Of a stretch of DNA of 32,641 bases, positions 1 through 32,641 are shown piece after piece. The translations under genes and the position numbers were made by a program. Numbering within the stretch: position 1 is the stretch's first letter; each line of letters starts with the position of its first letter. Under the pieces are notes generated by a model, which had not been told where the DNA came from, did no database searches, and saw only the letters and a list, made by a program, of their open reading frames with translations. This stretch comes from a virus, in IMG/VR virus record IMGVR_UViG_3300000117_000121, positions 1 through 32,641 of that record; one strand, given 5' to 3'.

Positions 1-52
1 TTGATATAGAGAACTTTTTAGGTGTCATTAATTTTTCTTGTACTTCTTCCAT
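1..52 (-). CDS. Start of an unidentified phage protein, cut by the window edge
   Basis: The reading frame opens with ATG at 52-50 and runs off the left edge after 17 codons, reading MEEVQEKLMTPKKFSIS. The ATG overlaps the TAA stop of the preceding gene in a TAATG junction, the arrangement used throughout this window, so the start is likely real and translationally coupled. Too little is visible to assign a family. Confidence 0.55.
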   Translation of the reverse strand, partial: MEEVQEKLMTPKKFSIS

Positions 53-543
53 TATTCGTGTTCTCCACCCCTATCCATAGGGTCTAACTTAATTCTTTTA
101 CCATTAAAGAACATACTTCTTGCACGACTAGGTGTAGATGTAGGGAAATTGTTGAAAAAAGATGAGTTACGTTTTGCAGTTTCAAATGTCGCTACTGTAA
201 TTACAATTGCAGCTAGTAATATAACATGAGCTACTGCACTAAATCCAAATACATACCAACTACCTATAAGTTGGGCAAAAGTTGCACACCACATCCATGC
301 AAGTATTTGGAGTATCATATGTCTTGTTTGTAAATCTGGAATATGTCTCAATGGATTCCTATCCATATTCATCACACCATTCCATGCATCATATATCCAT
401 TCTCTCATATCTATCACCTTTTCAAATGTTACCTTTATTGGATAATGTGCATCCACAATATCTCTAAAATCTATAGCATCATATAAATCAATAAAGTTTT
501 TTACAACTTTTTTATCTTTAAAATATCCAGTTATACGATACAT
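52..543 (-). CDS. Small membrane protein with two predicted TM helices
   Basis: A protein of about 163 residues if translation starts at the ATG at 543. The N-terminal third is charged and soluble (MYRITGYFKDKKVV at the start), followed by two hydrophobic stretches at roughly residues 72-94 and 97-119, then a basic tail, so it should be an inner-membrane protein. The open frame continues upstream to a TTG at 582, but that codon lies in the loop of a hairpin at the 3' end of the tmRNA gene. An ATG at 555 is the other candidate. No clear Shine-Dalgarno site was seen before either ATG. It is the first protein gene downstream of the tmRNA and may be transcribed with it. I do not recognise the family. 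Confidence 0.7.
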   Translation of the reverse strand: MYRITGYFKDKKVVKNFIDLYDAIDFRDIVDAHYPIKVTFEKVIDMREWIYDAWNGVMNMDRNPLRHIPDLQTRHMILQILAWMWCATFAQLIGSWYVFGFSAVAHVILLAAIVITVATFETAKRNSSFFNNFPTSTPSRARSMFFNGKRIKLDPMDRGGEHE

Positions 544-563
544 AATAAATCCCATAATTAAGT

Positions 564-846
564 GGTGGGTTTCTGTTTCCAAGTACCCACCGAACTCAGT
601 ACAATTAAGCTGCGAGAGCGTAATCTACAGGCGCAAAATTATCGTTTGCACTTATCAAGTTTGACCAATAACGCAGTCATCCGATAGTTCTACTCGCCTC
701 TATTTCCGTCAGTCGAACCTATTTCACCCCCATCATAACTACTCTCACGCAGTGATTCACTATCTCATCTAAGAGTAGTTATGGTGGAGGTGGAGGGTAT
801 CGCACCCTCGTCCTGCCCAGCATTCGATTTGTATCATCAAACTATG
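564..846 (-). ncRNA. ssrA: Circularly permuted two-piece tmRNA (transfer-messenger RNA)
   Basis: This RNA rescues stalled ribosomes: it is charged with alanine, enters the A site and adds a degradation tag. Read on the minus strand, the acceptor piece comes first, with a T arm at 809-793 (5-bp stem, loop TGCGATA), acceptor strand CACCTCC at 792-786, discriminator A and encoded CCA at 784-782. An intervening segment at 781-732 folds into a hairpin of 9-11 bp (737-745 with 772-780) and is presumably removed. The coding piece starts with GGGGGTG at 731-725, which pairs with the acceptor strand and forms the G3-U70 wobble that alanyl-tRNA synthetase recognises. GGTTCGAC (720-713) is the D-loop-like motif. 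The tag frame at 649-605 encodes ANDNFAPVDYALAA and a TAA stop. Permuted order is known from alphaproteobacteria and some cyanobacteria; the tag is of alphaproteobacterial type. The exact 5' and 3' ends are estimates, and the loop base G at position 55 departs from the usual T loop. Confidence 0.95.
605..649 (-). other. tmRNA tag-peptide reading frame
   Basis: Fourteen codons plus a stop inside the tmRNA encode ANDNFAPVDYALAA. With the alanine carried by the RNA itself, the tag becomes AANDNFAPVDYALAA. The C-terminal ALAA matches the ClpXP-type degron end of bacterial tags. The resume codon is GCA, as in most tmRNAs. The start ANDNFA is shared with alphaproteobacterial tags; the middle PVDY is its own. 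Confidence 0.95.
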
Positions 847-850
847 ATTC

Positions 851-881
851 TATTTATACCAGATTACTCTTCAATTGTCAA
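851..881 (-). promoter_or_regulatory. tmRNA promoter, sigma70-type with an embedded T4-late motif
   Basis: TTGACA at 881-876 is followed by exactly 17 nt and TATAAA at 858-853. The -10 extends to TATAAATA (858-851), which equals the T4 late-promoter consensus. The -35 lies inside the 3' end of the nuclease gene. Transcription should start near 846, just ahead of the acceptor half of the tmRNA. Confidence 0.8.
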
Positions 882-1274
882 GTTTAATTTTGACCTATTT
901 GCAATATGTTCTTCTGCAATATCATCTTTTGATTGACCATGATAACGTACTGCATGATGATTGTCAACTAACAATTGATTAATATTATGTTCACTACCAT
1001 ACCAAAGTTCACCAAGTATCCTACCATACTTCCCCTTACCATCTTTGAAAGTTTTCAAAGTAAGGTCACCAGCATTTGTCCACTTCACTAGAAATGCAGT
1101 TGCAGCTTTCCCATATACTTTCTCTACCTTGTCAGATGTTCGTGATTCTGGTGTATCTATTCCGTACATTCGTATACGTTGTTTTCGCATCCAAACACCA
1201 AATCCCAAGTCAATATCAACATCAACTGTGTCTCCATCAACTACCCTAACTATTTTACATTTATACTCATACAT
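864..1274 (-). CDS. Staphylococcal-nuclease-like (SNase / thermonuclease) enzyme
   Basis: A 136-residue protein of the SNase fold, a Ca2+-dependent nuclease that cuts DNA and RNA. The family signature is complete: DGDT at 13-16, the IDTPES segment around 39-44, catalytic-type Arg35 and Glu43, and Arg85 in KYGRIL, matching Arg35, Glu43 and Arg87 of the staphylococcal enzyme. Unlike the secreted bacterial enzyme it has no signal peptide, so it should act in the host cytoplasm, for instance in host DNA degradation or DNA processing. Its ATG directly follows the TAA of the preceding exported protein. Its 3' end carries the -35 box of the tmRNA promoter. The family call is firm; the role is inferred. 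Confidence 0.88.
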   Translation of the reverse strand: MYEYKCKIVRVVDGDTVDVDIDLGFGVWMRKQRIRMYGIDTPESRTSDKVEKVYGKAATAFLVKWTNAGDLTLKTFKDGKGKYGRILGELWYGSEHNINQLLVDNHHAVRYHGQSKDDIAEEHIANRSKLNLTIEE

Positions 1275-1658
1275 TTATTTCTCCCATGTGACTTTTGTTT
1301 TATCTGTTGATGGAATGTTATTTAATCTAAAGTTAGAACCACCAGCAACAATACAAACGAGTCCATCAGCAATAAACTCCACAACACTAAAAGTTTTAGT
1401 TTCCATATTTACTGCAATTACAACTTGAGTTCTAATATATTGTTTACCATCTTGTGCTGGTGCAATACCGTCACCAGACATATAAGGTTTTTCCCCAAAC
1501 TTCTTGTCAACTATAGTTAACATTTGTTCTGAAGACATACAATTTACTGGTTTCTGTGAATTGTAATTTGGTTCACCTTCTGGTATTCCATCATGTTCTG
1601 CATATGCACTTGTTGTTAGAACAAATATTAAAACTAATGTGCTAAATATCCGTTTCAT
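1275..1658 (-). CDS. Exported small protein of unknown function
   Basis: A 127-residue protein with a clear Sec signal peptide: basic start MKRIF, hydrophobic core LVLIFVL, and a likely cleavage after AYA near residue 20. The mature part would sit in the periplasm. It has two cysteines (about 40 and 102) that could form a disulfide. No family was recognised. It overlaps the preceding gene slightly at 1642-1658 and abuts the nuclease gene, so the three are probably one transcript. It could modify the envelope during infection, but nothing in the sequence shows this. Confidence 0.7.
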   Translation of the reverse strand: MKRIFSTLVLIFVLTTSAYAEHDGIPEGEPNYNSQKPVNCMSSEQMLTIVDKKFGEKPYMSGDGIAPAQDGKQYIRTQVVIAVNMETKTFSVVEFIADGLVCIVAGGSNFRLNNIPSTDKTKVTWEK

Positions 1659-1908
1659 TTTCTTTACCTTCTATTATGTTACTTAATCTTTTCATAATAT
1701 CTTTATCAACACAATTAATCATTTTAGGTGAAATTGTTTTTTCATATTTTTCATACGATTTATAGAATAACATATCTTGATTATCTTGAACATAAGACAC
1801 ACATTGTTCTTTTGAACCAAATTCTAAAAATGGAATAAACAATGGTGTCTCTGGTTCTCCACCAGAATTAAGCTGCGTTGTCATTACGACTATTATGAAC
1901 CACTTCAT
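1642..1908 (-). CDS. Small exported or membrane-associated protein, unknown function
   Basis: About 88 residues when started at the ATG at 1908 (MKWFIIVVMTTQLNS), which gives a plausible signal peptide. A longer frame exists to 1941 but adds only a basic leader inside the preceding nuclease gene. The mature part has two cysteines in the segments KEQCVSYV and INCVDKD and is otherwise charged. It overlaps the 3' end of the PD-(D/E)XK nuclease gene by 41 nt in another frame. The family is not recognised; similar short signal-bearing proteins with a KEQC-type motif occur in marine T4-like phages (from general knowledge). Confidence 0.6.
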   Translation of the reverse strand: MKWFIIVVMTTQLNSGGEPETPLFIPFLEFGSKEQCVSYVQDNQDMLFYKSYEKYEKTISPKMINCVDKDIMKRLSNIIEGKENETDI

Positions 1909-2575
1909 TTTCTTTTTCCCAATGCGTAGTGAAATCGTCAATCGCTTCTACTAGTAGTGGTAAGTAGTCATGTTTAGTCTTAATAAATTCTTGGACGATT
2001 CCATCTTCAGTTACAACTAGAATCACAATCTGGTTAATTTCAATTCCAGTTCTCTCTTCAAACATTTCTGCATATGCAGATGCTTGAATGTAATAAGATT
2101 CATTCCAATCATCATTTCGTTCTCTTGTAGAGGTTTTGAAATCAATAATGGAAGGAATACCATTATACTCACCAATACAGTCAACTCTACCAGCGACCAT
2201 ATATTTATCGGAGTAAAGACCACACTCTTGAGACATAATATTATCTACCTTATCTTGTAAGTGTGGTTTGATTTGTCCAAACAAAGTATATGGAAGAAAA
2301 TTCTTCTTGTGAACTTCTTCATCAAAATTATTGTTTAGAAAGTCTTCGCACATATGGTGTACTTTCGTACCCCTTGCAGCTGCTGTTCTTGCAACATAGT
2401 TTGCAACATCATCACCAACTTTCTTTCTCCACGCCATTAGTCCTTCCATTTTACGTCTTTGTAAAACAGTAGTTATAGATGGGTATAGTTTCCCATCTGG
2501 AGTTTCGTAGAAACGCTTGCGATTAACAGTTTTAGTAGAGAGTTCTGCAATCTCTATTGGGTTGTGTGTAAACAT
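1868..2575 (-). CDS. PD-(D/E)XK superfamily nuclease (RecB-like exonuclease)
   Basis: A 235-residue nuclease. The core is readable: a conserved His in RGTKVHHMCE near 69-77, Glu117, GRVD at 129-132, DFKTS at 145-149 (the D-x-K catalytic pair) and a Q-containing helix (IQASAYAEMF) after it, the order typical of RecB/PDDEXK_1-type exonucleases. Such enzymes in T4-like marine phages are thought to act in recombination or DNA degradation. The start is supported by AAGGA upstream and by a promoter at 2603-2631 that would give a leader of about 20 nt. The gene is therefore separately expressed from the endolysin gene before it. Confidence 0.85.
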   Translation of the reverse strand: MFTHNPIEIAELSTKTVNRKRFYETPDGKLYPSITTVLQRRKMEGLMAWRKKVGDDVANYVARTAAARGTKVHHMCEDFLNNNFDEEVHKKNFLPYTLFGQIKPHLQDKVDNIMSQECGLYSDKYMVAGRVDCIGEYNGIPSIIDFKTSTRERNDDWNESYYIQASAYAEMFEERTGIEINQIVILVVTEDGIVQEFIKTKHDYLPLLVEAIDDFTTHWEKENEVVHNSRNDNAA

Positions 2576-2602
2576 AATATATCCTTATCATTTAATTATA
2601 CC

Positions 2603-2631
2603 ATCATACCATAACTCAACACACTTGTCAA
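2603..2631 (-). promoter_or_regulatory. Early promoter before the PD-(D/E)XK nuclease
   Basis: TTGACA at 2631-2626, 17-nt spacer ending in ATGG, and TATGAT at 2608-2603. A second TATAAT-like stretch follows a few bases downstream. It lies in the gap between the endolysin and nuclease genes. Confidence 0.7.
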
Positions 2632-2635
2632 GTCA

Positions 2636-3157
2636 TTAAATAAGTTTCATTGCAGACTGTGTAGTCTCTGTAACCCTTCTTGTCCAACCTCTACCAAAAG
2701 TTTTAAAGTGTTTTAACTTCTCATAATACTCTTGTCTATCTGATTGGTATGTTTTAACAACATCTTCAATACCATGTTTATCAACATATGCATCAATCAT
2801 TTTAAGTGAGTTAGGGCCGATACCACCATCAACTGTTGTACCAACAATCTTTTGAATAAATTTAGCAGCTCGTCCAGTTCCAGCATTAACTCCAAAATCG
2901 AAAATGCAGAGTGCAAGCGCTGGGTGAAGTGCATCACCTTTTACTCTATCCCAATATTCAGTTTTGTAGATAGGTGCAACATCTGTTACTTCTAATTGTT
3001 TCATGTCTTTCGGTCTAAGACTATTCTTTTTACAGTATGCATCATAAACTTTTTTAGTTACGCCTAAGTTAGTTTCACCGCCTGGGTCGCTGGGATGATT
3101 CACATATCCGCCTTCGTGATGTAAGATAATTTCTAAACAATGATTATATTGTTTCAT
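2636..3157 (-). CDS. GH108-type endolysin (N-acetylmuramidase)
   Basis: A 173-residue muramidase that cleaves host peptidoglycan at lysis. The N-terminal glycosyl hydrolase 108 signature is present, with the catalytic Glu15 in HHEGGYVNHPSDPGG and the following ETNLGVT. The second half (FDFGVNAGTGRAAKFIQ and DGGIGPNS) matches the peptidoglycan-binding part that normally follows in this family. The length is normal and no signal peptide is seen, so export would need a holin. Its ATG overlaps the TGA of the small basic protein before it. Lysis genes of another type (spanins) lie far away near 22-23 kb. Confidence 0.92.
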   Translation of the reverse strand: MKQYNHCLEIILHHEGGYVNHPSDPGGETNLGVTKKVYDAYCKKNSLRPKDMKQLEVTDVAPIYKTEYWDRVKGDALHPALALCIFDFGVNAGTGRAAKFIQKIVGTTVDGGIGPNSLKMIDAYVDKHGIEDVVKTYQSDRQEYYEKLKHFKTFGRGWTRRVTETTQSAMKLI

Positions 3158-3291
3158 TTTCCTTGTCCTCTATATTTTTTAAAACTCCTACGTTTAGACT
3201 TATTCATTGTAGAAGTAATTGGTTTCTTTCCTTGAGAAGTACCCTTTGGAATACTCTCATGGGCTGATTGAGTTGAAAACATTTTAGCCAT
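3154..3291 (-). CDS. Small basic protein (45 residues)
   Basis: A 45-codon frame starting MAKMFSTQSAHES and ending in a Lys/Arg-rich tail (KSKRRSFKKYRGQGK). Its ATG overlaps the stop of phoH in a TAATG junction and its TGA overlaps the ATG of the endolysin. It exactly fills the space between two well-defined genes, which is strong positional evidence that it is translated. The charge suggests nucleic-acid or ribosome binding, but no family is recognised. Confidence 0.7.
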   Translation of the reverse strand: MAKMFSTQSAHESIPKGTSQGKKPITSTMNKSKRRSFKKYRGQGK

Positions 3292-3995
3292 TACTGTTCA
3301 ACTCCTTTCTTTGTTTTACTAATTAAATAACTACGAACTAAACCAGAACGAACAATATCACCAATATTAAATTCCACTGATTTGAACTCTTCCATGTCTG
3401 CAATAATATCTAAGAATCTAGGCATACCATCTCTATCAGAATTTTTAGTTAAATCTGATTGGAAGAAATCACCAGAAAATATAATTTTACTGTCTTGACC
3501 TACACGAGTCATAATTGTATCTAACTCATGAAAATTTAAGTTTTGACATTCATCAACTATAATAATTGCATTGTCTAATGTAATACCTCGCAAGTATGAT
3601 GTTGTTAAAAACATGACAGAACCTTGTGCTTTTAGTCTATCATACAACATTAAAAATGCTTGGTCATTTGCTTGTTTAAACATAAACTGTACCATGTTCT
3701 GATACGGAATTTGATACAAAGCTGTCTTATCTTCTTCATCACCAGGCAAGAAACCGATTTCTCTTGTGGGTACTGCACTACGAATTAGATATACACAATC
3801 ATATGGTGTAGATGGGTCTAATACTTTTTCTAGTGCAAGGTATAAGGAAATAAAAGTCTTTCCAGTTCCAGCAGCTCCATGAAGAAATAATTCTTTATTG
3901 TCTTTTTTAAATGCCTCAAAGGCAACTTTTTGATTGTCAGTAATTGGTTTGACAGTTACTAAGTCATCAATTTTTACATCTTGTTTTTTTGCCAT
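3291..3995 (-). CDS. phoH: PhoH-like P-loop ATPase
   Basis: A 234-residue PhoH-domain protein. Walker A is GAAGTGKT at 40-47, Walker B IIIVDECQ ends at 151, and sensor-type residues FSGDFFQSD follow, all typical of the family. PhoH proteins are predicted RNA/DNA helicase-like ATPases and are very common in marine phages, where they were linked to phosphate stress although their role in infection is unproven. It is a stand-alone ATPase domain without an RNA-binding extension. It overlaps both neighbours by one to three bases (TAATG), so it is translated as part of a coupled run. Confidence 0.93.
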   Translation of the reverse strand: MAKKQDVKIDDLVTVKPITDNQKVAFEAFKKDNKELFLHGAAGTGKTFISLYLALEKVLDPSTPYDCVYLIRSAVPTREIGFLPGDEEDKTALYQIPYQNMVQFMFKQANDQAFLMLYDRLKAQGSVMFLTTSYLRGITLDNAIIIVDECQNLNFHELDTIMTRVGQDSKIIFSGDFFQSDLTKNSDRDGMPRFLDIIADMEEFKSVEFNIGDIVRSGLVRSYLISKTKKGVEQ

Positions 3996-4294
3996 TAATC
4001 AATCACTCCGTGTTTCTTTAATACTTGTCTGGTTTTTGCACTCTTAGTAGATTCTTTACCATATCTATCTGCAACAGAACTGCCTGGATTTGCTTCTGCA
4101 ATCCTAGACATATGTTCCTTCCACCCATTATCATTCTTAACCATATCACCAGTTCCACTATATGACATTGCAAATAGTGACGGTAATTGTTGTATATGAG
4201 GGTTGTCTTTTAGATACTTTTCTCTATCAGATATATGAAAGAACTCTTCAAACTCTTCACCAGTTTCATTGTTTTTAAAATTATAAGTTGGCAT
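3995..4294 (-). CDS. Conserved phage protein with an FmdB-like N terminus
   Basis: A 99-residue protein beginning MPTYNFKNNETGEEFEEF, which resembles the first strand of FmdB-type zinc-ribbon regulators. The cysteines that would bind zinc in that family are absent; there is no Cys in the protein. The C-terminal half (IAEANPGSSVADRYG, RQVLKKHGVID) resembles conserved proteins of T4-like marine phages. It might be a zinc-free derivative of an FmdB domain, but the link is based on the first twenty residues only. It overlaps phoH in a TAATG junction. Confidence 0.7.
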   Translation of the reverse strand: MPTYNFKNNETGEEFEEFFHISDREKYLKDNPHIQQLPSLFAMSYSGTGDMVKNDNGWKEHMSRIAEANPGSSVADRYGKESTKSAKTRQVLKKHGVID

Positions 4295-4481
4295 CTATTT
4301 TCTCTTTTAGTCTATTTATCTCTTCTCCCAATTCCTTTACACGAATTAGAAGTTGGTAGTTTGCCTTTTGCATTTCTGCAATTTCTTTCATATACATATC
4401 TTCTCTTGACATATGAGGTTTTTCTGTCCAACCACTCAATGCACCACCAATTTCAGTAATATCATCCATAGGGTCATCCAT
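4281..4481 (-). CDS. Small coiled-coil protein, unknown function
   Basis: About 66 residues when started at the ATG at 4481, which has a strong AGGAG six bases upstream and lies 15 nt after the stop of the preceding gene. A longer frame back to 4580 would overlap that gene by 85 nt and is less likely. The N terminus is acidic (MDDPMDDITEIGG) and the C-terminal half is a heptad-rich helix (ELGEEINRLKEKID), suggesting a coiled coil or dimer. It overlaps the next gene by 14 nt. The family is not recognised. Confidence 0.65.
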   Translation of the reverse strand: MDDPMDDITEIGGALSGWTEKPHMSREDMYMKEIAEMQKANYQLLIRVKELGEEINRLKEKIDANL

Positions 4482-4495
4482 TTCTTTCTCCTGCC

Positions 4496-5092
4496 TTAGT
4501 TTCCAGAGAATCCAATCATAGTACCGTTCTGGTTCTGGGTCATGTTTATGTACCATTCTGGTCTTCCTCTTTCTTTCCAAGTTGCAAACCTTCTCTTTGC
4601 AACAACATAAAAATTACGATAAGCTTGTACAGTATTATCTTCTACCATACACTCTGGAAATTCTTTCATCGCTTGTGGAACTGGTGTACTACCCATTACA
4701 CTAGACGGCATATTCTTAGGTGGTTCTCGTAACAACCACCAATTGTCTTTTGCACCATGTTCTTTTCCATACCTATATGTATATTCCTCACAAATTAGTT
4801 TATAGTAAGTAAACATTAACATATAGTTTTCACGACACATTCGTACCCAGATATTAGTTGGGTGGTTCACATGACCAGCAAGATACAAGTCTCTATTCAT
4901 CTTTCGGTCTGGGTGTTTCCACCGTTTAATCTTTGCACCACTTTTAGTCTGACCATAATATAATTCACCATCAAGAACCCTATGTGCAGTACATAACATT
5001 TGTTTATACTCTGTAGGCATCTTGACAATGTGTTTGTCACAATGGTATTCAATCGACTTGAATGGGTCTTCATCTAGGTAAAAGAAATTCAT
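4496..5092 (-). CDS. Conserved phage protein of unknown function (CDKHIVKM family)
   Basis: A 198-residue protein that starts MNFFYLDEDPFKSIEYHCDK and continues HIVKMPTEYKQMLCTAHR. This opening is characteristic of a family found in many T4-like and marine phages with no established function. It is rich in aromatic residues, His and Trp and has no signal peptide or TM helix. Conserved His/Lys/Cys positions near the N terminus could be an active site, but this is a guess. It overlaps the preceding gene by four bases (ATGA type). Confidence 0.75.
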   Translation of the reverse strand: MNFFYLDEDPFKSIEYHCDKHIVKMPTEYKQMLCTAHRVLDGELYYGQTKSGAKIKRWKHPDRKMNRDLYLAGHVNHPTNIWVRMCRENYMLMFTYYKLICEEYTYRYGKEHGAKDNWWLLREPPKNMPSSVMGSTPVPQAMKEFPECMVEDNTVQAYRNFYVVAKRRFATWKERGRPEWYINMTQNQNGTMIGFSGN

Positions 5093-5343
5093 AACAGTTT
5101 AATCCTTTGTAGTGTATCCAATACTTTTTCTTCATCTGCCCAACCGATTACATCTTCAGTTATTGGAGTACTATAACACAAATCTCCACCAGAGTCAAGT
5201 ACTGCAATCTCATATAATCCCATTTTACCACCATAAGAAGTAGAATGTTGAACTATAGATGCACCATACCCATTATCAAATTGATATGTGTACCCCCAGC
5301 CATCATGGACTTTACTTTTCTTTGCATAACCTCTTAACGTCAT
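5089..5343 (-). CDS. Small hypothetical protein (84 residues)
   Basis: The ATG at 5343 (MTLRGYAKKSK) has AGGTGGG a few bases upstream and is preferred over a GTG at 5352. The protein is rich in Gly and Tyr (DGWGYTYQFDNGYGASIV) and looks like a small beta-rich domain. It has one Cys and no TM segment. It overlaps the SleB-type hydrolase gene before it by four bases and the next gene by four. No family is recognised. Confidence 0.65.
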   Translation of the reverse strand: MTLRGYAKKSKVHDGWGYTYQFDNGYGASIVQHSTSYGGKMGLYEIAVLDSGGDLCYSTPITEDVIGWADEEKVLDTLQRIKLL

Positions 5344-5885
5344 TTTTCCCACCTATAAAATATATGGTCTTCAATTTCAATTGTCCTTGTCTTGGTTTTT
5401 CTCCAAGCAGGAAATACATAATCTGCATGGTAATGTGTTGCACCTTCAGTTATATCAACAACAGTTATGTCACCATAAACTAAATCTGCAGCCATTTCAT
5501 ACAATGCACCATAAGTTGTTGGTTCATGTGGTGTATCATCTTTACCATCACAATACCAACTAAATTGGCAACGGTGACGAATTGGGTAATAATTTCGTTC
5601 ACTGTCTGGAACATCTTTACCTTTAGTTTTCCATGATTCTCTAACAGGCCCTTGGTGAACTACTTCACAGATTGTGTTAGGATATCTTTTATCTTTAACA
5701 CGATTTAATACAACTAAACTTACTGCGAGTTGTCCAGCGAGTCCTTGACTACGAGCTTCATGATACATATTATTCGCTAAACAGACTGCTTGTTTATCAA
5801 GGTAGTCTGTCGCACCTTTTAATGTTACATCTACTTCACCAGCGGAAGCAGATATAACAAAGGTTGTTAAAAGTTCTTTAAGCAC
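5340..5885 (-). CDS. SleB-type cell-wall hydrolase
   Basis: A 181-residue enzyme of the Hydrolase_2 (SleB/CwlJ) family, lytic transglycosylase-like peptidoglycan hydrolases. The signature is complete: CLANNMYHEARSQG with catalytic-type Glu43, then LAVSLVVLNRVKDKRYPN, CQFSWYCDG, and the closing THYHADYVFPAW. The first fifteen residues are weakly hydrophobic and could be a poor signal peptide; otherwise it is cytoplasmic. This is a second wall-degrading enzyme beside the GH108 endolysin. It could act in lysis or be packaged for entry. It overlaps the preceding gene by eight bases. Confidence 0.88.
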   Translation of the reverse strand: MLKELLTTFVISASAGEVDVTLKGATDYLDKQAVCLANNMYHEARSQGLAGQLAVSLVVLNRVKDKRYPNTICEVVHQGPVRESWKTKGKDVPDSERNYYPIRHRCQFSWYCDGKDDTPHEPTTYGALYEMAADLVYGDITVVDITEGATHYHADYVFPAWRKTKTRTIEIEDHIFYRWEK

Positions 5886-6150
5886 TTTTTTCTACCATAA
5901 ATGCATCCAGATATTCTGGATTAGATGTTTGTAAAGTATAAACACTACCGAAATACTTTTCAAAAGTTCTCAATAAATTTATGTAGTCACCAGATTTCAT
6001 CTCATTCAAGATTCTATCTTGCATCTCTTTATCAAAGTTACTTTTTTTCATAGTAGCATTTGCATATCCCAGAAGGCAAAATGCATTGCCTTCTGAACCA
6101 TCTAAGTCTATCACAGTAGTAGATGGTCTACCTTTTGCTTGTATTGTCAT
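5878..6150 (-). CDS. Conserved phage hypothetical protein (90 residues)
   Basis: The protein starts MTIQAKGRPSTTVIDLDGSEG and includes an AFCLLGYANATM segment, a pattern I associate with small proteins of marine T4-like phages. There is no TM helix or metal motif. The ATG at 6150 overlaps the TAA of the preceding gene, and the end overlaps the SleB gene by eight bases, so it is part of a coupled operon. The function is unknown. Confidence 0.65.
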   Translation of the reverse strand: MTIQAKGRPSTTVIDLDGSEGNAFCLLGYANATMKKSNFDKEMQDRILNEMKSGDYINLLRTFEKYFGSVYTLQTSNPEYLDAFMVEKSA

Positions 6151-6404
6151 TAAGCAGCCTCCAACATTGCGAAAGGTACATTATAACTTCTACCTTTCAT
6201 ATTAACGATTGCTCTGGTCTGATTGATTTTCTCAACAATCCCAGGCGTCTTTTTTGTTTTTTGCACAACAAAAACATTTCCACCAACTATAATTGCAGAT
6301 TTTGCTTTCATAGTTTTGATATCTGATATCATACTCTGTACTTGAGTAAGTTCAGATATTGTTAGACCCATAAGTTGGTCGTTCACTTTTGATAAATTTG
6401 ACAT
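6150..6404 (-). CDS. Small protein with a KOW-like C-terminal segment
   Basis: About 84 residues from the ATG at 6404 (MSNLSKVNDQLMGL), which has AGAGAGG nine bases upstream; a longer frame upstream overlaps the preceding gene. The first half is helical. The second half (GNVFVVQKTKKTPGIVEKIN, then TRAIVNMKGRSYNVP) has the Gly/Val alternation and 'GIVEKI' turn of KOW/SH3-like small beta barrels, which bind RNA or ribosomal proteins. That resemblance is suggestive only. Confidence 0.6.
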   Translation of the reverse strand: MSNLSKVNDQLMGLTISELTQVQSMISDIKTMKAKSAIIVGGNVFVVQKTKKTPGIVEKINQTRAIVNMKGRSYNVPFAMLEAA

Positions 6405-6426
6405 GATATAATCCTCTCTTATGTCG

Positions 6427-6642
6427 TTAAAATAATTTAGTTCCAACTTCAGCAGCTCGTTGTATCTCAAACGCTTCTGCTTGTTCATTGATATGTTGGT
6501 CTTGCAATTCTGCATCAACCATACCAGTGAATGATTGTGTCAAGTGAAACCACTTGTTCACAAGAAGATTTGCAGCTTTTTGTTTTTCTGCATCTGACAT
6601 TCTTGCGAGTGACTCGACAAATTGTTCTGCTGTAATTTTCAT
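6427..6642 (-). CDS. Small early protein (71 residues), unknown function
   Basis: A helical, alanine-rich soluble protein (MKITAEQFVESLARMSDAEK). It has its own sigma70-type promoter at 6674-6702, giving a leader of about 25 nt, and a GAGAGG ribosome-binding site before the ATG. This independent promoter places it among the early genes. No family is recognised. Confidence 0.65.
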   Translation of the reverse strand: MKITAEQFVESLARMSDAEKQKAANLLVNKWFHLTQSFTGMVDAELQDQHINEQAEAFEIQRAAEVGTKLF

Positions 6643-6673
6643 AATAACCTCTCTTTTTTCATCTTATAGAATC

Positions 6674-6702
6674 ACTATACCATGTTCTGACAACAAAGTC
6701 AA
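6674..6702 (-). promoter_or_regulatory. Early promoter before the 71-residue protein
   Basis: TTGACT at 6702-6697, a 17-nt spacer ending in ATGG, and TATAGT at 6679-6674. The -35 begins just after the stop of the SprT-like gene. Confidence 0.75.
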
Positions 6703-6703
6703 G

Positions 6704-7138
6704 TTAAATCTCACCACTTTCCCAAACTTTTAATGCGAGACTATCTTGCACCTTATATGCTTCTTTTTCCCAAGGTAAATCATAGTAAGTAGTTTTTGGA
6801 TTTACCTTTCTACCTTTCCAAGTAGCTGCACCATACTGAACACATTCGTCAGTCATTTCATTTCTTGCATACTGTTTAACATGAACCATTTCATGACACA
6901 CTGTGGTTACCAATTCATTGATACCCATCTTGCTATCAATCTCAATTTCAAAAGTACGGTTATCATCTGTCATTCCACAGAAACCAACTGCACCTTCTTT
7001 TTTACTGAATGTTCTGAAAACAACTTCAATATCAAGTGTTCTAAATCTAGGAAGTAATTCTGCTATCATTTGGTGTACAGTAGTAATAGCGATATCTCTT
7101 TGATGCTTTTTACCACCTTTTGCACTCACAAAATTCAT
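6704..7138 (-). CDS. SprT-like zinc metalloprotease
   Basis: A protein of about 144 residues with the SprT-family zinc site HEMVH in TTVCHEMVHVKQYARNE, and a downstream Glu in PWEKEAY that may be the third ligand. SprT/Spartan-type proteases cleave DNA-bound or crosslinked proteins; bacterial SprT is poorly characterised. The ATG at 7138 is chosen because AGAGAG lies ten bases upstream and the promoter at 7172-7200 then gives a normal leader; the alternative ATG at 7162 would leave only about 3 nt. It has its own promoter and so is independent of the small RNA unit upstream. Confidence 0.85.
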   Translation of the reverse strand: MNFVSAKGGKKHQRDIAITTVHQMIAELLPRFRTLDIEVVFRTFSKKEGAVGFCGMTDDNRTFEIEIDSKMGINELVTTVCHEMVHVKQYARNEMTDECVQYGAATWKGRKVNPKTTYYDLPWEKEAYKVQDSLALKVWESGEI

Positions 7139-7171
7139 AGTCTTTTTTCTCTCTTTTTTCATTATATTATC

Positions 7172-7200
7172 ATTCTATACTAAAAATGGAGTAATGTCAA
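7172..7200 (-). promoter_or_regulatory. Early promoter before the SprT-like gene
   Basis: TTGACA at 7200-7195, 17-nt spacer, TAGAAT at 7177-7172. It would start transcription near 7165, about 27 nt before the preferred ATG. Confidence 0.65.
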
Positions 7201-7239
7201 GTGTTATTTTTATCCTTATAAATCAAGGGTTTACAAGGG

Positions 7240-7270
7240 AAAAAAGAGGGGGTAGCTTTACACTACCCCC
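7240..7270 (-). terminator. Intrinsic terminator after the RNase H operon and the candidate sRNA
   Basis: A perfect 8-bp GC-rich stem, GGGGGTAG (7270-7263) and CTACCCCC (7255-7248), with a 7-nt loop, followed on the minus strand by TCTTTTTT. There is no T-run on the plus side, so it works for minus-strand transcription. Confidence 0.9.
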
Positions 7271-7329
7271 AAGGGTGATTCGCAAATGGTCTTTTGAGAG
7301 AGAGTGAGAGGTGACCATATTGGAATCAT
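7240..7329 (-). ncRNA. Candidate small RNA with a pyrimidine-rich loop
   Basis: A short transcription unit of about 90 nt lies between a sigma70-type promoter (7336-7364) and an intrinsic terminator (7240-7270), and contains no reading frame of note. Reading downstream from the predicted start, a 6-bp stem ATGGTC/GACCAT (7318-7313 with 7291-7286) holds a loop containing ACCTCTCACTCTCTCTC. The first seven loop bases, ACCTCTC, are exactly complementary to GAGAGGT, the ribosome-binding site of the genes starting at 6642 and 11098. The next gene has its own promoter after the terminator, so this is not simply its leader. It could instead be the tail of the upstream operon's mRNA. Expression is unproven. 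Confidence 0.5.
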
Positions 7330-7335
7330 CTTACT

Positions 7336-7364
7336 AATATACCAGAAGTATATCGTAAAGTCAA
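7336..7364 (-). promoter_or_regulatory. Promoter of the candidate small RNA
   Basis: TTGACT at 7364-7359, 17-nt spacer ending CTGG, TATATT at 7341-7336. It lies a few bases after the stop of the 157-residue conserved protein and about 65 nt before a strong terminator. Confidence 0.7.
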
Positions 7365-7370
7365 GTCAAA

Positions 7371-7844
7371 TCAAATAATATTACCGTTAGGCATCCAATA
7401 ATCATCTGTCCAACCAAACGCTGTTTTCACAACATTATCTGAAAGACCTTTGTATTTTTGATGCAGAACTTTATCCTTTACATGACAAAGAACTTCTGCT
7501 TCATTTTTATGCAAACCTTCTAACATCTGAATGAACATAGATTCTTTTCTCATTCTGGGTGTTTGATTATCTGCACCTTTAATGAAGTGCCATAATCTTC
7601 GTGATTCTTGAGAAAGTACAGTATGTTCTGTACCTTCAGGCGATTCATTTGCTTTATATGGAGTATCACCCTCTGGTAATACCCATTCAATTTTTGGGTC
7701 AAAAGATGCTTTAATAATCATTCTAAGAGCTTCAGTATCGTTTTCTCTTAGAACTGCAATCTTCTTATCTTTAGTTTTTGCATTGTTTACTTTTTGCAAC
7801 ACTTCTGATATAAGTGGTGTGTAAGTTTTTATAGGTTTATTCAT
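7371..7844 (-). CDS. Conserved T4-like marine phage protein (likely DUF6433)
   Basis: A 157-residue soluble protein whose opening (TYTPLISEVLQKVNNAKTKD, then KKIAVLRENDTEALRMIIK) matches my memory of the DUF6433 family in T4-like cyanophages and relatives. The C-terminal part ends TDDYWMPNGNII. The family function is unknown. It follows the RNase H gene with a shared base at 7844 and may act with it in replication, but this rests on context alone. It is the last gene before the terminator. Confidence 0.75.
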   Translation of the reverse strand: MNKPIKTYTPLISEVLQKVNNAKTKDKKIAVLRENDTEALRMIIKASFDPKIEWVLPEGDTPYKANESPEGTEHTVLSQESRRLWHFIKGADNQTPRMRKESMFIQMLEGLHKNEAEVLCHVKDKVLHQKYKGLSDNVVKTAFGWTDDYWMPNGNII

Positions 7845-8698
7845 TAGAAATCTCCAATATTTTCCATTAGGTTTTTTAATTTATACTTTATAAAGTAATT
7901 TAGTAGTTGTTTCCTATCACCATTGGGAGTATCCACATAAGATTGAATACACTCATTTACTAGTTCTTCTGGAATATAGTTTAAATCTATTAGAGTTCTA
8001 TTTCTATGAAAGTTTCTCATCATCTCTTCATTACAGAAATCTTTAGGTTCAAGTTCAATCCAAGTTTCAAGTTTTCTTTTTGAGATAGGTCTTTGACGAA
8101 TCTCATCTACGAAAGTACTATCTGGTGATAAAAAGTTTGGTACTCCATCACTTCTATCACCTTGAAGTATATGTGTCTTAATATATGTAGTAGGGTCTTC
8201 ACCATTAAGAAATTTCTTTTGAGTTGGACTATATTGCGATACAAAATTATGTTGTTGCAATTGAATAAAGTCTTTGTCTCCAGAAAGAATTAGTACCTTC
8301 TCGTAATTCTTTGGTTCTTTTGCAACATGAAATACCACAGATGCAATGATATCATCTGCTTCTGCTGTCTCTACTTGCAATACTTTGTAGGGAAAGTACT
8401 CTGTCAATTCGTCACGAATTAAATGCAGAGTATCGAATATAGAATTCCAATCTAATTTAGATTCTTTTCTATCTTTTCTACGACTATATTTGTAGTTGGG
8501 AAATATTTCCCTTCTCCAGTTATTCTTAGCATCATAACACAGTACAAGTTCACCATACTCATCAGAGAATTTCCTACGATATCCTCTCAATGAATTTAGA
8601 ACCATGTGTCTTACTAAATCTGGGTCTACTTCTTTACGTCCACCAATCTGCACCATCAAGTTAGATAGTGTGACTTGGTTCATATCAACTAATATCAT
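7844..8698 (-). CDS. rnh: T4-type RNase H (5'-3' exonuclease, FEN1 family)
   Basis: A 284-residue nuclease that removes RNA primers and adjacent DNA from lagging-strand fragments. It aligns by eye with T4 RNase H along its length: MILVDMNQVTLS at the start, CYDAKNNWRREIFPNYKYS, the acidic motif ETAEADDIIASV, LSGDKDFIQLQ, then GDRSDGVPN, all metal-site segments of FEN1-like enzymes. The ATG at 8698 is chosen from this alignment and a GGAG just before it; a longer frame to 8740 overlaps the upstream gene. It overlaps that gene by 14 nt and shares a base with the next. Confidence 0.93.
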   Translation of the reverse strand: MILVDMNQVTLSNLMVQIGGRKEVDPDLVRHMVLNSLRGYRRKFSDEYGELVLCYDAKNNWRREIFPNYKYSRRKDRKESKLDWNSIFDTLHLIRDELTEYFPYKVLQVETAEADDIIASVVFHVAKEPKNYEKVLILSGDKDFIQLQQHNFVSQYSPTQKKFLNGEDPTTYIKTHILQGDRSDGVPNFLSPDSTFVDEIRQRPISKRKLETWIELEPKDFCNEEMMRNFHRNRTLIDLNYIPEELVNECIQSYVDTPNGDRKQLLNYFIKYKLKNLMENIGDF

Positions 8699-9080
8699 CT
8701 CCGTCACCATCATCCTTCGATTGAGGAATACATTCGTCAATCTTGTTCAAATTTATTCTAGTCATTATTGTCTTATCATCATTGGTTTCAGTCTTTACAA
8801 TTAAATCCATAAAGTGTTGCATAGGGTGGTCAAACCCCATTTGTCTATAGAGAGCACTCTTAACTACTTCATTAAGGAAACTTATATCACCAATAAACCT
8901 ATCCTTCTTAATATCAAATCCATTTTCACCAACATTATGTATAAGGTTAATCATTAGACCTTCTGCGAGATTATCGCAAAAGTCTAAATCCTCAGTAACC
9001 CTTTGTGCATCCATATCTGTAATCTTAGGTGCATCTTTACCTTTATATGTTGTTGGAAATTTTATGACATTATCGCTCAA
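8685..9080 (-). CDS. Conserved phage hypothetical protein with acidic tail
   Basis: A 131-residue soluble protein (MSDNVIKFPTTYKGKDAPK). The helical middle contains a DFCDNLAEGLMINLIHNVG segment and the tail is very acidic (SKDDGDGDDIS). Similar proteins sit next to RNase H in marine T4-like phages, as far as I recall, which suggests a role in replication, but no activity is known. It overlaps bS21 by four bases (ATGA type) and RNase H by 14. Confidence 0.7.
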   Translation of the reverse strand: MSDNVIKFPTTYKGKDAPKITDMDAQRVTEDLDFCDNLAEGLMINLIHNVGENGFDIKKDRFIGDISFLNEVVKSALYRQMGFDHPMQHFMDLIVKTETNDDKTIMTRINLNKIDECIPQSKDDGDGDDIS

Positions 9081-9373
9081 TAGCCTAACTCCGTTTTTCT
9101 CTTTTCGACTTTTTTCTGGTAACGTCTTTTTCCTGCTGCTTTTGCTTTACGTTTCTTTTCACCTTTACTAGTGAAATAAGTACGTTCTCTTAGTTCTTGG
9201 AAGAAACCATCTTTCATCAGTTTCTTCTTTAGAACTCGCATTGCACCATTTACGTCAGATGTTACGTTTCCGTCTTTATCTCTAATCTGACGTACTGTTA
9301 CCGTCATCCCCTCATCTCTTGGAAACTTTTCCTTCTTATGAAAGGGTTTCTTATTGAATTTATTGTATCTCAT
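9077..9373 (-). CDS. rpsU: Ribosomal protein bS21, phage-encoded
   Basis: A 98-residue, very basic protein. After a 22-residue extension (MRYNKFNKKPFHKKEKFPRD) it follows the bS21 pattern: VTVRQ, then VNGAMRVLKKKLMKDGFF, LRERTYFTSKGEKKRKAKAA and a Lys/Arg helix. In bacteria bS21 sits on the 30S platform near the anti-Shine-Dalgarno sequence and affects initiation. Phage copies are known and are thought to replace the host protein and favour phage mRNAs. The start at 9373 has AAGGAG seven bases upstream, so the N-terminal extension is real. It follows the lipoprotein gene by eight bases. Confidence 0.92.
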   Translation of the reverse strand: MRYNKFNKKPFHKKEKFPRDEGMTVTVRQIRDKDGNVTSDVNGAMRVLKKKLMKDGFFQELRERTYFTSKGEKKRKAKAAGKRRYQKKVEKRKTELGY

Positions 9374-9381
9374 TTAACTCC

Positions 9382-10035
9382 TTAACCAGCGTTTATTATT
9401 TTATTTAGTTTGTCTGTCTCAGACTCCTTTACCTTGTTAACATCTGCATCAAGTTCTTTAAATGCTTCGTTAGCTCTAATCTTAGACATTAACATCTTAT
9501 CCTTCTTTAGACGATTAAGAAGAATTTTCTGTGCTTCTTCATCAGAGTATTCCAACAAAACATACACACGATATTGCATACCATTAGAAACAATCTTTGA
9601 TTCTTTCACACTATATCCAGCAACATCTACATCAGCAACAATATTCTTTGTTGCAGTAGAAATCTCATTTATCACAGAAGCATCTAAATCAGAAGAACCT
9701 ACTTTTGTCATAAATGATTTCGTTACAGAATTCAACCTACCGTTGATTCTATCTGCAAGAATTGTCTTTGCACTAAGGATTGCAATATCCTTTGATAGTT
9801 GCAACTCTGGAGATAATGCAGTACCCACCGAATAAATTGCCTCTTTATTATTAGGCATTTTGGTGAACCAATCTGGAACTTGTTCCACTTGTTCTTGCAC
9901 TACCTTTGCAGTGTGTTCATATGCTTTCTTTACTGCAAATGGAGTTGGTTTGGATGCACTGTCAATATTGCCTGTATTTGCACACGCTCCTAAGAAGGCA
10001 CCCATAGCGCCTACCATAATCACATTTTTAATCAT
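9382..10035 (-). CDS. LPP20-family-like lipoprotein
   Basis: A 217-residue lipoprotein. The N terminus is a signal sequence with a lipobox LGAC, giving a lipidated Cys18. The body (PDWFTKMPNNKEAIYSVGTA, then ADRINGRLNSVTKSF and YRVYVLLEYSDEEAQKILL) follows the pattern of LPP20/LPP-type outer-membrane lipoproteins. In a lytic phage it could alter the envelope, for example to block superinfection, but nothing here proves that. RBS AAAGAGG precedes the ATG, which overlaps the stop of the small TM protein gene. Confidence 0.78.
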   Translation of the reverse strand: MIKNVIMVGAMGAFLGACANTGNIDSASKPTPFAVKKAYEHTAKVVQEQVEQVPDWFTKMPNNKEAIYSVGTALSPELQLSKDIAILSAKTILADRINGRLNSVTKSFMTKVGSSDLDASVINEISTATKNIVADVDVAGYSVKESKIVSNGMQYRVYVLLEYSDEEAQKILLNRLKKDKMLMSKIRANEAFKELDADVNKVKESETDKLNKIINAG

Positions 10036-10172
10036 TACTCTACCTCTTTCAATTGGTTTACGATTTGGTCACGAATACCACTGTCTACAAACATAGCTTT
10101 AGTGGTGGTTGTAATTTGTGGATAATATGTAACCAATACTATTCCTACCACAATTCCCATAATAAATTTCAT
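10035..10172 (-). CDS. Small single-TM protein (45 residues)
   Basis: A 45-codon frame starting MKFIMGIVVGIVLVTYYPQI, a clear N-terminal membrane anchor, followed by a short polar tail (DSGIRDQIVNQLKEVE). It shares a TAATG overlap with the lipoprotein gene after it and one base with the gene before it, which supports translation. Short membrane proteins of this form occur in marine T4-like phages (general knowledge). The function is unknown. Confidence 0.7.
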   Translation of the reverse strand: MKFIMGIVVGIVLVTYYPQITTTTKAMFVDSGIRDQIVNQLKEVE

Positions 10173-10519
10173 TAGTTAAATATCCCATACAATATTGCAT
10201 CAATAACTTTTGGTTTATCGTCTGCATAATTACCATAATAATGTGTTGGGTCTGGACTTGAAGTTGGTCTAATTGGTTTAAACAATTCTGCCATCTTTTC
10301 TGCCTTACTCTTTTTCTCAACTTCAATATATTTTATTAGAAGTTCTGGTGGAGTATCACACACATATTCAGTTTTTGAACTTACAATATCACCATCTTTA
10401 TATTTGACTATTTTTACATAATCACAATCTTGACTTGAATGGGCATCTGGTATAAATGAACCAAGTACCCATAACATTAGAATTGTTGCACCAACAATCC
10501 ATAATATATTTTTAATCAT
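10172..10519 (-). CDS. Membrane-anchored or exported protein (115 residues)
   Basis: The first 24 residues (MIKNILWIVGATILMLWVLG) form a TM helix or signal peptide. The remainder is polar with two cysteines (about 32 and 54, in DCDYV and EYVCDTP) that may pair in the periplasm. A promoter at 10551-10579 gives a leader of about 25 nt, so the gene heads an early operon with the small TM protein, the lipoprotein and probably bS21. Confidence 0.65.
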   Translation of the reverse strand: MIKNILWIVGATILMLWVLGSFIPDAHSSQDCDYVKIVKYKDGDIVSSKTEYVCDTPPELLIKYIEVEKKSKAEKMAELFKPIRPTSSPDPTHYYGNYADDKPKVIDAILYGIFN

Positions 10520-10550
10520 AGTTTACTTTCGTTACTCGTTAATTTAGTCT

Positions 10551-10579
10551 ATACTACCAAATTTCTTAGGCAGAGTCAA
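10551..10579 (-). promoter_or_regulatory. Early promoter of the lipoprotein-bS21 operon
   Basis: TTGACT at 10579-10574, 17-nt spacer ending TTGG, TAGTAT at 10556-10551. The -10 is weaker than its sister promoters. The -35 overlaps the last codons of the preceding gene. Confidence 0.6.
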
Positions 10580-10892
10580 GTACTTTCTGAACAGCATCTA
10601 AAGCATTATATCCAAATCCACCGATATGCCAATCATATTCTCCAGTGGGGATATATCCATCTTTCCAATTGTAGATAGTCGCTGTAACATAATTAAAGTC
10701 TTCACCGTATTCATCTACAAAAGGAACTTTGATATCCAATGTCCACTGTGCATTGACCTTTTCATAAGGACTTGCATCTGTAAATGTTGGTTCTCCGAAC
10801 ACCTCGACTAACTTATCATAAGTTGTTTTTATCTTACCTTGTAAGCTACTCATATTAACATTTACTGCATCACTGTTTTCAAACTCTAACAT
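10566..10892 (-). CDS. Conserved phage hypothetical protein (108 residues)
   Basis: A soluble protein with the segments YDKLVEVFGEP, NAQWTLDIKV, ATIYNWKDG and GEYDWHIGGF. This order (a 'FGEP' helix, a beta strand, a 'YNWK' strand and a closing 'WHIGG') is a recognisable small family in many dsDNA phages, without known function. AGGAGAGGTAG precedes the ATG. It overlaps the preceding gene by seven bases. Confidence 0.72.
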   Translation of the reverse strand: MLEFENSDAVNVNMSSLQGKIKTTYDKLVEVFGEPTFTDASPYEKVNAQWTLDIKVPFVDEYGEDFNYVTATIYNWKDGYIPTGEYDWHIGGFGYNALDAVQKVLDSA

Positions 10893-11098
10893 TCTACTAC
10901 CTCTCCTTTATCAATCCAAACCAAGTTTTCTTCAAATAGAACTTCCCATGTATCCTTTCTCTCTTTCAAGTAGTCGAACATATAGACGTTCTCTTTCGCC
11001 CATTTGATAGCATCTTTTGCATTATCAAACTCACCTTTTAAACCCCTTTTATTCATTTGGGTATAAACGATATATTTTAGTTTTTTCACATTTTCCAT
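10886..11098 (-). CDS. Small early protein (70 residues), unknown function
   Basis: The ATG at 11098 (MENVKKLKYIVYTQMNKRG) is preferred over an upstream TTG because GAGAGGT lies eight bases before it and the promoter at 11124-11152 gives a leader of about 19 nt. The sequence suggests a small alpha/beta fold (IVYTQMN, FDNAKDAIKWAKENV, WEVLFEE). No family is recognised. Early expression is inferred from the promoter. Confidence 0.7.
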   Translation of the reverse strand: MENVKKLKYIVYTQMNKRGLKGEFDNAKDAIKWAKENVYMFDYLKERKDTWEVLFEENLVWIDKGEVVEC

Positions 11099-11123
11099 AG
11101 TATTACCTCTCAATTATATTTAC

Positions 11124-11152
11124 ATTATACACTGTTTTTAAAACAAAGTCAA
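11124..11152 (-). promoter_or_regulatory. Strong early promoter
   Basis: TTGACT at 11152-11147, 17-nt spacer, consensus TATAAT at 11129-11124. The spacer TTGTTTTAAAAACAGTG is nearly identical to that of the promoter at 11396-11424. Confidence 0.85.
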
Positions 11153-11160
11153 GGATTATT

Positions 11161-11367
11161 TTAGAAATAACCCCAGAAATCGTTCCACATATCGTCTACC
11201 ACACCTTCTGCGATACCGATATCGAAATGAGTTGTCAAACCCAACTTCTCTACCACAAAGGCTTTCATCTCTGCGATATGTTCACACTCACCAATCTTGG
11301 TTTCAAGACCGTCAATATCAAAGACTTTCTCTTCAATATCCATGATGTAGTTCTTAACTTTTCCCAT
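11161..11367 (-). CDS. Small acidic early protein (68 residues)
   Basis: An acidic soluble protein (MGKVKNYIMDIEEKVFDIDG; closing WNDFWGYF). A consensus promoter at 11396-11424 and an AAAGAGG ribosome-binding site lie directly upstream. Size, charge and independent promoter fit a host-takeover early gene, but this is only context. No family is recognised. Confidence 0.68.
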   Translation of the reverse strand: MGKVKNYIMDIEEKVFDIDGLETKIGECEHIAEMKAFVVEKLGLTTHFDIGIAEGVVDDMWNDFWGYF

Positions 11368-11395
11368 AATTTACCTCTTTCTCTATTATATTATC

Positions 11396-11424
11396 ATTAT
11401 ACACTGTTTTTAGAACAATGTCAA
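11396..11424 (-). promoter_or_regulatory. Strong early promoter
   Basis: TTGACA at 11424-11419, 17-nt spacer, TATAAT at 11401-11396: full consensus in both boxes. The -35 lies over the end of the 81-residue gene before it. Confidence 0.88.
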
Positions 11425-11666
11425 GCCTTTTCTGCAAATAATTTACCCATTCCTTCAAAGACCACATTATAAGCATTTACTTCATATACCCAAACATCAA
11501 AGAAATCATCATCATCCATTTCAGTATCCAAGGTGCAATGTGTGTTCCATATTGCGTTCATTTTCTCCATACCACCCAAAAGGTTACCATCTCCAAGACC
11601 TTTGATGGTGGTTACAGCGTCATCCCACTTAGGGGTATCGACATAAAAATTAGGAATTCTAAACAT
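11421..11666 (-). CDS. Small acidic early protein (81 residues)
   Basis: A soluble protein beginning MFRIPNFYVDTPKWDDAV with an acidic centre (TEMDDDDFFDVWVYEV). It has its own promoter at 11702-11730 and an AGAGAGAG tract before the ATG as ribosome-binding site. Like its two small neighbours it forms a separate early transcription unit. The family is not recognised. Confidence 0.68.
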   Translation of the reverse strand: MFRIPNFYVDTPKWDDAVTTIKGLGDGNLLGGMEKMNAIWNTHCTLDTEMDDDDFFDVWVYEVNAYNVVFEGMGKLFAEKA

Positions 11667-11701
11667 ATTTTTCTCTCTCTCTTTATCTTAATTACTCTTA
11701 G

Positions 11702-11730
11702 AGTATACCTTGTTTTCATAACAAAGTCAA
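11702..11730 (-). promoter_or_regulatory. Early promoter of the 81-residue protein
   Basis: TTGACT at 11730-11725, 17-nt spacer TTGTTATGAAAACAAGG, TATACT at 11707-11702. It starts immediately after a terminator (11746-11773). Confidence 0.8.
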
Positions 11731-11745
11731 GTCTTTTTTTGGGCC

Positions 11746-11773
11746 TAAAAAAACCCTTGAAAATCAAGGGTTT
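11746..11773 (-). terminator. Intrinsic terminator
   Basis: A 10-bp stem AAACCCTTGA (minus 11773-11764 reading) with TCAAGGGTTT (11760-11751), 3-nt loop, followed by four further T on the minus strand. It ends transcription from the 75-residue and 18-residue genes. Confidence 0.8.
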
Positions 11774-11779
11774 AAATAG

Positions 11780-11836
11780 TTATTTTTTGTTAGGTTTTGA
11801 GATTAATTCCCATTCTTCATCCGTATACGGCCACAT
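11780..11836 (-). CDS. Possible 18-residue peptide gene
   Basis: ATG at 11836, six bases after the stop of the preceding gene, reads MWPYTDEEWELISKPNKK and stops at 11780, seven bases before a terminator stem. The position between a gene and its terminator and the ordered, amphipathic sequence favour a real peptide. The ribosome-binding site is weak and the length is minimal, so this remains tentative. Confidence 0.4.
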   Translation of the reverse strand: MWPYTDEEWELISKPNKK

Positions 11837-11842
11837 GATTCG

Positions 11843-12070
11843 CTACTTCAATTCTGCGAGTTTTTGGTCATATTCTTTATTTGTCTGGTCTTGAACTCTT
11901 GCTAAATGGTATGGTGCTTCTCTATCAAATCTTTGATATTCTTCAAATATTTTACGATTGGCTGATAATTGTTTTCCTCTTTGCATTTCTATTAAAATTC
12001 GTGCAAAAAATAGACGAATTTCATCACACACATGACAAGTCTGCTCGTACACAGCAGTTGCTACTGACAT
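11843..12070 (-). CDS. Small helical protein (75 residues), unknown function
   Basis: MSVATAVYEQTCHVCDEIRL opens with a CxxC pair (TCHVCDE) followed by long charged helices. A single CxxC could bind metal in a dimer. AAGGAG lies before the ATG. Upstream are an inverted repeat (12095-12114) and a TATAAATA late-promoter motif (12123-12130), so unlike its neighbours it is probably expressed late. The family is not recognised. Confidence 0.65.
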   Translation of the reverse strand: MSVATAVYEQTCHVCDEIRLFFARILIEMQRGKQLSANRKIFEEYQRFDREAPYHLARVQDQTNKEYDQKLAELK

Positions 12071-12094
12071 TTCTCTGTCTCCTTTTTTGAAAAG

Positions 12095-12114
12095 ATAGTT
12101 TAGAATTAAACTAT
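12095..12114 (-). repeat. Perfect inverted repeat in a 5' leader
   Basis: ATAGTTTA and TAAACTAT separated by four bases form an 8-bp hairpin in the leader between the late promoter (12123-12130) and the ribosome-binding site of the 75-residue gene. It may stabilise the mRNA 5' end or act as an operator. Confidence 0.55.
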
Positions 12115-12122
12115 TACACCAT

Positions 12123-12130
12123 TATTTATA
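12123..12130 (-). promoter_or_regulatory. T4-type late promoter
   Basis: An exact TATAAATA on the minus strand, 53 nt before the ATG of the 75-residue gene, with no -35 box. This is the late-promoter consensus of T4, read through the gp55-type sigma factor. Confidence 0.65.
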
Positions 12131-12182
12131 ACAATAGACCTATTACTGAAACGCATATCTATATTGTCTATTTGGAAACAAT

Positions 12183-12491
12183 CTACTTATTAAATAGTTT
12201 TTCCATCTTGTTCTGTCTAGGTCTTCTCATGACCTTTTCTTTTTTGGGGGGTTCTGGTTCTACTTTTTTTATTCTTTTCGCAGCTTCATCTTGTTTTTTC
12301 CACTTCACTTGTTCTCGCATATTTAACTGTGGTCTAAAATGTTCTAAAACTTCTTCTGCATTTTCTGTAAATTCTAACATAAATTTAATTGCAATATAAC
12401 TATCACCTTTAAACATAAGACGGCTATTCTGGTAAACCTTACCCTTACCATCTTCCATTAGTATTGTACAATCTTTACAGTCAAACCTCAT
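12183..12491 (-). CDS. Small basic protein (102 residues), unknown function
   Basis: The N-terminal half (MRFDCKDCTILMEDGKGKVY) has a CKDC pair and a beta-type sequence; the second half is helical and ends in a basic, proline-rich tail (PEPPKKEKVMRRPRQNKMEK). It overlaps the resolvase-like nuclease gene by 11 nt. The tail would suit nucleic-acid binding. No family is recognised. Confidence 0.62.
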   Translation of the reverse strand: MRFDCKDCTILMEDGKGKVYQNSRLMFKGDSYIAIKFMLEFTENAEEVLEHFRPQLNMREQVKWKKQDEAAKRIKKVEPEPPKKEKVMRRPRQNKMEKLFNK

Positions 12492-12819
12492 CTTTGTGCA
12501 GTCCTACAAAATACTCTGCATCAACTACAACTAATGGTTTATGATTATTTCTTTTAATCACAACCACTGGTTCATAGTTTTTAGAGTTTTCGACTGCTTG
12601 AGAATATGATTCCCATATGTTTAATTTTTCTTGATTTTTACACTCAATAGAATAAGGGAACTTTTCTCTTGCAGCCCTTGCCATAATTAAGTCTTCACCA
12701 CCAGCACCCATAGACCTAGATTCTACATCTTCTGGATGCACTTCTAATTTTTCAATCAATTGGTCACGAAACCATTGTTGTAATCTGCGACCTTTAGCTT
12801 TTGCACTTTGTGTTTTCAT
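12481..12819 (-). CDS. PD-(D/E)XK-type endonuclease (Holliday-resolvase-like)
   Basis: About 112 residues from the ATG at 12819, which overlaps the stop of the preceding gene (TAATG). The motif order fits a minimal PD-(D/E)XK nuclease: an N-terminal basic helix (KAKGRRLQQWFRDQLI), SRSMGAGGEDLIM with an acidic pair (Glu42, Asp43), then SIECKNQ with the E-x-K pair (Glu59, Lys61). This arrangement resembles archaeal Hjc-like resolvases and small phage endonucleases. T4-like phages need a resolvase for packaging, but T4's own endonuclease VII is of another fold, so a replacement role is only a possibility. Confidence 0.7.
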   Translation of the reverse strand: MKTQSAKAKGRRLQQWFRDQLIEKLEVHPEDVESRSMGAGGEDLIMARAAREKFPYSIECKNQEKLNIWESYSQAVENSKNYEPVVVIKRNNHKPLVVVDAEYFVGLHKDEV

Positions 12820-13088
12820 TACCATGACCAATCCCATTTCCAAGGTAACATTGAAACACCCAACATATTAAACCAAATTTCGGCAATATAAACTATAACA
12901 ACAAATATACAGATTTCAAAAATAAGTTTATATGGTTGGGGTAATTTATTTTTCCACGCAACAAACTTACTTTGTTCTACCTTCTCATCAAGTTTTGTTT
13001 TGTTTATTATTTTTTCTGTCCACCAGTTATGGTCTAGGATGTTTTTCAACATTATCAACGGCCAGAATATTATTTTAAGAATTTTCAT
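12819..13088 (-). CDS. Small inner-membrane protein (89 residues)
   Basis: Started at the ATG at 13088 (MKILKIIFWPLIMLKNIL). It has a hydrophobic N terminus, a charged loop (INKTKLDEKVEQSKFVAWKN) and a second TM helix (IFEICIFVVIVYIAEIWF), then a Trp-rich end. Both ends may lie on the same side of the membrane. It overlaps genes on both sides by four bases or less. The function is unknown; a holin role is possible but no lysis gene is adjacent. Confidence 0.6.
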   Translation of the reverse strand: MKILKIIFWPLIMLKNILDHNWWTEKIINKTKLDEKVEQSKFVAWKNKLPQPYKLIFEICIFVVIVYIAEIWFNMLGVSMLPWKWDWSW

Positions 13089-13312
13089 ATAGTTTTCCAC
13101 TGTTGTTTTAATGGTGGTGATACAATCGATTCATCTGTCCAATTTTCATCCCAAACGTCCATATTCGCTTCAGACCATCTTGTATATTCTTTTTCACAAA
13201 CATCACAACGACAATGGTGACAGACTAATACTTGTTTGTCTTCACCAAAGTCTTTGTATAACTTAGTATTACAATGTGATTCGTGTCCACAATTTTTACA
13301 ACCACTAATCAT
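13085..13312 (-). CDS. Small cysteine-rich zinc-type protein (75 residues)
   Basis: ATG at 13312 (MISGCKNCGHESHCNTKLYK), overlapping the stop of the 35-residue gene. The protein has a CKNC pair, then CHHCRC and DVCEKE, at least seven cysteines plus several His in the first half, arranged for two zinc sites. A longer frame upstream runs through the neighbouring Cys-rich gene in a different phase and is not used. It is the third member of a cassette of tiny metal-binding genes after nrdB. Zinc or redox function is inferred. Confidence 0.65.
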   Translation of the reverse strand: MISGCKNCGHESHCNTKLYKDFGEDKQVLVCHHCRCDVCEKEYTRWSEANMDVWDENWTDESIVSPPLKQQWKTI

Positions 13313-13412
13313 CCAATTCACTGCATTTACATTTTGTACAAGCACATTGTCCATGTTGACAACGACTATATTTGCAGTGACACTCATGACCACAATCTTC
13401 GCAATTAGTCAT
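13305..13412 (-). CDS. Tiny cysteine-rich protein (35 residues)
   Basis: A 35-codon gene, MTNCEDCGHECHCKYSRCQH and onward, with nine to ten cysteines in CxxC, CxC and HxCxC arrangements, similar in style to metallothioneins or a zinc knuckle. AGGAG lies seven bases before the ATG. It overlaps the preceding gene by eight and the next by eight bases, so the three are translated together. It binds metal almost certainly; the role is unknown. Confidence 0.68.
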   Translation of the reverse strand: MTNCEDCGHECHCKYSRCQHGQCACTKCKCSELDD

Positions 13413-13575
13413 AATCGTACTCCTCATATTCTTCGTTTACTTCATCTTCATCATCAATATTTATCTCACCACCACAAAAGACACAATGTCTTGCATGGTA
13501 GTATTTTTCTGACATTCCAAACTGAACCTTGAATTCAACGTCACAGTCATTACAATAAAGAACTTTTTTTGCCAT
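13405..13575 (-). CDS. Small zinc-ribbon protein with acidic tail (56 residues)
   Basis: MAKKVLYCNDCDVEFKVQFG opens with CNDC, and CVFCGG follows at residues 31-36, giving a standard two-knuckle zinc ribbon. The last twenty residues are almost all Asp, Glu and Tyr. Zinc ribbons with acidic tails often contact RNA polymerase or ribosomes, so a transcription role is possible. It begins three bases after the nrdB stop and overlaps the next Cys-rich gene. Confidence 0.72.
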   Translation of the reverse strand: MAKKVLYCNDCDVEFKVQFGMSEKYYHARHCVFCGGEINIDDEDEVNEEYEEYDYD

Positions 13576-13578
13576 ATT

Positions 13579-14826
13579 CTATGCAGCCTCGTAAGCATCA
13601 TCCCAAGTTCCAGATAAACCAGCAACCTCATATTCTGTTACTCTGTTTTCAAAAAAATTAGTATGGTCAGCACCATTAAGTACCCACTCTAACCAAGGTA
13701 AGGGATTTTCTTTCACTTTAAAATTAGGTTTCAAACCAAGTTGCAACAACCTTCGGTCTGTTATATACTTTATATAGGTCTTTACATCAGATGATTCGAG
13801 TCCTTCTGGAGCACCCATCTTATAGGTTAACTGAACAAACTTGTCTTCTAGTTTTACTGATTGTCTTGCCATTTCGTATATTGCAGCTTTGAACTCATCA
13901 TCTACAATCTTTGGATATTCGGTACAGAACTGTCGGAATAGTTTTGCAATCCCTTCCACATGGATAGATTCGTCACGAATAGACCATTCTACGACCTTAC
14001 CCATACCTTTCATTTTTCCATACCTTTGGAAGTTCAACAACATCACAAATGATGCAAACAGAGCAATACCCTCATTCATCACTGACTTTGCCATCGCTAG
14101 TGCAAGACCTTTATGAGTTGATGTATTTGAATCCATCATGAAATCAATCTTGTCTGACATTTCTGAATATTCCAGAAACGCATGATATTCTTCTGGTGGA
14201 AGACCAAGAGTTTCATTTAGAAGTGCATATGCTCTCTGGTGGATTGCTTCTCTATTTGCAAATGAACCTAACATATTTCTTACTTCATTATTCTTGAACT
14301 TTGGAATTAATTGGTCATAGTAGTTTTGACCAACTGCAACATCAGCTTGTGTAAACAATCTTAAAATATTAGTGATATATTCTTTTTCAGTTTCACTAAC
14401 CTTTCCACCCTTCCAATCTGCAACATCTTCTGCAAGGTCTACTTCATCTTCAATCCAGTGAACCTTTTCATGTCTTGTGGTAATCTCTACTGCCCAAGGA
14501 TAGAAGAATGGTTTATAGGTTTCATTAAATTTTAACAAACTACCAGCACTTCTCTTCTTAAATAAAGTGTCTGCATATTTCATTAGGTTATCATATCCAC
14601 CAATTCTATCACCATCAATAAATATTTGTGGTACAGAGTTTACTCTACGAACATCAGCAGGAGCTCCGATTACTTCTTTAATTCCATTGATTGATTGATA
14701 GAACTCTAGACGTTCTTCTTCATTATCCATCAATTGAAGTTCAAATTCAAATCCATTGTCATCTAACCACTTCTTGGTCATTTCACAAAAAGGACAATCT
14801 GATTTAGTTACTACTTTTATTTCCAT
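13579..14826 (-). CDS. nrdB: Glutaredoxin-ribonucleotide reductase beta subunit fusion
   Basis: A 415-residue fusion. Residues 1-90 are a glutaredoxin with active site CPFC at 11-14 and the cis-Pro segment VNSVPQIFIDG. Residues 95-415 are the class Ia small subunit, which holds the di-iron centre and tyrosyl radical needed to make dNTPs. Metal and radical residues are visible: Glu193 and His196 with radical Tyr200 in REAIHQRAY, Glu252 in NEGIALF, and Glu286/His289 in RDESIH. Fusing the reductant to NrdB delivers electrons directly to the reductase. It follows nrdA by 18 nt with a GGAAGGAAA ribosome site. The protein is complete. Confidence 0.95.
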   Translation of the reverse strand: MEIKVVTKSDCPFCEMTKKWLDDNGFEFELQLMDNEEERLEFYQSINGIKEVIGAPADVRRVNSVPQIFIDGDRIGGYDNLMKYADTLFKKRSAGSLLKFNETYKPFFYPWAVEITTRHEKVHWIEDEVDLAEDVADWKGGKVSETEKEYITNILRLFTQADVAVGQNYYDQLIPKFKNNEVRNMLGSFANREAIHQRAYALLNETLGLPPEEYHAFLEYSEMSDKIDFMMDSNTSTHKGLALAMAKSVMNEGIALFASFVMLLNFQRYGKMKGMGKVVEWSIRDESIHVEGIAKLFRQFCTEYPKIVDDEFKAAIYEMARQSVKLEDKFVQLTYKMGAPEGLESSDVKTYIKYITDRRLLQLGLKPNFKVKENPLPWLEWVLNGADHTNFFENRVTEYEVAGLSGTWDDAYEAA

Positions 14827-14844
14827 TACTTTTTCCTTCCGTTT

Positions 14845-16671
14845 TTACCCTTGACACGCAACACATTCTTCTTGTGATTCAATCTCACAAACTAATTCTT
14901 GAGTTTGATAATCTTGTAGCGCATCTCTTTTAACTTTCTCTGCAACATTCTCTGCTCTTTGAGTTGTTTCAGTTCTTAGATAGTATAATCCTTTAACTTC
15001 CCTCTTCCATGCATTAAAGTGTACTTCATGTAAATACTTTCTTTCTGCACCAGCTGGGAAAAATAAATTAACTGATTGACCTTGACATAAGAATCTTTGT
15101 CTAGTTCCTGCTTGGTCAACAATTTTATTCTGGTCAATTTCTATTGCAGTTTTGAAAACATCTTTGGTTGCATCATCTAAAAAAGATAAGTGTTGTACTG
15201 AACCACCATTAGTAATAATGTCTGTCCAGACTTTATCAGTGTTCTTACCCTTCTCTTCCAATACTTCCTCAAGATACTTATTCTTAACCAAATGCGAACC
15301 AGCTCTGGTTCTGTGTGTATATGCATTTGCTTTTAATGGTTCGATAGATGGTGAAGTTCCACAAATTATAGAACTATTAGCATTAGGTGCAATTGCAAGT
15401 AAATGTGCATTACGTCTGCCAGTGCCCTCCATATCTGGTGCTTCACCCCTTTGTGAACCCATTTGTAAACTTTCTGCGATTGCTTCTTTTTGGATATACA
15501 TGAATATTACGTTATTCCATACTTGTGCAGATTCAGATTCAAATGCAATTCTTTTCTTATGTAAGAAAGCGTGCCATCCCATTGCACCAAGGCCTAGTGA
15601 CCTTTCTTGTGTTGCAGAGTATTTTGCACGACTAATTTCATCTGGTGCATTGTCAATAAAGAATTGCAATACGTTGTCCAAGAATCGAACAAGGTCACGA
15701 ATCATTGTAGTGCCCTTCCACTCATCAAACATTTCTACATTTACAGATGAAAGACAACAAACAGCAGTTCTATCTTCAGAAGTTGCAAGGTGGATTTCAT
15801 TACATAGATTTGAACCATTTATCTTCAACCCTTTGTCTTTTTGTGTCTGTGGTAATGCACGATTAGCAGTATCAATAAAATTAAGATATGGTTCACCAGT
15901 TCTAAATCTTACTTCTAATATTTGTTCCCATAACTTTCTTGCAGGCATTGTTTCTCTAACAGTTTTATCGTGTGGGTCAACTAAATCCCAACTTTCACCT
16001 CTTTCAACTGCTCTCATAAATGCATCTGTAATATTGATTGCATTATGTAGATTTAAATTCTTACGATTCACATCTCCAGTAGGAACACGCATATTCATAA
16101 ATTCAATAATATCTGGGTGGTCAACATTCATGTAAGCTGCATAAGAACCCTTACGAGTTTTACCTTGACGATATGCAGTCATATCTGCATCTACTGTATG
16201 AAGAAACGGCATCGGCCCAGGCGCTTTGTCTGACACTGCACGAATATCACTCCAGTGGCCACCAACTCCACCACCCTTAACTGACAACCAACGTAATTCA
16301 GCGGTGTGGTCAATTAGTCCTTCCAGACTATCTGGCACATAAGTTAAAAAACACGAAATGGGAAGTGCTTTTGCTTTTTCATTTGGTTTTGGTGCATTTG
16401 ATAAAACTGGTGATGCAAACATAAACCAACCTTTAGAAACATATTCATAAATTCTTTGTGCTAAATCCATATCTCCATAACAATATGCAACTGACGCTCT
16501 TGCATATGCTTGTTGTGGAGAATCTTCACCGTCTTTACAATAATAATCTTTTACCAATTTATGTGCTTGTTCAGATAACAAGTTATCTCTATTTTTTTCT
16601 ATATTAATTCCTAAGTATTTTCCAGATGATTCAGATGGTGGCAACTTGACCACCGTGGACGATTGCGCCAT
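14845..16671 (-). CDS. nrdA: Ribonucleotide reductase alpha subunit (class Ia)
   Basis: A 608-residue catalytic subunit that reduces NDPs to dNDPs. Key cysteines are present: Cys107 in ISCFL, Cys290 in NLCNEI (thiyl radical), Cys305/306 in AVCCLSS, and the C-terminal redox pair CVAC at 603-606. It is shorter than the E. coli enzyme because the N-terminal ATP-cone regulatory domain is missing, so dATP feedback inhibition should be lost, as in several phage enzymes. AGGAGAG precedes the ATG. It lies between primase and the Grx-NrdB fusion in a replication and precursor operon. Confidence 0.96.
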   Translation of the reverse strand: MAQSSTVVKLPPSESSGKYLGINIEKNRDNLLSEQAHKLVKDYYCKDGEDSPQQAYARASVAYCYGDMDLAQRIYEYVSKGWFMFASPVLSNAPKPNEKAKALPISCFLTYVPDSLEGLIDHTAELRWLSVKGGGVGGHWSDIRAVSDKAPGPMPFLHTVDADMTAYRQGKTRKGSYAAYMNVDHPDIIEFMNMRVPTGDVNRKNLNLHNAINITDAFMRAVERGESWDLVDPHDKTVRETMPARKLWEQILEVRFRTGEPYLNFIDTANRALPQTQKDKGLKINGSNLCNEIHLATSEDRTAVCCLSSVNVEMFDEWKGTTMIRDLVRFLDNVLQFFIDNAPDEISRAKYSATQERSLGLGAMGWHAFLHKKRIAFESESAQVWNNVIFMYIQKEAIAESLQMGSQRGEAPDMEGTGRRNAHLLAIAPNANSSIICGTSPSIEPLKANAYTHRTRAGSHLVKNKYLEEVLEEKGKNTDKVWTDIITNGGSVQHLSFLDDATKDVFKTAIEIDQNKIVDQAGTRQRFLCQGQSVNLFFPAGAERKYLHEVHFNAWKREVKGLYYLRTETTQRAENVAEKVKRDALQDYQTQELVCEIESQEECVACQG

Positions 16672-16689
16672 GGTATTCTCTCCTATTTG

Positions 16690-17706
16690 TTAAACTTTTT
16701 TCCAGTGTGATATCTGTGTCTTGGCTTGTAAACCAGAAAAGGTATTTGTATATATAATATCAGATATTTCTTTATCTGTCAAACCAGAAATTATCATATC
16801 ATTTATATCCTTTTCTTTTATTCCTTGAGGCCAGATTACGACACTATAATCCTCCTCAATCGCTTTTTCTATATTCTTAACAATTTCTCTATTTCTAGGT
16901 TCGTTGTCAAATACTAAAGTACTTTTAGTTTTGTATTGAGGTAGGCGTAAGTCTCCTTGAGCCACTGCAATACAATTTGGAAGAAACAAACTATCAATAG
17001 GGCCTTCCACGATAAGAGTATTCCTACTATCGTCCACCCTATCAAGACCAAAAATCTTTTGATGATTTTGGTCAAGTACAATCGTAATGTACTTTGGTTG
17101 TTCTTCACCAAAAGACCTTCCTTGATACGCAAAAACCTTACCGTGTTTATCACGAAAAGGAATCACCATTCTTGGATGGTCATTCGTCAAATCCTTGAAC
17201 TTATTAGGTATTAACTCATTAGTCCAAGTAAAAAACTTATTGACCAAATAAATATCATTATATCTATTTTGGGGTATAAGGCGTTTACTGATAGATTGTA
17301 CAGCTGGGTGGTCTTGTCCAAGTTCCCTAAACGACTTGTGTTTAGACAAAATGTCTTTTTGAATAAAGACAGGCTTTGGTATATTGAACTCTGGATTTTT
17401 GACATTCCCACCTCTTCCATTTGCTGTAGAACCTTCCTTGTATCTTTCAACAAGGTATTCTTTATATAGGGATTCGTCAACCTCTAAAACTAAGTTTGCA
17501 AGGTTTGTTCCCTTAGAACAGTTATGACATTTATAGAACAAATCATTCTTTGTTCTATACACATAACCTCTAGCTTTTGATTTATTTTTCTGACTATCTC
17601 CACAAAATGGACACCGAAAATTCCAGAGGTAATCTCCTTTTTTGGAAAACCTCTGCAATCGGTGTGACATTAAGTTGAGATATTTAATATCTACAAATGT
17701 ACTCAT
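16690..17706 (-). CDS. DNA primase (T4 gp61-like)
   Basis: A 338-residue primase that lays RNA primers for lagging-strand synthesis. The N-terminal zinc finger has Cys32/Cys35 (RCPFCGDS) and Cys60/Cys63 (YKCHNC). The TOPRIM catalytic core shows VEGPIDSL at 233-240 and LVFDNEPRN near 264-272. The start matches T4 gp61 in position relative to the zinc finger. The promoter at 17714-17742 puts the transcript start at about 17707, so the mRNA would be leaderless or nearly so. No Shine-Dalgarno site is visible. Confidence 0.92.
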   Translation of the reverse strand: MSTFVDIKYLNLMSHRLQRFSKKGDYLWNFRCPFCGDSQKNKSKARGYVYRTKNDLFYKCHNCSKGTNLANLVLEVDESLYKEYLVERYKEGSTANGRGGNVKNPEFNIPKPVFIQKDILSKHKSFRELGQDHPAVQSISKRLIPQNRYNDIYLVNKFFTWTNELIPNKFKDLTNDHPRMVIPFRDKHGKVFAYQGRSFGEEQPKYITIVLDQNHQKIFGLDRVDDSRNTLIVEGPIDSLFLPNCIAVAQGDLRLPQYKTKSTLVFDNEPRNREIVKNIEKAIEEDYSVVIWPQGIKEKDINDMIISGLTDKEISDIIYTNTFSGLQAKTQISHWKKV

Positions 17707-17713
17707 GTTGTAG

Positions 17714-17742
17714 ATAATACTCTAAACTTGACTGAAAGTCAA
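17714..17742 (-). promoter_or_regulatory. Early promoter of the primase-nrd operon
   Basis: TTGACT at 17742-17737, 17-nt spacer, TATTAT at 17719-17714. The -35 lies within a perfect inverted repeat CTTGACT-TTC-AGTCAAG (17743-17727), which could be an operator. Transcription is predicted to start at or just before the primase ATG. Confidence 0.7.
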
Positions 17743-17749
17743 GTCTTTT

Positions 17750-18199
17750 TTAAAGATTTATTGTAATTACTTTTTGAATGATAAATCCAGCAACAATTGA
17801 CCCACCTACAATCAACCATTTCCACTTTTCCAGAATACCAACACGACTAGATAACTCTTCACGCATCTTTCTGAAGTGTTCCTCTTCTGTTTTACTGTGA
17901 GCATTCATCTGTTCCACAAGTCTACGCTCCATCTCACCCATTGCAGTGTGAGTTTCTTTTGCATTAGTGGTTATACGAGAATGTAAGTCTTGTATATTAT
18001 CTCTTAATTGATTCTCTTGTTCGTTCAATGCATCTTCCTGCCTGGCTAATTTTTCTTCATGTACCGCCATGATAGTATGTAATGAGGAAGAAACATCTGC
18101 AATCTTTTCAATTGCAGAATCAAGTCGAACATGAATCCCCTTCATATCCGATACTTCTCTTTTTAAGAGTTCAATTTCTGTTTCTACGTTTACTGACAT
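17750..18199 (-). CDS. Coiled-coil protein with a C-terminal membrane anchor
   Basis: A 149-residue protein: a long coiled coil (residues about 5-120, with heptads such as LLKREVSDMKGIHVRLDS) and a single C-terminal TM helix (WKWLIVGGSIVAGFIIQ). Tail-anchored topology would leave the coiled coil in the cytoplasm. It is paired with the next membrane-anchored coiled coil upstream, and the two could interact. A role in virion assembly or cell envelope is possible; no family is recognised. Confidence 0.68.
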   Translation of the reverse strand: MSVNVETEIELLKREVSDMKGIHVRLDSAIEKIADVSSSLHTIMAVHEEKLARQEDALNEQENQLRDNIQDLHSRITTNAKETHTAMGEMERRLVEQMNAHSKTEEEHFRKMREELSSRVGILEKWKWLIVGGSIVAGFIIQKVITINL

Positions 18200-18210
18200 A
18201 CAGTTATTTA

Positions 18211-18780
18211 TTAGTTTCGATTTGCGAGTGGATTATCCAAACTCTTTTGTAACTTACGGTTTAAGTCCTCTTCAAGAGTACCAAGTTCTCGTTTTACAAA
18301 ACCTTCCATACCAGATACTTTATCATTGAAACGATTGTTTGCATCATCAATGGCATCTCTGGTTTCTTTCTTAGTTCTGTCCATCAATGCAGTCGCTTCA
18401 TCTTCCAGTTTATCAATATCATTTTCTACCTTTTCCAGTAGTTTTTCTGTACGAATAATTTCATCACGCAAGTCATGTTTAGTGTCACGCATCATATCAA
18501 CTGAATCATTCACACTGTCTCTGATAATAATAATTTCTTCTTTAAACACTCCAACTGTTTCTTTAACAATTTTCATATCCTCAGTCATCACTGCAAGTGA
18601 CTTATCAAACTCTGATAAATCTGGTGCAACATATTCTTGTATTTGTTCTTTCATATCCATGTAGTCTTTATAAAATTCAAAGCCTCCCCATAGACCACCA
18701 CCTAACATTGATACTAGTGGTATAATCATAAAGAGTTTACTTCCAGTAAGTTTCACTCCCCCATATTCTACTTCTGCCAT
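18211..18780 (-). CDS. Membrane-anchored coiled-coil protein
   Basis: About 189 residues from the ATG at 18780, chosen because TTAGGAG lies eight bases upstream; a longer frame would overlap the preceding gene. A short soluble start (MAEVEYGGVKLTGSKLF) is followed by a TM helix (MIIPLVSMLGGGLWGGFEF) and then a long charged coiled coil (KLLEKVENDIDKLEDEATAL and onward). The topology is opposite to its neighbour, whose anchor is at the C terminus. Function unknown. Confidence 0.7.
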   Translation of the reverse strand: MAEVEYGGVKLTGSKLFMIIPLVSMLGGGLWGGFEFYKDYMDMKEQIQEYVAPDLSEFDKSLAVMTEDMKIVKETVGVFKEEIIIIRDSVNDSVDMMRDTKHDLRDEIIRTEKLLEKVENDIDKLEDEATALMDRTKKETRDAIDDANNRFNDKVSGMEGFVKRELGTLEEDLNRKLQKSLDNPLANRN

Positions 18781-18790
18781 TTTTATTCTC

Positions 18791-20758
18791 CTAATTAAAG
18801 TTATATTGTAAATCTTCCATTGCAACAAAGTTTGGGTCATTTAAAAACCATCTTGCATATGCATGGTCTACCACTGGTTTTGGTGGATAGAAATTTACTT
18901 GTGGTAATTTCTTTTCACTATAATCAAATCCAGGCACATATGAAATCAACGCAAGTAATTGTCTCTGTACCAACATCTGTTGTTCTATAGATACTGACTC
19001 TTCAACTTTTTTTGTTAACTCAATCGCTTTCTGTGCAAGTAACATTTTTATTTTTTGTTCTTTAGTAGATTTCTTTTTGACAACCTTTTTCTTTTTTGGT
19101 TCATCTATTTCTTCAGAAGGAACTATATCACCGTCTGCAAGTTCTTCATCTGAACCATCATCTGTGATTTCAATTTCTTCAAGTTCTGCAATCTCTTTTT
19201 CTATATCATCTTCTGAAGTTGTTTCTCCTTGACCACCTACAGAACCATCTCTCTCTCCAGGCGTATCTTCAGTCTCATCTCTTTCTTTTTCAAAAGGATT
19301 ACTAACATTTTCTTCTTCGATTATTTCTTCTTCTTCTACTCTTTCTAGTTCTGCAATCTCTTTTTCTATATCATCTTCCATATTCATCTGGTCACCAGAA
19401 ATAGTATCTTCAACTTCTTGAAACCCACTTCCAGTATCCAGTTCAATAATTTGTACTGGTGGTATTTCTGGTAACGTCATAACATTTGGTACACCCTCAA
19501 CAATAGTTATACCTACAATATCTATATCCGTATCTACAATACCATCATCTACATATTCTTCAGTTGTATCTTGAAGTGCAATCGCTTCATTGTATCCTAT
19601 ACAAGTTACATCATATAATGGGTCTGATTGACACTGCTGTTCTATATATGCTTGTTGATATCCTATACAAGTTATGTCATATAGTGCATCCAAATCACAT
19701 TGTTGTAATTGATAAGCTGCATCATAACCAGTGCATTGTGGGTCAAATAGAGGGTCTAGAGAACATTGTTGATTCAAGTATGCAGTTTGGTATCCAGTAC
19801 ATTTACTATCGTAAAGTGGGTCTAATTTACATTGTTGGTTATAATATGCATTTGCATAGCCTGGACAAGCAGGGTCAGTTAAAGGATTCGCAGTACATTG
19901 TTGAATTAGAAGTGCATTTGCATAGCCTGGACAAGCAGGGTCAAATAATGGATTTGCAGTACACGCTTGAGTAAACAACGCATTTCCATAGCCTGAACAA
20001 GTTGCATCATGTAAAGGATTTGATGCACATATATCTGCTGAATAGATTACACTACCAACCATATTCTTTATTCTAGGGCCGTAGTTCCCTGCCCAGTAAC
20101 CAGCATCATATCCAAATATTTCTACTTGTACATTTGCAACTTCAAGTTGGGTGGGTGCCCATGCTAATATATTTTGTTGTGACCAGTTTGGGTCTGCAAG
20201 GTTAGGATTAATATTATGAGTATCTAATCCACTATAATCATATGTCTCTGTAGATATAACATTACCAGCGGCATCATACCCAATAACTTTTAATTCTAAT
20301 ACGTCAAGACATTTACCATTTGTTTTTGCAACTAGACAACTACCACCAATTGTATTGTGGTTTTTATTGAAAATTTCCATTTGCATATGATAACCATCAA
20401 TTTTTATACCAGCACTTCTAAGTGCTTGATTAATTGCGATTGATAGTTCCCAAGTATCTTGAGTGTGTTGAAACCATAACTCATCATTACCATTCCAAGT
20501 TACAATGTTTGCAGTGGCATTACTATTTAAAGTACCAGATTGAAAGTTGGGTAATACATTCTGTGTAGAATCAAAAACTGGTTGACTTTGTTGTAAATGT
20601 GTAGATGGGTCTTCTGCACAAGTTGTACCAGTGATGAAGTTTACACTTCCATCTGTAGAACAATCAGTTATGCCTAGTTGTTGTGCGCTAGAGGAGGAGT
20701 AACAGCAGAGCAAGAACACTGACGCCACCAGCGATAGCACCATTCCTTTTTTGAACAT
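18791..20758 (-). CDS. Exported protein with seven 22-residue cysteine repeats and acidic tail
   Basis: A 655-residue protein. A signal peptide (VLSLVASVFLLCCYSSSSAQ) precedes an N-terminal domain of about 215 residues. Residues 244-397 are seven perfect-length 22-residue repeats of the form C-x2-[ND]-P-L-x-D-x2-C-x-G-Y-x2-A-x4-Q-Q, each with two Cys. Then comes a long acidic, low-complexity region containing DDIEKEIAELE twice, a basic stretch (PKKKKVVKKKSTKEQK) and a helical end. It lies among virion genes, so it may be a tail or surface protein, with disulfides or metal in the repeats. The start overlaps the preceding gene by 71 bp. Function unknown. Confidence 0.8.
   Translation of the reverse strand: MFKKGMVLSLVASVFLLCCYSSSSAQQLGITDCSTDGSVNFITGTTCAEDPSTHLQQSQPVFDSTQNVLPNFQSGTLNSNATANIVTWNGNDELWFQHTQDTWELSIAINQALRSAGIKIDGYHMQMEIFNKNHNTIGGSCLVAKTNGKCLDVLELKVIGYDAAGNVISTETYDYSGLDTHNINPNLADPNWSQQNILAWAPTQLEVANVQVEIFGYDAGYWAGNYGPRIKNMVGSVIYSADICASNPLHDATCSGYGNALFTQACTANPLFDPACPGYANALLIQQCTANPLTDPACPGYANAYYNQQCKLDPLYDSKCTGYQTAYLNQQCSLDPLFDPQCTGYDAAYQLQQCDLDALYDITCIGYQQAYIEQQCQSDPLYDVTCIGYNEAIALQDTTEEYVDDGIVDTDIDIVGITIVEGVPNVMTLPEIPPVQIIELDTGSGFQEVEDTISGDQMNMEDDIEKEIAELERVEEEEIIEEENVSNPFEKERDETEDTPGERDGSVGGQGETTSEDDIEKEIAELEEIEITDDGSDEELADGDIVPSEEIDEPKKKKVVKKKSTKEQKIKMLLAQKAIELTKKVEESVSIEQQMLVQRQLLALISYVPGFDYSEKKLPQVNFYPPKPVVDHAYARWFLNDPNFVAMEDLQYNFN
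19568..20029 (-). repeat. Seven tandem 66-bp coding repeats
   Basis: Seven in-frame copies of 66 bp encode the 22-residue cysteine modules of the exported protein. Copies 2 and 3 are most alike at DNA level (both contain tgcatttgcatagcctgg on the plus strand). The regular length and divergence point to expansion by duplication, then drift. Confidence 0.9.
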
Positions 20759-21236
20759 CTGATTTTGTCTCCAATATTACTGGGTCTGGAATTTTATCTG
20801 GATTAACTTTCCAATCATCAGATGCTTGTTCTCCAATTTTTCCCATAAATGGGCAAGGTGTGCCGGCCATTTCCATTGCATCATATACTCTTCTATCTTG
20901 ACAGAGTACAGACACGGCAGCTACTTTCATGCCCATATCGTATAATGTTTTTGAAATTTTTAGTCTTTCACAATTTGCATCACGAATCATCTCACCAGTT
21001 GATATACCTAAGATTTGTGTTTGGACTGCTCCAGACACACCAGTGGTACATAGGTCAGATGATGAAGAACCCACTGAAGGTGAGATAGCAGAAGGTGGTG
21101 GAGATATAACAATCGTCCTTCCTTCTGTTTTCACATCAGATTTACTATCGGTTGTTGTGTTAACAACTGTTTGTGCTATAGATGTAGAAGTTGTGGCTAT
21201 AAGAAATAGTGCAACAATCAAAAAGTTTTTGCTCAT
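20688..21236 (-). CDS. Exported protein with a C-terminal TM helix
   Basis: A 182-residue protein with a signal peptide (MSKNFLIVALFLIATTSTSI AQ), a Ser/Thr/Pro-rich segment, then a domain with four cysteines (LCTTGV, ANCERL, VLCQDR, TPCPFM) and a C-terminal hydrophobic anchor (GGVSVLALLLLLL). It is probably a membrane protein facing the periplasm. It starts behind a late promoter at 21287-21294. Its last 71 bp also encode the signal peptide of the next gene in another frame. It is similar in layout to small proteins of T4-like marine phages. Function unknown. Confidence 0.7.
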   Translation of the reverse strand: MSKNFLIVALFLIATTSTSIAQTVVNTTTDSKSDVKTEGRTIVISPPPSAISPSVGSSSSDLCTTGVSGAVQTQILGISTGEMIRDANCERLKISKTLYDMGMKVAAVSVLCQDRRVYDAMEMAGTPCPFMGKIGEQASDDWKVNPDKIPDPVILETKSDVQKRNGAIAGGVSVLALLLLLL

Positions 21237-21286
21237 ATATGTTTCTCTCTCGAATCAATATTCTAGTATACAATCGCATACAGTCT

Positions 21287-21294
21287 TATTTATA
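21287..21294 (-). promoter_or_regulatory. T4-type late promoter
   Basis: Exact TATAAATA on the minus strand in the 106-bp gap before the 182-residue gene, about 51 nt from its ATG. A TTGACA nearby is at the wrong distance (14 nt) for a sigma70 promoter, so the late motif is the better reading. Confidence 0.7.
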
Positions 21295-21342
21295 ATGCAG
21301 AGGTTCTTTGTCAAGAATTTGACAGTATAATAATTTGACTAT

Positions 21343-21627
21343 TTACTTTGTCAACTTCTCAACTATATGCAATCTTCGTTCCAACTCATCAATTTTTTTA
21401 GTAACATGGGGATACTTTTTTCTCCATGCATCTTCTGGTTGTTTAAACCAAGTCCAACCCCATCTTTCAACAAGATAATCTAGAAACATATCGAACTTTG
21501 CATAACACCAAAGTCCTGCTGTTGTACCCTTAAAATATGCTAAAAAAGCTGCACCGAATAGTGAACCAACGATAGCAGTATAAATCCATAGTCTGTCACT
21601 TATCATTCTTTCAATCATCTCTAACAT
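21343..21627 (-). CDS. Small membrane protein (94 residues), conserved in T4-like marine phages
   Basis: One TM helix near residues 15-34 (YTAIVGSLFGAAFLAYF), followed by a Trp-rich region (VERWGWTWFKQPEDAWRKKY) and a short C-terminal coiled coil (KIDELERRLHIVEKL). This order matches small proteins I recall from T4-like marine phages. It abuts the lipase gene. It is a candidate membrane partner for the lipase or a holin-like protein, but no evidence separates these. Confidence 0.65.
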   Translation of the reverse strand: MLEMIERMISDRLWIYTAIVGSLFGAAFLAYFKGTTAGLWCYAKFDMFLDYLVERWGWTWFKQPEDAWRKKYPHVTKKIDELERRLHIVEKLTK

Positions 21628-22370
21628 TATACGTCATATCCTCTAACTCTTTTAGCGTATGTGGAAATATTATGGTCATAAACACCATCAAAGAACTGCC
21701 ATTTTGACCATGCTTTGAATCTACCACGCATACTGTCTATGAACCTTCTCCACATATTCATTTTACATATTTTTCCATTGTATCCAATATATACATTTTT
21801 TCCATGATGCCTGTATCCCATCATCCAAAATGGAACTTTACATACTACATCATTGTTGTTCTGAAAACGATAATGGTCTACGTTCAATGAACTTACCCAC
21901 CTCTTATCACCAACTCTTGGAGAACCGTATGTATATAAACAATGTGGGTGAATACCCTCTTCTTGTAATCTTTTTGCACAGATAGTTGCCATTGCACCAC
22001 CTAACGAATGTCCAGTGATATGAATTTTTCTATCTTGAATATCTGCGACTGTGAAGTTTAAGTCATCCCAGACTTTCTTTATCTCACCTTGGAAACCACC
22101 ATGAACATCACCAGTATTGTGCATACCTTGTCTTTGTATTGCATTTAGGTCTGCTTTAATATCAGATGTTTCTTTTGGTTCTGTTCCTCTGAAAACGATA
22201 ATCGCATCAATGTCATTCCACATAATATAACATTGAGCGCCTTCTTTGTCAATAAATCTATGATTGGTAAAACCATAGTGTTTAAATGTTTTACTTGCTT
22301 CTTCTGGGTCTTTATATGCAACACCAGAAAGAAGAGCCATTAAATATGACTTATTCTGTATCTCTGTCAT
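21627..22370 (-). CDS. Class 3 lipase (alpha/beta hydrolase)
   Basis: About 247 residues from the ATG at 22370 (MTEIQNKSYLMALLSGVAYK); a GTG nine bases further up is the alternative. The nucleophile elbow GHSLGGA (Ser near 122), the acid Asp in NNNDVVCKVP and a C-terminal His in YDHNIST form the expected Ser-Asp-His triad. HGGF before the elbow also fits Lipase_3 (class 3, Rhizomucor-type) enzymes. No signal peptide is seen. It overlaps the o-spanin gene by 20 nt. It may hydrolyse host membrane lipids during lysis, or be a virion enzyme. Confidence 0.88.
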   Translation of the reverse strand: MTEIQNKSYLMALLSGVAYKDPEEASKTFKHYGFTNHRFIDKEGAQCYIMWNDIDAIIVFRGTEPKETSDIKADLNAIQRQGMHNTGDVHGGFQGEIKKVWDDLNFTVADIQDRKIHITGHSLGGAMATICAKRLQEEGIHPHCLYTYGSPRVGDKRWVSSLNVDHYRFQNNNDVVCKVPFWMMGYRHHGKNVYIGYNGKICKMNMWRRFIDSMRGRFKAWSKWQFFDGVYDHNISTYAKRVRGYDV

Positions 22371-22755
22371 CTTTCTCACTCTCTGAAGGTCTTGTCGCCT
22401 CCTCGTAGTAAACGATAATCTGTTTCTGTTGTTCGATATACCTTCTCAGTTCTGCAAAGTTTCTTGATAGATTTTCGTAATCTTTTATAGAAATTGCAAT
22501 ATACGAATCTGCACCATTTTTCTTTTCAAACTCTTCTTTGAATTGTTCAAAGTTTTCTTCTGGTGATACAACATAAATCTTTATCTCGTTCATTTGTACT
22601 TGTCTTGGGTGAGGAACAATTGGTATTTGTTTCTCTACAAGTTTTGTTACCGTAACAATCTGTTTTTCTGGTTTATAGAAACTAGAACAACTACTCAGAA
22701 GTAGTGTTGTCACCAGTAACAGACTCAAGGTCACCCCAAAGTTTATCTGTCGCAT
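22351..22755 (-). CDS. Probable o-spanin (outer-membrane lipoprotein)
   Basis: About 134 residues from the ATG at 22755 (MRQINFGVTLSLLLVTTLLL), with a lipobox LSSC giving a lipidated cysteine near residue 23. The mature part includes KLVEKQIPIVPHPRQ and a helical region. The first 65 nt overlap the end of the i-spanin gene in another frame, the arrangement of Rz/Rz1 spanin pairs that fuse inner and outer membranes at lysis. It is longer than lambda Rz1. The identification rests on architecture and gene order. Confidence 0.7.
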   Translation of the reverse strand: MRQINFGVTLSLLLVTTLLLSSCSSFYKPEKQIVTVTKLVEKQIPIVPHPRQVQMNEIKIYVVSPEENFEQFKEEFEKKNGADSYIAISIKDYENLSRNFAELRRYIEQQKQIIVYYEEATRPSESEKDDRDTE

Positions 22756-23083
22756 TTTGCATCCTCTTTTCAATCAACCCAGGCTTCTTATTTGCAAGGT
22801 GGGTTAGATTATGTTTATTTAGAGTATTCCTTAGTTCGTCACCATACTCTTCTGATTTTTTTAAATCTTGATTTAGTTGGTCAGTGAGTGCATTTAACCT
22901 AACACTGTTCTCTTCCATTTTTGAAATAGTCAGTTGGTTTTCTTCATTTGCAACTTCTAACTTTGCGTTGTTCTCACGCAATTGTGCAATGGTTGCTTGT
23001 GTAGTATCGTAGTAATACTTGGCGGCATAAACTGCACCGCCAAGTAAACCTAGAACTACAATTAGTATGTAGACTCTAAACAT
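22691..23083 (-). CDS. Probable i-spanin (inner-membrane coiled-coil protein)
   Basis: A 130-residue protein with an N-terminal TM helix (MFRVYILIVVLGLLGGAVYA), a periplasmic coiled coil (residues 28-90) and a C-terminal segment (HLANKKPGLIEKRMQNATDK) that resembles the end of Rz-like proteins in T4-like marine phages as I recall them. It overlaps the lipoprotein gene and lies five bases after a small membrane gene that could be its holin. Type II topology and position support a spanin. Confidence 0.75.
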   Translation of the reverse strand: MFRVYILIVVLGLLGGAVYAAKYYYDTTQATIAQLRENNAKLEVANEENQLTISKMEENSVRLNALTDQLNQDLKKSEEYGDELRNTLNKHNLTHLANKKPGLIEKRMQNATDKLWGDLESVTGDNTTSE

Positions 23084-23088
23084 ATATA

Positions 23089-23250
23089 CTACTCACTTTT
23101 CCAAATAGTCCAGATACCCCATGCAATCGCTATACCAGCAGCAATTTTTGCAAGAGGTGCCATGAATAGAATCATAAGTCCTAGTCCGATACATACTGCA
23201 CCATCCCAAGATGTTCTTTCGCCTATTCTGTTTTTAATCCAATTAATCAT
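23089..23250 (-). CDS. Small membrane protein (53 residues), holin candidate
   Basis: Started at the ATG at 23250, which has AAGGAG six bases upstream; a longer frame adds a basic leader without support. The sequence (MINWIKNRIGERTSWDGAVC) has a polar start, then one long or two short hydrophobic helices (IGLGLMILFMAPLAKI and AGIAIAWGIWTIW). Its position directly before the spanin pair suggests a holin, but the family is uncharacterised and common in marine phages. Confidence 0.65.
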   Translation of the reverse strand: MINWIKNRIGERTSWDGAVCIGLGLMILFMAPLAKIAAGIAIAWGIWTIWKSE

Positions 23251-23260
23251 TTTTTTCTCC

Positions 23261-24295
23261 TTAATTGAAGTTTTCATAACTAATAACTTTACTAGTTGTT
23301 TTAAAATCTTTCTTTCGCATAATTGTTTTGTTTGTTACTTCAAAACTATCATCACTCTTTGTTTTAATAACAACTGGTAAATTCAAATTCGTTGCCATGT
23401 CTTTCAACACAGCCTCAACGTCTGGATTATTAATGATATTCCTACCCTTATTCTTTTGTATCTTCTTAAAAAATCTTTGTAACTCAGATACTTTAATATC
23501 TGGACTATTTCGTGGGTCATTTAACCTATCTACGAAATGTCTGGTAAACTCAACATCAATACCGTATTTTCTCAGTATTCTATCTGCGAATTTTTCTAAA
23601 TCATTAACATCCTTCTGTGTAAAGTCTTCATTAACATACTTACCATAGTTTTCTCTGTTCATAATCATAAACATTTTCTCTGCTAGTAAGTTGCCTGCAA
23701 CATAATCTGCAAGGTAATGAAATCCTGCTTTAACTCTTCCAAGACCACATTCTTTTGCAGCCTCTTTAATTCCTTTTTCATGTTTTGGAAACTTTTCCGA
23801 AACATATAGTGCAATCAACATTGATTGAGTTGCATGACCAGATGGATAACTTCTGGTTTTATTTGTGACACTTGACATTGGACGAATAGACCTATCAACT
23901 ATGTGTGGTCTTGGAACATCAAATGTATCTTTAAAATACTTTATCGTTGGTCTAGCTTGGTCTACTATTTGTTTCATTTCATCATAATGAAACTCTAGAC
24001 CATTCTCTTTACAATATTGTTCAATTGCATAAAAAGAGTGTTCATCATGAAGACGAATAGATGTTTCATCTTCTGGTGTTCTTCTCGCAATAATATCTTT
24101 CAATATTATAATTTCTTTTTTCATGTCAAATGTTGGTGGGGGAAGTTTGATACGCTTGTGTGCGTTCATTGGAAAAAACTTATATTCTGTTTTTTCTTCA
24201 ACTTTTTTTGTTCTCTTAACAATTCGTTTGACCTTTGCATTTAGATTTGCAACTGGTTTGACGTTTGTATAATTTGTATATGTGACTAAACTCAT
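23261..24295 (-). CDS. PAP2-superfamily phosphatase with an extra C-terminal domain
   Basis: A protein of about 344 residues. All three catalytic motifs of PAP2/type 2 phosphatidic acid phosphatases are intact (numbering from the TTG at 24298): K123-x6-R130-P131 in KDTFDVPRP, PSGH at 152-155, and R188-x5-H194-x3-D198 in RVKAGFHYLAD. There is no TM helix or signal peptide, so it resembles soluble acid phosphatases or vanadium haloperoxidases rather than membrane lipid phosphatases. From about residue 250 a second domain follows (FTRHFVDRLNDPRNSPD and TIMRKKDFKT) that also occurs in other T4-like phage proteins as I recall; its function is unknown. Start ATG 24295. Confidence 0.85.
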   Translation of the reverse strand: MSLVTYTNYTNVKPVANLNAKVKRIVKRTKKVEEKTEYKFFPMNAHKRIKLPPPTFDMKKEIIILKDIIARRTPEDETSIRLHDEHSFYAIEQYCKENGLEFHYDEMKQIVDQARPTIKYFKDTFDVPRPHIVDRSIRPMSSVTNKTRSYPSGHATQSMLIALYVSEKFPKHEKGIKEAAKECGLGRVKAGFHYLADYVAGNLLAEKMFMIMNRENYGKYVNEDFTQKDVNDLEKFADRILRKYGIDVEFTRHFVDRLNDPRNSPDIKVSELQRFFKKIQKNKGRNIINNPDVEAVLKDMATNLNLPVVIKTKSDDSFEVTNKTIMRKKDFKTTSKVISYENFN

Positions 24296-24304
24296 CAATA
24301 TCCC

Positions 24305-24529
24305 CTAGTGGTCATAAAGACCTTTGGTAGTACTATTTATGTAAACTGGTTTACAATAAGCAGTTGCTTTGTGTTCTGGGGGAACTAGAGATGAATAACT
24401 GTAATTACCGTATCTTTTCACGATACGACTTGCATACCAATTGCAAGTTTCAATACTACGAAAGTACATAGGTTGACCACCTTGTACTTTATCTGCTAAA
24501 AGGAAGACCAAAAGAAATGCGTGTATCAT
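24305..24529 (-). CDS. Small exported protein (74 residues), conserved in marine phages
   Basis: A short signal peptide (MIHAFLLVFLLADKVQG) is followed by a small domain with two cysteines in SIETCNWYASRIVKRYG and AYCKPVY, likely a disulfide. The pattern matches a family found beside structural genes of T4-like marine phages (from memory). It lies three bases after the preceding gene. Within it, a CATAAATA late-like motif sits about 36 nt before the PAP2 gene, which may help express that gene. Confidence 0.68.
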   Translation of the reverse strand: MIHAFLLVFLLADKVQGGQPMYFRSIETCNWYASRIVKRYGNYSYSSLVPPEHKATAYCKPVYINSTTKGLYDH

Positions 24530-24532
24530 GCA

Positions 24533-25042
24533 TCACTTAAAGACAACTCCAACAAGTTTCATGAATTGAGACTTTCCACCCTTGTTGATAATATCTTCCA
24601 TTTTCTTTTTTGTGTCTGGTTTTACTTTTCCAAGAGCTTGAGTTAATGCAGATGCTGTAAATAGGTCAACTCGCAATGTTCCATCTTTTAATTTAATCTT
24701 GTTGTTTTGTTTATCTTTAACAATTTTCTGAAGAACATCTACGTTTGCTTCATTAAGATATTCCTCACCAAAGTTGTCCATATTTTCTTTTACAGACTTT
24801 CTAAAGTTTGCTTCTCTCTTTGCTCGCAATTCACCCATTCTTCTGATAAAATTCTTTGCTTCTTTGGTACGACCATCATATGCTGATTTCTGTATTTCTT
24901 TTTGTTTCTTTTTACTTACTGCATCAGCAGGCATATCTACTCCACCACTTGCAACAGAGTTTGCTGGTGCATCTTCTGATTGAATACCCAACATTTCATC
25001 TTCGTAAAACTTTTTCATTATGTCATTAAATTTTTGTGTCAT
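24533..25042 (-). CDS. Virion-region conserved protein (169 residues)
   Basis: A helical, lysine-rich soluble protein (MTQKFNDIMKKFYEDEMLGI). It is located in the late gene run between two conserved proteins of the same kind, and a four-base overlap couples it to the gene before it. A structural or assembly role is inferred from place only. The C-terminal half (NNKIKLKDGTLRVDLFTASA) probably forms a helical bundle. No named family. Confidence 0.65.
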   Translation of the reverse strand: MTQKFNDIMKKFYEDEMLGIQSEDAPANSVASGGVDMPADAVSKKKQKEIQKSAYDGRTKEAKNFIRRMGELRAKREANFRKSVKENMDNFGEEYLNEANVDVLQKIVKDKQNNKIKLKDGTLRVDLFTASALTQALGKVKPDTKKKMEDIINKGGKSQFMKLVGVVFK

Positions 25043-25674
25043 AGTTCTAAATCCTCGATTCCAACTTCTTTAATGTCCTCTGCACTTACATATATTTTTG
25101 TTTGCGTTGGTATATGTATAACTGGAAATATTTCTACTCCTAATACTGTATCAGATGGTGGAACTGGTTCAAATGCTTGAACCTCATCACCCTCTAATGC
25201 ATCTGGACTTTCTGCATCTTCTACATCAAATGTAATATCATTTAAAAGTTTATAAACCCCTTTAGGTAACATACCATCATCTAATGTAACTTCTTCTGAT
25301 ATTGTATTATCTAGTTCAATATTATTTTCTTTCAGATACTTCATGAATTCTTGTTCCCACATTTTTGGGTCAACATCTTCTTTGAATGTATCCTTCAGTA
25401 AAAATAGTGCGGCCGCATAACTACCTAGTTTTGTTCTCAGACCAGGCACTTTACTAAAAATCTTTTTGATATTGAAAACTAATTTATGAAGAACAGTATA
25501 TGAATTTTTCTCTGCAATTGTATTCAGAATGGTAGGTTTATTCGTGCCTGGAATTAAGATACGGTTACCTACCTTATCAATTACTCCAAGTTTATATGCC
25601 TCTTGTTTTTCAAAAGGTGTTACCAATATCTTTATAAACCTATAGGTAACAAATAAATCTATCGCTCTTCCCAT
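25039..25674 (-). CDS. Conserved T4-like marine phage protein (211 residues)
   Basis: Begins MGRAIDLFVTYRFIKILVTP, a start I recall from a conserved protein of T4-like cyanophages and relatives. The middle is helical (IFSKVPGLRTKLGSYAAALF) and the last third acidic (ESPDALEGDEVQAFEPVPPS). It overlaps its neighbours by one to four bases within the late operon. A virion structural role is likely but unproved. Confidence 0.68.
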   Translation of the reverse strand: MGRAIDLFVTYRFIKILVTPFEKQEAYKLGVIDKVGNRILIPGTNKPTILNTIAEKNSYTVLHKLVFNIKKIFSKVPGLRTKLGSYAAALFLLKDTFKEDVDPKMWEQEFMKYLKENNIELDNTISEEVTLDDGMLPKGVYKLLNDITFDVEDAESPDALEGDEVQAFEPVPPSDTVLGVEIFPVIHIPTQTKIYVSAEDIKEVGIEDLEL

Positions 25675-26036
25675 TATAGTTCCCTTAAAACTTCTGTAAT
25701 CTTCAAATCATCATTAATTTCTTTCATTTCAGATGGTGGTAACATATTCAGATACACCAAGAAAGATTTCAATTGTGACCAATGTTCTGGTTCTATTTTA
25801 AATAATAATAAAGTAGAAGCAGCATCAGGCCCGAACACATTGTTCAGTATGATAATATGATTAAGTAGTAATCGTTCTTTTACGATACCATCAACCTTAT
25901 ACTTTTTAAGCAATCTCTTGATATACTTAAATCGTTTCATATCATCATAAAACTCTTTTTCGCCTTCACATTGTGGATTATCATAATGTTTTAGTGCAAA
26001 CAGTAATACATTATCATTCGTTATTTTTTCAAACAT
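25674..26036 (-). CDS. Conserved phage protein (120 residues), late operon
   Basis: A helical, soluble protein (MFEKITNDNVLLFALKHYDN) with a hydrophobic middle, GIVKERLLLNHIIILNNVFG. It resembles small conserved proteins in structural operons of T4-like marine phages. It is separated from the preceding gene by no bases and shares one base with the next, so all three are translated together. Function unknown. Confidence 0.65.
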   Translation of the reverse strand: MFEKITNDNVLLFALKHYDNPQCEGEKEFYDDMKRFKYIKRLLKKYKVDGIVKERLLLNHIIILNNVFGPDAASTLLLFKIEPEHWSQLKSFLVYLNMLPPSEMKEINDDLKITEVLREL

Positions 26037-26435
26037 TTAAGATATTTGTGCAAACACCTTGTGAGTTCCAGTTGCAAGTCTTTCATATACAAAATTAATA
26101 CTTCTACCACTCTCAGTTTCATTAACTATTTCTTCTGGGGCACTATCAGTATCTTTTCCATAAACTCCACCATGCTTCACTAGAGGTACAGAAACTTCTC
26201 CTTGTTCTCCAGTAAATTGAACATCACCAAAGTTAATTCCAACTCTCATAAGTTTATTTCTCAACTCATCTACCGCTTTCTCTGGATTTAAATATTCTCT
26301 AATTCCAATAGAACCAACAAATGCATTAAGTTTTTCAATAACAGAATCATCAGACAAATCCATTAAGTTTCCATCTTCGTCAATGTGCGAACCATCAGTT
26401 GCTTTGACAGATGCGTATTCTAAAAACGTCTTCAT
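26037..26435 (-). CDS. Virion-region protein (132 residues)
   Basis: MKTFLEYASVKATDGSHIDE opens the protein. A helical middle is followed by beta-type segments (NFGDVQFTGEQGEVSVPLVK, then GRSINFVYERLATGTHKVFA). The start MKTFLEY resembles that of several T4-like capsid-associated proteins. The ATG overlaps the TGA of the small gene before it. Probably structural; family not recognised. Confidence 0.62.
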   Translation of the reverse strand: MKTFLEYASVKATDGSHIDEDGNLMDLSDDSVIEKLNAFVGSIGIREYLNPEKAVDELRNKLMRVGINFGDVQFTGEQGEVSVPLVKHGGVYGKDTDSAPEEIVNETESGRSINFVYERLATGTHKVFAQIS

Positions 26436-26599
26436 TCTTTATCTCCATGTTCTTCATCAAAACCATCATCTCCATAGATTTCTTGAAGAGGTTGTTTTTG
26501 TTTTTTATCTTTGCTGATTTTCTCAACTGGTTCAACCTTTGGAGGTTCTTGATTTACCATTGGAATTCCACCAGCACCGTATCTAATTGGTTCAACCAT
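26432..26599 (-). CDS. Small proline- and charge-rich protein (55 residues)
   Basis: A 55-codon gene with GGAG nine bases before the ATG. It starts MVEPIRYGAGGIPMVNQEPP and ends in an acidic tail (EIYGDDGFDEEHGDKE). Its TGA overlaps the next ATG and it begins ten bases after the preceding gene, so it fills the space exactly. It is probably unstructured, perhaps an assembly adaptor. No family. Confidence 0.68.
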   Translation of the reverse strand: MVEPIRYGAGGIPMVNQEPPKVEPVEKISKDKKQKQPLQEIYGDDGFDEEHGDKE

Positions 26600-26609
26600 A
26601 ATCTATCTC

Positions 26610-27080
26610 CTAAGCAATTGTTGCGTTAAAGTTAGAAACAAGATACCACTTGTTATTTGTAAAGATACAAACAACTGCTTCACCAAGTGCATCAAAAACA
26701 ACTTGGTTAGTGTTACTTGCAGTTGAACCCCAACTAGTAACTGTCATGGTATATGTTCTAGAACTTGTTGGTGCAGTAGTCATGACAAGAATTTTAATCT
26801 GTCCATTTGTACCATCTGCAAGAGTACCAGTTGCGTTTGAACTGAAACTCGCACCATCTAATAATGTGATAGATGTTGTCACACTAGGTGCAGTAGAACC
26901 AGTAATTGATTGTGCAGTTCCATCTAATCCAAGATAAGTTGGAATATTATTAAAAATGTTTGCAACACTAATCTTTTTGTTAACTGGTGTACCAGATGGG
27001 TCATCAATCACATGAAGTAAATCTTCACCAGCGATTGCATTACCTAAATCTGTTAACGCAGTAATTTTCTTATCAGCCAT
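26610..27080 (-). CDS. Virion structural protein with a [12 protein letters not shown] start
   Basis: A 156-residue, Ser/Thr-rich beta protein without Lys-rich or TM parts apart from the start. The opening [20 protein letters not shown] and the [13 protein letters not shown] segment are hallmarks of many phage fibre and decoration proteins, in which this is a virion-binding N-terminal module. The rest ([20 protein letters not shown]) looks like a beta-sandwich or fibre head. It is probably exposed on the virion surface. Confidence 0.75.
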
Positions 27081-27093
27081 TTATTTTCTCCTA

Positions 27094-27324
27094 TTAACCC
27101 TTTTTCTTAGAGGGAATGCTACTATCGGTAGTTTCCGATACCACAGTTTTTAAATCAGAAAGAAACAAATCACATTGTTGAATCGCACCACTAATTGCAT
27201 GGTGTTGTGCAACTAGATTTGTTCTTTCTGCATCTATTTTATTTAAACCGTCTTTCACCGTTTCTAAATCTTTTTCAAGAGTTTGTCTACGAATGTTAAT
27301 TTCAGTCTCAGTCAATTGAGGCAT
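27094..27324 (-). CDS. Small coiled-coil protein (76 residues)
   Basis: MPQLTETEINIRRQTLEKDL leads into a continuous coiled coil over about 50 residues with a Ser/Lys tail. It sits between two surface-type structural genes and may help trimerise or attach them, as small coiled-coil partners do in other phages. That role is inferred from place. Confidence 0.65.
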   Translation of the reverse strand: MPQLTETEINIRRQTLEKDLETVKDGLNKIDAERTNLVAQHHAISGAIQQCDLFLSDLKTVVSETTDSSIPSKKKG

Positions 27325-27362
27325 AATTTATCTCCATTATTTAAAATTATCTATTATATATA

Positions 27363-28850
27363 TTAACTATCTGGAGTTGCAACATCCTCTGCATCACCAG
27401 AAATACTTGAAGCGGCAACTAGAGTTTCATAATGAACTCTACCAGCACGACCACCAGTACCTACAGTTTTCTTAACCCAACCAATATGTGCAACTTCACT
27501 TGCGTTTGTATCTCCATCAGAACCAAGTCCTTGAGATGCAACAGCAGTTGCTTGAGTAGCACCAGTTACAATTGTAAAGGTTTGAGCATTATGTCCAGTA
27601 CCGATATTAATTGCAGTTCCACCAGAAGTAGCAGCAATCTTAAAGGTATTTGCAGTTTTGTCTCTTACGAATACAGTTTGAGCATTTGCTACGTTAGTCA
27701 TCAAAGTACCACCACCAACTTGGTTGTAAGTAATTTGGTCTGTATCAGATAAACCGTGTCCAGTAAATGTAATAACATTTGAACTAGCGTTTACTGCACT
27801 TGTAGGAATAGTCATTTTAGGTACTTCAACTGTAATAGCAGGAAGTGATTGATAATCAGAACCACCATTAGAAACTGTGATTGCAGTTACTTCTCCACCA
27901 GAAATAGTTGCAGCTGCAACTGCTTGAATACCTTCAAGTGTCTGTGCATTATTACCAGTTCCAGTTAAAGTAATTTCTGTACCAGCTTGTGCATTTGAAA
28001 GTGAAGATGCAAGTTGAATATTATCTTCATCTGTTCTGATAACAAAGTAAGAAGTGTTATCAACAAGACCAGCAAGTGCAGTTCCACCACCGTCTTGATA
28101 TTTAACTTCTGTACCAGTTCTCATATTGTGACCAGTAATTTCAATTGTATCTGTACCAGTAGTAACTTTTGCAGTTGCAATAGTTCTTACAGTTGGTACT
28201 GGAATAGTAACCGTTGGTGCTTGTACATATCTTGCACCAGCAACATTGACTGCAATATCAGTAACATTATCTACACCAGCAACAGCTTCCGTACCAGTGA
28301 TACCGAAAATAGTTGCATCAATAGAACTTCCATCACCACTTACTGGTGGTCTTGTTACTGTACACGCAGAACCACTGTTTGTAGATGGTGTAAAGTTTTC
28401 AGTAGCAGTAAATGCTTTTGTTGATGTACCAGAAAATGACTGTGCGTTATTTCCAGTTCCAGTTAATGAAATAACTGAACCACCAGCGGTTGCAGATAAT
28501 GTAACTGCGTTTGCACTAGATACAGTCTTTACGAAAAAGATTGTAGCATCTGTTAGACCAGCGATTGCAGTACCACCGTTTGCTTGATAAACCACTTCTT
28601 GATTTGCAACAAAACCGTGGTTTGTAATTGTAATTGTATTAGCAGTGGTATCGACAGCAGATGTTGCAACAGTTCTATTAGGTTGGATATCTTTTACCCT
28701 TACCTTATCTCCGTTGTCATCAATGACAATATCACCCACTTTTATTTCGTCAGTATCAGCACTTGAATTACCTTGTACAATTGCACTTGCATTTGTAAAG
28801 GTGAAAGTTCCAGTAAGTGCAGAACCGTCATTCATACTCCATGAGCTCAT
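27363..28850 (-). CDS. Large beta-rich virion protein with repeated modules
   Basis: A 495-residue, Thr/Ser/Gly-rich protein. Three modules of about 80 residues (around 60-139, 222-305 and 347-425) share a GGTA-x-AG or GGT segment, a FV strand and an ending LTGTGNNAQ or GTGHNAQ. A second repeat type occurs at about 190-220 and 318-345 (pattern G-x-V-x-x-I-x-V, P-x-V/I-T-I/V). The C terminus (HIGWVKKTVGTGGRAGRVHY) is typical of structural proteins in T4-like marine phages. It is likely a fibre or capsid decoration protein. AGGGAG precedes the ATG, and a late-promoter variant lies upstream. Confidence 0.78.
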   Translation of the reverse strand: MSSWSMNDGSALTGTFTFTNASAIVQGNSSADTDEIKVGDIVIDDNGDKVRVKDIQPNRTVATSAVDTTANTITITNHGFVANQEVVYQANGGTAIAGLTDATIFFVKTVSSANAVTLSATAGGSVISLTGTGNNAQSFSGTSTKAFTATENFTPSTNSGSACTVTRPPVSGDGSSIDATIFGITGTEAVAGVDNVTDIAVNVAGARYVQAPTVTIPVPTVRTIATAKVTTGTDTIEITGHNMRTGTEVKYQDGGGTALAGLVDNTSYFVIRTDEDNIQLASSLSNAQAGTEITLTGTGNNAQTLEGIQAVAAATISGGEVTAITVSNGGSDYQSLPAITVEVPKMTIPTSAVNASSNVITFTGHGLSDTDQITYNQVGGGTLMTNVANAQTVFVRDKTANTFKIAATSGGTAINIGTGHNAQTFTIVTGATQATAVASQGLGSDGDTNASEVAHIGWVKKTVGTGGRAGRVHYETLVAASSISGDAEDVATPDS

Positions 28851-28868
28851 TAGATTTCTCCCTTAATT

Positions 28869-28882
28869 ATAGTATATACTAT
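28869..28882. repeat. Perfect 14-bp palindrome in the leader of the large beta-rich protein
   Basis: ATAGTATATACTAT is its own reverse complement. It lies between a late-promoter variant (28881-28888) and the ribosome-binding site. It might be an operator or only AT-rich sequence. Confidence 0.4.
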
Positions 28883-28888
28883 CTCTAT
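28881..28888 (-). promoter_or_regulatory. Probable late promoter (one mismatch)
   Basis: CATAAATA on the minus strand, one base from the TATAAATA consensus, about 31 nt before the ATG of the 495-residue structural gene and in the intergenic gap. Confidence 0.45.
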
Positions 28889-28893
28889 TTATG

Positions 28894-29424
28894 TTATTTG
28901 AAACCTAGTCTTTTCAATTCTGCAATAGTATTAGTTGGAGATGTATGATGAACTCCAATTCCACCTTTTGCTTTCCATTCATTCACATTTTTGATATAGT
29001 CATCTATTAATAAGTTAGGTTTACCATCAGTTGTCATTGCGTATTTTTGTTTATCCTCACGCATAACCAGATGAATTCTACTTTTCTTTGTCAACTTTGC
29101 GTTCTTTCTCAACCAAATCATCTTACCCTTTCTAGAGTTTGCATCTTTGGTAGAGTATGCAGATAGAATATGTGATTCATATTTGTCTATAAAAGACCAC
29201 ATTCTCTTTGCACCAGGCATCCATTCTAAAGTTTCCCAGAAATCTTTTTTTGCAGATATCTTAGGCCATTTCGTTCCCTTCTCCGCTTTTGGAAAAGGAA
29301 CACCCAATATTTCCTCTGCACCTTTTAGAAAGTCACAGAGTACCATATCCATGTCACAGTATATAGTTGGTAAGTCTTCAACTGATTCTGTAACTTCGTT
29401 TAATACATCATATAGATTTTTCAC
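28894..29424 (-). CDS. HAD-superfamily 5'-nucleotidase-like phosphatase
   Basis: A 176-residue HAD hydrolase. The nucleophile motif is YCDMDMVLCDF with Asp24 and the general-acid Asp26; Lys125 lies in MREDKQKYA and the metal-binding pair Asp141-Asp142 in LLIDDY. This set resembles the NT5C/deoxynucleotidase subgroup, which dephosphorylates nucleoside monophosphates. The start is a GTG at 29424 with AAGGTG seven bases upstream. It sits among virion genes three bases after the large structural gene, an unexpected place for a nucleotide enzyme. Confidence 0.82.
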   Translation of the reverse strand: MKNLYDVLNEVTESVEDLPTIYCDMDMVLCDFLKGAEEILGVPFPKAEKGTKWPKISAKKDFWETLEWMPGAKRMWSFIDKYESHILSAYSTKDANSRKGKMIWLRKNAKLTKKSRIHLVMREDKQKYAMTTDGKPNLLIDDYIKNVNEWKAKGGIGVHHTSPTNTIAELKRLGFK

Positions 29425-29426
29425 AT

Positions 29427-31562
29427 TTACACCTTATTTTTAGTTTCTTTGATTTTTGGCATTTTCGCATCTACCTCTACTTTACTCATCTCTTTTCCAG
29501 TATCAGTCATACTATTCTTTATACCATCTTTTTTCTCTTTTGTCAAGTCTTTCTTTTCTTCTTTGACATTCTCACCCCACATCTGAAGAACTGCATCTCT
29601 TAAAGAACCCTTTTTAGTCTCATGATATCTTTCGATTGATTCTTTTTGACTATTGATTGCTTTTGAAACTGCTTTACGTCTTTTGTGTAAAAACTTATCA
29701 GAGTCATCTACATCTCCATCATTGTCAATGTCTTTATCTTTTCTGTCCTTAAACTTCTTCTTGACTGCTTTTGGTTGAACTGCATCCATACCATCACCAT
29801 CATCAGATTTATTATTCTTGTTAGTTTCAGTTTTATTCGCTTTCAAACGATTATCACCTTCTTTAACTCTTCTTTTAATTCCATCTGATTGAACAAATTC
29901 TTTTACTTCACCGTTTTCATTATAGTCTTCACACTTATAAGTTTTACCAGCGACTACGAAAGTTTTATCACCATTTTCTCTTGCAGCTTGTAGAGCAGCA
30001 CCAAAGGCGTTACCTTCGTCTTGTTCTTCTTTTTCTTTCTTGGAGATTGCAATTGCAGCTTGTTGTGCTGGGGAAACTGCTTCACTCCACATTTCGACAA
30101 TTGTGTCTTTCAATGATTTTGTCATTTCATTCTCCTCTTTATACATATTTAACTCAAATGGTTTTGAACCACCCTTATTGTAAACTTGGATTTGTAGGTT
30201 TCCACCTTTACCCTTGAGTCTGTATTTGTTTGTTTTACCCTCAGAAGGTTTCTTTGGGCCGGTTGCAACTTTACTGTCAATCTCTTTTGGGTCTACTGTG
30301 ATACCCAACTTTTTCTTTGCATAGTCATATGCGTGTTGCATTGCATCAGAAAAAGTCTTGTGATATAAGTCATACTTTTCATCAAGTTCAACTTCTTCTC
30401 TTGTTCCTCTGACACTAGTTGGGTCATTGTTTGCATCATAGAATTTAAACTTATAAACTTTTTTTGTTTTCTCATCTGTTATTTCATACCCATTTGAAGA
30501 AACTCTTGTAATTTTACCAAAACTTTTATCTCCATTTTTAGGTAAGTAATAATCAGTTTTCAAACCAACTTTCGCAGCTTTCTTTGTTTCAGTACCAATA
30601 CCCATCATTGCAAGTTTTCTATAGTTCTCATCAAGATTTTCATTCTGTCTTTTAAGAACAGCGGCAACTTGTTTGTGAGTTGACAAACCTTTCTTAATTT
30701 TCTCAATCTGTTTTACTGCACCAGAATAGTTACCTTGTTTATACCTTGGGTCAGATGCAATACCGATTGCCATTTTAATCTCTTTAGGAGAGAACCCTTC
30801 ATCAAGTACAATCTCTTCACCCATTCTAAGTTGTTTTCCAACCATCTTCGATACTTTTAACATATCACGATATGATTTAGAAATCATTTTAACAAACTGT
30901 TCTTTGTCTCTAGGTTTTGGAATCATTTCATGTGCTTTTAAAAGCATATTTAAAATCTTTGGGTCTACTTTTTGTTTCTTACCATCTTCAAACTCAATAG
31001 GTTTATTACCCCTAACATCTAATGCTTGTCTCATCTGCATAACCATATTTTTCATTGCAGCTTTTTTATCAGCGTCAGATGCAGTATCATCTACGTCTGC
31101 ACTATCTTTACCTCTTCTGACTAAATCTCTATCTTTACTCATACTTCGTCTTGCATCAGAAGCTGCACCTTCGTCAATCTCAACTTCTTCAATATCTTCT
31201 ACAATCTCATGATTGATTAAAGAATACTTTTCTTTAATATCATCAATAGATGCACCCATGTCACCAATTGCAAATGTTACTGCACCATCTCTTTTGTACA
31301 GAAACTTCTTAACTGCTTTTTCATTTCCTACAGTTACAAGTGTAATCTTTTCAACTTTACCCTTGTTTACTACATTCTTTGATTTGACAAGATATTCAAC
31401 AAAGTCATTACCTTTACTAATTGTAGAACTAGTTTTAAGTTTGACTTTATCACCCTTTTTGAGTTTATCAAAAATCTTATTCAACTTAGGGTCATTCATT
31501 TTTAATTCATTTACTTGCATTTGTACAAGTACTTGACTCATTGGTTGTCCATGTTTAATCAT
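29427..31562 (-). CDS. Large lysine-rich virion protein with EF-hand-like site
   Basis: A 711-residue protein rich in Lys, Asp and Glu, without TM helix. A calcium-binding type loop (KDIDNDGDVDDSDKFLHKRR) is at 610-629. Two related segments, SLKDTIVEMW (483-492) and SLRDAVLQMW (653-662), mark a duplicated module. The segment AVSPAQQAAIAISKK (496-510) occurs in structural proteins of T4-like marine phages as I recall. It is probably a capsid-internal or capsid-associated protein. An internal ATG at 30125 with AGGAG upstream could give a separate 232-residue product. Confidence 0.72.
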   Translation of the reverse strand: MIKHGQPMSQVLVQMQVNELKMNDPKLNKIFDKLKKGDKVKLKTSSTISKGNDFVEYLVKSKNVVNKGKVEKITLVTVGNEKAVKKFLYKRDGAVTFAIGDMGASIDDIKEKYSLINHEIVEDIEEVEIDEGAASDARRSMSKDRDLVRRGKDSADVDDTASDADKKAAMKNMVMQMRQALDVRGNKPIEFEDGKKQKVDPKILNMLLKAHEMIPKPRDKEQFVKMISKSYRDMLKVSKMVGKQLRMGEEIVLDEGFSPKEIKMAIGIASDPRYKQGNYSGAVKQIEKIKKGLSTHKQVAAVLKRQNENLDENYRKLAMMGIGTETKKAAKVGLKTDYYLPKNGDKSFGKITRVSSNGYEITDEKTKKVYKFKFYDANNDPTSVRGTREEVELDEKYDLYHKTFSDAMQHAYDYAKKKLGITVDPKEIDSKVATGPKKPSEGKTNKYRLKGKGGNLQIQVYNKGGSKPFELNMYKEENEMTKSLKDTIVEMWSEAVSPAQQAAIAISKKEKEEQDEGNAFGAALQAARENGDKTFVVAGKTYKCEDYNENGEVKEFVQSDGIKRRVKEGDNRLKANKTETNKNNKSDDGDGMDAVQPKAVKKKFKDRKDKDIDNDGDVDDSDKFLHKRRKAVSKAINSQKESIERYHETKKGSLRDAVLQMWGENVKEEKKDLTKEKKDGIKNSMTDTGKEMSKVEVDAKMPKIKETKNKV
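30123..30137 (-). promoter_or_regulatory. Internal ribosome-binding site and ATG within the 711-residue gene
   Basis: AAAGAGGAGAATGAAATG places an AGGAG six bases before the in-frame Met480 codon. Met480 starts the MTKSLKDTIVEMW module, which also looks like a natural N terminus. Translation from here would yield the C-terminal third of the protein. Confidence 0.5.
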
Positions 31563-31573
31563 TGTTTTTTCCT

Positions 31574-32641
31574 TTAGTTATCTACTTTTGCACCAGCACG
31601 CCACTGATAACAACTCCAGTATCTTGCCTTCCACTTGGGGCCAGGATTGTCATCACAACTGTGTCTTGCACGAAAATTCTTTCTTGCTTTTGGGTCATCA
31701 CGATTAATTCCCATGTTTGGGTCACCAAACCGAACTACCACGACTTTACCTTTTTCGTTTTTTACATAAACCTTAAATTTCTTTTTAGGGTTTTCACTTG
31801 TACGAATTGGGTTATTCAATTTTACTTTTTTACCTTGATATTCTGATTCTTCAATAACATGGTCATAACAAGAACAATCTTCTTCAGTTAGTTTTGATAA
31901 CATAGTTTCGTATGTACTATTTAGTTTTTTCAACCATTCATCACCATACCTCTCTTGATATAATGTAATAGTCTCATCAGAAGAGTACCATTCTTCTACT
32001 GATTCTTTAGATGCTTTCTTTTTCTTTTTATACCCACCAGCTTTAATTTGTTTCTGTAGGTCTGGGTCTGCTTTACCACCAGTTAACATTGAGTTAACTC
32101 TTGCAAATGCCCATTGTTGTTGAGAAGCGCCTGGTCTGTGTCCACCCTTCCACGCAGCCATTCCTCTATCATAACTCTTCTTGAGAATACCGTATGGAAC
32201 ACCAGTTTTCTCTGACTTGTTTACAAGACCTTCAATCTTTTCGTCAAGTTGAAAATCTTCTTTCATTCCATATTTTTTAACTTTATCACCTCTAATTCTT
32301 TTTGCAAGAGTGTTGTTATCAGAACGTCTTCTTACTGGAACTTTGAGATTAGGTAACTTTTTATCTTTTCTTAGATATGTTGTCTTTTCATTTTTAGGAA
32401 CACAGTTAGGCACCATCTTACCATTCTTCTTTTTCATACCAACTTGTTTGTGTGTATCCCAACATGGATTATCTTCTTCTATACTTTCACCTTTTGCAAG
32501 TTTAGTTAGTGTTGCATAGTAGATTGATTCACCTTCTTCTTTTCCATACCTATCAATAAAATCTTTTTTGTCAATATCTTTTTCTAAATCTTTTAATTTA
32601 TCTTTTTCTCCATCAGACAATTTACGTTCTGTCTGACTCAT
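31574..32641 (-). CDS. Virion protein with DUF5824-like domain
   Basis: A complete 355-residue protein whose ATG is the last codon of the window. The N-terminal region is charged; a NPCWDTHKQVGMKKKNGKMV segment is at 58-77; the section GVPYGILKKSYDRGMAAWKG (147-166) with the following RPGASQQQWAFARVNSM resembles DUF5824, and the last 65 residues (KKFKVYVKNEKGKVVVVRFG, then a Cys/Trp-rich end) are another module common in marine T4-like phages. Both modules recur in phage capsid-associated proteins. The function is unknown; the domain names are from memory. Confidence 0.72.
   Translation of the reverse strand: MSQTERKLSDGEKDKLKDLEKDIDKKDFIDRYGKEEGESIYYATLTKLAKGESIEEDNPCWDTHKQVGMKKKNGKMVPNCVPKNEKTTYLRKDKKLPNLKVPVRRRSDNNTLAKRIRGDKVKKYGMKEDFQLDEKIEGLVNKSEKTGVPYGILKKSYDRGMAAWKGGHRPGASQQQWAFARVNSMLTGGKADPDLQKQIKAGGYKKKKKASKESVEEWYSSDETITLYQERYGDEWLKKLNSTYETMLSKLTEEDCSCYDHVIEESEYQGKKVKLNNPIRTSENPKKKFKVYVKNEKGKVVVVRFGDPNMGINRDDPKARKNFRARHSCDDNPGPKWKARYWSCYQWRAGAKVDN

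Follow-up and report, generated by a model that had tools for sequence, protein, structure and literature searches.

The 32,641-nucleotide stretch of DNA analysed here (the window), a 33-kb piece of a T4-like marine phage whose genes lie almost all on the minus strand, probably encodes an early trans-acting antisense RNA that silences one of the phage's own late genes. The RNA element is conserved among related phages, the loop of its first hairpin is complementary to the leader of a single late gene, and this leader is unique among the gene leaders with which it was compared.

The small-RNA unit sits on the minus strand, a detail that the initial annotation did not give, with a DUF6433 gene at 7844-7371 on one side and a metallopeptidase-like gene at 7162-6704 on the other. 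It comprises a sigma70-type promoter at 7364-7336 (TTGACT-17-TATATT, 10 of 12 matches, with a TG before the -10 element forming an extended -10), which is kept in the closest relatives, and an intrinsic terminator at 7270-7240 (GGGGGTAGTGTAAAGCTACCCCC-TCTTTTTT), which is found in all close relatives and is listed first, with the highest number of G-C pairs, in a terminator scan of positions 1-19000. From a predicted transcription start near 7329, the product would be an RNA of about 90 nt (7240-7329). The initial annotation had noted a promoter and a terminator about 65 nt apart that enclose no gene, and indeed no ORF of at least 40 aa lies within the 65 nt that separate them. The RNA folds with -26 kcal/mol (z -5.3), a value that 0 of 200 shuffles equalled, and a covariance model matches 7329-7239 with 100.7 bits, the window sequence itself being among the members of that model. 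Its first hairpin (7277-7327) has the arms GAUUCCAAUAUGGUC and GACCAUUUGCGAAUC and a 21-nt loop that starts with ACCUCUCACUCUCUCUC (7312-7296). The ACCTCTC described earlier in this loop is there, at 7312-7306 on the minus strand, within the loop core ACCUCUCACUCUCUC (7298-7312) that pairs with GAGAGAGUGAGAGGU of the late-gene leader. The element thus has what is expected of a trans-acting phage small RNA, namely its own promoter and terminator without an ORF, and a complementary target at another phage locus is present in sibling contigs, the window's own locus lying past the end of the record. Covariance models of Rfam 15 gave no match to the RNA up to an E value of 5, BLAST against cultured phages returned a single weak chance match and nothing else, and a literature search with partial journal coverage found no description of it.

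Conservation was followed in 80 related loci gathered with the upstream gene. About 25 of the closest have the promoter-RNA-terminator unit, while the gene on its 3' side varies among them. The 17-nt loop sequence ACCUCUCACUCUCUCUC is invariant across 15 distinct relatives, whereas the stem sequence varies with pairing maintained: the apical stems differ and pair in every case (for example AUAUGGU/ACCAUAU, GGUAUG/CAUACC and GAUAUGG/CCAUAUC). RNAalifold on a MAFFT alignment reported almost no apical-stem covariation because the apical stem was misaligned, and per-sequence folds were used in its place. At more distant loci the same genomic place holds a stem AAGGUGUU/AACACCUU with an identical loop core, or the stems UGUGAUACC/GGUAUCACA and GGAACACA/UGUGUUCC with loops around CUCCUCUCUCUCACUU; the covariance model built from the close set has weak matches at several of these distant loci. 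A hairpin search recovered the same architecture, a CU-rich loop of 20-27 nt and a terminator, in Melnitz-3, a cultured OM43 phage, and in additional contigs. Promoter, loop and terminator all persist while the 3' neighbour changes, and the earlier proposal of a free-standing RNA aimed at a ribosome-binding site is, as far as sequence can tell, well supported.

Variants of the locus were also seen. One locus (L010, 4470-4740) holds a long form, about 170 nt in length, in which an additional outer stem, GUGCGAUAUU/AAUAUCGCAU, encloses an unchanged loop core. In L028 (4612-4627) and similar contigs, the leader of the early gene adjoining the RNA reads GAGAGAGAGTGATTCG; other lineages, too, have the hairpin framed by GATTCG/CGAATC. 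Downstream of the DUF6433 gene in L245 and L246 (contigs G022 and G011) lies a longer RNA that holds an ORF of about 52 codons (MISFGIGM...KNGQLQ), the codons of which embed UCCUCUCUCUCAAC, with GATTCG and GCGAATC plus a terminator as flanks; this long RNA is possibly a dual-function RNA.

The partner of the loop emerged from a scan of 2.9 million viral contigs for the loop 15-mer ACCTCTCACTCTCTC, which occurs in two recurrent settings, the small RNA itself and the leader of one late gene. In the latter, the loop complement lies right behind TATAAATA, the T4-type late promoter, and a few nucleotides ahead of the ATG. The loop of the RNA is a 13-15-nt complement of this leader and its ribosome-binding site in the sibling contigs, and RNA and target share one contig, about 11-14 kb apart, in G001, G003, G004 and G006. 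The window record stops about 3.7 kb short of the expected target position (to the left), so that the target in the window phage is deduced from G003, a collinear sibling that is 93-98% identical and contains it. The target gene follows gp32 and codes for a protein of about 158 aa with a C-terminal membrane helix. The protein is assigned to PHROG 32327, a family without assigned function; Pfam gave sub-threshold matches only, and with an AlphaFold model of moderate quality (pLDDT 76) a PDB fold search found no match and a viral fold search found uncharacterized homologs only. Where homologs of the target occur in phages that lack DUF6433 or in contigs of bacterial MAGs, their leaders are unrelated.

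In the set of G001, G003, G004 and G006 the target leader ranks first of 111, 62, 75 and 41 gene leaders, respectively (ranks are approximate, since a simple ORF rule was used to call gene starts), with pairing energies of -32.5, -30.0, -28.5 and -27.8 kcal/mol that 0 of 1000 shuffled loops equalled in these four clade contigs. Across 67 ortholog clusters the target has a mean of -29.7 against a median of -8.4 (SD 4.0), and the next-best cluster, an early 81-aa gene, reaches -20.1. The remaining leaders with a strong Shine-Dalgarno sequence average only -13.2 +/- 4.0 kcal/mol (best -21.2), and the strength of the Shine-Dalgarno sequence thus does not account for the pairing of the target. The early gene of about 81 aa (MQIQKKIEDINFTT...), which is present in G001, G004, G005 and G006 and has the leader UUGAGAGAG(UG)AGGU, comes second among the conserved partners of the loop, with energies of -19 to -21 kcal/mol. 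Because any purine-rich ribosome-binding site pairs with a CU-rich loop, some off-target pairing is to be expected.

This raises the question whether the RNA is instead a general Shine-Dalgarno binder, a CU-rich loop that silences many phage or host mRNAs of the GAGAGG type, among which the late gene is merely the strongest. The UCACCUC within the loop is identical to a portion of the 16S 3' tail usual in bacteria, moderate pairing is seen for several other leaders (as for the 81-aa gene in four contigs), and phage Melnitz has the RNA without the target. Yet the invariant 17 nt far exceed a Shine-Dalgarno core, and the late leader stands apart from every other leader with a strong Shine-Dalgarno sequence. 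The initial annotation had pointed to GAGAGGT at the start sites of early genes. Such sites are present on the minus strand (6653-6647, 10905-10899 and 11111-11105), but not above chance frequency, the window having 5 where 2.9 are expected and 21 of 100 shuffles reaching the same count. Targeting of early genes through GAGAGGT was rejected on this ground: those matches are 7-mers at chance level, whereas the conserved partner that stands out belongs to the late genes, and prediction against phage leaders, as the initial annotation had proposed, does single out one leader in four contigs, only not that of an early gene. General binding is for these reasons an unlikely explanation.

The silencing reading makes a clean prediction, that loop and leader change together, and between lineages they do change in a matched fashion. 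In G035, which has an altered loop, the leader of the target homolog is CAGUGGGAGAGAGAG; it pairs with its own loop at -27.8, compared with -18.8 to -23.4 for the loops of clade A, and ranks first of 42 leaders. A third version occurs in G007, where the leader UAAGUGAGAGAGGU pairs with its own loop at -20.2 and with clade-A loops at -13.8 to -17.4; here the target ranks fourth of 72, and the loops of three other, non-clade-A lineages pair slightly better than its own. Leaders that retain the clade-A core carry mostly A-to-G changes, which preserve pairing as G-U, as is seen in G004. In G009, too, the best of the 71 leaders belongs to the late operon of the target, being that of its first gene (-20.6), and the target itself reaches -17.6. 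The match is not uniform, and more distant carriers show weak pairing or none. The pairing is unremarkable in G022 and G011, where the target ranks seventh and sixth; and the relation is weak in G026, where 13 of 1000 shuffles are equally good. G026 had been considered as an RNA-less negative control and was rejected as such, the hairpin search having located an RNA 0.6 kb downstream. In G032, no such RNA was found within 40 kb, and the leader pairs poorly.

A role in host takeover, with host mRNAs as the chief targets of the RNA, would agree with its promoter of early type. However, such a role does not predict the joint change of the loop and a phage late leader between lineages, and we regard it as quite improbable.

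The silencing of the late gene may be pictured as follows, with transcription, its timing, repression and threshold behaviour being what we infer from the arrangement of these signals. The sigma70 polymerase of the host would make the small RNA before the onset of late transcription, and its hairpin would display an unpaired CU-rich loop. Once transcription starts from the late promoter ahead of the post-gp32 operon, the 5' end of the new mRNA would be a nearly exact complement of the loop (GAGAGAGUGAGAGGU, Shine-Dalgarno sequence included), and pairing over 13-15 nt between loop and leader would block ribosome binding. Synthesis of the membrane-anchored late protein may thereby be delayed or limited until its mRNA outnumbers the small RNA. 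Since the RNA has a promoter of early type and the target a late promoter, it is probably an early RNA that acts on a late mRNA. This order is the reverse of the repression of early genes later in infection that had been suggested, a timing for which the early-type promoter and the late partner offer no support. The alternative suggestion of a decoy is unlikely as well, because the loop is complementary to Shine-Dalgarno sequences and a ribosome decoy would need to resemble one.

It is conceivable that the late mRNA, far from being repressed, is activated or stabilised when the RNA covers its 5' end, as the pairing in clade A begins at about the predicted first nucleotide of that mRNA, a start that we place by assuming the usual late-promoter geometry. 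The Shine-Dalgarno sequence is covered by this pairing as well, an arrangement that is usually repressive and makes this scenario very improbable. Least credible of all is that the RNA serves the next gene as its leader or attenuator: it lies directly upstream of the 7162-6704 gene on the same strand but ends in a complete terminator, persists in relatives where the next gene differs, and is followed by a separate promoter for that gene (7200-7172, TTGACA-17-TAGAAT).

Late-gene timing in T4-like phages is taken to be transcriptional, through a late sigma factor and the sliding clamp, with RegA, RegB and similar proteins contributing as well. Silencing of one late operon by a trans-acting RNA would be a further level of control beyond these and, if true, would give a virulent phage a riboregulated switch from early to late expression. 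It is appealing to propose, and we lean slightly towards this view, that the RNA belongs to an undescribed family of RNAs in marine T4-like phages that are made early and stored, that time the post-gp32 late operon, and whose loop evolves in step with the leader it matches.

Several known RNAs share parts of this design. The alpha-r14/cuckoo RNAs display an ultraconserved anti-Shine-Dalgarno motif in hairpin loops with variable stems, and silencing through pairing at the translation start has been demonstrated for NfeR1 of Sinorhizobium meliloti (PMC10746234). The phage RNA likewise has a conserved loop on variable stems. However, alpha-r14/cuckoo RNAs have three hairpins with CCUCCUCCC, whereas the phage RNA has one hairpin and a terminator and a different, longer loop motif, and they have many chromosomal targets, whereas the phage RNA is encoded by a phage gene and has one dominant target (PMC10746234). 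By description, Xanthomonas sX13 is similar in that its pyrimidine loops find their partners in purine-rich motifs at translation starts, but it has three C-rich loops with 4-5 C and a broad bacterial regulon (PMC3771888). Most of the known phage antisense RNAs come from temperate phages (PMC12197685). P22 sar, P1/P7 c4 and lambda OOP also pair with mRNA of their own phage, c4 via loops at the ant ribosome-binding site, but their phages are temperate, and for several the gene lies within the controlled transcript or opposite to it (PMC12197685). In contrast, the RNA described here comes from a T4-like phage, its target lies about 11 kb away behind a late promoter in the siblings, and no listed ORF lies opposite it, which argues against a cis-antisense RNA of the sar/OOP type. 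VpdS of phage VP882 and PreS of lambda are likewise trans-acting phage small RNAs, but they are Hfq-dependent and also or chiefly target host mRNAs, and no co-variation of a loop with a late leader is described for them in that source (PMC12197685). PAK_P4as15 has been proposed to restrain a late (endolysin) gene in a virulent phage, but it is a cis antisense RNA of about 550 nt rather than a trans-acting RNA of about 90 nt (PMC12197685).

A similar RNA, built in the same way, is present in Melnitz, a cultured phage of OM43, which makes an established phage-host pair available for work on expression. Neither a homolog of the target nor an outstanding pairing site was found in Melnitz, where a gene shortly after gp32 ranks fourth of 215 leaders and does not stand out. 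In Melnitz-3 (MZ577098, 38547-38726; locus L258, 3988-4167) an annotated short hypothetical CDS spans a 15-bp hairpin, a CU-rich loop and a terminator, and is probably a non-coding RNA gene. The window also encodes, at 514-885 on the minus strand, a permuted two-piece tmRNA of the alphaproteobacterial type; such tmRNA genes have already been reported in Melnitz and other marine phages (PMC9004378).
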